Position numbers and translations under genes: made by a program
In this document: positions 1-43,913 of the stretch, piece by piece
Layout: the number at the start of each line of letters is the position of its first letter
Numbering within the stretch: the first letter of the stretch is position 1
Source: a virus
Direction: 5' to 3' (one strand)
Length of the DNA: 43,913 bases
IMG/VR virus record: IMGVR_UViG_3300031999_000054
Span: 1 to 43,913 of that record
Notes under the pieces: generated by a model
What the model saw: the letters and a program-made list of their open reading frames with translations, nothing else
What the model was told of the DNA's origin: nothing
Databases searched by the model: none

Positions 1-2
1 GC

Positions 3-413
3 AAGGGTGCCGCGGTCGCGCGGCGCGACCTCAGCCATACCAACCGCGGCAAGTTCGTGGCCGCGCGGGAGGTTGAGATCATCCCGATGTCCGCACAGGG
101 GCGCGAGGGCGACCCGGAGTACATCAGCATCAGCGCGCTCACCGGTGAGGCGTTGTTCGTGTCCGCGCACTGGGCACTGAAGCATAACCCGAAGGCGACC
201 GGCGTCGGTATCAGCCTCGGGTTTGACCTCTGGGAGAATGTGTACGAGTTCGCGCACAGGGGCGAGGGCTTCGACTACGAGCCGCGCATCGACCACTTTG
301 AGGTGGATCTGCCCGAGGAGTTGGTCGCGCAGCTGCGCGTCCTCATCAACCGCGACGGCATGATCGGACCCGGCGCCGCGGGCGGGTGCTACAACACTCC
401 GACCTTCATCTGA
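3..413 (+). CDS. hypothetical protein, 5' end cut by the window
   Basis: The reading frame is open from the first complete codon to TGA at 411-413, so the gene begins outside the window. The GTG at 57 is internal to this open stretch and has no ribosome binding site in front of it. The visible part is a soluble, mixed acidic protein of about 136 residues with no motif I recognise. Its stop codon lies two bases before a hammerhead ribozyme, as for the other genes of this operon. Function unknown. Confidence 0.6.
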   Translation, partial: KGAAVARRDLSHTNRGKFVAAREVEIIPMSAQGREGDPEYISISALTGEALFVSAHWALKHNPKATGVGISLGFDLWENVYEFAHRGEGFDYEPRIDHFEVDLPEELVAQLRVLINRDGMIGPGAAGGCYNTPTFI

Positions 414-415
414 AA

Positions 416-472
416 CCCACTGACGAGGCCGGCGGGAGCCGGCCGAAACACCCGGGCAGCCGGGTGTCTGGG
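416..472 (+). ncRNA. hammerhead ribozyme 1 (type I)
   Basis: Stem I is CCCA (416-419) with TGGG (469-472). The core is CTGACGA (420-426), then stem II GGCCGGC/GCCGGCC with a GGGA loop, GAAA (445-448), and an 8-bp stem III with loop GCAG. The predicted cut is after C468 of the GTC triplet. It sits two bases after the upstream stop codon and ahead of a 70-base leader. Confidence 0.9.
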
Positions 473-491
473 ATCCACTTCAGGTTCTCCA

Positions 492-511
492 TAGGCGCCC
501 CGCGGCGCCTA
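492..511 (+). promoter_or_regulatory. leader hairpin between two copies of TTCAGGTTCTC
   Basis: An 8-bp hairpin (TAGGCGCC, loop CCGC, GGCGCCTA) lies in the post-cleavage leader of the next gene. A TTCAGGTTCTC copy flanks it on each side, and the ribosome binding site ACAGGAG follows. The same layout recurs at 1500-1519 and 3016-3035 with compensated base changes. It may stabilise the mRNA or bind a factor; that role is inference. Confidence 0.55.
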
Positions 512-542
512 CCAGTTCAGGTTCTCTTCACAGGAGACGATC

Positions 543-785
543 ATGTCAGACGCTACGAAGACCAACGCAGAACGTGCAGACGAGTTGCAGGACATACTGT
601 GCCAGATGAAGGATTTGCTCTGGGAGGCACGCAAGCTCGTGCGCGGGACGCCAGAAGAATCCAGGGCCAATGCGTATTGGATCGCGCACATCAGCATGGC
701 GCTTGACAGTGAGCACGGATACCTCGGAGGCAGCATGTGCACCATGGAGAGCACGGCGAACGATCTCCGCGAGTCCGACGGCTGA
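543..785 (+). CDS. small hypothetical early protein (80 aa)
   Basis: ATG at 543 follows ACAGGAG with 7-base spacing. The protein is acidic and predicted mostly helical, with two cysteines and two histidines but no clear zinc-binding pattern. I recognise no family. It is one of the short single genes separated by ribozymes and probably encodes an early host-takeover factor, which is inferred only from position and size. TGA at 783-785 is one base before the next ribozyme. Confidence 0.75.
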   Translation: MSDATKTNAERADELQDILCQMKDLLWEARKLVRGTPEESRANAYWIAHISMALDSEHGYLGGSMCTMESTANDLRESDG

Positions 786-786
786 A

Positions 787-843
787 CCCACTGACGAGGC
801 CGGCGGGAGCCGGCCGAAACACCCGGCCACCCGGGTGTCTGGG
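787..843 (+). ncRNA. hammerhead ribozyme 2 (type I)
   Basis: CCCA/TGGG form stem I, followed by CTGACGA (791-797), GGGA-capped stem II and GAAA (816-819). Stem III is ACACCCGG/CCGGGTGT with loop CCAC. The predicted cut is after C839. Stem III keeps its pairing with ribozyme 1 while the loop differs. Confidence 0.9.
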
Positions 844-876
844 ATCCACTTCAGGTTCTCGACACAGGAGACGACG

Positions 877-1122
877 ATGCGAAACAACTTAATCGCTGTG
901 ACGCTGGGGCACAATTGGGGGGACGCGCTACGCGCCGCGGGCAACAAGATCGGCAATGTCGTGGGCATCGACCGCGATCAGCCGTGCGACGTCACCGTGT
1001 ACATCCGCACCTCCAAGACCGTACGCACGGTGGAGGATGAACTCCGCGCCGAATTGCAGTGCGACTACATCTGCGTGGAGAACGTGCCCCCGGAGTCCGA
1101 GTACCGCATGCTGTCACGCTGA
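877..1122 (+). CDS. small hypothetical protein (81 aa)
   Basis: ATG 877 was chosen because ACAGGAG lies 7 bases upstream; the longer frame from 670 would run through the ribozyme. The N-terminus shows alternating hydrophobic residues typical of a beta strand followed by a helix, and the protein could be a small alpha/beta fold. No family recognised. TGA (1120-1122) is one base before ribozyme 3. Confidence 0.75.
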   Translation: MRNNLIAVTLGHNWGDALRAAGNKIGNVVGIDRDQPCDVTVYIRTSKTVRTVEDELRAELQCDYICVENVPPESEYRMLSR

Positions 1123-1123
1123 A

Positions 1124-1180
1124 CCCACTGACGAGGCCGGCGGGAGCCGGCCGAAACCTGCCCACCCGGGCGGGTCTGGG
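1124..1180 (+). ncRNA. hammerhead ribozyme 3 (type I)
   Basis: The core CTGACGA (1128-1134) and GAAA (1153-1156) match the consensus. Stem III has a different sequence from its neighbours, ACCTGCCC/GGGCGGGT with one T-G wobble and loop ACCC, yet stays paired. The predicted cut is after C1176. The leader behind it is the short form lacking TTCAGG. Confidence 0.9.
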
Positions 1181-1200
1181 AACCAACACAGGAGACACCC

Positions 1201-1422
1201 ATGAAGCTCAGACCAGAACACGCGCAGGAGCTACGCGACGCCATAGCTCCAGTGCTAGCCGCCAATCCGGGCGCACGCGCAGAGTATGTAAAGCTCGGCA
1301 GGACGATGCGCAGGTACCGGTGGGACGTGTTACACGCGTCCGGGTACAACACCACGGCCATCTACAAGTATGCAAACGACGAACACATCGACACGGTGTT
1401 GCGCCGCGTCTGTGGTGACTGA
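1201..1422 (+). CDS. small hypothetical basic protein (73 aa)
   Basis: ATG 1201 follows ACAGGAG in the short leader. The protein is Arg/Lys-rich and predicted helical with a Tyr-rich middle, compatible with nucleic-acid binding, but no domain is recognised. TGA (1420-1422) abuts ribozyme 4. Confidence 0.75.
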   Translation: MKLRPEHAQELRDAIAPVLAANPGARAEYVKLGRTMRRYRWDVLHASGYNTTAIYKYANDEHIDTVLRRVCGD

Positions 1423-1423
1423 A

Positions 1424-1480
1424 CCCACTGACGAGGCCGGCGGGAGCCGGCCGAAACGCCCCACACGCGGGGCGTCTGGG
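1424..1480 (+). ncRNA. hammerhead ribozyme 4 (type I)
   Basis: CTGACGA (1428-1434), GGGA-capped stem II and GAAA are intact. Stem III is ACGCCCC/GGGGCGT with a six-base loop. The predicted cut is after C1476. It precedes the DUF932 gene and a hairpin-type leader. Confidence 0.9.
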
Positions 1481-1499
1481 ATCCACTTCAGGTTCTCCA

Positions 1500-1519
1500 T
1501 AGGCGCCACCCGGCGCCTA
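1500..1519 (+). promoter_or_regulatory. leader hairpin upstream of the DUF932 gene
   Basis: The hairpin is TAGGCGCC/GGCGCCTA with loop ACCC, instead of CCGC in the copy at 492. It is flanked by TTCAGGTTCTC and a diverged copy, TTCAAGTTCTT. Conservation of the stem with a changed loop supports a structured RNA element. Confidence 0.55.
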
Positions 1520-1550
1520 CCAATTCAAGTTCTTTCAACAGGAGACGACG

Positions 1551-2573
1551 ATGGCACATGAAATCAGCACAATCCAGAACGCCGAAGGTGACTTCGCCTA
1601 CGTGGGCACGCCCGGTTGGCACGGTCTCGGCACCGAGTTGCCCGAGGGGGCGGACATCGACACGTGGTGCAAGGCAGCTGGGATGGCCTACACGATCGAG
1701 CGCGCCGAAGTGCAGTACACGGTGGAGCCGGGTCAGATCCGCACGATGGACAACCGGGAGGTGTTCTTCCGGTCGGACACTGGGGATGGCCTCAGCGTCA
1801 TGAGCAAGGGATTCAAGATCGTTCAGCCCCGCCAGGTGCTGGAGTTCTTCAACGACCTCGTGGCCGGTTCCCGGTTCAGCCTGGAGACCGCCGCGGTGCT
1901 CAAGGACGGCGCCCGGTACTTCGCACTGGCCAAGTACAATGGCGGTGCGATCTTCGTGGACGGCAGGGACGAGGTGCGCCCCTATCTGCTCATGGCGACT
2001 TCGGTGGACGGGTACCTGGCCACGGTGGTGGACTTCACGACCGTACGCGTCGTGTGTCAGAACACCCTGGACATGTCGTTGGCCGAGAGCCGCAGCGCCT
2101 CCGACGAGGAGACCACGGGCGGACGGGTCAAGGTCTACCACAGCGCCAAGTTCGACGAGCAGCAGGTCAAGGCGAGGCTGGGCCTCGCGGACTTCGTGTT
2201 CGAGGAGGCCGCGGAGCGCTTCACCAAGCTCTCCCACGTCCCCATGGACGACGAGGCCGCGGTGCGGTACTTCCTGCGGGTGACCAATCCGGCGCTCAAC
2301 GCCGCGTCGTTGGTCAAGGCGAAGGAGGACCAGACTCCGGCGGAGCGCGCGGCCACGCTGGCCGTCAACAAGCTTCTGCTGGCCTACAAAGAGGCGCCGG
2401 GAGCGGAGCCGGGTACGGCGTGGGGTGCCCTGAATGCGGTGACGTGGTTCGAGGACCACGGGCGCAATTTCAGGTCCGACGCGACCCGCATCGACACCAG
2501 CCAGCTCGGGGCGGGTGCCGCCATGAAGAGGCGCGCGTTCAGCGTCGCGATGGAGCTGGCGCAGGCTGCGTAA
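1551..2573 (+). CDS. DUF932 family phage/plasmid-like protein
   Basis: This 340-aa protein matches the DUF932 (TIGR03299 phage/plasmid-like) family that I know from many phages and plasmids. Visible hallmarks are the N-terminal GTPGWHGLG stretch, the FKIVQPRQVLEFF segment and VVCQNTLDMSL near the middle. The family's biochemical role is not established; an early replication or anti-host function is often guessed. ATG 1551 has a good ribosome binding site. It is by far the largest gene of the ribozyme operon and carries one of only three hairpin leaders, which may mean extra control of its expression. Confidence 0.85.
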   Translation: MAHEISTIQNAEGDFAYVGTPGWHGLGTELPEGADIDTWCKAAGMAYTIERAEVQYTVEPGQIRTMDNREVFFRSDTGDGLSVMSKGFKIVQPRQVLEFFNDLVAGSRFSLETAAVLKDGARYFALAKYNGGAIFVDGRDEVRPYLLMATSVDGYLATVVDFTTVRVVCQNTLDMSLAESRSASDEETTGGRVKVYHSAKFDEQQVKARLGLADFVFEEAAERFTKLSHVPMDDEAAVRYFLRVTNPALNAASLVKAKEDQTPAERAATLAVNKLLLAYKEAPGAEPGTAWGALNAVTWFEDHGRNFRSDATRIDTSQLGAGAAMKRRAFSVAMELAQAA

Positions 2574-2576
2574 CAA

Positions 2577-2631
2577 CCCACTGACGAGGCCGGCGGGAGC
2601 CGGCCGAAACGCCCCGGAGGGGGCGTCTGGG
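2577..2631 (+). ncRNA. hammerhead ribozyme 5 (type I)
   Basis: CTGACGA (2581-2587) and GAAA (2606-2609) are intact. Stem III is ACGCCCC/GGGGCGT with loop GGAG. The predicted cut is after C2627. The stop codon TAA is three bases upstream, and the short leader follows. Confidence 0.9.
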
Positions 2632-2654
2632 AACCAACACAGGAGACCCTACAC

Positions 2655-2939
2655 ATGCCAACAGACACCACGATCATTGCCGACCTTGCCAAGAGGTATC
2701 TCTCAGAGGCGGACGGCGACCCGGTTCGTGCCCGCCGATACATGATCAACGCCCGGTCTGAGTACCCGGTAGGATCACACCTCCGCCACCTATACACTGC
2801 GGCGATTGCTGAACTCGCCCTGTTGGTAGAGGCCTCTGGGGGTGACGCCGCGTACTTCGACCGGCACGACCGTGCCCGAGAAGGCGCAGTGCGCGACCAC
2901 TACGCGGGGGGCGACAGGGGCGATGACGACACGGACTGA
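2655..2939 (+). CDS. small hypothetical protein (94 aa)
   Basis: ATG 2655 is preceded by ACAGGAG with slightly longer spacing. The protein is helical, with a TIIADLAKRYL-like N-terminal helix and an acidic Gly/Asp-rich tail. No family recognised. TGA (2937-2939) is one base from ribozyme 6. Confidence 0.7.
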   Translation: MPTDTTIIADLAKRYLSEADGDPVRARRYMINARSEYPVGSHLRHLYTAAIAELALLVEASGGDAAYFDRHDRAREGAVRDHYAGGDRGDDDTD

Positions 2940-2940
2940 A

Positions 2941-2996
2941 CCCACTGACGAGGCCGGCGGGAGCCGGCCGAAACCCGAGCACCGCTCGGGTCTGGG
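2941..2996 (+). ncRNA. hammerhead ribozyme 6 (type I)
   Basis: CTGACGA (2945-2951) and GAAA (2970-2973) are intact. Stem III is ACCCGAGC/GCTCGGGT with a three-base loop, another compensated version. The predicted cut is after C2992. Confidence 0.9.
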
Positions 2997-3015
2997 ATCC
3001 AATTCAGGTTCTCGA

Positions 3016-3035
3016 CGGGCGCCCCGCGGCGCCCG
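3016..3035 (+). promoter_or_regulatory. leader hairpin upstream of the 231-aa gene
   Basis: The stem is CGGGCGCC/GGCGCCCG with loop CCGC. Relative to 492-511 the two outer A-T pairs have become G-C pairs, so pairing is preserved through compensatory change. A TTCAGGTTCTC copy lies on each side. Confidence 0.6.
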
Positions 3036-3066
3036 GTGGTTCAGGTTCTCTTCACAGGAGATGGCA

Positions 3067-3762
3067 ATGGACAAATTCACGATCGACAAGGAGAACATCG
3101 AGGCGCAGATGTCCTACGGCTCCGAGCACATCAGCAGCGATGTGAAGGTCGAAGGTTTCTGGGGCAATCCGATCGACATCCGCATCAAGAGGGGCTGGAA
3201 CTGGGACCGCAAGACGGGCGACGAGTTGCCCGCCGGGTGGGAGTTCGAGGTGACGCATAGCTCCGGCGGCACGGGGCGCGGTACGGATTCACTGGTCACG
3301 GAGCGTAACTTCGCGGCTGCGTTGCTCGCGGTTTGCGACTACGTGGACACGTTGAAGGCGTGCGTCCCGGACATGGAAGCTGCGTACCAGTTCAGGATGG
3401 CTGAGTACGAAAGGGAACGGAAGGCTGAGCAGGCGGCCAAGCAGGCCAAGATCGACGCAGACCCGGAGATCGGGCTGGCTGCTGCACGCGCCTACATCGA
3501 GGCGTTGGTGGCCAACACCCGCGTGTCGAACGGGCAGCGGTTCCACGTGTTGCGGGCCAAGGTCCGCGGTGCCGACCACACCGCGGATTTCGTGGCGTGC
3601 AAGCTGCACACCGATCGGGTCGTGCTGCGCATGGGCGGCAGCGCGATCGGCGCCAAGCAGGCGTGGGAGAAGCTCGCAGGCTACGCGCAGGCCGGTCTGG
3701 TGGCGGACGTCGTGTTGGACGACGACGCGATCCGAGAGCTGCACCGCTCCTACAACCTCTGA
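3067..3762 (+). CDS. hypothetical protein with central coiled-coil (231 aa)
   Basis: ATG 3067 is preferred over ATG 3061 because AGGAG ends right before 3061 and gives normal spacing only to 3067. The N-terminal third is predicted beta-rich with several Trp residues. A charged helix of about residues 115-140, rich in Glu, Lys and Ala, follows, and then a mixed C-terminal part. No family recognised. It is the second largest gene of the ribozyme operon. Confidence 0.75.
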   Translation: MDKFTIDKENIEAQMSYGSEHISSDVKVEGFWGNPIDIRIKRGWNWDRKTGDELPAGWEFEVTHSSGGTGRGTDSLVTERNFAAALLAVCDYVDTLKACVPDMEAAYQFRMAEYERERKAEQAAKQAKIDADPEIGLAAARAYIEALVANTRVSNGQRFHVLRAKVRGADHTADFVACKLHTDRVVLRMGGSAIGAKQAWEKLAGYAQAGLVADVVLDDDAIRELHRSYNL

Positions 3763-3763
3763 A

Positions 3764-3818
3764 CCCACTGACGAGGCCGGCGGGAGCCGGCCGAAACGCC
3801 CCGGAGGGGGCGTCTGGG
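3764..3818 (+). ncRNA. hammerhead ribozyme 7 (type I)
   Basis: Sequence and stems match ribozyme 5, with stem III ACGCCCC/GGGGCGT and loop GGAG. The core CTGACGA is at 3768-3774 and the predicted cut is after C3814. The near-identity to ribozyme 5 suggests recent duplication or conversion. Confidence 0.9.
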
Positions 3819-3838
3819 AACCAACACAGGAGACTCAA

Positions 3839-4099
3839 ATGACCTACCGTTCGGCAGCAGACATCAAGCGCATGCTCAAGGCCAAGGAGAACGCAGCCAA
3901 GCGCTGGGGACCGACACCCACGCCCGACGAGCGTGCAGTGGTGAAGGCGCAGGCATACGCGGAGCTCAATCGACAGCCGAGTGTGGCGGACTGGCCCGCG
4001 TACGACCTGTATCAGTTCCTCATGGGTGAGCGTCTGACCCGGGAGGAAGCACGAGCGTTGGTCGCAGACATGGGACACGACGTGAGCGGCCTCGACTGA
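3839..4099 (+). CDS. small hypothetical protein (86 aa)
   Basis: ATG 3839 follows the short leader with AGGAG. The protein is helical, Lys/Arg-rich at the start and acidic at the end. Two segments, about residues 5-20 and 60-80, look like amphipathic helices. No family recognised. TGA (4097-4099) is one base before ribozyme 8. Confidence 0.75.
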   Translation: MTYRSAADIKRMLKAKENAAKRWGPTPTPDERAVVKAQAYAELNRQPSVADWPAYDLYQFLMGERLTREEARALVADMGHDVSGLD

Positions 4100-4100
4100 A

Positions 4101-4157
4101 CCCACTGACGAGGCCGGCGGGAGCCGGCCGAAACACCCGGGTGGCCGGGTGTCTGGG
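4101..4157 (+). ncRNA. hammerhead ribozyme 8 (type I)
   Basis: CTGACGA (4105-4111) and GAAA are intact. Stem III is ACACCCGG/CCGGGTGT with loop GTGG. The predicted cut is after C4153. Confidence 0.9.
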
Positions 4158-4191
4158 ATCCAATTCAGGTTCTCGACATAGGAGCATAAGT

Positions 4192-4392
4192 ATGAAACTG
4201 GCACGGGACAAGGCGGAGAGGCCCAGCGCAGACTGGGCTGTGGGGTACTACCGATGGGTGATGACTGCGCCCTGCGGTTGCTGCGGGAATCAGACCACAG
4301 GCAGGATCAGCGGTACTGAAGAGGACGTGCGCCGTTGCGTGGACGAAAAGCGCTGGCTGTGTAAGATCTGCGAGCGCGGCAGCAAGGCATAG
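4192..4392 (+). CDS. small Cys-rich, possible zinc-binding protein (66 aa)
   Basis: ATG 4192 follows ATAGGAG with 8-base spacing. A CGCC motif near residue 31 and a CKIC motif near residue 58 could form one four-cysteine zinc site, giving a zinc-ribbon-like fold. Such small zinc proteins are common early phage genes, often binding nucleic acid or RNA polymerase; that role is inference. The G of the TAG stop is also the first base of ribozyme 9. Confidence 0.7.
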   Translation: MKLARDKAERPSADWAVGYYRWVMTAPCGCCGNQTTGRISGTEEDVRRCVDEKRWLCKICERGSKA

Positions 4393-4448
4393 GACGAAAC
4401 CCGGGCCGCGCGCCCGGGTCGCAGCGTGATGCGCTGCCTGACGAGTCC
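4392..4448 (+). ncRNA. hammerhead ribozyme 9 (type II, circularly permuted)
   Basis: Here the open stem is stem II: GGAC (4392-4395) pairs with GTCC (4445-4448). GAAA (4396-4399) leads into stem III ACCCGGGC/GCCCGGGT, and GTC ends at C4420. Stem I is closed (GCAGCG/CGCTGC, loop TGATG), and CTGACGA is at 4438-4444. The upstream stop codon TAG shares its G with stem II. Confidence 0.9.
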
Positions 4449-4468
4449 CCAACACAGGAGAGATGAAC

Positions 4469-4693
4469 ATGACCGAAAGCACCAACGAGATTGCCCGGCG
4501 CGGCGCGCCCCCCACCCACGGTCTGGCCGTGCTGGACGTGCCCCTCTACCCGCGCAGCGCGCAGGTCCTCTTGGACATCTTGGAGGAGGCGCCGTACTCC
4601 CGCATGGGCTTGCCGAGGTACGTGCTCACGGACCTCGACAACCTGCGCAACTACTTGCGCTCCCACCTCCAGCGCGTGGCGCTGGGACTCTAA
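4469..4693 (+). CDS. small hypothetical protein (74 aa)
   Basis: ATG 4469 is chosen over ATG 4463 because it has the normal 8-base spacing from ACAGGAG. The protein has a Pro-rich beginning and a Leu/Arg-rich helical second half. No family recognised. TAA (4691-4693) abuts ribozyme 10 directly. Confidence 0.75.
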   Translation: MTESTNEIARRGAPPTHGLAVLDVPLYPRSAQVLLDILEEAPYSRMGLPRYVLTDLDNLRNYLRSHLQRVALGL

Positions 4694-4750
4694 CCCACTG
4701 ACGAGGCCGGCGGGAGCCGGCCGAAACGCCTCTCACCGGAGGCGTCTGGG
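4694..4750 (+). ncRNA. hammerhead ribozyme 10 (type I)
   Basis: CTGACGA (4698-4704) and GAAA are intact. Stem III is ACGCCTC/GAGGCGT. The predicted cut is after C4746. The CCCA arm of stem I starts on the base after the stop codon. Confidence 0.9.
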
Positions 4751-4783
4751 ATCCAATTCAGGTTCTCTACACAGGAGACAATC

Positions 4784-5017
4784 ATGACCCTCTGCGTTGA
4801 CCGCAATCAGGTGATCGAGTACGAGGCCCACAAGTTCGTCGTGGCGGCCAGTGACCTCGGCCTTGCCCCGGGCGAGTTCCCGAAGCAGATTGAGACCAAC
4901 CTCGGCAACGGCCAGCCGCTCATCCGCAAGAGCCGCGTCGAGATCAACGGCGATCTCATCGAGGTCGTGTACTGGCAGGCCTTCGGGTGCGTGGAGCTTC
5001 ACGTCCACAACGACTAA
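4784..5017 (+). CDS. small hypothetical protein (77 aa)
   Basis: ATG 4784 follows ACAGGAG. The sequence alternates predicted beta strands and a helix and ends in a Val/His-rich strand. No family recognised. TAA (5015-5017) abuts ribozyme 11. Confidence 0.75.
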   Translation: MTLCVDRNQVIEYEAHKFVVAASDLGLAPGEFPKQIETNLGNGQPLIRKSRVEINGDLIEVVYWQAFGCVELHVHND

Positions 5018-5073
5018 CCCACTGACGAGGCCGGCGGGAGCCGGCCGAAACCCGAGCACCGCTCGGGTCTGGG
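5018..5073 (+). ncRNA. hammerhead ribozyme 11 (type I)
   Basis: CTGACGA (5022-5028) is intact and stem III ACCCGAGC/GCTCGGGT equals that of ribozyme 6. The predicted cut is after C5069. Confidence 0.9.
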
Positions 5074-5106
5074 ATCCAATTCAGGTTCTCGACACAGGAG
5101 ACCACG

Positions 5107-5343
5107 ATGAGCAAATTGACCGATGAAGAACGGCTGAAGGTCTACGCGGTACTCAGCAGCGCGGGACCAGACATAGACGCCTGGACCCCCAAGTTTGCCC
5201 GCCTCGCCAACAAGGCGAAGAAGGCTGGCGTGATCGGGGACGAGGCCAAGACGCTGGACTTCCTGGTGAAAGAAGGGATGCTTGGCCCCAAGAGCGACAC
5301 GCTTCGCGCACCCGGGGACAAGTATTACCCGCCGCGTGGGTGA
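5107..5343 (+). CDS. small hypothetical protein (78 aa)
   Basis: ATG 5107 follows ACAGGAG. The protein is charged and helical, with a Lys-rich middle. No family recognised. TGA (5341-5343) is one base before the variant ribozyme 12. Confidence 0.75.
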   Translation: MSKLTDEERLKVYAVLSSAGPDIDAWTPKFARLANKAKKAGVIGDEAKTLDFLVKEGMLGPKSDTLRAPGDKYYPPRG

Positions 5344-5344
5344 A

Positions 5345-5401
5345 CCCACTGACGAGGCCGGCGGGAGCCAGCCGAAACACCCGGGCGCCCGGGTGTATGG
5401 G
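5345..5401 (+). ncRNA. hammerhead ribozyme 12 (type I, variant cleavage site)
   Basis: CTGACGA (5349-5355) and GAAA are intact, but two positions differ from all other copies. Stem II carries one C-A mismatch (GCCAGCC instead of GCCGGCC), and the cleavage triplet is GTA (A5397) instead of GTC. A at position 17 is a permitted hammerhead nucleotide, so the unit should still cut, perhaps more slowly. Confidence 0.8.
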
Positions 5402-5421
5402 AACCAACACAGGAGACGATG

Positions 5422-5667
5422 ATGAAGACTGTCTATTTGCTTTTCCGCAACGAGACCCGCGCCACCGTAGAGGTGGAGGATGTGCTGGGCTATCGCTACG
5501 CAGTCAATCTGGTACGCGACAGCGCATACGTGCCGTTTCCGGAGACCCCCTACATGGGCGCCGACGGTATCATGTCCAAGACCGACCACGGGTGGGTGTT
5601 CGCCCCGGTACACCCCGCAGCAGTCGAAGCCATGGGCAAGGTGGCTGCCGCGCTGGCCAACAGCTAG
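5422..5667 (+). CDS. small hypothetical protein (81 aa)
   Basis: Two ATG codons stand in tandem at 5419 and 5422; 5422 has the 6-base spacing used by the sister genes. The protein is predicted beta-rich in its first half and helical at the C-terminus. No family recognised. The TAG stop shares its G with ribozyme 13. Confidence 0.75.
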   Translation: MKTVYLLFRNETRATVEVEDVLGYRYAVNLVRDSAYVPFPETPYMGADGIMSKTDHGWVFAPVHPAAVEAMGKVAAALANS

Positions 5668-5723
5668 GACGAAACCCGGGCCACGCGCCCGGGTCGCAGC
5701 GTGATGCGCTGCCTGACGAGTCC
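5667..5723 (+). ncRNA. hammerhead ribozyme 13 (type II)
   Basis: GGAC (5667-5670) pairs with GTCC (5720-5723). GAAA, stem III ACCCGGGC/GCCCGGGT, closed stem I GCAGCG/CGCTGC and CTGACGA (5713-5719) are all present. The predicted cut is after C5695. Confidence 0.9.
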
Positions 5724-5744
5724 TTTCAAACACAGGAGACGACA

Positions 5745-5981
5745 ATGACCACCAAGACCGTACCGACGCCAGACACAACCGGAGACGTGCGTTATCCGAG
5801 CATCAAGGTCAAGCTCACGGGCAGCGATGGCAATGCTTTCGCGATCATGGGCAACGTGACCCGGGCATTGCGGAGCGCGGGGGTGCCCGCGGAGGAGCTG
5901 TCGCTGTACCGATCCGAGAGCATGAGCGGGGACTACAACAAGCTGCTCTCCACCGCCATGCGCTGGGTGAACGTGCGCTGA
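5745..5981 (+). CDS. small hypothetical protein (78 aa)
   Basis: ATG 5745 follows ACAGGAG; the longer frame from 5340 crosses two ribozymes and is not credible. Mixed alpha/beta composition, no recognised family. TGA (5979-5981) is one base before ribozyme 14. Confidence 0.75.
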   Translation: MTTKTVPTPDTTGDVRYPSIKVKLTGSDGNAFAIMGNVTRALRSAGVPAEELSLYRSESMSGDYNKLLSTAMRWVNVR

Positions 5982-5982
5982 A

Positions 5983-6039
5983 CCCACTGACGAGGCCGGC
6001 GGGAGCCGGCCGAAACGCCTCCCACCGGAGGCGTCTGGG
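5983..6039 (+). ncRNA. hammerhead ribozyme 14 (type I)
   Basis: CTGACGA (5987-5993) and GAAA are intact. Stem III is ACGCCTCC/GGAGGCGT with loop CACC. The predicted cut is after C6035. Confidence 0.9.
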
Positions 6040-6072
6040 ATCCAATTCAGGTTCTCGACACAGGAGACAGCT

Positions 6073-6333
6073 ATGGGATTCAAGCATGCAAACTTCCAGT
6101 GCCCGGACAGCGGGGTGGGCGTAACCGTCACCAATCAAGGTGGGTGGCGCGCATACGTGGACGACGATCGCGCAGACGTAGAGGAATACGCCGAGTCAGT
6201 CACAGCAGCCGAAGCGTGGTGCAAACGGGCCAACGGTGTACTGCGGTACCTGCACGCCAGAGAAGACGTGGAAAACGTCCTGGTAGATCGGTTTGGGTGT
6301 GAGGCAGACGACCTCGATTCACTCACGTGGTAG
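6073..6333 (+). CDS. small hypothetical protein (86 aa)
   Basis: ATG 6073 follows ACAGGAG. The protein is acidic, with a predicted beta hairpin at residues 10-30 followed by helices. No family recognised. TAG (6331-6333) abuts ribozyme 15. Confidence 0.75.
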   Translation: MGFKHANFQCPDSGVGVTVTNQGGWRAYVDDDRADVEEYAESVTAAEAWCKRANGVLRYLHAREDVENVLVDRFGCEADDLDSLTW

Positions 6334-6390
6334 CCCACTGACGAGGCCGGCGGGAGCCGGCCGAAACGCCTCCCACCGGAGGCGTCTGGG
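6334..6390 (+). ncRNA. hammerhead ribozyme 15 (type I)
   Basis: CTGACGA (6338-6344) is intact and stem III equals that of ribozyme 14. The predicted cut is after C6386. Confidence 0.9.
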
Positions 6391-6423
6391 ATCCAATTCA
6401 GGTTCTCGACACAGGAGACGACA

Positions 6424-6633
6424 ATGGCTTATCAGTTTACAGTGCCCGTCAATCTAGCACTCACCAGAGACGAGGCGCATGCCTTAAAACGCGCGCTCAT
6501 CTACGAGACCAAGCGCTTGGAAGCCGTCTACGACACCACCAGCGAATCGTCGCAACCAAGCGTATGGGTGGAACAGGAACACATCTTCGACGTCTCAACG
6601 CGACTGGCCACGCTGATGACCGGGATGGAGTGA
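6424..6633 (+). CDS. small hypothetical protein (69 aa)
   Basis: ATG 6424 follows ACAGGAG. The protein is predicted as two helices around a polar Ser/Gln-rich linker. No family recognised. Its TGA overlaps the ATG of the next small gene (TGATG). This is the only boundary in this operon without a ribozyme, so the two are presumably translated together from one processed mRNA. Confidence 0.75.
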   Translation: MAYQFTVPVNLALTRDEAHALKRALIYETKRLEAVYDTTSESSQPSVWVEQEHIFDVSTRLATLMTGME

Positions 6634-6740
6634 TGTCGGCGTATCTCACATACGTGTACGACACATTTCTCAACACGCTCTGGACGTTCATGTTGGCGTA
6701 CGTGTTGTACAAGGTTATGGCCGGCAAGAGGCGTAGGTAG
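6633..6740 (+). CDS. 35-aa single-pass membrane protein
   Basis: The ATG overlaps the previous stop codon. The peptide has a hydrophobic, aromatic core (FLNTLWTFMLAYVLY) followed by a Lys/Arg-rich end, so it should span the membrane once with its C-terminus in the cytoplasm. The TAG stop shares its G with ribozyme 16, placing this gene in the same pattern as its neighbours and supporting its reality. Function unknown. Confidence 0.65.
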   Translation: MSAYLTYVYDTFLNTLWTFMLAYVLYKVMAGKRRR

Positions 6741-6796
6741 GACGAAACCCGGGCCGCGCACCCGGGTCGCGCCGTGACGCGGCGCCTGACGAGTCC
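6740..6796 (+). ncRNA. hammerhead ribozyme 16 (type II)
   Basis: GGAC/GTCC form stem II, GAAA is at 6744-6747 and CTGACGA at 6786-6792. Closed stem I is GCGCCG/CGGCGC, replacing GCAGCG/CGCTGC of units 9 and 13 with full compensation. The predicted cut is after C6768. Confidence 0.9.
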
Positions 6797-6814
6797 CAAA
6801 CACAGGAGACGACG

Positions 6815-7063
6815 ATGGGTTATTTCAACAATTTGGCTATATGCCGCATGATGGTCAAGGAGCAGCGCCAGGATCTGACGCCGGAGCAGAAGCTACGGCT
6901 GAAAGGGTCGTATGTGTACGGGTATCAACGCGGTGCGGGGGACTGGGAATTCCAGAACCCACAGGATGGCTTCTACTGGCACGGACACGCGGACAATGCC
7001 GCAGACGCCCGGTACCATGGTACAGAGGCGTGGCTGCGGAAGTTCTACCCGGACCAGGAATGA
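6815..7063 (+). CDS. small hypothetical protein (82 aa)
   Basis: ATG 6815 follows ACAGGAG. The middle is aromatic and Gly-rich (YVYGYQRGAGDWEF), and the C-terminal half holds several Trp, Tyr and His residues. No family recognised. TGA (7061-7063) abuts ribozyme 17. Confidence 0.75.
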   Translation: MGYFNNLAICRMMVKEQRQDLTPEQKLRLKGSYVYGYQRGAGDWEFQNPQDGFYWHGHADNAADARYHGTEAWLRKFYPDQE

Positions 7064-7120
7064 GGACGAAACCCGGGCCGCGCGCCCGGGTCGCGGCGTG
7101 CTGCGCCGCCTGACGAGTCC
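7064..7120 (+). ncRNA. hammerhead ribozyme 17 (type II)
   Basis: GGAC (7064-7067) pairs with GTCC (7117-7120). GAAA, stem III and CTGACGA (7110-7116) are intact. Closed stem I is GCGGCG/CGCCGC, a third compensated version. The predicted cut is after C7092. Confidence 0.9.
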
Positions 7121-7138
7121 CAAACACAGGAGACCAAG

Positions 7139-7339
7139 ATGAAGACCGAAAAAGAGATCCAGGCTCAGATCAACGAGGTGCGTAACCTCGTGCACGACAA
7201 GAGCAAGTCCGACATCGAGCAGCGCGTGGCCTTCGCGGTCGCAGAGGCGCTGCGCTGGACCATCCGGACCAAAGACGTCGTAACCCCGGTGAACGTCGCG
7301 GCCATTCAGGGCAAACTGGCGGTCACGTTCAACACTTAG
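7139..7339 (+). CDS. small hypothetical protein (66 aa)
   Basis: ATG 7139 follows ACAGGAG. The protein is charged and helical in its first two thirds and ends in a short strand. No family recognised. The TAG stop is followed by the first bases of a type II unit and then by a complete type I unit. Confidence 0.75.
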   Translation: MKTEKEIQAQINEVRNLVHDKSKSDIEQRVAFAVAEALRWTIRTKDVVTPVNVAAIQGKLAVTFNT

Positions 7340-7346
7340 GACGCAA

Positions 7347-7403
7347 CCCACTGACGAGGCCGGCGGGAGCCGGCCGAAACGCCTCCCACCGGAGGCGTCT
7401 GGG
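7347..7403 (+). ncRNA. hammerhead ribozyme 18 (type I, hybrid upstream junction)
   Basis: CTGACGA (7351-7357), GAAA (7376-7379) and stem III as in unit 14 are intact. The predicted cut is after C7399. The seven bases between the stop codon and CCCA begin like a type II unit (TAGGACG), so a recombination seam between the two types is visible. It is the last ribozyme of the array. Confidence 0.9.
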
Positions 7404-7436
7404 ATCCAATTCAGGTTCTCGACACAGGAGATAAGT

Positions 7437-7640
7437 ATGTGCAACAAGATGGTTCCGCAGACTGTTCCAACGCGGTACAGCGCCAAAGTCGTGATGACCC
7501 GTTGCGGGAGCACGAGCATCTACGGCGACATGGTGTTGTGCGACGAGTGCGCAAAGACTCGCCCCAACCCACCCGCCTGGACCTACGAGGATGCTGGGGA
7601 GGATGACTTCGACCCCAACTGGAAGTTCCAGCCTGAGTGA
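7437..7640 (+). CDS. small hypothetical, possible zinc-binding protein (67 aa)
   Basis: ATG 7437 follows ACAGGAG. A cysteine near the start, CGS near residue 22 and a CDEC motif near residue 38 could bind a metal. The C-terminal third is acidic and Trp/Pro-rich. No family recognised. It is the last gene of the ribozyme operon; no ribozyme follows it. Confidence 0.7.
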   Translation: MCNKMVPQTVPTRYSAKVVMTRCGSTSIYGDMVLCDECAKTRPNPPAWTYEDAGEDDFDPNWKFQPE

Positions 7641-7661
7641 CACGGAGTCCAATGCATAAAT

Positions 7662-7696
7662 AGCGCTAGCGCTGTCTCCGCGTTGGGGGTTATAAT
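7662..7696 (+). promoter_or_regulatory. candidate promoter with overlapping 12-bp palindrome
   Basis: TATAAT at 7691-7696 is a perfect sigma-70 -10 box. No good -35 box is seen at normal spacing. Instead the perfect palindrome AGCGCTAGCGCT (7662-7673) occupies that position, which suggests an operator or an activator-dependent promoter. The site would drive the gene at 7730 and the replication module. It lies in the only noncoding gap of this part, just downstream of the ribozyme operon. Confidence 0.5.
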
Positions 7697-7729
7697 TGGT
7701 GGGCTTCAAACAACCAACGAGGAACCTAC

Positions 7730-8125
7730 ATGCTGGAAGCTAGCATTGACAGATTGGCCGCAGCCCTAGAAAAGCTGGCGGACGCGGTAGCGACGCGTTC
7801 AGGAACGGCGACCGCGCCCGCCCCGGCCCAATCACCTGCCAAACCCGCAGCGGCCAAACCCGCAGCGGCCAAACCTGCCGCCCCCGCAGCTGCCCCGGCG
7901 ACGACCGTGGGGCAAGCGGCGGGAGCACCGCTTTCTGGCCCCACCGTGGAGCAGTTGCGCGACCAGTTGCGCGCACTGTTGGACAGCAAGGGCAAGGACG
8001 CGGTGGTGGCAGCGCTTGCCGCCGTTGGAGCCGCAAAGCTGTCGGACGTCAAGCAGGCGGACTACACCCGGTTGGCAGAAGCCATCACGGGGCAGGCTGC
8101 CGCGCAGGCGGATCCGTTCGCGTGA
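7730..8125 (+). CDS. Ala/Pro-rich linker protein (131 aa), function unknown
   Basis: ATG 7730 follows AGGAACCTAC. An N-terminal helix of about 20 residues is joined by a low-complexity Ala/Pro/Lys linker (about residues 25-60, repeated AAAKP units) to a helical C-terminal domain. The last residues, ADPFA, resemble the acidic tip of ssDNA-binding proteins, but this is only a resemblance. It is the first gene after the candidate promoter and is followed by a strong terminator, so it may be expressed alone at high level. Confidence 0.75.
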   Translation: MLEASIDRLAAALEKLADAVATRSGTATAPAPAQSPAKPAAAKPAAAKPAAPAAAPATTVGQAAGAPLSGPTVEQLRDQLRALLDSKGKDAVVAALAAVGAAKLSDVKQADYTRLAEAITGQAAAQADPFA

Positions 8126-8132
8126 GCCCATA

Positions 8133-8176
8133 CCCCCGGACCGGCCATAGCGCCGGCCCGGGGGTTTTGTCGTTTT
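8133..8176 (+). terminator. rho-independent terminator
   Basis: A 12-bp GC-rich stem with one A-C mismatch (8133-8145 with 8152-8164) and a six-base loop is followed by TTTTGTCGTTTT. It should end the transcript of the 131-aa gene, at least in part, before the replication genes. Confidence 0.85.
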
Positions 8177-8225
8177 CGGTGTCGAAAAAGGCACACTGAC
8201 GCACACCCTCCTCACAGGAGCGAAC

Positions 8226-8531
8226 ATGAAACTGAGTTTGTTCCCGCTACTGTCCGCCTATTGCGGCGGGCAGAGCGATGAATCTTGCGGTATCGGATTA
8301 CGCGCGTGGGACGCATTGGACTACGACCTCCCTGAAAACGAGGAAGGTGCGACCACTCCGGAAGAGGCCGCAGCTGCGGAAGCCCAACTGTCTGCCCGGG
8401 GAGCCGGCACACGTCTGGACGTATGGGACGCCGGATACCGGGCTATGGACGTCTGCCAGGAGTCGCAGAGTGTTGACTACATTGACCCGGTGTACCCACT
8501 GGCGTGGGCAATCGCGGGGCGGTTCTTTTAG
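8226..8531 (+). CDS. hypothetical protein (101 aa)
   Basis: ATG 8226 follows ACAGGAG. The N-terminus is hydrophobic with a CGGQSDESCG segment. The middle is Glu/Ala-rich, and the end is aromatic. No family recognised. It is the first gene after the terminator. Confidence 0.7.
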   Translation: MKLSLFPLLSAYCGGQSDESCGIGLRAWDALDYDLPENEEGATTPEEAAAAEAQLSARGAGTRLDVWDAGYRAMDVCQESQSVDYIDPVYPLAWAIAGRFF

Positions 8532-8535
8532 CAGT

Positions 8536-8554
8536 CCAATTCAGGTTCTCGACA
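8536..8554 (+). repeat. orphan copy of the ribozyme leader sequence
   Basis: Nineteen bases identical to the leader that follows type I ribozymes (CCAATTCAGGTTCTCGACA) lie between two genes here. There is no ribozyme before them and no AGGAG after them; ATG follows within three bases. Confidence 0.7.
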
Positions 8555-8556
8555 CC

Positions 8557-8871
8557 ATGCGCACCAAACACCCAACGTACACCTCTCAGGTTCTGGAAGT
8601 CATGTCCGCCGCGGACGACTTCATGACCTCCTATCAGATTGAAAACTTGCTGCGCATCGGGCACAAGCGCGTATCCGCAGCGCTACACCATTTGTTCCAA
8701 TACCACGTTGTGGACGCTATGGCGTGCAACGGTAAGCTGTTGTGGTACGCTACCCCAGATGAAGACCAGCGACAGCACACCCACCGTACCACCGTGGAGG
8801 GAACCACGCGCAACCGCAAACCCGCGCCGCACCCGCGCCGCAAGGCCTCTCAACTCCCCACAAGGAAATAA
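8557..8871 (+). CDS. small winged-helix-like protein (104 aa)
   Basis: ATG 8557 is chosen because the longer frame from 8278 overlaps the previous gene entirely. Residues about 20-65 look like a winged helix: a helix-turn-helix with SYQIENLLRI and KRVSAALHHL, followed by a short beta wing. The C-terminal 40 residues are basic and disordered (Arg/Lys/Pro-rich). DNA binding is plausible. The start lacks a usual ribosome binding site and is preceded by the orphan leader repeat. Confidence 0.6.
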   Translation: MRTKHPTYTSQVLEVMSAADDFMTSYQIENLLRIGHKRVSAALHHLFQYHVVDAMACNGKLLWYATPDEDQRQHTHRTTVEGTTRNRKPAPHPRRKASQLPTRK

Positions 8872-8874
8872 CGG

Positions 8875-10023
8875 ATGCCCGGCCAGCACGCACTACTTTC
8901 CCCCAGTGGCTCAGACCGCTGGATGACCTGCCCCGGCTCAATACAGGCCGAGGCGGGGTTCCCCAATACAACATCCGTCTACGCCCAAGAGGGTACGGAC
9001 GCGCATGAGCTTCTAGAGATGTCTCTCCGTCTGGGCGTAGAGCCGGCGGCGCTTGCCACGGACACAACGCCGGAAGACATGGTGGAGGCCGTCGGGCACG
9101 CGCTGGATTACCTGCGCGCCCATATCGCAGAATGCGAGACCCTTGGGCTGCCCTACGAGTTTCACCCTGAAGAGAAACTTGAGATAGACCCCGACCACGG
9201 CATATGGGGCACCTCGGACCTCATCATCGTCATGCCCTCAGTGCTGGTCGTGACGGACTACAAGCACGGACAGGGCGTCGTGGTTGAGCCTGAGAACAAC
9301 AGCCAGATGATGCTGTACGCCGCGGGCGCGCGGCGCAAGCACGGGCGCCGCCCGACTTATAAGCTGGCCGTGGTGCAACCGCGGGCGCGGCACGCGCGAG
9401 GCCCAATCCGCGAGTGGTCATTGACGGACGACGAGCTCACCGCGTTCATGGAGCGCGTACACCAAGCCGCCATCGCCACGCTGCACGGGGACGCCCCGCG
9501 GGTGGCGGGGTCCCATTGCATGTGGTGCCGCGCCGCGGGCGCGTGCCCCACTCTGCGTGAGTTTGCGTTGACCCGGGCAATCGCGGAGTTTGCCCCGGTC
9601 ATTACCCCGAAAGCACCCCCGGAAGGCGGCGAGTTGCTCGCAGAGGCGTTACAGGCGACTGCAACGGTAGAGCTATGGGTCAAGGCAGTGCGCGCGGCGG
9701 CGCTGCGCATACTGTCTTCCGGGGGCGAGGTTCCCGGGTACAAACTGGTGTCTGGCCGGCGCTCGCGCGCATGGGTCAACGAGGCCCAAGTTATGGACCG
9801 GTTGCTCAAGGAAGGCTTCCCGCTCGATGAAATTGCCCCGCGCTCGCTGGTGAGTCCGGCGGGGGCAGAACGTGTGGTCAAGACGATGAACAAGATCGGG
9901 GTGCTCGTAGACGCTACAGCATTCACAGACCTGATCACGTGGAAGGAATCAGCGCCCACTGTGGCGCCTGAGAACGACCCCCGCCCAGCAGTTCAGCAGG
10001 GGTCGGAGTTTGATGACAACTAG
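8875..10023 (+). CDS. DUF2800 family, PD-(D/E)XK nuclease-like protein
   Basis: This 382-aa protein fits the phage DUF2800 family, related to RecB/Cas4-type nucleases. It starts with the typical LLSPSGSDRWMTCPGS segment. Visible active-site candidates are D115 (GTSDL) and D128/K130 (TDYKHG). One N-terminal cysteine and a later CMWC plus C cluster are arranged like the Fe-S cysteines of Cas4-like enzymes. It probably acts in phage recombination or replication. It lies directly before a DUF2815 gene, a pairing common in phages with this polymerase type. ATG 8875 follows AAGGAAA. Confidence 0.85.
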   Translation: MPGQHALLSPSGSDRWMTCPGSIQAEAGFPNTTSVYAQEGTDAHELLEMSLRLGVEPAALATDTTPEDMVEAVGHALDYLRAHIAECETLGLPYEFHPEEKLEIDPDHGIWGTSDLIIVMPSVLVVTDYKHGQGVVVEPENNSQMMLYAAGARRKHGRRPTYKLAVVQPRARHARGPIREWSLTDDELTAFMERVHQAAIATLHGDAPRVAGSHCMWCRAAGACPTLREFALTRAIAEFAPVITPKAPPEGGELLAEALQATATVELWVKAVRAAALRILSSGGEVPGYKLVSGRRSRAWVNEAQVMDRLLKEGFPLDEIAPRSLVSPAGAERVVKTMNKIGVLVDATAFTDLITWKESAPTVAPENDPRPAVQQGSEFDDN

Positions 10024-10038
10024 CCAACGGAGTCCAAC

Positions 10039-10605
10039 ATGACCAATGAGTCTACAACGACAGTCGTCACCCCGGAAGCAACCGCGTCCTATGCGTATGT
10101 GTTCGAGGCGCGACCGTCGCTCAATCCGGGCGGCGCCCCGGAGTTCAGCGTCGTACTGGTGTTTGACAAGGACCAGGACCTGAGCAAGCTGAAGGCAGCT
10201 GCGCGTCTGGCCGTCACCAAGAAGTGGGGCGACAAGGCGCCCCCAGGTCTGCGCTCGCCATTCCGTGACGGCGATGCGGACAAACCCGGCGACCCGACGT
10301 TCGCGGGCAAGACGTTCGTGACCGCGAAGTCCAAGCAGCGCCCGGGGGTGGTAGATCAGGCGTTGAGGCCGATCATCGACCCGATGCAGTTCTACAGCGG
10401 GTGCCGCTGCCGTGCGTCGTTGTACGCCTTTGCGTATGACACCAGCGGCAATAAGGGGGTCTCATTCCTCCTGAACAACGTCCAGAAGCTGGGTGAGGGC
10501 ACGCGGCTGTCGGGCCGGCGCCCTGCCGAGCAGGACTTCGACGCTGTGGAGGGCGGCGCATCGCCCCAGAGCCAGCAGGAGTTCGAGGACGACCTCCCGT
10601 TCTAA
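10039..10605 (+). CDS. DUF2815 family ssDNA-binding protein
   Basis: The 188-aa protein matches DUF2815, a family regarded as phage single-stranded DNA-binding proteins with an OB-like fold. Recognisable parts are the central FRDGDADKPGDP segment, the MQFYSGCRCRASLYAFAYD stretch and an acidic tail ending FEDDLPF, like the protein-interaction tip of bacterial SSB. ATG 10039 follows ACGGAG. It is placed between the DUF2800 nuclease and the DNA polymerase. Confidence 0.85.
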   Translation: MTNESTTTVVTPEATASYAYVFEARPSLNPGGAPEFSVVLVFDKDQDLSKLKAAARLAVTKKWGDKAPPGLRSPFRDGDADKPGDPTFAGKTFVTAKSKQRPGVVDQALRPIIDPMQFYSGCRCRASLYAFAYDTSGNKGVSFLLNNVQKLGEGTRLSGRRPAEQDFDAVEGGASPQSQQEFEDDLPF

Positions 10606-10609
10606 CCCG

Positions 10610-10626
10610 CCAATTCAGGTTCTCGA
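10610..10626 (+). repeat. orphan leader repeat, possible scar of a lost ribozyme
   Basis: CCAATTCAGGTTCTCGA again matches the ribozyme leader. Just upstream the stop codon is followed by CCC (TAACCC), as in the type I units. The arrangement looks like a type I ribozyme whose interior was deleted. Confidence 0.6.
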
Positions 10627-10731
10627 ATGACACAAGGCGAGCCCAGACGTCGTAGTCTCCTGTGCCCGGCCGCGACCCCCGGGATTTGGGCAGGGTCCAC
10701 TTTTCTACTACCAGTGAGGATAAGCAAGTGA
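10627..10731 (+). CDS. possible 34-aa leader ORF
   Basis: ATG 10627 directly follows the orphan leader repeat and the frame runs 34 codons to TGA at 10729-10731, overlapping the GTG start of the next gene. Arg-rich start, hydrophobic end, no family. It has no clear ribosome binding site. It may serve only to couple translation, or may not be made. Confidence 0.3.
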   Translation: MTQGEPRRRSLLCPAATPGIWAGSTFLLPVRISK

Positions 10732-11051
10732 CCAAGGTAAAGCGATCTGTGAAAGCGGCTAAATTGCCAGTGATTGACCCCACGACTCCGCGCAAGATTA
10801 CCCGCGGCAAGGCGTGGTTCAAGAAATTCGCGGGTGGGGACGCTGCGCGTTTGGCCGCCTTCCGAGTCTCCACGTCTGTGCGCTCTACCAAAGACGATTC
10901 CGTGCTCATGTCGCGGTTCGTTGAAGACCCGGCGGCGCGCAAGGAAGTGGCCGCGGTGCTGCGCGAGCGGTACCCGCGGATCAAGGTGCAGGTCAGCGGC
11001 AAGGACTACAAACTGACCCGTCAGACGGCGGCGCCAGACCCGCTCGCGTAG
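10728..11051 (+). CDS. small basic hypothetical protein (107 aa)
   Basis: GTG 10728 is preferred to GTG 10662 because GAGGA lies 7 bases before it and nothing suitable precedes 10662. The protein is Lys/Arg-rich in the first 40 residues, then helical, and contains RYPRIKVQV near the end. DNA binding is possible; no family recognised. It lies four bases before the DNA polymerase gene and is likely co-translated with it. Confidence 0.65.
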   Translation: MTKVKRSVKAAKLPVIDPTTPRKITRGKAWFKKFAGGDAARLAAFRVSTSVRSTKDDSVLMSRFVEDPAARKEVAAVLRERYPRIKVQVSGKDYKLTRQTAAPDPLA

Positions 11052-11054
11052 CGC

Positions 11055-12986
11055 ATGACGCTTCACGTTGACTTCGAGACGTTCAGCCGCATAGACCTCC
11101 GGGCCTGTGGGGCGTATCGGTACGCGGAAGACCCGAGTACTGAAGTGATCCTGTTAGCGTGGGCCGTGGACAATGGTCCCGTGTCCGTGACAGACCGGCT
11201 GGACGACCCTCGTTTGGAAGAAGTGCGTCGTCGGGTCGTGGCGGGTGAAACCGTCGCGGCTCACAACGCCCAATTCGAGCGAGCGGTGTGGGTGAACGTG
11301 CTCGGCAAGCGCCACGGATGGCCTTCTCCTAGACTGACACAATGGGACTGCACGGCGGTGCGCGCAGCAGCCGCGGGATACCCGCGCTCGCTGGCGGGTG
11401 CCGCCGTGGCCACGGGGCTGCCCGTCAACAAAGATCCCAAGGGCGAGAAGCTGATCAAGCTGTTCTCCGTGCCCGACCGTAAGACCGGACAGCGTGTCTA
11501 CGGGGCTGAAGACCCGGGCGCTTGGGGGGCGTTTGGGCAGTACTGTTCTCAGGACACCGTGGTGGAGCAAGCTCTAGACCACGCGCTGCCGCGCCTGACG
11601 CCGTTCGAGCGCAGAGCGTTCCTCCTCGACGCCGACATGAACGACTACGGGTTCCCGATCGATGTTCCACTGGTGCAGAAGGCGCTCACACTCGTCCAAG
11701 AAATGGACGTGAGCCTACGCAAGCGCGCCGTGGAACTTACCAACGGGATCAACCCCACCCAACGCAACGCCATACTGGCGTGGTTGCAAGAGGAAGGGGC
11801 AGACATAGACACATTGCAAGCCCAGGAAGTGAAGGACTTGCTGAAAGACAAGGCACTCCCGGCGCACGTGCGTGAAGTGCTTGAGATACGGTTGGAAGCA
11901 GGGAAGGCTGGCGTGAAGAAGCTCGCCACCATGCTGGACGCCGTATGCGCAGACGGTCGAGTGCGCGGTGGGTTCCTGCACTACGGCGCAGGCACCGGGC
12001 GTTGGGCGGGCCGGCTGGTACAGCCCCACAACTTCCCCCGGGGCGACGCGCGAGCGCAGGACGCCTTCCTAGACCTTGTGGCGTTGGGTGACATCGAGTT
12101 GCTGGAGATGATCTACCCGCGACCTATGGCGCAGATGTCGGGGTCTATGCGTGGGTTCATCTGCGCGCCCGACGGCGACCGCTTCGACGTGGCGGACTAT
12201 AGCGCCATTGAAGCCCGGGGGCTGGCGTGGGGCGCAGACGAAGTGGCCATGTTGACCCGTTACCGGCGCGGCGATGATGTGTACGTGGCGCAGGCGGCGG
12301 AAGTGTTCCGCATACCAGAGTCGCGCGTCACAGACGAGCAGCGTCGCATCGGTAAGAACTTGGTATTGGGCGCAGGGTATTCCCTAAGCGGAGCCAAATT
12401 CCCGGAGTTCTGCGCCAGCATGGGCGTGAAGATCACCAAAGAATTCGGAGCGCAGGCCGTTGCCGCGTACCGGCAGAGCGTCCCCAACATCGTGAGATTC
12501 TGGCGCGACGCAGAGTCCGCGGCCATCCGCGCCGTTACAACCGGGCGCGACGTGCAGCTGCGCCAGTTCAGGTTCTCGTTCAGCGGGGGGATAATGCATA
12601 TTCATCTACCCTCCGGGCGACCGATATCTTACCCAGACGTCAAGATGGAGGAAGACAATCGGTTCGACTACCCCACACTCAAACTCACCTACGGGCGGGA
12701 GTTCAGCGGCAGATGGGTCCGCGAGGGGACCTACGGGGGCAAACTGGTTGAGAACATTATTCAGGCACTGTCCCGCGACCTGATGGTCGAGGGGATGTGG
12801 GCGGCGCGCAAGGCCGGCTACCGGCTTGCCATGACCGTTCACGACGAGCTAGTGGCTCAGGTTCCTGAGACGGACCCGCGTACCCCCAAGGACTTCGCGG
12901 ACCTGATTTCCCGGGTGCCGGCGTGGGCGGAGGGGATGCCGTTAGAAGCCAAAGCATTCACGTGTAAACGCTACAGGAAGGGATGA
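11055..12986 (+). CDS. DNA polymerase, family A, with 3'-5' exonuclease domain
   Basis: This 643-aa replicative polymerase resembles bacterial Pol I without the 5' nuclease. The exonuclease domain starts with DFETFS (D6, E8) and occupies about residues 1-190. Polymerase motif A is DYSAIE (D381), motif B is RRIGKNLVLGAGYSL (K434), and motif C is VHDE (H596-D597-E598), so all catalytic carboxylates are present. It should copy the phage genome, presumably accepting 5-hydroxymethyl-dUTP made by the downstream cluster. ATG 11055 lies four bases after the previous stop. Confidence 0.95.
   Translation: MTLHVDFETFSRIDLRACGAYRYAEDPSTEVILLAWAVDNGPVSVTDRLDDPRLEEVRRRVVAGETVAAHNAQFERAVWVNVLGKRHGWPSPRLTQWDCTAVRAAAAGYPRSLAGAAVATGLPVNKDPKGEKLIKLFSVPDRKTGQRVYGAEDPGAWGAFGQYCSQDTVVEQALDHALPRLTPFERRAFLLDADMNDYGFPIDVPLVQKALTLVQEMDVSLRKRAVELTNGINPTQRNAILAWLQEEGADIDTLQAQEVKDLLKDKALPAHVREVLEIRLEAGKAGVKKLATMLDAVCADGRVRGGFLHYGAGTGRWAGRLVQPHNFPRGDARAQDAFLDLVALGDIELLEMIYPRPMAQMSGSMRGFICAPDGDRFDVADYSAIEARGLAWGADEVAMLTRYRRGDDVYVAQAAEVFRIPESRVTDEQRRIGKNLVLGAGYSLSGAKFPEFCASMGVKITKEFGAQAVAAYRQSVPNIVRFWRDAESAAIRAVTTGRDVQLRQFRFSFSGGIMHIHLPSGRPISYPDVKMEEDNRFDYPTLKLTYGREFSGRWVREGTYGGKLVENIIQALSRDLMVEGMWAARKAGYRLAMTVHDELVAQVPETDPRTPKDFADLISRVPAWAEGMPLEAKAFTCKRYRKG
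12563..12577 (+). repeat. leader-repeat match inside the polymerase gene
   Basis: CCAGTTCAGGTTCTC here is identical over 15 bases to 512-526 in the leader of the second gene. It encodes part of QFRFSF just before motif C. It may be chance, or the motif may have a function beyond the leaders. Confidence 0.4.
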
Positions 12987-12988
12987 AC

Positions 12989-13105
12989 ATGAAGTATTGG
13001 GCGGCGCTTGTACTGACCTCGTGCTCTGCGATACTCGTTGGCGCATGGGTGGGGTTAACTGCGGCCACCTGCGTGCGCGTGTACCGGTTGCTTGTGGGCG
13101 GGTAG
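12989..13105 (+). CDS. 38-aa membrane peptide
   Basis: ATG 12989 follows AGGAAGGG with good spacing, two bases after the polymerase stop. The peptide has one hydrophobic helix of about 22 residues (ALVLTSCSAILVGAWVGL) and a short Arg-containing end. It is too small for most gene callers. Function unknown. Confidence 0.55.
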   Translation: MKYWAALVLTSCSAILVGAWVGLTAATCVRVYRLLVGG

Positions 13106-13106
13106 C

Positions 13107-13361
13107 GTGGCCCTAGAAACCACCGTAGAGGCAGCGCTGCGCCACGACGTAGAAAGCCGCGGGGGTATGTGTCTGAAGGTTGTAACGCTCAACCGGAAAG
13201 GTTTCCCCGACCGGCTGGTGCTGCTCCCGGGGGTGCGCCCGTTTCTCGTCGAGACCAAAGTCCCAGGCGAGGAGCCTGAGCCACATCAGGCGCGGCTACA
13301 CAAGAAGCTACGCGCCCTTGGCTTACCCGTGGTCGTGTTTGACGGTGTGAGGGTACTGTGA
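13107..13361 (+). CDS. VRR-NUC domain nuclease (84 aa)
   Basis: A stand-alone virus-type replication-repair nuclease of the PD-(D/E)XK fold. Visible active-site residues are the GFPDR motif (D35), VETK (E49, K51) and HQ (Q61), in the usual order and spacing. GTG 13107 is used as the start, since the longer TTG frame overlaps the upstream peptide. Phages with this replication module often carry VRR-NUC just before the SNF2 helicase, with which it probably processes branched or stalled DNA. Its stop overlaps the helicase start (GTGA). Confidence 0.85.
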   Translation: MALETTVEAALRHDVESRGGMCLKVVTLNRKGFPDRLVLLPGVRPFLVETKVPGEEPEPHQARLHKKLRALGLPVVVFDGVRVL

Positions 13362-14755
13362 GAACGCGCGCCGACATGCGTCCGTATCAGATACGCGCGG
13401 TGGAGACCGTGTCTCGGCTACCGGGCTGCGCCCTGTTCTTGGATATGGGCCTCGGAAAGACCGTGACCGTGCAGACGGCCATACTCGATATGCGCGCCAG
13501 CGGGGCTATCAAGGCGGCGCTCGTCATCGGCCCGATTCGCGTCATAGAGACAGTGTGGAGGCAAGAGGCGGAAGAATGGGAGCACATGAAGGGTCTCAGG
13601 TTCAGCCTTGTGCGCGGTACCGCAGAGCAGCGCATCGCAGCGTTGTCGGCCCCGGCGGACATCTACCTGATCAACTTCGAGATGGTCAAGTGGTTGTTCG
13701 ACCACCTGAAGGGCAAGATGCCCTTCGACATGCTTGTGGTAGACGAATCCTCCGCGTTCAAGGCGCCGGGGACGATACGGTTCCGCACCATGCGCTACGC
13801 GGTGAAACACTTCCGGCGCCGCGTCATCATGACGGGCACGCCCACCCCGAACACGTTGCTGGAAATATGGCCGCAGATATACCTGCTGGATGAAGGCGCG
13901 CGGCTTGGCACTGCGTTCAGCCGGTTCAAATCGCGGTTCTTTCAGCAGATGGATTACCACGGGTACAAGTGGGAGCCGCGCCCTGGCGCGGCCAAAGCGA
14001 TCCAAGATCTTCTGAACCCAATATCTATACGGCTGGACCGTACGGACCTGTTGGACTTGCCCCCGGTCACGTACAACAAGGTCAAGGTTGTACTGCCCAC
14101 GGACGCCATGGTAATGTATCGGGAGTTCGAGCGCAAGATGTTCCTTGAGCTTGACAACTCGGAGGAAGTGGAGGCCGTCAACGCTGCTGTGCTCACGATG
14201 AAGTGCGTACAGATTGCCAACGGGGCCGTGTACACTACCCCGGACCCGGCGCACCCAGAGGTGCGGCATGTGGCGGTCCTTCACGCCGCGAAGGTAGACG
14301 CCCTCGCAGAGATCGTAGACGAAACCGGCAGCCCTGTCATGGTGGCCTACCAGTTTGCTCATGATCTCGAACGGTTGAAGCAGTGGCGCGACGCGCCGCA
14401 CATCGGAGGTGGGCAGATTCAACCCACCAATGAGATAGTGGACGCGTGGAATCGCGGCGAGCTGCCCCTGCTGTACGTGCACCCGCAAAGCGCTTCGCAT
14501 GGGCTAAACATGCAGCACGGCGGGCACACCATCGTGTTCTTCAGTCTGACCTGGAGCGCGGAACAACGGGCGCAGCTTATCGCACGGTTGGACCGTAGTG
14601 GGCAGAAGTTTCCGGTCGTGGTCCACGACATTATCGCGGAGCGTACCGTCGATGAAGTGGTGTCCATGGCCGTGGACCGCAAACTGCGCGGGCAGGCGCA
14701 GTTGCTGGACTCCTTGAACCGTTACCGCATAGAACGAGAATTGTTGTGGGAATAG
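13358..14755 (+). CDS. SNF2/DEAD-type superfamily 2 helicase
   Basis: This 465-aa protein carries Walker A MGLGKT (K34), Walker B VVDES (D129, E130) in place of DEAH, motif III MTGTPTPN, and C-terminal motifs including HGLNMQHG and ARLDRSGQ. It is a typical phage SNF2-like ATPase for DNA translocation in replication or recombination. GTG 13358 overlaps the VRR-NUC stop by four bases. An alternative start is ATG 13376, six codons in, closer to the conserved RPYQ. Confidence 0.9.
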   Translation: MRTRADMRPYQIRAVETVSRLPGCALFLDMGLGKTVTVQTAILDMRASGAIKAALVIGPIRVIETVWRQEAEEWEHMKGLRFSLVRGTAEQRIAALSAPADIYLINFEMVKWLFDHLKGKMPFDMLVVDESSAFKAPGTIRFRTMRYAVKHFRRRVIMTGTPTPNTLLEIWPQIYLLDEGARLGTAFSRFKSRFFQQMDYHGYKWEPRPGAAKAIQDLLNPISIRLDRTDLLDLPPVTYNKVKVVLPTDAMVMYREFERKMFLELDNSEEVEAVNAAVLTMKCVQIANGAVYTTPDPAHPEVRHVAVLHAAKVDALAEIVDETGSPVMVAYQFAHDLERLKQWRDAPHIGGGQIQPTNEIVDAWNRGELPLLYVHPQSASHGLNMQHGGHTIVFFSLTWSAEQRAQLIARLDRSGQKFPVVVHDIIAERTVDEVVSMAVDRKLRGQAQLLDSLNRYRIERELLWE

Positions 14756-14849
14756 AGACTACAACACTCTCCGGTGTATATTGTTGGCGAAACACGCTCA
14801 ATGGGAAGTGTTATATCGGACAAGCGAGGAAATCACAGGAGCTATTCAC

Positions 14850-15044
14850 ATGACCCCATGGCAATCAGGACTTATTGGGCTGTACCTAGTATGCCTTGTT
14901 GGATACTTCATTGTGTCCGCAATCGCCCGTGCACGACGCACCCGCCGAGCACAGCGTTACGCGGGCGTAGACGCCATAATTGAACGCCACCGGCAACTTG
15001 CCAATCGCAACTACCGCGGCTGGTGGAGCGGGAGGTGGTCATGA
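14850..15044 (+). CDS. small single-pass membrane protein (64 aa)
   Basis: ATG 14850 follows ACAGGAG and is preferred to the longer frame from 14781. Residues about 8-27 form a hydrophobic helix (LIGLYLVCLVGYFIVSAIA). A strongly basic Arg-rich stretch and a Trp-rich end follow, so the C-terminus should be cytoplasmic. Function unknown. The 94 bases before it hold no convincing promoter, only a weak TATATT near 14776. Confidence 0.7.
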   Translation: MTPWQSGLIGLYLVCLVGYFIVSAIARARRTRRAQRYAGVDAIIERHRQLANRNYRGWWSGRWS

Positions 15045-15229
15045 AGAGGCCCAAGCCGTCTGTGCGCGTACAGCTTATGAACCAGGCCACGGACGCGGCT
15101 ACACGGTGGGCCGCAAAGCGACGCGAGATGCCAAGCCTTGGCGAGATCCTCACCTACGGGTTGGGGTACATCGCGGGGTGGGAAGCGGCGAAGGCGGAAG
15201 CCAAGAGGAAGAAGACACAGGAGAATTAG
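15041..15229 (+). CDS. small basic hypothetical protein (62 aa)
   Basis: ATG 15041 overlaps the previous stop and follows GGGAGG. The protein is helical with Arg/Lys-rich ends and a Gly/Tyr-rich middle. No family recognised. Confidence 0.7.
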   Translation: MKRPKPSVRVQLMNQATDAATRWAAKRREMPSLGEILTYGLGYIAGWEAAKAEAKRKKTQEN

Positions 15230-15230
15230 G

Positions 15231-15533
15231 ATGGCATGGAAACCGATGACATCCTACCTTGACCGCGTAAAGGTAGCGAGTGAGATACGAGATCTGGAAT
15301 CCGAGAACCGCTTACTGCGGGCACAGCTGGCTAGCGAGATCAGCAAGCGCAAGGAATCCGAGCAGTCCGCAACAGCTGGCGCGGCGCTTCTGGGGGAGTC
15401 GAAACTTTACGCCGCGCGGTACCGTTGGCTGCGTCAGGCACCAGCATCGTGGGCGTGGGCTGTCGGAGCGTGGTCCCCGGAATGGCTAGACAAAGAAGTG
15501 GACACGCAGATAGCGCTACAGGAGAAGGCATGA
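15231..15533 (+). CDS. coiled-coil hypothetical protein (100 aa)
   Basis: ATG 15231 lies one base after the previous stop, behind GGAG. Residues about 10-45 form a heptad-like helix rich in Leu, Glu and Arg. A YRWLRQAP segment follows, similar to the RYRWLR motif of many uncharacterised phage proteins. The gene overlaps the next by four bases (ATGA). Function unknown. Confidence 0.7.
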   Translation: MAWKPMTSYLDRVKVASEIRDLESENRLLRAQLASEISKRKESEQSATAGAALLGESKLYAARYRWLRQAPASWAWAVGAWSPEWLDKEVDTQIALQEKA

Positions 15534-16387
15534 CCCCGCCCGTCCACATCGCCACCCCAGAAGCCTTCCGTCAGTTTGGGCGCGACATGATCGTGACCCA
15601 AGACCTCGACCCACTGTACGTGGGCGTGTACGGGGCAAAGCTGGAACGCCCGCAATTGGCGGCGTTCCTCATGACCTACTGGATGTTCTACAACGCTGGG
15701 TTCTCAGCCATGTCCGCGGACGCCTACGCGAACGCGGGGGGCACCGGCTACTGGTCTATGATCAAGCACGGCGTGATCGGGACCAACGCGCGCCGCGGGG
15801 CGGAGCGCCGGCACTTCCGCGGGGAGGTCGCTCACCGGGCAGTTGACTCGCTCGCAGATTGGTACCCAGACCCGGTAGAGGCAGTGGAGTACCTGACGGA
15901 ACGGGTACAGCACGGCGCCACTTCTAGCCCAGCGCGTTTTCGCGACGTCATGGCGCGGGCGCAGAAGTGGCCGCTGTTTGGACCGTGGATCGGGTTCAAG
16001 GTCGCGGACATGCTTGACCGCTGCGGCTACTGCGCGGTGGATGAAGAGGGTTGCGACCTCGCCATGTACAGCACCCCCGTCAAGGGGGCACAGATGTACG
16101 CGGAGTTGGCGGGCCACCCGGGGGCAGACATTCAGTACGCCATCTCCGAGTTGAACAGTGCATACGTTGGGCTGACTGCTCCCCCCGCCCACGACCGCCC
16201 GATCGGAATTTACGAAATTGAGACGGTCCTGTGCAAGACCAAGTCCGCGGCCAACGGGTACTACCACATCGGCAAGGACACGGTTGAGATACGTCACATG
16301 CTCGCGCAGTACCCGGAAAGTGCGACCGCGGCGCGCATCCTAAACGCGATGCCAAACCCCCTACAATTGGAGTTGCTGTACTCATGA
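15530..16387 (+). CDS. amino acid:DNA transferase-like protein (aGPT-Pplase/ADDT family)
   Basis: The 285-aa protein resembles the alpha-glutamyl/putrescinyl thymine pyrophosphorylase group, whose phage members join an amino acid to phosphorylated 5-hmdU in DNA. Family-like segments are DLDPLYVGVYGA near the start, ERRHFRG (residues 92-98) and GPWIGFKVADMLDR (from residue 151), which suits the helix-hairpin-helix glycosylase-like fold. It opens the hypermodification operon and overlaps the PLP enzyme gene by four bases. The amino acid used cannot be read from sequence. The family call is from remembered motifs. Confidence 0.75.
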   Translation: MTPPVHIATPEAFRQFGRDMIVTQDLDPLYVGVYGAKLERPQLAAFLMTYWMFYNAGFSAMSADAYANAGGTGYWSMIKHGVIGTNARRGAERRHFRGEVAHRAVDSLADWYPDPVEAVEYLTERVQHGATSSPARFRDVMARAQKWPLFGPWIGFKVADMLDRCGYCAVDEEGCDLAMYSTPVKGAQMYAELAGHPGADIQYAISELNSAYVGLTAPPAHDRPIGIYEIETVLCKTKSAANGYYHIGKDTVEIRHMLAQYPESATAARILNAMPNPLQLELLYS

Positions 16388-17175
16388 ACCCCTGCGTCGA
16401 AAACACCCCCGTCGAGCAGTTGCGCGACAACCTGTGGGTCAAGCGCGAAGACCTATGCTGCCCCGGTGGCCCGGATTTCAGCAAGATGCGTGGCGTGTAC
16501 GCCCACATCCGTAACCGTCCCGAACGGGTGATTGGTGTGCTGGACTCCTATCACTCTCAGGCCGGGCACGCAGTTGCGCGGGCCGGCGAGTTACTCGACA
16601 AGACGGTGATCAACTTTTACCCGGAGTTCAAGGGCGAGCCGGGGCCGCGCCCGCAGCAGTTGCGCGCAGAGAAACTCGGCGCACGGCTGGTCGGGCTGAA
16701 GGCGGGCATGAGCGCCGTACTATGGCATCAGGCCAAGAAAGCGCTGCCGGAGGGTGCCTACATGATGCCCAACGGGCTGCAACTGCCCGAGTCCGTCGCA
16801 GAGACACGCATGGAGGTGCTACGGACGGCGTTCCCGGTAGAGTTCGACACGGTGGTCATTGCCGCCAGCAGCGGGACGATCGCCAAAGGTGTTGTGGAGG
16901 GGTTCATGGCGCGGCCCGAGGCGTTGATGAACGACTACCCCAAATTCATCATTCACATGGGGTACAGCCGCGCGCATGCCCCGATGTACGCCAAATTCCC
17001 CATGGAGGTAGAACTGGTGGACGAGGGGTACTCGTACAAGGACAAGGCACGGCCAGGGGATGTCCCCCCGTTCCCGTGCAACATCTACTATGACCGCAAG
17101 GCGTATGTGTGGCTGATGGGTCCGTACCCACAGCGCCGCGACGAGCGGGTACTGTTTTGGAATGTAGGAGCATAG
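16384..17175 (+). CDS. PLP-dependent enzyme, fold type II (ACC deaminase/D-cysteine desulfhydrase-like)
   Basis: The 263-aa protein has WVKREDL followed by GGPDFSKMRG, matching the KREDL...GNKxRK region of fold type II enzymes, with K34 as the probable Schiff-base lysine. The VIAASSGTIAKG segment is a good phosphate-binding loop. In M6-like phages a PLP enzyme processes the amino acid attached to thymidine, probably by decarboxylation or lysis, and this gene sits between the transferase and the radical SAM gene. It is shorter than free-standing relatives (about 300-340 residues). The exact reaction is inference. Confidence 0.75.
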   Translation: MNPCVENTPVEQLRDNLWVKREDLCCPGGPDFSKMRGVYAHIRNRPERVIGVLDSYHSQAGHAVARAGELLDKTVINFYPEFKGEPGPRPQQLRAEKLGARLVGLKAGMSAVLWHQAKKALPEGAYMMPNGLQLPESVAETRMEVLRTAFPVEFDTVVIAASSGTIAKGVVEGFMARPEALMNDYPKFIIHMGYSRAHAPMYAKFPMEVELVDEGYSYKDKARPGDVPPFPCNIYYDRKAYVWLMGPYPQRRDERVLFWNVGA

Positions 17176-17176
17176 C

Positions 17177-18625
17177 ATGCAGCAGGAAGATCAATGGATT
17201 CTGGACATCCTCGGCGAGGATGAAGAGGCTGAAAAGACAACCGAAGGGTTGTCCCCGGAAAGCCGGCAGCGCTACAAATACTTCATGCGTCCTGAGCCCA
17301 AGGACGACATGGGGCCAATTGAGGTAGAGGACGATCCGGTGACAGGCCGCGAGATGCGGTTCCGTGAGATTGACGTGGGTATGGTGCGCAACGCGGTCAA
17401 CAAGCCGCGGCGCAAAGTGTACTTGGACCCCCTGCCTCACATTCGTATCGACAACTCCCAAGAGCTTCGCGGGTGGTACCAGGACGCGCACATCCCCGGG
17501 GAGGAGAGCAAGCACCGCCCGCGCCCGTGCTACACGGAGGCAGTGCTCACGTCCCCATACACAGGGTTTTGTACGGTCGGCTGCAGCTTCTGTTATATCA
17601 ACAGTGGCGCTCGCGGGTACCGCGGTTCAGGTTTGGTCGCAGTACCAATGGGGTACGGTGACCACGTCGCCAAATCACTCGGCAAGATGAGCAAGGCCGC
17701 GGCCGGCTATTTCAGCAGCTTCACGGACCCGTTCCTGCCGCTGGAGGACTACTATCACAACACTCAGCAGGGCGCAGAGGCGTTTGTGAACGCAGGGCTG
17801 CCCATCTTCTTCCTGAGCCGCATCCTGTACCCGGGGTGGGCCATAGACCTGTTGAAGCGCAACCCATACAGCTACGCCCAGAAATCGCTCAACACCGGGG
17901 TGGACGTGGATTACAAGCGCATGAGTCCCGGGGCGGCAAAGCTAGAGGACCATATCCAGCAGGTGGGAGAGCTACGCCGTCAGGGCATCTACACGTCCAT
18001 TCAGGTGAACCCCATCATCGCCGGGGCGACCTCGCACGATGACATCCGGTTGCTCTTCGAGCGGCTCTCCGCGGTGAAGAACAACCACGTCATCGTGAAG
18101 TTTGTGGAGGCCAGCTACAGCTGGGTGCCCGCTATGGTGGAGCGCATCACCAAACGGTTCGGGCCGGTGCGCGGGGCCAAGTTCACAGAGCTGTTCACTG
18201 ACAACATCGGAGGGCAGAAGACCATCGTGGAGGAGTACCGCATGGAGGCGCATGCGCTGTACCAAAAGTGGGCTACAGAGCTGGGCATGACCTACGCCAC
18301 GTGCTATGAGTATGCGTACGAGCGGGACGAGTTGGGGGAGGTCGTTTCCAAGCAGGGTATCAGCGTGGGGGGCCGGTTCAAGACTTCCGACCAGTGCCAC
18401 GGACACCGGGTGCCTGTGTTCACGCGGGCGTTCCCCGGGGCGCCTTTCCGCGAGTTGGAGGAATGCCCGCCGTCTGGGTGCCTGACCTGCGCCAGTGACA
18501 ACGGCGGGGAGGCGCGGTGCGGGGACGCAGAGATGGGCAAGGCCAAGGCGTTGCAGTGGAAAGATTGGAAGCGCCCCATGTCCGCCCAGAAGACGTTGCC
18601 GTTTGGGACCGACTTACTGGAGTGA
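17177..18625 (+). CDS. radical SAM enzyme, probable hypermodified-thymidine isomerase
   Basis: The 482-aa protein has the radical SAM cluster motif CTVGCSFC (C132, C136, C139) in a beta/alpha-barrel context (GFCTVGCSFCYINSGARGY). An extra Cys-rich region near the C-terminus (ECPPSGCLTC and a later RCGD) may hold an auxiliary iron-sulfur cluster. The first 100 residues are a charged extension. Phage M6 uses a radical SAM enzyme to rearrange glycine-modified thymidine on the way to 5-aminoethyl-dU, and the neighbours here fit that pathway. Spore photoproduct lyase-like DNA repair is a less likely alternative. ATG 17177 follows GGAG. Confidence 0.8.
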   Translation: MQQEDQWILDILGEDEEAEKTTEGLSPESRQRYKYFMRPEPKDDMGPIEVEDDPVTGREMRFREIDVGMVRNAVNKPRRKVYLDPLPHIRIDNSQELRGWYQDAHIPGEESKHRPRPCYTEAVLTSPYTGFCTVGCSFCYINSGARGYRGSGLVAVPMGYGDHVAKSLGKMSKAAAGYFSSFTDPFLPLEDYYHNTQQGAEAFVNAGLPIFFLSRILYPGWAIDLLKRNPYSYAQKSLNTGVDVDYKRMSPGAAKLEDHIQQVGELRRQGIYTSIQVNPIIAGATSHDDIRLLFERLSAVKNNHVIVKFVEASYSWVPAMVERITKRFGPVRGAKFTELFTDNIGGQKTIVEEYRMEAHALYQKWATELGMTYATCYEYAYERDELGEVVSKQGISVGGRFKTSDQCHGHRVPVFTRAFPGAPFRELEECPPSGCLTCASDNGGEARCGDAEMGKAKALQWKDWKRPMSAQKTLPFGTDLLE

Positions 18626-18628
18626 CCC

Positions 18629-19219
18629 ATGCCCGAGATGCAAGACGACCAGCCGGCGTGGATGATGCGCGGTGAAGATGAGAACTCCAACATCACTGCG
18701 CTCATGCTGCTCCTGCTTCGGGAAGAGCAACCAAAGTACGTGGTAGAGTACTTTGGCGGGACAGGGCGCATGACCACGGCCATACACGAGTACTGGCCGG
18801 ACGCGCGCATCATCTCGTGGGACAAAGACCCCAGGTGCTGCGACATGATACAGGCCGCGGTACCCGCGGCGGACGTCTACATTGGGGACTCCATCGCGGA
18901 CCTCGTCCCGCCCCCCGGGGCCGGGGTCATAATGGACTTCAACAAGCTGACCATCAAGCGCTTCCGTGATGACTATTCAGGGTATCGCACGTGTATAGAG
19001 CGCGTGGTTGCAACCATGCCTGCGTTCGTTACAATCACGGACGGCGCCAAGGTCCGGCTGCAACTGCACTACAAGACCTATGGCCTGAAAAGCCGCAGCA
19101 AGGAGGAGTACCGGGAGGCGTTCTGCGAAGAGTTGCGCGCCCGCTACGGTACACGCGTGGTACGGTCCGAGGAGGCCAAACGTGCGTTCATGTTCATAAT
19201 GCGGGAGCCATGGCTATGA
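18629..19219 (+). CDS. Rossmann-fold, SAM methyltransferase-like protein (196 aa)
   Basis: A nucleotide-binding Rossmann start is visible (VVEYFGGTGRMTTAI near residue 32), then WDKDP as the acidic residue ending strand 2, and GDSIADLV. The usual catalytic NPPY is replaced by DFNKL, so methyl transfer to a base is uncertain. It lies between the radical SAM enzyme and the DNA kinase in an overlapped operon, so a role in base modification is likely but unproven. Its TGA overlaps the next ATG. Confidence 0.65.
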   Translation: MPEMQDDQPAWMMRGEDENSNITALMLLLLREEQPKYVVEYFGGTGRMTTAIHEYWPDARIISWDKDPRCCDMIQAAVPAADVYIGDSIADLVPPPGAGVIMDFNKLTIKRFRDDYSGYRTCIERVVATMPAFVTITDGAKVRLQLHYKTYGLKSRSKEEYREAFCEELRARYGTRVVRSEEAKRAFMFIMREPWL

Positions 19220-19428
19220 AACTCAAGGGGCAGATGAGCCTGTGCCGCAAGTGCGGCGTTGTCTTCAACAGCACGCGGGCGTTCGACAAGCACAGAATCG
19301 GAGAGCACGGGGTGAGTCGCCGGTGCATGACGGAGGAGGAAATGCTCGCAAAGGGTATGGCTGTGAATGCCCGTGGCCTGTGGGTCACGGCGTTGCGCGC
19401 TACACCCGGGGAAGGGTGGAGCACATGA
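19216..19428 (+). CDS. small C2H2 zinc-finger protein (70 aa)
   Basis: The segment CRKCGVVFNSTRAFDKHRIGEH fits a Cys2-His2 finger with the spacing C-x2-C-x12-H-x4-H. ATG 19216 has GGGAG 8 bases upstream, better than ATG 19210 two bases after it. The rest is a short helical tail. It overlaps both neighbours by four bases inside the modification operon, so it may help target DNA or another enzyme. Similar tiny fingers occur in other phages. Confidence 0.75.
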   Translation: MKLKGQMSLCRKCGVVFNSTRAFDKHRIGEHGVSRRCMTEEEMLAKGMAVNARGLWVTALRATPGEGWST

Positions 19429-19955
19429 TCATCAACATCCGTGGGACCAACGGATCCGGCAAGACTACACTGGCCCGCCAGTTGATAGATGAGTCCACGG
19501 CGTGCGAAGTGCTGTTGTGCGGTATCGTGTGCACCACGGACGCGTCGGCGAGGACGGTGCTGATTGGCCCGTACATCGGCCGCAAGACGGGCGGGTGCGA
19601 CCACCTCCCCACCTTTGAGAAGATGCGCGAGGTCATCACAGCTGCCGCGCTGCTGTACACCAATGTAGTGTTCGAGGGGGTCATCATATCCGGGGTCTTC
19701 AAATCCTGGTCGGACTTCGACACCGTGCGGGGCCGGGACATTGTATGGGCGTACCTGAGCACCCCGGTGGAAGACTGCGTCGCCCGCGTCTATGCGCGCA
19801 ACGGGGGCAAACCGTTCAAGGAAAAGAACGTGACCGACAAGTACGAGGGCACCATGGTGACTCGCCGTAAGGCAATGGCCGCGGGGCACATGGTGGTGGA
19901 CCTACCCCCGGACGGCGCGGACGCACTGGCCCGGGTACGGGAGATGTTGCAATGA
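19425..19955 (+). CDS. P-loop kinase, probable 5-hydroxymethyl-dU DNA kinase
   Basis: The 176-aa protein starts with strand MIINIRG and Walker A GTNGSGKTT (K13). Other small-kinase features are FEGVIISG and a basic lid region around CVARVYARNGGKPFKEKN. In phages that hypermodify thymidine, such kinases phosphorylate 5-hmdU already in DNA, which activates it for amino acid transfer. Its placement next to the transferase-like and dUMP hydroxymethylase-like genes supports this. A nucleotide monophosphate kinase is the main alternative. Confidence 0.75.
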   Translation: MIINIRGTNGSGKTTLARQLIDESTACEVLLCGIVCTTDASARTVLIGPYIGRKTGGCDHLPTFEKMREVITAAALLYTNVVFEGVIISGVFKSWSDFDTVRGRDIVWAYLSTPVEDCVARVYARNGGKPFKEKNVTDKYEGTMVTRRKAMAAGHMVVDLPPDGADALARVREMLQ

Positions 19956-20821
19956 ACCCCCAACCGCTGTACGACTGGATCAACGAGCGCCACGCCATCT
20001 ACCTGCGCCGCGCTGCAGGGCAGCCGCCGCCATGGACCGTAGACCCGATACTGCGCGAGTACCGGTTCACCAACGTGTTCCGGGAACTGGACGCAGTGAC
20101 GGTATGGATTCGCGAGAACATCCGTGAGCCGTTCGCAGATCACCCGGACCTGTGGTTCATGATGGCGATCGCGCGCCAGATCAACTGGCCAGAGACGCTA
20201 CAAGAGTTGATAGACTGCGGCGTGTGGCCAGAAAAGTCGTGGAGTTGGGAACATTTTCGCGACGTAATGCGTGACCGCAGCGCCCGGGGCGAAAAGGTCT
20301 ACACCGGCGCCTACATGCTGCGCGGACCCATACAGGGCGACCCCAGCGGTTCGCAGGACAAACCCAACTACACGGCGCTGCGTGTGTTAGAACCTGTTTG
20401 GGCAGACCGCGTTAAACTCCGCCCGTGGATGAAATTGCGCCTACAAGACGCTTGCGCGGCATTGGAAGCCTATCACGGGTGGGGTGGGTTTCTAGCCTAC
20501 GAGGTCGCCACGGACCTGCGTCATTGCCCGGGGTGGTTGGACAAGGCGCCGGACATCATGACGTGGGCCAATCCGGGGCCGGGGGCGTTACGTGGGCTGA
20601 ACCGGCTGTATGGCCGGCCCGTGAAGCAGGCACTCAACCGCGAGCAGGCGATCACGGAGATGCAGCTGCTCTTGCTGATGTCACTGCTGTATCTCGGGTC
20701 ACACGTACCGGCGCTTGAGATGCGTGACATTGAACACTCACTTTGTGAGTGCGATAAGTACCTCCGCGTGAAGCTCGGAGAGGGCCGGCCCCGCGCCAAA
20801 TACGACTACAGGAGCGAATAA
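19952..20821 (+). CDS. helical protein of the aGPT-Pplase / 5-hmdU kinase helical-domain group
   Basis: This 289-aa protein has the PWTVDPILREYRFTNVFREL and GEKVYTGAYMLRG stretches and the late segment DIMTWANPGPGALRGLNRLYG, which I associate with the helical proteins accompanying thymidine hypermodification. It may be the helical partner of the P-loop kinase, whose gene it overlaps by four bases, or a second amino acid:DNA transferase. A profile search would decide. It ends in TAATG shared with the thymidylate-synthase homologue. Confidence 0.7.
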   Translation: MNPQPLYDWINERHAIYLRRAAGQPPPWTVDPILREYRFTNVFRELDAVTVWIRENIREPFADHPDLWFMMAIARQINWPETLQELIDCGVWPEKSWSWEHFRDVMRDRSARGEKVYTGAYMLRGPIQGDPSGSQDKPNYTALRVLEPVWADRVKLRPWMKLRLQDACAALEAYHGWGGFLAYEVATDLRHCPGWLDKAPDIMTWANPGPGALRGLNRLYGRPVKQALNREQAITEMQLLLLMSLLYLGSHVPALEMRDIEHSLCECDKYLRVKLGEGRPRAKYDYRSE

Positions 20822-21819
20822 TGTACGTGATTCAGGTTCGTAACGTCAACGAGGCGTACGCAGAGTTGGAGCCGCTGCTACACTGCCCGGAAAACTGGCA
20901 CGAGATAGCTCCGCGGGGACTGCGCACAATGGAGTTTGGGGAGCCGGTCACCACGGTGTACACCCACCCCACGGAGCGCGTGCTGTTCGACCCCGCCCGC
21001 GACGCCAACCCATTCTTCCACCTGATGGAAGCGCTATGGATCATCGCGGGCCGGCGGGACGTGAAGTTTATCGCCAACTTCCTGCCGTCCATCGCGGAGT
21101 TTTCCGATGACGGGGAGGAGTTCAACGCCGCCTATGGGTTCCGGTTACGGGAGCATTTCGGGCTGGACCAGATCAAGCGGGTCATCAACCTGCTACGCAA
21201 AGACCCGGACAGCCGGCGCGCGTACTTTGTCATCGCAGACCCTTTGGATCTGTCCTACCACACCAAGGACGTGCCGTGTAACGTGGCGGTGTTTTTCAAG
21301 CTGCGCGATCACCAGCTGAACATGCTAGTCGCCAATCGGTCCAACGACGTGGTGTGGGGCGCCTACGGTGCCAACGCCGTACAGTTCAGCATGTTGCAGG
21401 AACTTGTGGCTGCGGGGATTGGTGCGGAAGTCGGTACCTACACGCAGGTGAGCGACAGCTTCCACGTCTACACGGACAACCCCAAAGTCCAGAACCTCCT
21501 CAAAGGTGGGGTGATGACGCGCGACCCCTACGCGAGCGGGGACGCCACAACGTACCCGCTCATGGGGCCGGGGGGCAACACGGACCTGTGGGTGGACGAG
21601 GCGGAAGATTGGGTGGAGGCGTACCCAGAGGTGCTGGTCCCGTGCGACCCGTACTTCAGGGAGGTTGTGTCCCCGATGGTGCGCGCGTTCAACGCCCACC
21701 GCCGCTTGAAGGACACAAAGAGAGCGCTTGAGATCATCGAGACCTCCCCGGCGTACCTAGACAAAGTCGACTGGCTGGTCGCGGCGCACGCTTGGCTCAC
21801 GAGGAGATTGACGGCATGA
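20821..21819 (+). CDS. thymidylate synthase homologue, probable dUMP hydroxymethylase
   Basis: The 332-aa protein keeps the catalytic cysteine (C153 in VPCNVAVFF) and the RSNDVVWGAYGANAVQFSML segment that parallels RSxD and the nucleotide-binding region of thymidylate synthase, plus a late DSFHVY. The residue after the cysteine is Asn where thymidylate synthases have His, and the fold region is diverged, as in phage dUMP hydroxymethylases that make 5-hmdUMP. That step would feed the hypermodification pathway. Plain thymidylate synthesis cannot be excluded. ATG overlaps the upstream TAA. Confidence 0.85.
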   Translation: MYVIQVRNVNEAYAELEPLLHCPENWHEIAPRGLRTMEFGEPVTTVYTHPTERVLFDPARDANPFFHLMEALWIIAGRRDVKFIANFLPSIAEFSDDGEEFNAAYGFRLREHFGLDQIKRVINLLRKDPDSRRAYFVIADPLDLSYHTKDVPCNVAVFFKLRDHQLNMLVANRSNDVVWGAYGANAVQFSMLQELVAAGIGAEVGTYTQVSDSFHVYTDNPKVQNLLKGGVMTRDPYASGDATTYPLMGPGGNTDLWVDEAEDWVEAYPEVLVPCDPYFREVVSPMVRAFNAHRRLKDTKRALEIIETSPAYLDKVDWLVAAHAWLTRRLTA

Positions 21820-22352
21820 ACATTTCCCGCCTTGAAGACATCCGCGCCAGTGGCGACGTGATCCGCTATCACGCCGCGCCGTTGAGCCGCATACAGAACA
21901 TCGCCCAGCACAGCTACGGCGTGGTGATGATCCTGCTGGAGCTCAAGCCTGACGCCAGCCCGAACCTGATTCGCGCTGCGTTACTTCATGATTTCCCAGA
22001 ACTGTACACCGGTGATACGCCCAGCATAAGCAAGTGGCGATACCCGGAGTTGGAGGAAGTGCTCCGGAAGGCGGAGGCTGAAATCCTTGCCACCATAGAT
22101 TACCCGACATTGCCCGCGGACGAGCGCCAGCTGCTCAAGTTTGCGGACATGTTAGAGGGGGCCATGTTCTGCGTAGAAGAGGCAGAGCGTGGTTCTCCGG
22201 TGGGCGCCCGCATAGCTCGCAGGTTCCTTGAAGCCGCAGACCGCCGCGGGGCTCGCTCGAACGTGGGGGCCGCGGCGCTGATGTTGCGGCTGGAGGCGCG
22301 TCTGGCCGGATACGGTGTTGTGACCCGTACACTGATCAACGGACAGGAGTAA
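21816..22352 (+). CDS. HD-domain phosphohydrolase (YfbR-like 5'-deoxynucleotidase)
   Basis: The 178-aa protein shows the HD metal-binding set: H32 in QHSYG, H58-D59 in LLHDFPEL and D111 in FADMLEG, with GDTPSISK as in YfbR-type nucleotidases. It probably hydrolyses deoxynucleoside monophosphates, for example dTMP, so that unmodified thymidine is kept out of phage DNA; the substrate is inference. ATG 21816 follows GAGGAG and overlaps the upstream TGA. Confidence 0.85.
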   Translation: MNISRLEDIRASGDVIRYHAAPLSRIQNIAQHSYGVVMILLELKPDASPNLIRAALLHDFPELYTGDTPSISKWRYPELEEVLRKAEAEILATIDYPTLPADERQLLKFADMLEGAMFCVEEAERGSPVGARIARRFLEAADRRGARSNVGAAALMLRLEARLAGYGVVTRTLINGQE

Positions 22353-22355
22353 GTG

Positions 22356-22763
22356 ATGATGCACCCTGAATTGAAACTGAAGTTGTTGACGCTCGCCAAA
22401 GGCGACGTGACTACGCTGGAGGCCAAGGGCGCCGCCTACGGCGACAGCTGGAAACGTCGGGGAGGCGTTGGCGCCTTCATGATGCTCGCCCGTAAGTGGG
22501 ACCGCATCGAGAACGTCACCAAGTCCTTCAATTGGGACATCTTCAGCGCGGCTTTGTCGAACGGCGAAGCGGACGCAGAGGGGGTATTGGACGATATCGC
22601 AGACCTGCGACGGTATCTGCTGTTGGTGGAATCAGAGGTTCACGCCCTACAGATGAACCCCCATTCCGTCGGGGCGATGCGCGAGTTAATGCGCACCTTG
22701 GAGGAAGAACGTCAATGTATGGCAGATCACGCTGCCAGTATACGCTCTCAGGGGGCGCGATGA
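22356..22763 (+). CDS. Nmad1/DUF1599-like nucleotide-modification-associated protein
   Basis: The 135-aa helical protein has KGAAYGDSWKRRGGVGAF followed by ARKWDRIENVTKS and LDDIADLRRYLLL. This pattern matches nucleotide modification associated domain 1 (DUF1599), itself similar to MazG-type pyrophosphatases. It likely acts on nucleotide pools in the base-modification pathway. Two ATG codons (22356 and 22359) are possible; ACAGGAG lies upstream. Confidence 0.75.
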   Translation: MMHPELKLKLLTLAKGDVTTLEAKGAAYGDSWKRRGGVGAFMMLARKWDRIENVTKSFNWDIFSAALSNGEADAEGVLDDIADLRRYLLLVESEVHALQMNPHSVGAMRELMRTLEEERQCMADHAASIRSQGAR

Positions 22764-22954
22764 AGCCGAAGGGGGATGTGATGCACCCGATGATCTACAC
22801 GGCGCAGACAACGGTAGAGTTGATCTCGCTGTGGAAGGAGCACCGCAATGACCTCACGGGGCTGATGGCCTCGGAAGAGATCATGCGCCGTATCACGTCG
22901 GGGAGGTTGAAACTGCTGCCTACTCCGAATAGCATGGATGTAAGTAAGGATTGA
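22760..22954 (+). CDS. small hypothetical protein (64 aa)
   Basis: ATG 22760 overlaps the previous TGA by four bases and follows AGGGGG. Helical, with a Met/Thr-rich middle. No family recognised. Confidence 0.6.
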   Translation: MKPKGDVMHPMIYTAQTTVELISLWKEHRNDLTGLMASEEIMRRITSGRLKLLPTPNSMDVSKD

Positions 22955-22957
22955 CCC

Positions 22958-23506
22958 GTGGCTATCTGGAAAGGAATGGCAGATGATATTGCGCGATTGA
23001 AGCTGCCGAAGCACTTCCACGTCGCGGAGTTGGGCTCTCAAGAACTGGCCTATGGCCCGCGCGTCCCGGCGGTGACGCTTTACAAGAGCCTTGGGTGCGG
23101 GCGGTATGTGTCCATCGACGGAAACAAAGCCGGCACCATCCTGCACGATCTCAACTTGCCACTACCAAACATCGGCGCCTTTGACCTGGTGACGGACTTC
23201 GGAACGGGCGAGCATATCTTTGATCAGGCACAGGTGTGGCGAACGATACACAGCCTCACGAAAGTGGGCGGATACATTGGCGTGATCCGCCCGGAGCAGG
23301 GCTACCCAGGGCATTGTTTCTATCGCACGGATGAATGCTGGTTCCGAGATGTCGCGGCGGCCAACGGTTATACGGTCCTGAAGTTGCAGCATATCGGCAC
23401 GCAGCGCGGGAACAACATCCTGGCTTTCTATCGCCGGACGAGCGCGGAGGATTTCCGAATACCGCAGCAGGGCAGGTACTACAAAGACTTGAAGGGGTTG
23501 CTATGA
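22958..23506 (+). CDS. class I SAM methyltransferase-like protein (182 aa)
   Basis: The Rossmann pattern is visible: HVAELGSQEL as the glycine loop, CGRYVSIDGNKA as the acidic end of strand 2, and LVTDFGTGEHIF near motif IV, followed by HSLTKVGGYIGVIRP. It resembles small-molecule or sugar methyltransferases rather than DNA methylases, since no NPPY is seen. GTG 22958 is the likely start. GC content is lower than in the replication genes, which may indicate separate origin. Substrate unknown. Confidence 0.7.
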   Translation: MAIWKGMADDIARLKLPKHFHVAELGSQELAYGPRVPAVTLYKSLGCGRYVSIDGNKAGTILHDLNLPLPNIGAFDLVTDFGTGEHIFDQAQVWRTIHSLTKVGGYIGVIRPEQGYPGHCFYRTDECWFRDVAAANGYTVLKLQHIGTQRGNNILAFYRRTSAEDFRIPQQGRYYKDLKGLL

Positions 23507-23811
23507 CTACAGTACTTTGTAGGAGATGTCGTTACTTCGTCAGGACCAGAGTATGGACGGACAAGGTGATTGAGCCGCGCTGTTCGCACCTAGCCGCCGC
23601 CATCCCTCACTCCGATGGGTTCCTACCGTCGAGGGAAATGCGCAACGGTAGCGAGTCAGCGTCTGGCCTCTGTGGCGGGGAGGCGCGGTTGTTTGAACCG
23701 ATTCCAAAGGTTGAACAGGAAAGCTGGGGCAACCGACACGCCAACCTCATCGGCTGTGCCGTCCTTCTTTTCGTGTTTGTGTTGGGTCTACTGGCAGGAA
23801 GATTCCTATGA
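23503..23811 (+). CDS. zinc-ribbon plus membrane-anchor protein (102 aa)
   Basis: ATG 23503 overlaps the upstream TGA. CRRC at residues 6-9, a cysteine in RCSHL and one in GLCGG can form a four-cysteine zinc site. Residues about 81-100 (LIGCAVLLFVFVLGLLAGRFL region) form a C-terminal membrane helix, so the zinc domain would be held at the inner membrane. Function unknown. Confidence 0.7.
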   Translation: MTTVLCRRCRYFVRTRVWTDKVIEPRCSHLAAAIPHSDGFLPSREMRNGSESASGLCGGEARLFEPIPKVEQESWGNRHANLIGCAVLLFVFVLGLLAGRFL

Positions 23812-24068
23812 CGAAATGTCTACAAGTACACCACGAGTGGGTAGACGTTACCACAATGGAATCGTATGGGCGCTGTCGGGAGCTGACCTGTACGCGCTGT
23901 GGCGTGTATCGTCGGGAGCCGTTGTGGTCGTGCGTAAACTGCGGCTGGCAAGGCTCCCAACCGTCGTGGACAGAAGACAAGGTGGTGACGGAGACGGACG
24001 GCACGATAGTTGTGGAACGCCCCGTGTACCCGGTTTGCCCTGAATGTTTTCAAAGGGTGCTGCGATGA
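23808..24068 (+). CDS. zinc-ribbon protein (86 aa)
   Basis: Several CxxC pairs are visible: CTRC near residue 28, CVNC near residue 42 and CPEC near residue 78. One or two zinc sites are likely. It overlaps both neighbours by four bases. No specific family recognised; nucleic acid or protein binding is plausible. Confidence 0.7.
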   Translation: MTKCLQVHHEWVDVTTMESYGRCRELTCTRCGVYRREPLWSCVNCGWQGSQPSWTEDKVVTETDGTIVVERPVYPVCPECFQRVLR

Positions 24069-24289
24069 GCCGTCACAAGGTGGAGATTCACATGACCGGA
24101 CCGGGATGCGGGACGGTGAAGGTGGATGGGGTCGTGATGGATTGCTCGGAGGCGACATTTCACGCAGCAGTGGGTGAAGTGAACGAGGTGACGTTGCGGA
24201 TCATCGCTGGCGAAGTCGTGATCATTGCCGACGCGAACCTGCGGGCGTCGCTGGAGGCGTTGGGCGCGGTGGAGGTGAAGCCGCTATGA
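24065..24289 (+). CDS. small hypothetical beta-rich protein (74 aa)
   Basis: ATG 24065 overlaps the previous stop. The sequence alternates short strands (HKVEIHMTG, GTVKVDGVVM, EVVIIAD) and ends in a helix, suggesting a compact beta-sheet fold. No family recognised. It overlaps the methyltransferase gene by four bases. Confidence 0.7.
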   Translation: MSRHKVEIHMTGPGCGTVKVDGVVMDCSEATFHAAVGEVNEVTLRIIAGEVVIIADANLRASLEALGAVEVKPL

Positions 24290-25410
24290 AACGAATCGCA
24301 CAGACATTTGTTACGAAAACAGGGCCGCTGCACTTGCCGGCCCACCGCGTTTATCAAGACATAGCTTATGGCGCGGCGTTTGACGAATACGCGCGTGGCA
24401 GCACTTTGACTCCGTTGTTATTGCAGGGCGATGCTCTACGCGTACTCGAAGCTCTTCCGAGCTCGTCCATTGATTGCGCGATGACATCACCGCCGTATTG
24501 GGGTAAGCGCGAATACGCGAACGGAGGGATAGGTCTCGAAAGCGATTACCGTGACTTCGTCCGCGCTCTCGCATCTGTATTCCTCGAAGTAAAGCGCGTC
24601 CTCAAGCCGGAAGGTTCTTTCTGGCTAAATATCGGTGACAGCTACGAGAACAAGGGACTTCTTGGAATACCCTGGCGAATCGCGTTGGAGATGACAGACA
24701 ACCAGGGGTGGACGCTGCGGAACAGCGTCATCTGGAACAAAGTCAAAAGCGGAATGGACAACACGAAGGATCGCCTTGGCAATGTCCACGAGCACGTCTT
24801 CCACTTCGTGAAACAGTCTAAGGGCTATTTCTACGATGCGGATGCAATACGGTCCAAACCACGCGAAGCCAGGGTCGTGAATGGGGCAGTTATCTCTGCG
24901 ACCGGGGTCACCGGTGTGCGGTACAAGCGTCAAATAGAACTTTCGACCGGGCTGGACGCGACAGAGAAAGCGGCCGCGTTTAAGGCCCTCGAATCGGTAC
25001 TGGCGGACGTCGCTGCCGGTCGAACCTCCGATTTTCGGATGATCATCCGCGGCCAACAACGATCGACACACTCAGATAGTGAGAACGTATCCGGACGGGC
25101 CAAAGAACTCCGCGATAAAGGCTTCTATTTTCTTAAGTATCACCCTAACGGCAGCAAGCCAAGCGATGTGTGGAACATCATCCCGGAAGACACCCAAAAG
25201 CGGGGGTCTCATTTCGCCCCTTACCCGATTGATCTGTGTCGACTTCCGATTCTGGCAACTTGTCCAGAGCGCGGGATAGTCCTAGATCCATTTTGCGGGA
25301 CCGGCACGACTTTGTTGGCCGCACGTAATATGGGTAGACGCTCCGTCGGCATTGATCTGTCGACGGAATATTTGGATCTCACCGCAGAGCGGTGCGCATC
25401 ACTGCTATGA
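24286..25410 (+). CDS. DNA methyltransferase (N4-cytosine or N6-adenine, beta-type order)
   Basis: The 374-aa enzyme has the catalytic TSPPYW (S68-P69-P70-Y71) before the SAM-binding DPFCGTGTT (D334 onward), the order of beta-class modification enzymes. The SPPY form favours N4-cytosine. The middle part, about residues 150-270, is a target-recognition region. GC content is lower than in the replication genes, so recent transfer is likely. It probably protects phage DNA from a host restriction enzyme. A truncated restriction-enzyme-like frame overlaps its end, which suggests it came from a type II restriction-modification pair. Confidence 0.9.
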   Translation: MKRIAQTFVTKTGPLHLPAHRVYQDIAYGAAFDEYARGSTLTPLLLQGDALRVLEALPSSSIDCAMTSPPYWGKREYANGGIGLESDYRDFVRALASVFLEVKRVLKPEGSFWLNIGDSYENKGLLGIPWRIALEMTDNQGWTLRNSVIWNKVKSGMDNTKDRLGNVHEHVFHFVKQSKGYFYDADAIRSKPREARVVNGAVISATGVTGVRYKRQIELSTGLDATEKAAAFKALESVLADVAAGRTSDFRMIIRGQQRSTHSDSENVSGRAKELRDKGFYFLKYHPNGSKPSDVWNIIPEDTQKRGSHFAPYPIDLCRLPILATCPERGIVLDPFCGTGTTLLAARNMGRRSVGIDLSTEYLDLTAERCASLL

Positions 25411-25487
25411 GTACGGTGGTCGAATTATTCGGGCACTCCGCGAAACAAGCGAACGATTGGAAGAAGATCGTCAAGGAGCAGCCATGA
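25407..25487 (+). pseudogene. 26-codon fragment resembling the start of a type II restriction endonuclease
   Basis: The frame begins ATGA inside the methyltransferase stop and encodes 26 residues with VVELFGHS...DWKKIVKEQ. This resembles the N-terminal ELFG...W..IV..Q segment that I recall in NotI-type restriction enzymes, where CPFL follows. Here the frame stops right after KEQP, at a 30-base sequence shared with 26686 onward, so the rest appears to have been replaced by the coiled-coil cassette array. The family match is from memory and needs checking. Confidence 0.45.
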
Positions 25488-25690
25488 CCGTGAAGCGATA
25501 CCACTCGTATGACACGCTGGTTCCACCTGAGCGTAGGGATGTCGTCCTCGCCACCGACTACGACTTGCTCGCCGCCGACAACGCCGCGCTGCGGGAGTTG
25601 CTGCAACGTGTCGTAGATGAGGACGGACTGCGACTGTCCACCGAGCAAGATATTCGCGCCGCCCTCGCCAAGCAGGAGGACAAGCCATGA
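25484..25690 (+). CDS. coiled-coil cassette protein 1 (68 aa)
   Basis: ATG 25484 overlaps the upstream frame by four bases (ATGA). The protein starts MTVKRY, contains a DYDLLAADNAALRELLQRV coiled-coil module and ends in an AALAK module. The last third is encoded by a 99-bp block that is repeated exactly in the next gene. Related short coiled-coil proteins occur in many phages without known function. Confidence 0.7.
   Translation: MTVKRYHSYDTLVPPERRDVVLATDYDLLAADNAALRELLQRVVDEDGLRLSTEQDIRAALAKQEDKP
25583..25681 (+). repeat. 99-bp direct repeat, copy 1
   Basis: Identical to 25822-25920. It encodes the AALRELLQRVVDEDG to AALAKQED part of the cassette proteins. Complete identity implies a recent duplication or gene conversion. 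Confidence 0.9.
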
Positions 25691-25929
25691 GTGACGAATG
25701 GCCCGACGATTGGCCTGTAGCGGCTATCAAGGAAATTGAGTCTCGCGATGACGCGCTAGAGGCTCAGGCCAAAGAGATTAAACGGCTGTACCGCGATACA
25801 GCAGCGGCAATAGATGAGGTCGCCGCGCTGCGGGAGTTGCTGCAACGTGTCGTAGATGAGGACGGACTGCGACTGTCCACCGAGCAAGATATTCGCGCCG
25901 CCCTCGCCAAGCAGGAGGACGGGAAGTGA
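25687..25929 (+). CDS. coiled-coil cassette protein 2 (80 aa)
   Basis: ATG 25687 overlaps the previous TGA. A unique acidic, Trp-containing N-terminal half is joined to a C-terminal half identical to that of cassette protein 1. This is modular shuffling, with one shared module and different heads. Confidence 0.7.
   Translation: MSDEWPDDWPVAAIKEIESRDDALEAQAKEIKRLYRDTAAAIDEVAALRELLQRVVDEDGLRLSTEQDIRAALAKQEDGK
25822..25920 (+). repeat. 99-bp direct repeat, copy 2
   Basis: Identical to 25583-25681, in the same reading frame relative to its gene. Confidence 0.9.
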
Positions 25930-26132
25930 GCTACATAAGCGACAACTACGACGGGCCTCAGATGGCGCGAAAGATTATTCGGCTACAGGCCGAGGTCGCC
26001 GCGCTGCGGGCTGCGCTCTCGCTGGCGCGTGACTATGTGGACGCGAATGGCGGGGGCTGGTGCCGTGATGGAGTAGGAGATCGCTTGGTACTGAAACACA
26101 TCGACGCCGCCCTCAAGGAGGACAAGCCGTGA
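25926..26132 (+). CDS. coiled-coil cassette protein 3 (68 aa)
   Basis: The GTG/ATG region at 25926-25929 overlaps the previous TGA. The protein has IIRLQAEVAALRAALSLA followed by a Gly/Trp-rich middle and a C-terminal AALKEDKP. It shares the GCCGCGCTGCGGG module with the other members. Confidence 0.65.
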   Translation: MSYISDNYDGPQMARKIIRLQAEVAALRAALSLARDYVDANGGGWCRDGVGDRLVLKHIDAALKEDKP

Positions 26133-26312
26133 GTGACATCATCGACAGCCTGAGAGGCTTGCACGACTACGTTCCTATTGGAAGTGGGCAGCATGAAATT
26201 CAAGTGACCATGCTTGCCGCCGCCGACGAGCTTGAGCGGCTGCGTGCGCGGGATTGCCAATTACTACCGCAGCGCGGCCGAGGCGATCGAGGCCATGAAG
26301 GCGAACCCGTGA
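26129..26312 (+). pseudogene. coiled-coil cassette gene 4a, frameshifted near 26250
   Basis: The frame begins with GTG at 26129, overlapping the previous TGA, and encodes an N-terminal part ending AADELERLRAR. Beyond about 26250 the sensible sequence continues in the +1 frame as IANYYRSAAEAIEAMKANP and stops at TGA 26310-26312. A single-base change around the GCGCGGGATT stretch would restore one gene. In the present sequence the unshifted frame runs on into cassette 4b, giving a 191-residue fusion. Confidence 0.55.
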
Positions 26313-26704
26313 CCACCGTCGACTTGGGCGCGATCAGGGCGAGGGATGCCGAGACGCCAGATCACGAATGCATGATTTCATGGAGTTCACAGGCTGACCG
26401 CCGCGCCCTGCTCGCCTACGTGGACGATCTGCGCGAAGCCGCCGACGCACTGGAGGCGAAGGACAGGGAGATAGCCACGTTAACCTACGAGCGCGACGGG
26501 TGGAAGCGCGAGGACGAGGCTGAGTGTGAGGAAAACAAGCGCCTGCTCGCCGATAACGCCTCGCTGACCGTTGACCGGGATGGGTTGGCGTCGAAGCTAA
26601 ATGAGGCCATCGAGTTGCTGCGGGAGGCGTACACAGCTCTCAGGCATCCTGACACAGTGCTATTGGAGCAGCGCATCTACTCCGCCCTCAAGGAGCAGCC
26701 ATGA
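26309..26704 (+). CDS. coiled-coil cassette protein 4b (131 aa)
   Basis: GTG 26309 forms a GTGA overlap with the out-of-frame stop of 4a, the junction used by the neighbouring genes. The protein begins TTVDLGAIRARD and has long coiled-coil segments (about residues 35-110), ending SALKEQP. As the sequence stands it can also be read as the C-terminal part of a 26129-26704 fusion. Confidence 0.6.
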   Translation: MTTVDLGAIRARDAETPDHECMISWSSQADRRALLAYVDDLREAADALEAKDREIATLTYERDGWKREDEAECEENKRLLADNASLTVDRDGLASKLNEAIELLREAYTALRHPDTVLLEQRIYSALKEQP

Positions 26705-26997
26705 CCGTGAAGCGATACGTTTCCCCCTACGCTGCCGGGACTGAATCATTCCGTTCCATGAGAGACACGCGTGGGCGTACTGTTCCTGACCCAGACGAGG
26801 GGCCGTTCTACGTCCTCGCCTCTGACCACGAGGCCGAGGTCGCCGCGCTGCGGGAGAGGCTGGCTAAGTTCGATGCGCTTTACGATGCAGCCAGCGGCAT
26901 GTCTCGTGGAGTGGACTGGAACAAGGGCACGCACGCGAAGGCATACCGCTCGAAATTAGTGGCTGCTGTTGCCGCCCTCAAGGAGAAGCAGCTATGA
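26701..26997 (+). CDS. coiled-coil cassette protein 5 (98 aa)
   Basis: ATG 26701 overlaps the previous TGA. It starts MTVKRY like cassette 1, has HEAEVAALRERLAKFDAL as its coiled-coil module and ends VAALKEKQL. Function unknown. Confidence 0.7.
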   Translation: MTVKRYVSPYAAGTESFRSMRDTRGRTVPDPDEGPFYVLASDHEAEVAALRERLAKFDALYDAASGMSRGVDWNKGTHAKAYRSKLVAAVAALKEKQL

Positions 26998-27236
26998 CCG
27001 TGAAGCCAGTCGAGATCAAGGCATGGATGGGTGACGGGACTGAGTACGTCGTGCGCTATTACAAGGAAGCAGACTACGACCTGCTCGCCGCCTCCAACGC
27101 CGCGCTGCGGGAGTTGCTGCGGGAGTGGATTATCGGGTGGGGCGGATTCAACTCCGACGATATAAAGCCGGGAGGGCTAGTGATACGCACTCGCGCCGCC
27201 CTCAAGCAAAATAGACGCCACGAAATAGCGTTATAG
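26994..27236 (+). CDS. coiled-coil cassette protein 6 (80 aa)
   Basis: ATG 26994 overlaps the previous TGA. It starts MTVKPV, carries DYDLLAASNAALRELLREW and ends in a basic tail. It is the last confident + strand gene before the convergent lysis genes. Confidence 0.7.
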   Translation: MTVKPVEIKAWMGDGTEYVVRYYKEADYDLLAASNAALRELLREWIIGWGGFNSDDIKPGGLVIRTRAALKQNRRHEIAL

Positions 27237-27268
27237 CTGGAAGACACAGCGCGGGACGAGGGGAGTAG

Positions 27269-27364
27269 ATGCCTACCCGGCAATACTCCGAAACATTCCT
27301 GAAACTCTACGGTGGAGAGGGCTTGTGCGTCATCTCTATAACACACTGCTGCCGTGACCGGTAA
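27269..27364 (+). CDS. possible 31-aa protein at the convergent junction
   Basis: ATG 27269 is preceded by GAGGGGAG with good spacing. The peptide is short, Cys-containing and unlike known families. Its second half lies antisense to the end of the o-spanin gene, so it may be spurious or may reflect read-through regulation between the two transcripts. Confidence 0.3.
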   Translation: MPTRQYSETFLKLYGGEGLCVISITHCCRDR

Positions 27365-27594
27365 CACTGTATTGTTTCCCCCCGTGCCGCCCACGCTTCT
27401 GCCAGCTCCCCGTTGGTAGCCGGCGTGCCTTCAGGTGCCGGACATGCCATAGTGCATAGAGACGGTACGCGCGCAGGAACTGACACCTCGCGTACTATCT
27501 CCCGAGTGCACCCCGTCAGAAAACTGGTCAAGTAGATCATCAGCAACATCACCAGTGCGACAAGAACAATTCGCATTTGACTTAGGAATTTCAT
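27307..27594 (-). CDS. o-spanin (Rz1-like outer-membrane lipoprotein)
   Basis: The 95-aa protein begins at ATG 27594, overlapping the i-spanin stop by four bases (ATGA). A signal with a hydrophobic core (IVLVALVMLLMIYL) ends in the lipobox-like LTGC, after which a Pro/Ala-containing periplasmic part follows. Rz1-type proteins are lipidated and bridge the envelope with the i-spanin to disrupt the outer membrane at lysis. It is longer than lambda Rz1 (60 residues). Confidence 0.75.
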   Translation of the reverse strand: MKFLSQMRIVLVALVMLLMIYLTSFLTGCTREIVREVSVPARVPSLCTMACPAPEGTPATNGELAEAWAARGETIQCYRSRQQCVIEMTHKPSPP

Positions 27595-27962
27595 AGCGGG
27601 CACCCCACCTGCTGCGCTGCCCACGCTGCACACGCTGGACTCGCGACCTTCGCCGCCCGGAATCGTTCACGCCACGCTGCGGCTTCGCGTCGCGTGGCCT
27701 CCTCACTGGCGAGGGCCGCGGCCACCGCAGTGGACGCTGCCTGCGCGGCTTCTGCCGCGGCTTTGTTCGCGCGCTCCTCGCTCTTGACGTCACAGGTGCT
27801 CCCCTTCACGCAATCGCGCTCGTCCTTCAACGTCTGCTGGACGGTCGGCAATTCCTTGTACGCCTCGTGCCATGCGCTGACCCGGGAGAAGTAAAACCAC
27901 ACGCCAAGCGCCAGCGCTCCGACGCCAATCAACTTCCACGCCCACATTGGTAGCCACGGCAT
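27591..27962 (-). CDS. i-spanin (Rz-like inner-membrane protein)
   Basis: The 123-aa protein has one N-terminal membrane helix (about residues 8-27, WKLIGVGALALGVWFYF) and then a periplasmic Ala/Glu-rich coiled coil, typical of Rz proteins. It pairs with the overlapping lipoprotein gene. Two C-terminal cysteines (PACAAW and VGCPL) may form disulfide-linked dimers. Confidence 0.75.
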   Translation of the reverse strand: MPWLPMWAWKLIGVGALALGVWFYFSRVSAWHEAYKELPTVQQTLKDERDCVKGSTCDVKSEERANKAAAEAAQAASTAVAAALASEEATRREAAAWRERFRAAKVASPACAAWAAQQVGCPL

Positions 27963-27965
27963 CGC

Positions 27966-28295
27966 TCATCCCCCTTTTGGTGGTGCACTGATCATCGCCT
28001 GCACCCGCCCGCCAATAGTATCAGCGACGGAGTTGCCCATGTAGCCGATGAAGTATGCGGTTGCGTGAGTGAGCATGTTCGCCTCCGCGAAGAAGGCGAT
28101 GGCCCCCGCGGTGCTGAATAGCGCAATCAGCGACTGCGGCCAATAGGTGAACCAGTAGGCGCTGAAGCCAATCGGGTTCATGCCTGGGACGTTTGCGCTC
28201 CGCATGATGACGACTTGCTTCAGCCAATGCGTGAGCACGCCAGCGAGCGCGAGCACGACGACGAGCCACCAGATGATTGGATGTCCATTGTTCAC
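27966..28295 (-). CDS. putative holin, small multi-pass membrane protein (109 aa)
   Basis: GTG 28295 lies 9 bases after AAAGGAG. Two or three hydrophobic helices are visible: IIWWLVVVLALAGVL, a Trp/Phe-rich SLIALFSTAGAIAFF and a weaker ATAYFIGYMG. Its place between endolysin and spanins makes a holin the most likely role. No family motif was recognised. Confidence 0.6.
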   Translation of the reverse strand: MNNGHPIIWWLVVVLALAGVLTHWLKQVVIMRSANVPGMNPIGFSAYWFTYWPQSLIALFSTAGAIAFFAEANMLTHATAYFIGYMGNSVADTIGGRVQAMISAPPKGG

Positions 28296-28308
28296 TTCAT
28301 CTTCTCCT

Positions 28309-28800
28309 TTACGCTTCGTTGCCGCTGCTGGGTTGACCGTTCGCAGCGAGCACAGGCAGGCTCCCCGGGATACCCGCCCATGTGATCCCCGCAGGCCATC
28401 GGTAACCAAGCACGCGCGACATGTCGAACGCGGCAACCCCAACGCGGTTCCCCTGATTGCCGCCAAGCACCAGCAATCGTGACGCGGGGTCGCGCCCCAC
28501 GACCAACCCGACGTGCCCGCCACCCGTGCGCGCGAACACCACCACGCAGCCAACCATCGGTGCGAAGATTGGGACGCCCCAGTCCAACCAACCCTTCGCC
28601 CGGAACCAAGCGGCGGGCAGAGGGATGTCGGACTCCTTCATGCACTCCGCGACAAACACCCCGCACCACGGAGTCTCGTCATCACGCCACCACGCCTTCA
28701 GATTTAGCAGCCAGCGCGCAATCGCAGGCGTAGTCTCCTTCCCAGGCAGTTCAGCGACGCCAATGTAACTGCGAGCCGCGACGAGCCACTTTGGTTCCAT
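28309..28800 (-). CDS. endolysin, NlpC/P60-CHAP-like peptidase (TIGR02594 type)
   Basis: The 163-aa protein matches the TIGR02594 group of phage cysteine peptidases or amidases. Features are SYIGVAELPGKETTPAI at the start, catalytic-type C46 in TPWCGVFV and H96 in GGHVGLVVG. It should cut peptidoglycan during lysis. ATG 28800 is preferred to ATG 28842 because AAGGGAGG lies at good distance only from 28800. No signal peptide is seen, so export would depend on the holin. Confidence 0.8.
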   Translation of the reverse strand: MEPKWLVAARSYIGVAELPGKETTPAIARWLLNLKAWWRDDETPWCGVFVAECMKESDIPLPAAWFRAKGWLDWGVPIFAPMVGCVVVFARTGGGHVGLVVGRDPASRLLVLGGNQGNRVGVAAFDMSRVLGYRWPAGITWAGIPGSLPVLAANGQPSSGNEA

Positions 28801-28801
28801 A

Positions 28802-29230
28802 TCAACGCCTCCCTTCTGAGTGAGTATCCAGCTTTTCTTCAATGCGCTGTAGATAGGACATCATCTCAATCCGTGACGCGCGTTGATCATCCTCCAAGTT
28901 GGTGATCCGGATGTCCATCGCCCGGTCGAAAACTTGGATGCCGTTGATGGCTGCTGCCGCTCCCGGCGTCATCTCCCGGTTGCGCAGGAACATGATCTCA
29001 TCGTTCAGCGTGTCCATCTTCTGGACCTGCGACCCCCACGACACCGCGATCAGCACGAGGCTGATCCCGAGCGTCGTGAAGTCAAGACGTTCCGCAAGCG
29101 TCCGACGCACGGGGCGCGCGGCTTCTTCCTCTAACTCATTCTTGTCCACATGCATCTCCGCGTTAAGATTTGGAAAGTGAGCAAAGATGTCGCGGCGCGC
29201 GAACCGCCAGTTGTTAATCGCGTCTAGCAT
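28802..29230 (-). CDS. membrane-anchored coiled-coil protein (142 aa)
   Basis: After a polar N-terminus there is one membrane helix near residues 53-67 (LGISLVLIAVSWGS), then a helical, charged C-terminal part. The start could also be ATG 29155. It lies directly before the endolysin gene, so a lysis or envelope role is possible. No family recognised. Confidence 0.65.
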   Translation of the reverse strand: MLDAINNWRFARRDIFAHFPNLNAEMHVDKNELEEEAARPVRRTLAERLDFTTLGISLVLIAVSWGSQVQKMDTLNDEIMFLRNREMTPGAAAAINGIQVFDRAMDIRITNLEDDQRASRIEMMSYLQRIEEKLDTHSEGRR

Positions 29231-29242
29231 AATGCACCATTC

Positions 29243-30067
29243 TCATGGGAATGACATCACCAACACAAGCCCACCGCCTCCGGCCCCGCCGCTGCCGCAC
29301 GTGCCGCTCCCGTTGGTGCATCCGCCGCCGCCGCCGCCGCCGCCGCCCGGAAATGCCCCCTGCCCGCCGTTGCCGGAACTCTGGTTTGCGGTTTTGTTGC
29401 CGCCGCCGCCGCCGCCGCCCTTCCCGGCCACGCCGGTTTCCGTGGTGGACGTGGCGCCATTGTTCGCGCCGCCTGCGCCGCCTGCGTTGGTGGTATAGCC
29501 CACCAACGCGCTTTGGGTGCCGCTGTTGCCGCCCGCATACTGCGTGAAGGTATCGTTGCCGCCTCCGCCGCCGCCCCCGGTACACCCGACCACGCGCGAA
29601 CCGTTGTCCGTTCCGTTGGTGCCCGCCGCGCCCCCGTTGCCCGCCCCGCCCGCCGAACCGCCTGCGCGATTGCCGGCGCCGCCAGCACCACCTGCCGAGG
29701 AGCCGGTGCCCGTGGCGCCTGTACCTTTCGCGCCTCCTGTGGCGGTTAGAAATCCCTCAAAGGATGCCTTGCCCCCGTCCCCGCCATTGCTGCCGTTGCT
29801 GGTGTCCGTGGGCCCACCGGCGCCGCTGGTGCCTGCTGCGGCAATCGTCACGGTGACGGATGACGGCATGGTGTTTGCCCTGAACCACCCTTCCGACCGG
29901 CCCGCGCCGCCGCCCGCGCCGCCGCCGCCGCGTTCCAGTCCCGCAATTTGCTTGCGCCCGCCGCCCCCGCCGCCGCCGCTGCCGGTGCACTCGACGTAAA
30001 CCCATTTGGCGCCGCTTGGTTTATTCCAAGTGCCGCTTGCCGTAAATTCTTGTACGTCTATCGTCAT
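29243..30067 (-). CDS. glycine-rich tail-tip protein, paralogue 3 (274 aa)
   Basis: It opens with a W-x-KP...GAKWVYVECTGSGGGGGGG pattern, then alternates Gly-rich runs with Asn/Thr/Ser segments, and ends in a VLVMSFP strand. This is the layout of phage Gly-rich tail fibre-tip proteins, which can fold as polyglycine-II bundles displaying host-binding loops. It is the third of three tandem paralogues and overlaps the previous gene by four bases. The Pro-rich frames on the opposite strand are shadows of its Gly codons. Confidence 0.75.
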   Translation of the reverse strand: MTIDVQEFTASGTWNKPSGAKWVYVECTGSGGGGGGGRKQIAGLERGGGGAGGGAGRSEGWFRANTMPSSVTVTIAAAGTSGAGGPTDTSNGSNGGDGGKASFEGFLTATGGAKGTGATGTGSSAGGAGGAGNRAGGSAGGAGNGGAAGTNGTDNGSRVVGCTGGGGGGGNDTFTQYAGGNSGTQSALVGYTTNAGGAGGANNGATSTTETGVAGKGGGGGGGNKTANQSSGNGGQGAFPGGGGGGGGGCTNGSGTCGSGGAGGGGLVLVMSFP

Positions 30068-30897
30068 GTGAATGTAATCACAACCACAGTTCCATCCCCG
30101 CCATCACCGCCTTTCCCGGAATTGCCCGCGGCATTACCCGCGCCGCCTCCACCTCCACCTCCGCCTCCGCCTTTGCCGCCGTTGCCGCCGCTTCCGGCAT
30201 TGACGGCGGCAGTTTTGCTGGACCCCCCGCCACCACCACCTTTGCCTGCGTAGTATGATTGCGAGGTTCCGTCACTTCCATTGTTATTGGCCGCGCCCCC
30301 GGACACAACCGCATATCCCACGATGTTGGTGCCGCTTCCGGAATTGCCGCCTGAGGACGTGGTATTGGCCGTGGACACCGCCGCACCGCCGCCACCGCCG
30401 GTGGGCACTTCGCCATATTGCGTAAATGCCGCCGCGTTGGTTCCCGCGCCATCCCCGGAACTACTGCCGCCTGCACCGCCGGAAAATGCCGCATTGAAAT
30501 CGAACCCCACCCCAGCCGCGTCCGACGCAGTGCTTTGTGCGGTTCCAATCCCGCGTCCGCCTCCGGTCGCGTTGCAGTACGCGCCAAACGATGATTGCCC
30601 GCCTGCGGTTCCGTTGTTTCCGCCGGACGAGTTTGCTGAAATGGCCGCGCCGCCGGTTCCGCCGGTTCCAACGATTACAGTCTCTGACGTTCCGAGCGAA
30701 CTTGCGCGCAGCCACATGCAGCTGCGGCCCCCCGCCGATCCGCCGCCGCCTCCCCACGCTATGAGGCCCGACGTGGACCGACGCCCAGACCCGCCGCCGC
30801 CACCCGCGCCGATGCAGATTACCAAGACCCACTTTGCGTTGGCGGGTTTGGTCCAGGAGGTTGTCCCGGGCGTGTCGAAGATTTTGACTTCAGGCAT
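30064..30897 (-). CDS. glycine-rich tail-tip protein, paralogue 2 (277 aa)
   Basis: It shares the N-terminal SWTKPANAKWVLVICIGAGGGG start and C-terminal VVVITFT end with its two neighbours, while the Gly-rich middle differs. Receptor binding or assembly of a composite tip is inferred. It overlaps both neighbours. Confidence 0.75.
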   Translation of the reverse strand: MPEVKIFDTPGTTSWTKPANAKWVLVICIGAGGGGGSGRRSTSGLIAWGGGGGSAGGRSCMWLRASSLGTSETVIVGTGGTGGAAISANSSGGNNGTAGGQSSFGAYCNATGGGRGIGTAQSTASDAAGVGFDFNAAFSGGAGGSSSGDGAGTNAAAFTQYGEVPTGGGGGAAVSTANTTSSGGNSGSGTNIVGYAVVSGGAANNNGSDGTSQSYYAGKGGGGGGSSKTAAVNAGSGGNGGKGGGGGGGGGGAGNAAGNSGKGGDGGDGTVVVITFT

Positions 30898-31756
30898 ACG
30901 TCACCACCACCACCAACCCTCCCGCGCCCGTTCCGCCCGCGCCACTCGCGCCGCTGCCGACCGGGGCTGTGCCGCCGCCGCCACCTCCCCCACCGGGCAC
31001 CGCGCCATTGCCGCCGTTGCCGCCCGTTCCATTCGTCGCGGTGCTCGCGCCCCCGCCGCCCCCGCCCCCGCCGTACAGCCCGCCCCAGTCACTGCCGTTC
31101 GTTCCGTTGCTGCCATTGCCGCCCGCGCTTCCGTTGCCGCCCGCGGCCCCGGAATAACCCGTAACGTTGGTGAATGTGTTTGCGCGGCGTCCGTTAATGG
31201 TGGTAGTCCCGCCACCACCACCACCACCCGCTGGGCCAATCTGCCGGTCCGTGCTGTCCGCGTTGACGCCTGCGGTGGCCGAGCCGGTGCACCCTGTATT
31301 CCCCGTATGAAAATTCCCCGCGCCGCCCGCCCCACCAGCAACGGACGCGGTGTTGCCGCCAACGCCTCCGAGTCCCGGCCCCGCCTGCGCATATTGCCCG
31401 AAATTGGACGCGGCCCCGTTGCCGCCGTTACCGCCCGCGAGCGCGCCTGCGCCGCTCTTGGCCGCGCCTGCGCCGCCGCCGCCGCCCACCACCACTGAAA
31501 CTGTGCTGGGAAGATACGAGCCGATGAATGCGGCAAACGTAATGCCGCCGCTGCCGCCGCCTGCGCCACCGCCATTGTTGCCGTAGTATCCACCACCGCC
31601 GCCGCCGCCGCCGCCGATGCAAAGTACCTCCACCATCGCCGCGCCCGTTGGTTTGCTCCACGTCGCGTTGCCTGTGTAGAACTGGATGTCGAGAATATCC
31701 GGCGCTGCGCCGCCCGCCGCTGCGCCGCTCGCCAACAGGAGCGGGATCATGCTCAC
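30890..31756 (-). CDS. glycine-rich tail-tip protein, paralogue 1 (288 aa)
   Basis: After a short extra N-terminus (LLLASGAAAGG) comes the same TWSKPTGAAMVEVLCIGGGG module, long Gly-rich repeats and a final LVVVVTYA strand. The Gly-rich centre carries unique Asn/Thr insertions that could be host-contact loops. It overlaps the 181-aa gene upstream by four bases. Confidence 0.75.
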   Translation of the reverse strand: MSMIPLLLASGAAAGGAAPDILDIQFYTGNATWSKPTGAAMVEVLCIGGGGGGGGGYYGNNGGGAGGGSGGITFAAFIGSYLPSTVSVVVGGGGGAGAAKSGAGALAGGNGGNGAASNFGQYAQAGPGLGGVGGNTASVAGGAGGAGNFHTGNTGCTGSATAGVNADSTDRQIGPAGGGGGGGTTTINGRRANTFTNVTGYSGAAGGNGSAGGNGSNGTNGSDWGGLYGGGGGGGGASTATNGTGGNGGNGAVPGGGGGGGGTAPVGSGASGAGGTGAGGLVVVVTYA

Positions 31757-32298
31757 GTGACGACCGCTCCCATCAGCACCGCCTCAGATGCCGACTCAAA
31801 CCACAACGTCACAAACCCATACTCCGACAGCGTGCGGTCGCCGGTTGTGGTTGTGCCGACTTGCCGCAACGTGACCCCGGAGCCTTGAACGATAGAGATT
31901 GGCGAGGAGGTGCTGTTGTAGATGGAGAAGGCATCCCCAGCGGCGAATACCGAATTGGGGATGGTGATGTTGCCGCTGGTCGAATAGCATTTGCCAACGA
32001 TGGTGGCCGCGGCTGTTCCGCCGCTGGAGGATACCCGCGGGACATTCCGGTAGCCCACCCCGGATATGTCCACTGGGTCCGACCACTTGCGCCCAGCGAA
32101 GGTCGCCGAATCCGCGACCAGCATCTGGCCGTTGGTGCGGACCGCAAGCCGCTCAAGCACATCCAACGGTGGCACCCGGGGGGCAAATGCCGCCGAGGCA
32201 ATACGCGCGCTGACCGTGTCCCTGAGGGTTGGATTTGGCAACGTCCCGGCCAGGTCGCCGCCAAGCACCATGAACGGGTTGAGATGGGGAGCCGCCAT
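31753..32298 (-). CDS. tail fibre-related protein (181 aa)
   Basis: The N-terminus contains LGGDLAGTLPNPTL, a segment common near the start of phage tail fibre proteins. The C-terminal two thirds are Ser/Thr/Gly-rich and predicted beta. It lies between the tail tip gene and the Gly-rich proteins and may anchor them. Confidence 0.65.
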   Translation of the reverse strand: MAAPHLNPFMVLGGDLAGTLPNPTLRDTVSARIASAAFAPRVPPLDVLERLAVRTNGQMLVADSATFAGRKWSDPVDISGVGYRNVPRVSSSGGTAAATIVGKCYSTSGNITIPNSVFAAGDAFSIYNSTSSPISIVQGSGVTLRQVGTTTTGDRTLSEYGFVTLWFESASEAVLMGAVVT

Positions 32299-32299
32299 A

Positions 32300-32656
32300 T
32301 CAGCTGATCCGGTTAACGTATCCAGTCAACAGCAACTTGCTGGCGGAAGAAGCAAACGCAGTCACCACCTTGGCGTTATTTAACACCATCCCCGTCACCA
32401 CCGGGATTGGCGGGCTGTTTGGCGGGATAGACACCGCTTTGCAGACGAGGCAATCCGGGTCCGACACCCCGCCCCATTCGATGGTGAGCGTGACCGCCGC
32501 GGTATCGGTATTGGTCACCCATAAGTACACCTCATCGAATCCGGTGGACCCGGTCAGAGCTGTGTGGATGGTGGTGCCGAGCGTCGCTGTTGCGGCGACC
32601 TTGACGGGCTTGCCATCGGTGGACCCTGACAACAAGACTCTTGAATATGAAGCCAT
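32300..32656 (-). CDS. tail-associated hypothetical protein (118 aa)
   Basis: The protein is beta-rich with many Thr and Val residues, including TLTIEWGG, and is compatible with a small beta-sandwich. It is located just downstream of the tail tip gene in the structural operon. No family recognised with confidence. Confidence 0.65.
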   Translation of the reverse strand: MASYSRVLLSGSTDGKPVKVAATATLGTTIHTALTGSTGFDEVYLWVTNTDTAAVTLTIEWGGVSDPDCLVCKAVSIPPNSPPIPVVTGMVLNNAKVVTAFASSASKLLLTGYVNRIS

Positions 32657-32668
32657 TGATGCGTTCCT

Positions 32669-35600
32669 CTATGAACCAAATACTTGCCGCGCAATTGCAT
32701 TCCCGGCATCTGAAGGATCTACAGCCAGATTGTCGTTTCCGTCGAACGCCAGCCCGCCGCCTTGCAGCGACAGCCCTGTGCTGGTGAATAGAACGGCAGT
32801 TGTTTCTGCCGCCGTTGTACCGAGCGACACCGCCTTGACGTAATGGGCAACGTTGACCAATGACGCCGAGAGCGGAACGCGCAAGATTCCGCCGCCGCTC
32901 AACAACACCACCCGGTCACCCGCGACTGACGTTGCCTCGTATGCCGATGTACCGCGCTGCCCGCGCCGGAAATCGCCCAACGTCCAAACGCCACCAGCAA
33001 GGCTGGCGGATTCAAACTGCAGGATTTCCCAACGCCCGTGCGCGCCGACCGCGAGAGCGTTTGCCCCCGCATCCAGCGCAGCCGCAGTAGCACTGGAGAA
33101 CGTCCCTGAATCGGCAACCACTTCAATGGTGGACGCCGTAATGTCGAACGCGCTCACAAGCGTACCTATGGTCGCTGCGTCGCTGGAAGTCGCAATGCTT
33201 GTGTATTCGGCCCCGCCATCAAAGGATTGCAACACCGCGTACCCATACCACGTCGGCAAGTACCCACGGGCAGCGGCATAGTACCCAGCATCGTTGTCCA
33301 CGGCGCGCAGCGACGGAAGGTCCAGCAAGATGATTTCCGTTGGCCCGGGAAGCGGGATATTCGTGGCTGAGGTGGGCGTGTCGTCCGGGTCCGGGCGGGT
33401 GGCGAATGAGATGAGCACATCAGCATCATCCCGAACAGCCTCGCATTCGATTGTTCCCGGCAGTCCGGAAGTCGTTGAGGCGATCCGGACTCGTTCCAAA
33501 ACGCCATCCACCGGGAGCGTCACCAAGTCTGTCGGCGTTCTTGCCATATGCGATACGTCCAGCGTGAACTGATAAGAGTTGCGAGCGATCCACGCATCAA
33601 ACAAATATGTCTCGGCCAGCTGCAGCGCCAATTCCTCCGAGACATTTATCGGCAACTGCACATCCACGACATTGATGGCGGTGGTGGTGACGCGATCAGA
33701 GTGCTGTTCGCCCGGTTGGTACTCCCGGGAGGGGGAGGCATAAGTCACCCGCACCGTTCGCGGCAGTTCGATGTCCTGCTTGCGCGTAACTCCCACCAGC
33801 GTGGGGCGTTCCGAGTCGGAAAGGTGCGCGCCCAAATCCTCCTCCGTGAGAGTCTCCGCGATGGCCCCGCCCCGTTCAGTAAAGCGCAACTTGCCGTCCG
33901 CCTCGTAACAGCCGAACAGCCCAAACATTGCCACCGGCGTCAACGCGCCTCGCCCATCCATATTGGCGCCGATGACGTAGCCATCACACATCGTGTCTAG
34001 GTCAGTCACGTCAATCTGGCCCGTGGTCAGCCCTGAGCGGCGGCAGATCGCGGTAACGATGTCTGCGACCGGAACCGGAAACACATTAATAACGTCATCG
34101 GGAGCGACATTGATGTATCCATAAGCCTGCGTTTCCGGATAATGCACACCGTAGGTAAGCCCGCCGGGCATATCGCCCGCGGCCACCGCGGCGTTGTAGG
34201 CGTCCGTCCAGAATGTGGCGTCTGAATACTGAGCATGTCCGAGTGGTCGCGCAGGGCTCAGTGGATATTTGGTCACGTTGAGGCCGACCGTGGTGTACTT
34301 TTGCAGCACCTTGTAGGTGGTGGAGGTGTCGTATTGCCAGACCGCGCCGCGCCACGTGCGGCCTTCCGAGTCGATGAAGAAACCGGGAACGTCGGGGATG
34401 GCGATGTAGGCAGGATCATCCGCGGTGTCCACGGGAGGCGCTGGGGTGCGGTTGACCGTTACCAGCACGTCGGATTTCCACAGGTAGTAAGGCGCATTGG
34501 GCGTGAATGGCGTGTAGCCCGAGGTTATCGTTACCGGCAAAAATGCCGCCTCGCCAGTCGATTGCGTCCCGGTCGAACCGTAATACCAGATGCCGGTTGA
34601 CTGCGACGATGGGCCACCGAAACCCGACCACCAATTAAGCGTATCCGCCGGCATCATCTCGCCGAGGATCGGGGCACCGGGCGTGAATGTAACGCCCCAG
34701 GCCAGCGACTCATTTATAACGCCCGGAACCGTGTAATTTATGGCGACAAAAATCCGAATCCCCTCGTAAGGCGACGGGTCGCCCGCCATCGGATACGCCG
34801 GGTGATTGTCGTTCGTCAAACCCTCGACTTTATAGGCAAACACCCAGTCCGCGTAGCCGGGTTTGTCTGCCGCGATATAGCCGGCGAGCGTTGAATACGC
34901 CCCGGGGCCACCGCCGCCGATGCGCGAGTACAAGTTTGTATTGTTTTGATTTACCGGATCCTTGCTGCCGAGATTCCACGGATACAGAATCTCGTTCGCA
35001 TACGAGTCAAAGTCCAAATGCTCTGGCGTGCCGTTGGTGTAGATTTCAAAGAACAACTCTGGCGCCCGGTTGCCGTAGTCCGCAAGCTGGAAATCTTCAA
35101 ACACCACGTAGCCTAGATCCATGAATGCCGGCACATTCCCTACGCCCTCATAGGATTCGATAACGGGATCTGCGGCAGTTTGCGTACCGTCATAGACGGT
35201 CATGATTTGCTCAAGCGCATCGCTCCCGGCAAGATTCCGCATCAACTCTTCAACCATCGCCGCCAACGCCTCGCCAAGCGCACCGCCATTCGCACGCGTG
35301 TGCGCTGCGTCCACCACGTCTTGGTGCGGGCGCTTGCGGGTATAGATCAACTGTCCGTTCGCCCAAATTCTGCGGATGCCTTGAAATGCGACGCCGCCCG
35401 GGAGCACAGATTCAGCCAGCCCAACCGCGAACGATTGCGAGTAGGTGTATGTGATTTGAGTTTGATTTGGCGCTCCTTTCCCGCCCACGTTGTCCTTGTG
35501 TTTTGTTTCTTTCAAGTCCGCGGCCCAGATGATGTTGCCCGCTACGCCATAGGTGCCGAACGCCAGCGGAATTGGCGCGCCAACCGTTGACGTTTGCGCC

Positions 35601-35770
35601 TTTAGATCATCCAGGCGCGGACCGCGCGCCGTCGGCAAGTCCGTTGGGTCGATGATGGCGCCTGCCATGTATCCGAAATAGGCTCCCCTCAACGCCCCCA
35701 TCGGACCGCCGATGTAGAAGCCGATGACTGCGCCTACAACCGCGCCGCCGAATTGAACGACGTTTGACAT
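32669..35770 (-). CDS. tail tip / host-specificity protein (1033 aa)
   Basis: This large protein starts with a Gly-rich hydrophobic segment (VVGAVIGFYIGGPMGALRGAYFGYMAGAI) followed by TSTVGAPIPLAFGTYGVAGNIIWA, which is characteristic of phage tail tip proteins of the Yuavirus and gene-transfer-agent type. Later parts are beta-rich with domains near residues 550-700 resembling baseplate hub folds. It forms the distal tail that contacts the host. It follows the DUF2460, DUF2163 and NlpC genes in the expected order. Confidence 0.8.
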   Translation of the reverse strand: MSNVVQFGGAVVGAVIGFYIGGPMGALRGAYFGYMAGAIIDPTDLPTARGPRLDDLKAQTSTVGAPIPLAFGTYGVAGNIIWAADLKETKHKDNVGGKGAPNQTQITYTYSQSFAVGLAESVLPGGVAFQGIRRIWANGQLIYTRKRPHQDVVDAAHTRANGGALGEALAAMVEELMRNLAGSDALEQIMTVYDGTQTAADPVIESYEGVGNVPAFMDLGYVVFEDFQLADYGNRAPELFFEIYTNGTPEHLDFDSYANEILYPWNLGSKDPVNQNNTNLYSRIGGGGPGAYSTLAGYIAADKPGYADWVFAYKVEGLTNDNHPAYPMAGDPSPYEGIRIFVAINYTVPGVINESLAWGVTFTPGAPILGEMMPADTLNWWSGFGGPSSQSTGIWYYGSTGTQSTGEAAFLPVTITSGYTPFTPNAPYYLWKSDVLVTVNRTPAPPVDTADDPAYIAIPDVPGFFIDSEGRTWRGAVWQYDTSTTYKVLQKYTTVGLNVTKYPLSPARPLGHAQYSDATFWTDAYNAAVAAGDMPGGLTYGVHYPETQAYGYINVAPDDVINVFPVPVADIVTAICRRSGLTTGQIDVTDLDTMCDGYVIGANMDGRGALTPVAMFGLFGCYEADGKLRFTERGGAIAETLTEEDLGAHLSDSERPTLVGVTRKQDIELPRTVRVTYASPSREYQPGEQHSDRVTTTAINVVDVQLPINVSEELALQLAETYLFDAWIARNSYQFTLDVSHMARTPTDLVTLPVDGVLERVRIASTTSGLPGTIECEAVRDDADVLISFATRPDPDDTPTSATNIPLPGPTEIILLDLPSLRAVDNDAGYYAAARGYLPTWYGYAVLQSFDGGAEYTSIATSSDAATIGTLVSAFDITASTIEVVADSGTFSSATAAALDAGANALAVGAHGRWEILQFESASLAGGVWTLGDFRRGQRGTSAYEATSVAGDRVVLLSGGGILRVPLSASLVNVAHYVKAVSLGTTAAETTAVLFTSTGLSLQGGGLAFDGNDNLAVDPSDAGNAIARQVFGS

Positions 35771-35771
35771 A

Positions 35772-36185
35772 TCAGTAGTCCACTCCCGGGAGCGCCCATA
35801 CGGAATCCGTCATGCGCAGCCATCGTCCGCGGTAGCCGTGCTCCACTACGCCGCCCATGCGTTCGTTGGAATGAATCATCGTCTCGCCCGTACATATCGC
35901 GACGTGGGAAGCCTGTCGCGTCCATCGAATCACCAACATCGCCCCCGCCCCCGCCCCCGGGAGCGGTCGGCAATACTCAGCAACGCGACGTTTCAGCATA
36001 TCGTTCGCAGGCACACGACCATACACGCCGGTGTAGAAGTCGGGGGGAATCACCTCACAGGCCTTACATACCGCAACCACCAACCCGATACAGTCAACGC
36101 CATCCCACGTAGTGCCTTGGTGCAGGAACGGACGCCCAACCCATCGGCGCGCCTCGCTCACCAAGACTTCCGCGGGCGTCGTCAT
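35772..36185 (-). CDS. NlpC/P60-type tail peptidase
   Basis: The 137-aa protein has the NlpC/P60 triad pattern, with C32 in GVDCIGLV and H94 in ASHVAICT. Phage homologues sit in the tail tip and digest peptidoglycan during DNA entry. It overlaps the DUF2163 gene by four bases. Confidence 0.85.
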   Translation of the reverse strand: MTTPAEVLVSEARRWVGRPFLHQGTTWDGVDCIGLVVAVCKACEVIPPDFYTGVYGRVPANDMLKRRVAEYCRPLPGAGAGAMLVIRWTRQASHVAICTGETMIHSNERMGGVVEHGYRGRWLRMTDSVWALPGVDY

Positions 36186-37090
36186 ACAGGACCACTCCCC
36201 TTCGGGCCACGGATCATCTTCATCGCCCCCGGCGTCAGCACCCCGTATCCGCGGAACCGCAGCACGTTGTTGAAGCGTAGCTTACAATCTGTGTCCATCT
36301 CCTTGTTGCAGCCCGGAGACATCGTGAACGTATCGCCCGGGGCCACGTCCACCGGGAACGGTTCATACAATTCCAGATCCCCGAACACCGCGCCAATCGC
36401 GTCTTGCTTGATCTCGCGCGTGTACCCTGCGTTGCCCCCGGTTAGGCCAATGAGCTTTCCGTACACGTAGTCTCCTGCGCCGCCAGAGGATGAATCCAAA
36501 GTGAGCGTGCAGAGGAACTTGCGGCGAGAGATTACGGACGCGACGGTGGCAGGAACAAGCAACGCCGTAAGGTCAACGCCGCAGCGCATATCCCCCAAGT
36601 CCGCGTTGCAGGTGGCAGCGTATGTCCTCAGCAGCGGTTGCGTCAACCTCTGCGCCAGCCCGCGAACTTCCGCCGTGTAGCGTCCCTCCCCGGTTCGCGT
36701 GATGTTGCCGAGATTTGCGCCCGGCATCTGAACCTGCCCATCGTTGGGCGCGGCCCAGTTGCAAACGAACACCTGCAACCCTGCGTCATCGAACAGCCCC
36801 GCCTCAATGTCTGCAACCGCTAGATCCGTGATGAACGCATCGTCCGCCAACGCACCTTCAATCTCGGCATTGTCCGGGGAGAAGTCACTGTTGGACTTGA
36901 TCGTGGTGGACGCGATTCCCGCCGCACTGGAATAAACCCCGGCAAACGCGCCGGTGGTTATGATGATGTCCCTATCGTGCTGCGTCCCGCGAATCAGCAC
37001 GCCGTCATTCCTCGTCACAACCCAGCAGACGGTGAGCGTCGTGACTTCGCCAGCGATATGCGACTGCAGCGCTGCCGGTATAGTTCGCAT
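36182..37090 (-). CDS. DUF2163 / BR0599 family tail protein
   Basis: The 302-aa protein begins MRTIPAALQSHIAGEVTTL, typical of the family. It contains CNADLGDMRCGVDL and, near the end, CNKEMDTDCKLRFNNVLRFRG, the cysteine-bearing C-terminal signature of BR0599. These proteins are parts of the distal tail hub in siphoviruses and gene transfer agents. Confidence 0.9.
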   Translation of the reverse strand: MRTIPAALQSHIAGEVTTLTVCWVVTRNDGVLIRGTQHDRDIIITTGAFAGVYSSAAGIASTTIKSNSDFSPDNAEIEGALADDAFITDLAVADIEAGLFDDAGLQVFVCNWAAPNDGQVQMPGANLGNITRTGEGRYTAEVRGLAQRLTQPLLRTYAATCNADLGDMRCGVDLTALLVPATVASVISRRKFLCTLTLDSSSGGAGDYVYGKLIGLTGGNAGYTREIKQDAIGAVFGDLELYEPFPVDVAPGDTFTMSPGCNKEMDTDCKLRFNNVLRFRGYGVLTPGAMKMIRGPKGSGPV

Positions 37091-37719
37091 TAGTTGGACA
37101 TCCTCAGCTCGCGCAGCGTGAACTGTACCGATTGAATCCTGTAGTTGGCGATTTCCACGGGCAGTTCCGAATCGAACCGCACGGGCACATCGAACTCCCC
37201 GCCCCAGGTCAACGTACCGCTGGGCGTGTACAGGAACGTCACCAGCCCCGTGGCGTAGTCGATGGTGTAGTGCGTATTTTCTACCTTCGTTGTGCCGCCA
37301 TCGGCAATCAAGATCGTGCCCTGTACGGGCTTGAAGATTTCCCGAAGCTGGGTGTTGGAGCCGGCAACGTAGCTCTTGGTCAGTTGATAGGCGTCCGGGG
37401 ATTGCGTTGCGTCCAGCACTAGCGACTGATCCACGGCGGTTGGCGTTTCCCCGACGCGACAGGACAGATAGTCCGCGGCGTCCTTGAAGCGGAAGCCATA
37501 CGCGCGCCCGCCAACCGCGTGATAGAACTCCAACACCTCTTGGATTTCTGCCTGTACCCGCGGCCCCACGGTCGCCGTGAATCGGGAAAGCGGACGGGAC
37601 CAGTTACGGTTGCGCGACTCTATCCCGCTGGACCGTTCGATGATCGTGACCGAGTACATCGGCTCAGTTGTGAAGCCGAAGGATGGGCACCCGGGGAAGC
37701 GCGGCGATTCCAAGAACAT
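37090..37719 (-). CDS. DUF2460 family distal tail protein
   Basis: The 209-aa protein has FPGCPSFGFTTEPMYSVTI near the start and a central FYHAVGGRAYGFRFKDAADY, both hallmarks of DUF2460 (TIGR02217). It is the counterpart of distal tail proteins joining the tail tube to the tip. Start and stop overlap both neighbours by one base. Confidence 0.9.
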   Translation of the reverse strand: MFLESPRFPGCPSFGFTTEPMYSVTIIERSSGIESRNRNWSRPLSRFTATVGPRVQAEIQEVLEFYHAVGGRAYGFRFKDAADYLSCRVGETPTAVDQSLVLDATQSPDAYQLTKSYVAGSNTQLREIFKPVQGTILIADGGTTKVENTHYTIDYATGLVTFLYTPSGTLTWGGEFDVPVRFDSELPVEIANYRIQSVQFTLRELRMSN

Positions 37720-40700
37720 TAGTTGTTTCTCCTGCTTGCTTGCGTTAGTCCGCGAGCGGCTGCGGCTGCGATCTGCTGCTGCGTGGAGCGCGAGACGGTG
37801 CCCTGTGGCGCGGCGATATTGAAATTCATGTTCACGTTTGAGTCGCCTGACTGAATCTTGTTCAACACGGAGGGAATGGCCTTTGTGATCGCGGACATCT
37901 TGCCGGAATAAGCCGGGGCCGCGACCAAACCGCCGCTCGCGTACCCGGGGAGCGCGGACATGCCCATGCGATGAAACGACTCAAGGAACGGCAGCGCGCC
38001 CGGTTCCATCACACGCTCCATCGGCATCACGTATTCGTTTGCGTGTACGATGCCCGCGGGGGTGTACTTACTCCCCACGCCAGTGAAACCCCCCTCAGCA
38101 TACGGTCCAATCCCCCGCGCGGCTAAACCGCCGCCGGTTGCCGCTGCTCCCGTAGTACTGCCCCCGAACAAGCTGGCGCCCCAACCGAGAACAGTGGACC
38201 AAAAGCCTCCGCCGCCCGCCCCGCTAGACAGCCCTTTCATCGCCTCGCTCGCGCGCGCAATCCAATCATCAAAGCCGTTGAATAGCGCATCGGCGATGTC
38301 CACCGCGATGGCTTGCGCAGCAATCTGGATGAACATGTCCTTGAACTTCAATAGCAGACCCTTGATACCTTCGTCAAACGGGTTTTCAAGGAACTCTGCC
38401 ACGATGTCCTGCGTGTTCTTCTTTGCTTCCTCTAAGAAAGCTTCCGCAGCTTCGCGGCCAGCTTTTGCGAAGGATTCCTCCAGCTGCGCCCGCGCAGCAG
38501 CGTATGCTTCTGGAGACAGCCCTTCGGCGAGTAATTTCTCCAACTCCGCTAACCGCAGCCGGTATTCAGTGACCGCGTTGGCCGCGGTGATATAATCTTC
38601 GACGGCGCCCGCGACTGCGCGCCCGTAAGTCTCCTGATCCACCGTGGCTGAAGCAAATCCGCCCGCGGCCTGTACCACCGCTTCTCCGTACCGGGTAAGC
38701 GCTCCTGTGGTTCCGTCTATCACCTTGCCCAGATACGCAGAGCGTTCAGCCGCTGCTGTCTCCGCTTCTGCGAGCGTACCGAAATTGGGCAACTCCACGC
38801 CTTGGGCCATTCGTGCCTTGGCGTCTGCGATCGCTGCATCTATTTGGACCACCACCCCGTCTACAATCGTCGGGATGTTGTAGAACCGATCGTCGAACTG
38901 CACCGTGACGGTGCGCTCCGTAGAGACAGACCCGTCCCCATTATTGAGCCGCGGGCGATTGAGGTCTATTCCGAAACCCGCCGGATCCTTTATTGTGGGC
39001 AGGCCGGCGCTTTGCGTCTTCTGTAGGTTCTTGAATAGCTCGTTGAGGCGCAACAGCGTTGCGGCGTACTTTTCTGCGTCCGTACGGGTGGCTTCAAAGA
39101 TGCTCTTTCGCTCTTCCGCTTGATCCAGCAGTTTCTGCTGCTCCGCCATAGCGTGATTCTGTTTGAGCAGCTCTATGCGGTAGGCTTCTCCCTCTTCGCC
39201 CAACTTGGCTAGGGTCACTGCTGTCTTCCCTAGTGTTATGTCGTACGCGCCGGCTTGTTCTTCTGTGAGACCAAGCACCGCGTTCTGGTCTTGCATCTCC
39301 TTGATCTGGTCCTTGATAGCCTGTCGCGCTTTGTCCGTGCTCAGGCTATCTGCCAGCGCGAGCATCTTGTCACGCAAGGGGCCGGCGGCGACGCCGATCT
39401 TATCAAGCGTCTTCGCCATTTCACCATTGGTGATATTGTATTTAAGTGTCTCAGCGTCTGTGAGGCCGATGACCGCTTTCTGTTGTTCCAAATCTGCGAT
39501 GTACTTCAGTGCGGCTTCATGGGCCTGCTCTGCTTCTGATTTCTTGGAGCCGCCAGCGCCGTCTTTCTTCTTACCGGCTGCCGCCAGATCCGCGTTCGCT
39601 TTGGCCAACCCCTTGTTGTATAGCTCCTGCGATATGGTACCCGCGGTCAAAGACTTCGCGAGTTTCAAAACGTACGTGTCGTATTTGTCTGTAGCGGTTG
39701 CTACATCTTCCATCAAGTCTTTGGTAGAGATGAGTTCCGCGTTGCTGTATTTCGGACCAAAGTCCTCTACAGCATACTTATACCTGTTCCTATGACGCTG
39801 ATCTGGTTGCAACGCACCTCCGGCGGCACTGGCTCTTGTAGCCAGGTCAGATGCGGTACGGGCGTCTGCTACGGCGTTATTGAGCTGCTGCTGAACTCTG
39901 TCTGCCGCGGCATCGATTACAGATTGGGGCAATAGGCCGAAGAAGCCTATCATCCGCACGCGGACAGTAATGGGTTCCTTCGCGGCTTGTCGTAGTTTAT
40001 CCAGAGACAGCCCATAGGATTTGACCGCATCAAACTTACCTTGCAAGGCGTCTACAGCAACGCCAAGCGCCCGCAGTGCGTCCACACCCTCCAGCAGCCC
40101 CTTGAAGGACATCCCGGCAAGCATGCCCAACAAACGTACCGACTCTGCTAGCCCGCGTTGATACGCTGGGTCAGACAGCGTTGTAGACAAATCATTGATC
40201 GCTGTCGACAGCGGAGAAAGGTCTGACTCAGAAATAGCTTTGGCGATGGTGTTCTTAAGCCTCGTCATCGCTTGGTCTACCGTCAGCGTCATCCCCTGCA
40301 CTTGCCGGTTGAGTTGTTCTGTGCCCAACAAGAAAGCGTCAAAGAATTGTTTGGACGATACTTCGCCCGCCTTGATCGCCATGCGCAGGTTGCCCAAGCT
40401 CCCGCGCATACCATCCATGTGCCGCGCAACGACGCGCGCGATTTCCGGCGCGCCTTCAAGGACGCTGTTGAACTCTTCCGCCCGGAAGATACCCCCGGTT
40501 AGACCTTGCGACAATTGCAGCAGCGCACCTTTGGCTTGCGCCGCCGCGGTTGCGCTGATAGTCAGCGCGTTACCAATACCCTCTGTGAACTTGATCAGCT
40601 TCTCCGAGCTTGCATTCAGCTCGGTATTGGCCATGGTCAGCTTGATGTATAGGTCCGTGATGGCGCCGTACTCGGTACGGGTACGTTGTGAGACCTGATA

Positions 40701-41021
40701 CAGCTCTTCCTGCAGCCCTGACAGGTCAGAGGTCGTGCGCATGACCAGCTTGAGCCGGTTCTCCAACAGGGTGAACTTGTCGTAGATTTCTATGACGCTA
40801 CGGACGGTGTCTATCGACACCATTCCCGCGAATGTCGCGACCACATTCCTCTGTATGTTGTTCAGCGACCGGGAGAAGGCATTCTCCATCGCTTTGGATT
40901 GGCTGCTTATCTTATTGGCTGCGTTCGCCGCCTCCCTCCCGGCCTGGCTCATACCTTCCTTGAAGCCAGACATTCTGAGCAGCAGGTCAACCGTCAGCGA
41001 ACCAAGGTTACGTGTTGCCAT
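37719..41021 (-). CDS. tail tape measure protein (1100 aa)
   Basis: The N-terminal region (about residues 60-260) is a tape-measure N-terminal domain with long helices. Coiled-coil helices fill the middle, and hydrophobic segments occur around residues 900-970. The C-terminus is Gly/Ser-rich with a short amphipathic end. By the usual rule the length implies a tail of roughly 150-165 nm. It follows the frameshifted chaperone genes (TAATG junction). Confidence 0.9.
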   Translation of the reverse strand: MATRNLGSLTVDLLLRMSGFKEGMSQAGREAANAANKISSQSKAMENAFSRSLNNIQRNVVATFAGMVSIDTVRSVIEIYDKFTLLENRLKLVMRTTSDLSGLQEELYQVSQRTRTEYGAITDLYIKLTMANTELNASSEKLIKFTEGIGNALTISATAAAQAKGALLQLSQGLTGGIFRAEEFNSVLEGAPEIARVVARHMDGMRGSLGNLRMAIKAGEVSSKQFFDAFLLGTEQLNRQVQGMTLTVDQAMTRLKNTIAKAISESDLSPLSTAINDLSTTLSDPAYQRGLAESVRLLGMLAGMSFKGLLEGVDALRALGVAVDALQGKFDAVKSYGLSLDKLRQAAKEPITVRVRMIGFFGLLPQSVIDAAADRVQQQLNNAVADARTASDLATRASAAGGALQPDQRHRNRYKYAVEDFGPKYSNAELISTKDLMEDVATATDKYDTYVLKLAKSLTAGTISQELYNKGLAKANADLAAAGKKKDGAGGSKKSEAEQAHEAALKYIADLEQQKAVIGLTDAETLKYNITNGEMAKTLDKIGVAAGPLRDKMLALADSLSTDKARQAIKDQIKEMQDQNAVLGLTEEQAGAYDITLGKTAVTLAKLGEEGEAYRIELLKQNHAMAEQQKLLDQAEERKSIFEATRTDAEKYAATLLRLNELFKNLQKTQSAGLPTIKDPAGFGIDLNRPRLNNGDGSVSTERTVTVQFDDRFYNIPTIVDGVVVQIDAAIADAKARMAQGVELPNFGTLAEAETAAAERSAYLGKVIDGTTGALTRYGEAVVQAAGGFASATVDQETYGRAVAGAVEDYITAANAVTEYRLRLAELEKLLAEGLSPEAYAAARAQLEESFAKAGREAAEAFLEEAKKNTQDIVAEFLENPFDEGIKGLLLKFKDMFIQIAAQAIAVDIADALFNGFDDWIARASEAMKGLSSGAGGGGFWSTVLGWGASLFGGSTTGAAATGGGLAARGIGPYAEGGFTGVGSKYTPAGIVHANEYVMPMERVMEPGALPFLESFHRMGMSALPGYASGGLVAAPAYSGKMSAITKAIPSVLNKIQSGDSNVNMNFNIAAPQGTVSRSTQQQIAAAAARGLTQASRRNN

Positions 41022-41673
41022 TAGCTCTTCCCAGATAGGAGTTTCATAACGTCAGCCAAAGTACCCTGGACCTCCGGGTCTTCTGCGTGCGGCATGTAGT
41101 CAAGCACTGTCGCATGCCCACCAAGAGCGTGATTGATGGTGCTCGCGAGCAACGCAAAGCCGAATTCTAGACGCATACCCACGTGCAGCGATCCACGTTT
41201 GCGTAGATACGCAGCCCATGACTGCGCCTCCGCAAACGTCAACCGCTCTTTCGCCTCCTCAATCGTACAGCCGCCGATGCCGTTCAGCACGAGTTCGTGC
41301 CAAAATTCATCGGCGGCTGTTAGTTTTTTCCGCCCGCCTCTCCGGTCTTATTGACGGTGCTGATCGCTTCCATCAGTACCTTCGCCAAGCCAGAGTCCAG
41401 TTGGTACGCATCCTCGTACCCGATCCGCTCTGACCCGTCGTCGCCTAGCCTGATAGACTCGCTGATGAACGTAGCCGCGCGGCTACGTTCCGTGTCTTTG
41501 GACTCGATAGCGAAAATCCTTTCTATCGAGCCGAAGCTATGCTTCACGACGTGGACCGTGAAGGTGTCGGTGACCACTTGACCGTCCTGGTCTGGGTGAG
41601 TCCACGAGACCTCTTGTTTCACGGGCGTTGCTAGGACGATGCCGCCCTTCGCGCGCAGTTCTTCAAGATTCAT
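41021..41673 (-). CDS. tail assembly chaperone, long form by -1 ribosomal frameshift
   Basis: Translation begins at ATG 41673, shifts -1 at the slippery heptamer A-AAA-AAC (41329-41323) one codon before the stop, and continues in the frame that contains FWHELVLNGIGG to the stop at 41021. This produces a GT-type fusion like the lambda G and GT proteins, which guide tape measure assembly. The downstream frame alone would have no clear ribosome binding site. The GTG at 41290 is internal to the fusion. Confidence 0.75.
41320..41673 (-). CDS. tail assembly chaperone, short form (117 aa)
   Basis: This is the unshifted product, beginning at ATG 41673 after AGAGAGG. It is mixed alpha/beta and acidic in the second half, ending EAGGKN. 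It sits between the tail tube and tape measure genes, the canonical place of this chaperone. Confidence 0.8.
   Translation of the reverse strand: MNLEELRAKGGIVLATPVKQEVSWTHPDQDGQVVTDTFTVHVVKHSFGSIERIFAIESKDTERSRAATFISESIRLGDDGSERIGYEDAYQLDSGLAKVLMEAISTVNKTGEAGGKN
41323..41329 (-). promoter_or_regulatory. slippery heptamer A-AAA-AAC for -1 frameshifting
   Basis: In the frame of the short chaperone the codons are GGA AAA AAC TAA. A-AAA-AAC is one of the most efficient bacterial -1 slip sites. The GC-rich sequence after the stop could fold as a stimulatory structure, but I did not define one. Confidence 0.8.
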
Positions 41674-41688
41674 TCGAGCCTCTCTTGG

Positions 41689-42150
41689 TTACGTCTTGGG
41701 GGTCAGGAGCGGGAAGTCGCTCACCTGGATCGACACATTGGAAGTGACGACCGCGTTGAGCGCGAAGTCGAACGGAAGGTCTGAGATGTAGCCGTTGAAC
41801 GTGATCCACGAGCGCGTCGCGGGCAACGTCCACAGGCTGCTGTCGTTGGTCGGTGCGTCGGTACCGTCGGACCATCCGAGCGCCCACTCCACCTTGGTGC
41901 CAGCCACGTACAACTCGTGCAAACGCGTGTGACTCGCGTCGGACGTGTCGAAGTTGATCGTGAACGACGCCGCGCCCGGGGTGGCCATGCCGGCCTCGTA
42001 CGTGCGGGCCGCGCTGTCGAGGCAGGTCGTCTCGATCTGGTCGCGGGCCGCGGTGAGCCCAGTCATGGTCGTGACGCACCCAACCGTGGTGACGATGTCA
42101 CCCGACGGGTCGATGAAAAACAGCTGTGTACCTTGAGTCTTGATCGCCAT
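41689..42150 (-). CDS. major tail tube protein (153 aa)
   Basis: The protein begins AIKTQGTQLFFIDP and has the beta-rich pattern of siphovirus tail tube proteins, including the FTINFD and RLHELYVAGTKVEW segments. It is encoded between the tail completion genes and the assembly chaperone, the usual location. ATG 42150 follows AGGAGAGG, the strongest binding site of this operon, in line with a major structural protein. Confidence 0.85.
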   Translation of the reverse strand: MAIKTQGTQLFFIDPSGDIVTTVGCVTTMTGLTAARDQIETTCLDSAARTYEAGMATPGAASFTINFDTSDASHTRLHELYVAGTKVEWALGWSDGTDAPTNDSSLWTLPATRSWITFNGYISDLPFDFALNAVVTSNVSIQVSDFPLLTPKT

Positions 42151-42172
42151 TGTAACCTCTCCTAGGAAATGA

Positions 42173-42234
42173 CCGCCTGCAGGCGGGGTGTGTTTCTGCG
42201 GGGAGTCTGTCTACGTTGCGCTGCGCGGTAGACA
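42173..42234 (-). promoter_or_regulatory. two hairpins upstream of the tail tube gene
   Basis: A perfect 14-bp palindrome CCGCCTGCAGGCGG (42173-42186) and an inverted repeat TGTCTAC/GTAGACA with 13-base spacing (42208-42234) lie in the untranslated gap before the tail tube gene. No T-run follows on the minus strand, so they are not simple terminators. They may stabilise or process the mRNA of this abundant protein. Confidence 0.5.
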
Positions 42235-42253
42235 AAGTGGCAGTGGGTAGTCA

Positions 42254-42349
42254 TCACGGTTGCACCTTCAACCACTTCTCCCAAGCGCTGAGGACACCCT
42301 TCAGGAGCCTGATGATTGTCAAGTGCAATTCTTTAGTGGCGGGGTTCAT
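42254..42349 (-). CDS. 31-aa amphipathic peptide between tail genes
   Basis: ATG 42349 overlaps the stop of the DUF3168 gene by four bases (ATGA). The peptide contains LTIIRLLKGVLSAWEKWLK, a likely amphipathic helix. It is below usual gene-calling size. Translational coupling supports its expression; function unknown. Confidence 0.5.
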   Translation of the reverse strand: MNPATKELHLTIIRLLKGVLSAWEKWLKVQP

Positions 42350-42714
42350 CGTACCAGTACCCAATCCACCGTGAACGAAACTCTGTACGCGCGGGTCTCT
42401 CTGTCCCGAGATTCGCCGTCCCATGAAACCACGTGTGCGTGTAGTTCTAACACGCTCGTAAGAGCGTCCATGACACTACGTGCCTCAGAGGCAGTAGCCG
42501 CGTACACGTCCACGTGCGTCGTCACAGAATCAACGTCCGGGGGTTGTCCGAGATAGTTTTCCGGGGTCCCATCCCCAACACCCCACACCACATACGGGAG
42601 GGGGTCTTTCTGTACGGCTTCCCCGAACGGGTATATGCGGAGCACGGTACCGTTGCTGAGCAACGTCTGTATGGACGTGTCCGCGGAGCACAGGTCAAAC
42701 AGTGGTGGATACAT
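42346..42714 (-). CDS. DUF3168-like tail terminator/completion protein (122 aa)
   Basis: The protein starts with PPLFDLCSADTSIQTLL, contains RIYPFGEA...PYVVWG and a later VDVYAATASEARSVMDAL, matching the DUF3168 pattern of tail completion proteins. These cap the tail tube and join it to the head. It overlaps the HK97-gp10-like gene by about 20 bases. Confidence 0.8.
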   Translation of the reverse strand: MYPPLFDLCSADTSIQTLLSNGTVLRIYPFGEAVQKDPLPYVVWGVGDGTPENYLGQPPDVDSVTTHVDVYAATASEARSVMDALTSVLELHAHVVSWDGESRDRETRAYRVSFTVDWVLVR

Positions 42715-43189
42715 TTGCCGCGGCCTTTGTTATTTCCGCGTCCAACTCCGCGGAAAGTGTAGCGACAACCGCGGAGACGTTGCTCTCCAGTGCAGAAGTC
42801 AACCAGTAGGGCGCAGGGCTACGCATGTTCACGGTGCCCCATTCTAGGAACCGCCAGTACCACGTGTACCCGCCAGGGTTGCTTGAGGCTTTGCCTGCGA
42901 CCCCTTTGTCGAACCGAGCGCCGCCGCGTACGCCCACGCGCATCTTGACCCCGCCGATGGCTTTACTGCCCCGAGTTGAGTATTGTGTGCTCATGTTCTT
43001 GTACACCATCTCTCGGGTCTCGGGATCGTCAAACCCGCGCGCAGTCGCCTTCGCAGTGTTACGGACGATGTTCATGGCTTTTCTAGCTGCTGTGCGCGCG
43101 CCTTTCTGTTGCAGCGCAAAAGGTAGCATCAGCAGCCGCTTTTGTAACTCCCCCAATCCCTCTACCTTAGTGGTGAATTTGTAAGCCAT
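42695..43189 (-). CDS. HK97-gp10-like head-tail joining protein (164 aa)
   Basis: ATG 43189 is chosen; it overlaps the upstream TGA by one base (TGATG). The N-terminal KVEGLGELQKRLLMLP and the RTAARKAMNIVRNTAK helix match the HK97 gp10 family of head-tail connectors. A central segment, YTWYWRFLEWGTVNMRSP, is also typical. Confidence 0.8.
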   Translation of the reverse strand: MAYKFTTKVEGLGELQKRLLMLPFALQQKGARTAARKAMNIVRNTAKATARGFDDPETREMVYKNMSTQYSTRGSKAIGGVKMRVGVRGGARFDKGVAGKASSNPGGYTWYWRFLEWGTVNMRSPAPYWLTSALESNVSAVVATLSAELDAEITKAAANVSTTV

Positions 43190-43911
43190 CAGAAGTAGTA
43201 CTCCTGTATCCACGGCGCCAGCGCCACAGTTTCAGACTTCCACGGATCGTGCGCGCCGTGGAACGCGATCAGCCGCGCTCCGGGCGGGAGTCTACCCTTT
43301 CCCGGTAAGACGTGGTTGCGAAATGAATAGATACCGTCTCGTTCTGTCCACACTTTTTCGCCCGTTCCGAGACAATGCGTTATCCACCCCTGATCGCTGC
43401 CCCGTGCATTGGCTGCATGCGCTTCACGCGGAGACGTTACTGGGTTGAATCGGGACCACACCTGCTCGCGAGCGCCCGCCCGCAGCATCATAAAGGACCC
43501 ATTGTACCAGCACCACGGGCGCCCCCTAGCCGCGGGCTGCGCGGATTGTCCGCCCCAGATAATGAAATCGTCCTGGCGGTCGAATAGCGGTGTCAAGTCT
43601 CCGGTCACCACAGTATCGAGGTCCATACTAACGATGCGCTCTCCAATCAACTCCTTCGCTTCCGGCGCGAACATCTTCAACCTACGGTAGCACGACGGAT
43701 TGCGCGGCCCGGAGGGGCTGGGGATGTTCGCGTACGTGTCCCAGAGAGGAATGATGCGTATGTCTGGGTCTATCCCCGTCGGGTCGTCCGTGATGCACGT
43801 GAAACGGTGGATCATCTGCAAGTTACGCGCGACCATATTCCGCAAGACGTTGACCGACTTTGCATTAAAGTGGGACCGGTATCCCGGCATAGGCTTCCAC
43901 TTCCAGCACAC
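43189..43911 (-). CDS. glycosyltransferase-like protein, 5' end cut by the window
   Basis: The visible 240 residues resemble GT-A glycosyltransferases. Support comes from SMDLDTVV, a DxD-like metal- and sugar-nucleotide-binding motif, a Trp-rich GG segment, and the C-terminal IAFHGAHDPW. The frame stays open to the window edge, so the true start lies outside. It is translationally coupled to a head-tail joining gene. The acceptor could be a virion protein, host surface or modified base; none can be read from the sequence. Confidence 0.7.
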   Translation of the reverse strand: MCWKWKPMPGYRSHFNAKSVNVLRNMVARNLQMIHRFTCITDDPTGIDPDIRIIPLWDTYANIPSPSGPRNPSCYRRLKMFAPEAKELIGERIVSMDLDTVVTGDLTPLFDRQDDFIIWGGQSAQPAARGRPWCWYNGSFMMLRAGAREQVWSRFNPVTSPREAHAANARGSDQGWITHCLGTGEKVWTERDGIYSFRNHVLPGKGRLPPGARLIAFHGAHDPWKSETVALAPWIQEYYF

Positions 43912-43913
43912 AA

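What the first reader, a model, noticed from the sequence alone, without database searches (positions are those of the whole stretch)
416..7403. Array of 18 hammerhead ribozymes at nearly every gene boundary of an early phage operon
Each unit has the full hammerhead core (CTGACGA, GAAA) and a GTC or GTA cleavage triplet, with three stems. Stem III exists in at least six different sequences that all stay paired. Of the boundaries between about 20 genes, only the overlapping pair at 6633 lacks one. Single or few hammerheads are known in phages; I know of no dense array that would cut an operon into mostly single-gene mRNAs. The products would have 5'-OH and 2',3'-cyclic phosphate ends, changing their decay and letting each gene be tuned separately.
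Basis: partly seen in the sequence, partly recalled or inferred. Interest (0 to 1): 0.97.

Follow-up and report, generated by a model that had tools for sequence, protein, structure and literature searches.

The report
Hammerhead ribozymes between nearly all genes
A phage gene cluster carries a self-cutting RNA (a hammerhead ribozyme) at 18 of the 19 joints between its 20 small genes, so its long RNA copy should cut itself into single-gene messages; clusters of this kind were already reported in prophages, but this is the densest one found here and it suggests how the question of their purpose could be tested.

Summary
There are 18 hammerhead ribozymes on the + strand between 416 and 7403: 14 type I and 4 type II. 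They fill 18 of 19 boundaries between 20 genes; the exception is the overlap at 6633. A structural descriptor finds exactly these 18 and none in 20 shuffles. Covariance models trained only on other phages find exactly 14 and 4 (E 1e-16 to 2e-8). Stem III changes by paired substitutions. Rfam's own models stay below threshold here and on 12 other phage loci, so they are uninformative.

The claim that no such array is known is wrong. Perreault et al. 2011 described clustered hammerheads flanking single genes in prophages, proposed processing into single-gene mRNAs and showed cleavage. I found 20 other viral records with 5 to 12 units, and arrays in cultured Streptomyces phages. With 18 units in two permutations, the window is the largest here.

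In other contigs types I and II usually begin at the upstream stop codon and end just before the next Shine-Dalgarno. The best reading is intercistronic processing that gives each message a hairpin-capped 3' end and a short 5'-OH leader. Cleavage is strongly predicted; the benefit is inferred.

The parts
416..472 (+). type I hammerhead, cleavage after C468 (GTC)
   Evidence: (E 8.6e-11)
787..843 (+). type I hammerhead, cleavage after C839 (GTC)
   Evidence: (9.5e-11)
1124..1180 (+). type I hammerhead, cleavage after C1176 (GTC)
   Evidence: (3.9e-9)
1424..1480 (+). type I hammerhead, cleavage after C1476 (GTC)
   Evidence: 2.1e-10
2577..2631 (+). type I hammerhead, cleavage after C2627 (GTC)
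   Evidence: (1.4e-10)
2941..2996 (+). type I hammerhead, cleavage after C2992 (GTC)
   Evidence: 4.1e-10
3764..3818 (+). type I hammerhead, cleavage after C3814 (GTC)
   Evidence: 1.4e-10
4101..4157 (+). type I hammerhead, cleavage after C4153 (GTC)
   Evidence: 7.8e-11
4392..4448 (+). type II hammerhead, cleavage after C4420 (GTC); shares its first base with the TAG stop of the upstream gene
   Evidence: (3.2e-16)
4694..4750 (+). type I hammerhead, cleavage after C4746 (GTC)
   Evidence: 2.6e-10
5018..5073 (+). type I hammerhead, cleavage after C5069 (GTC)
   Evidence: (4.1e-10)
5345..5401 (+). type I hammerhead, cleavage after A5397 (GTA); one mismatch in stem II
   Evidence: (1.7e-8)
5666..5724 (+). 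type II hammerhead, cleavage after C5695 (GTC)
   Evidence: (1.2e-16)
5983..6039 (+). type I hammerhead, cleavage after C6035 (GTC)
   Evidence: 2.9e-10
6334..6390 (+). type I hammerhead, cleavage after C6386 (GTC)
   Evidence: (2.9e-10)
6740..6796 (+). type II hammerhead, cleavage after C6768 (GTC)
   Evidence: (2.4e-16)
7064..7120 (+). type II hammerhead, cleavage after C7092 (GTC)
   Evidence: (1.9e-15)
7347..7403 (+). type I hammerhead, cleavage after C7399 (GTC)
   Evidence: (2.9e-10)
7337..7352 (+). probable exchange scar: the start of a type II unit (TAGGACG) runs into a type I unit at the shared AACCC
   Evidence: read; same start as the type II units in A2; inference
57..413 (+). gene 1 of the punctuated operon (start uncertain, near the window edge)
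   Evidence: ORF list
543..7640 (+). genes 2-20: 543-785, 877-1122, 1201-1422, 1551-2573 (DUF932), 2655-2939, 3067-3762, 3839-4099, 4192-4392, 4469-4693, 4784-5017, 5107-5343, 5422-5667, 5745-5981, 6073-6333, 6424-6633, 6633-6740, 6815-7063, 7139-7339, 7437-7640; almost all without a known family
6631..6635 (+). the only gene boundary in the array without a ribozyme: TGATG stop/start overlap
473..542 (+). long leader between ribozyme and start: two copies of TTCAGGTTCTC flanking a GGCGCC hairpin, then CACAGGAG Shine-Dalgarno (also 1481-1550 and 2997-3066)
   Evidence: three discrete leader lengths: 17-23, 33-34 and 70 nt

Best explanation
The operon from about position 57 to 7640 is probably transcribed as one long RNA in which 18 cis-acting hammerhead ribozymes fold as they emerge and cut after the GUC (or GUA) triplet, about 30-60 nt after each stop codon and about 20-75 nt before the next start. 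This would turn a 20-gene transcript into 18 single-gene messages and one two-gene message (genes 16-17). In both permutations used here stem III is a closed hairpin that ends up at the very 3' end of the upstream message, carrying a 2',3'-cyclic phosphate. The downstream message begins with a 5'-OH, followed by a short leader (type I) or a 5'-terminal hairpin (type II) and then its own Shine-Dalgarno. The likely benefit is that each gene gets its own half-life and protected ends, independent of its neighbours and without promoters or terminators between genes. Shown: the ribozyme structures, their positions, covariation and recurrence in other phages. Known from relatives: hammerheads of this kind cleave in vitro and in E. 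coli. Inferred: one transcript, efficient cleavage here, and the effect on stability and gene dosage.
For: Structure: 18 of 18 units by descriptor against 0 in 20 shuffles; models trained only on other phages hit exactly the 4 type II units and exactly the 14 type I units; compensatory changes in stem III (98.5% of cells paired, covariation score 0.272 against 0.073 shuffled, 0/500) and in type II stem I; the same structures covary strongly in other phages. Two circular permutations of one fold sit at the same kind of site. Position: in the window the units begin within a few nt of the stop codon in 16 of 18 cases and a Shine-Dalgarno plus start follows at discrete distances. In other viral contigs types I and II begin within -6..+3 nt of a stop in 52% and 70% (control 5-6%) and end 10-35 nt before a Shine-Dalgarno-equipped start in 56% and 76% (control 10-11%). 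All 71 multi-unit loci have all units on one strand. With third-party gene calls, 13 of 13 hammerheads in phages Gibson and Wentworth lie outside genes and end 13-17 nt before an annotated start. No sigma-70-like promoter or + strand terminator-like site was found in 1-9000. Activity precedent: three tandem arrangements cleaved in vitro, one in E. coli, and a halovirus transcript 5' end maps within three nt of a hammerhead cleavage site (PMC3088659).
Against: No cleavage was measured for these sequences. The four type II units lack the loop I/3'-tail pseudoknot described by Perreault et al. (only 3 bp possible), and no clear tertiary contact was found for the type I units, so speed at cellular magnesium is unknown; 14 of 18 consensus hammerheads tested by Perreault et al. 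were active. Rfam models do not reach their cut-offs. In a compact genome, docking at stop and start could simply reflect small intergenic gaps. RNase E can also cut 5'-OH RNA by direct entry (PMC2948425), so 5'-OH ends need not stabilise. Close relatives of this phage were not available, so conservation of this very array could not be tested.
Confidence: 0.66

Rival explanations
1. The units are spreading or recombining sequence cassettes (selfish repeats or gene-swap boundaries); cleavage is incidental and gives the phage no benefit.
For: 13 of 14 type I units share an identical 33-nt block; a scar at 7337-7352 looks like a type I unit swapped into a type II site; almost all flanked genes are small orphans.
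Against: Neutral repeats would not keep all core bases while changing stem III in compensated pairs, nor sit so precisely between stop codon and Shine-Dalgarno in unrelated phages, nor appear in two permutations.
Confidence: 0.13
2. Cleavage is regulated rather than constitutive. Because each unit starts at the stop codon, a terminating ribosome covers its 5' strand and blocks folding, so translated upstream genes stay linked to their neighbour and idle ones are cut off; or a small molecule tunes cleavage.
For: Stop codons overlap or abut the ribozyme in most units; type III units, which carry the ribozyme on the downstream message, are not docked to stops (1 of 21).
Against: No evidence of a ligand-binding domain (short stable loops); docking may only reflect genome compactness; the type III sample is small.
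Confidence: 0.12
3. Hairpins for termination, RNase processing or 3'-end protection, without ribozyme action.
For: Stable G+C-rich hairpins follow each stop codon.
Against: No U tracts (no + strand terminator-like site); the invariant CTGACGA, GAAA and GTC bases and the type II permutation have no reason to exist in simple hairpins; trained hammerhead models fit with E down to 1e-16.
Confidence: 0.03
4. The 5'-OH and cyclic-phosphate ends are joined by RtcB-type ligase to make circular single-gene RNAs.
For: Every internal segment is bounded by two ribozymes and would carry the right ends (inference).
Against: No RtcB in the window or in 20 other array-bearing records; Perreault et al. looked for spliced or circular products and saw none. 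A host ligase is not excluded.
Confidence: 0.04

Closest known systems
Clustered hammerhead ribozymes of prophages (Perreault et al. 2011, PMC3088659, Figure 3)
   Same: Type I, II and III hammerheads flanking single genes or short gene blocks in phage DNA; proposed processing into single-gene or operon-length mRNAs; cleavage shown for Clostridium scindens, Azorhizobium caulinodans and Agrobacterium tumefaciens arrangements.
   Different: The arrangements tested there lie on fragments of about 2 kb (the A. tumefaciens one is triple). Here 18 units occupy 18 of 19 boundaries over 7 kb and two permutations are mixed in one operon.
Type II hammerhead arrays in cultured Streptomyces phages Gibson and Wentworth (MK305891, MH019216; found here)
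   Same: 7 and 6 units between small genes, all on one strand, ending 13-17 nt before start codons.
   Different: Only type II, fewer boundaries occupied, unrelated genes; no prior mention was found in the library searched.
IMG/VR contig holding L057 (G013)
   Same: 12 type II hammerheads in 5.4 kb on one strand, a similar density.
   Different: Single permutation, fewer units; unrelated sequence.
HHphage of haloviruses HF1/HF2
   Same: Hammerhead 13 nt upstream of a gene start in the early region; mapped transcript 5' end within three nt of the cleavage site (as cited in PMC3088659).
   Different: A single variant-core ribozyme, not an array.

Membership tests
Hammerhead ribozyme, type I | Core C3U4G5A6N7G8A9, G12A13A14, A15.1-U16.1 and H17 in the right order | tested here: met
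   14 of 14 units
Hammerhead ribozyme, type I | Three helices with stem I open and stems II and III closed, supported by covariation | tested here: met
   Folds; stem III covaries; stems I and II do not vary in the window but covary in other phages
Hammerhead ribozyme, type II | Permuted order with stem II open, same core | tested here: met
   4 of 4 units
Hammerhead ribozyme, type II | Loop I / 3'-tail pseudoknot of 4 or more bp (majority of known type II, not all) | tested here: not met
   Only 3 bp possible in all four; in the sampled phage type II units 4-bp matches are no commoner than in re-paired controls. Loops GTGATGC and GTGACGC are among the commonest loops in those units. The feature is common, not obligatory.
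Hammerhead ribozyme (Rfam RF00163, RF02276, RF00008) | Score above the curated gathering threshold | tested here: inconclusive
   Below threshold, but the Rfam scan also reaches no threshold in 12 other phage loci rich in hammerheads
Hammerhead ribozyme | Self-cleavage after H17 | not testable with these tools
   Needs an in vitro assay
Clustered phage hammerheads (Perreault 2011) | Several same-strand hammerheads flanking single genes in phage DNA | tested here: met
   18 units, phage genes downstream (DNA polymerase, helicase, exonuclease, tape measure)
Intrinsic terminator | Hairpin followed by a U run | tested here: not met
   No + strand terminator-like site in 1-9000

The most novel reading that the evidence does not exclude
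A phage uses self-cleaving ribozymes as general operon punctuation in place of promoters and terminators: every non-overlapping gene joint carries a ribozyme docked to the stop codon, so one transcript becomes a set of monocistronic messages with hairpin-capped 3' ends and 5'-OH leaders, with cutting possibly coupled to termination of translation.
Probability: 0.4. Interest if true: 0.88.

Novelty: new variant of a known kind. Interest (0 to 1): 0.74.

Why it matters
What phage hammerheads are for is still called unknown in the papers read here (2011 to 2023). An operon with a ribozyme at 18 of 19 joints is hard to explain as incidental and points to processing into single-gene messages. The placement rule (start at the stop codon, end just before the Shine-Dalgarno) is measurable, and the matching arrays in cultured Streptomyces phages make the question testable in the laboratory. 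Standard Rfam scans missed these ribozymes here, so they may be missed in routine phage annotation as well.

Tried and rejected
Chance: rejected (0 in 20 shuffles). Rfam as arbiter: uninformative, since it reaches threshold at none of the hammerheads in 12 other phage loci. Close DNA relatives of the window: none by megablast in phages, by exact core in viral contigs or through the DUF932 protein; tools warn that near records may be left out. A longer stem I made of GAACC and GGTTC in the flanks: rejected, because units with one partner often lack the other (read). Loop/tail pseudoknots: not supported for the window. RtcB-based circularisation: no RtcB in 21 records. BLAST of a type I array against cultured phages gave only a short protein-coding match to Caulobacter phage Sansa without hammerheads. 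Sampling prokaryote genomes of one phylum with the type II model was not possible with the handle available. A strict count suggested type I far outnumbers type III (127:17); a relaxed count gives 96:28, so I make little of it.
Full report
Observation. The region was read directly and scanned with a descriptor written for this purpose: conserved core CTGANGA, GAAA and NUH, stems I-III, all three circular permutations, both strands. It returns exactly 18 units in 43,913 bases, all on the + strand between 416 and 7403: 14 type I and 4 type II. Twenty dinucleotide shuffles give none. Twelve folded units have the hammerhead as their minimum-free-energy structure, in most cases far below shuffles.

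Independent models. To avoid circularity I built two covariance models only from hammerheads of other viral contigs: R1 (type II, 45 sequences) and R2 (type I, 22 sequences). In the window R1 gives four matches at E 1e-16 to 2e-15, the four type II units, with everything else above 0.02. R2 gives exactly the 14 type I units at 8e-11 to 2e-8. Rfam's own families do not reach their cut-offs, but the same scan reaches threshold at none of the hammerheads in 12 loci of other phages, so its silence is not evidence against.

Covariation. In the window stems I and II of the type I units are essentially invariant, while stem III comes in five helix families: 5 of 8 pairs have double changes, 98.5% of cells are paired, and the covariation score is 0.272 against 0.073 in shuffles (0/500). 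The four type II units vary in stem I in the same compensated way (only four sequences). In other phages all stems covary strongly. So the fold is maintained, although 13 of 14 type I units share an identical 33-nt block, which points to recent copying within the array.

Gene context. Twenty ORFs, 19 boundaries, 18 ribozymes; the only boundary without one is the TGATG overlap at 6631-6635. Sixteen of 18 units begin within a few nt of the stop codon (one further unit is 7 nt away, and one was assigned by the script to the core UGA although an in-frame TAA lies just upstream). Starts with a Shine-Dalgarno follow at three discrete distances from the end of the ribozyme: 17-23, 33-34 and 70 nt. 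No sigma-70-like promoter and no + strand terminator-like site was found in 1-9000. Apart from a DUF932 protein the genes have no convincing family. The phage has a family A DNA polymerase, helicase, exonuclease and tape measure protein. The record is a viral contig, possibly a fragment, and the array begins near its left end, so the count is a lower bound.

Not alone. On whole records the models find 12, 10, 9, 8 and 8 type II units in the richest records and up to 7 type I units; 20 records other than the window have five or more, though a few pairs are near-duplicates. In the loci fetched, all 71 with two or more units have them on one strand and 65 have a single type; the window and L101 are the clear cases of types I and II mixed in one array. 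A BLAST of one such array reached cultured Streptomyces phages: Gibson has 7 and Wentworth 6 type II units, none overlapping an annotated gene, all ending 13-17 nt before an annotated start codon, and in seven cases 4-12 nt after the previous annotated stop.

Placement rule. Over about 350 units from other contigs, types I and II begin within -6..+3 nt of a stop codon in 52% and 70% of cases against 5-6% for shifted controls, whereas type III does so in 1 of 21. All three types are followed 10-35 nt downstream by a Shine-Dalgarno-equipped start in 56-78% against 10-15%. Types I and II are also the permutations in which the closed stem III hairpin stays at the 3' end of the upstream product. 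I read this as selection for a capped 3' end next to the stop codon, but genome compactness could produce the same docking, and the loci were chosen by patterns, so proportions of types are not population estimates.

Mechanism. Cleavage itself is the safest inference: cores are perfect, and similar phage hammerheads cleave in vitro and in E. coli (PMC3088659). In the same paper 14 of 18 consensus hammerheads tested were active, and a halovirus transcript end maps within three nt of a hammerhead cleavage site. The products would be 18 single-gene messages and one two-gene message (genes 16-17, joined by the overlap). Which benefit follows is not known. Independent half-lives with protected ends fits best; 5'-OH ends lack the monophosphate that stimulates RNase E, but RNase E can also enter directly (PMC2948425). 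Ribosome-coupled cleavage and cassette spread remain alive; RNA circles are unlikely to be phage-driven since RtcB is absent from 21 array records.

Known or new. The concept of clustered phage hammerheads that process transcripts was published in 2011, and later work notes that self-cleaving ribozymes are enriched near Mu-like phage genes and near each other, with the reason unknown (PMC10085705). What is new here is the extreme: near-complete occupation of an operon, two permutations in one array, a probable exchange scar between them (7337-7352), a quantified placement rule, and tractable cultured phages. I found no paper describing such an operon-wide array in the library available, but subscription papers are mostly missing from it.

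Noticed in passing
15425-21819: Cluster for hypermodified thymine in phage DNA: amino acid:DNA transferase (ADDT), PLP enzyme, photolyase-like protein, 5-hmdU DNA kinase and its helical partner, thymidylate-synthase-like protein.
   Followed up: partly
479, 516, 850, 1487, 3003, 3040, 4164, 4757, 5080, 6046, 6397, 7410, 8540, 10614, 12567: Leader element TTCAGGTTCTC occurs 15 times on the + strand and never on the other, also just upstream of genes without a ribozyme (8540, 10614); possibly a translation or binding element.
   Followed up: partly
481-541, 1489-1549, 3005-3065: Three leaders carry a GGCGCC-type hairpin between copies of the TTCAGGTTCTC element; function unknown.
   Followed up: no
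L274 and L275 (Streptomyces phages Gibson and Wentworth): Unannotated type II hammerhead arrays in cultured phages; gaps of 600-750 nt before some units may hide unannotated genes.
   Followed up: partly
Rfam scan of window and 12 other loci: Current Rfam hammerhead models miss phage hammerheads at their gathering thresholds.
   Followed up: yes
L101: A second array mixing type I and type II hammerheads (2 + 2) on one strand.
   Followed up: no
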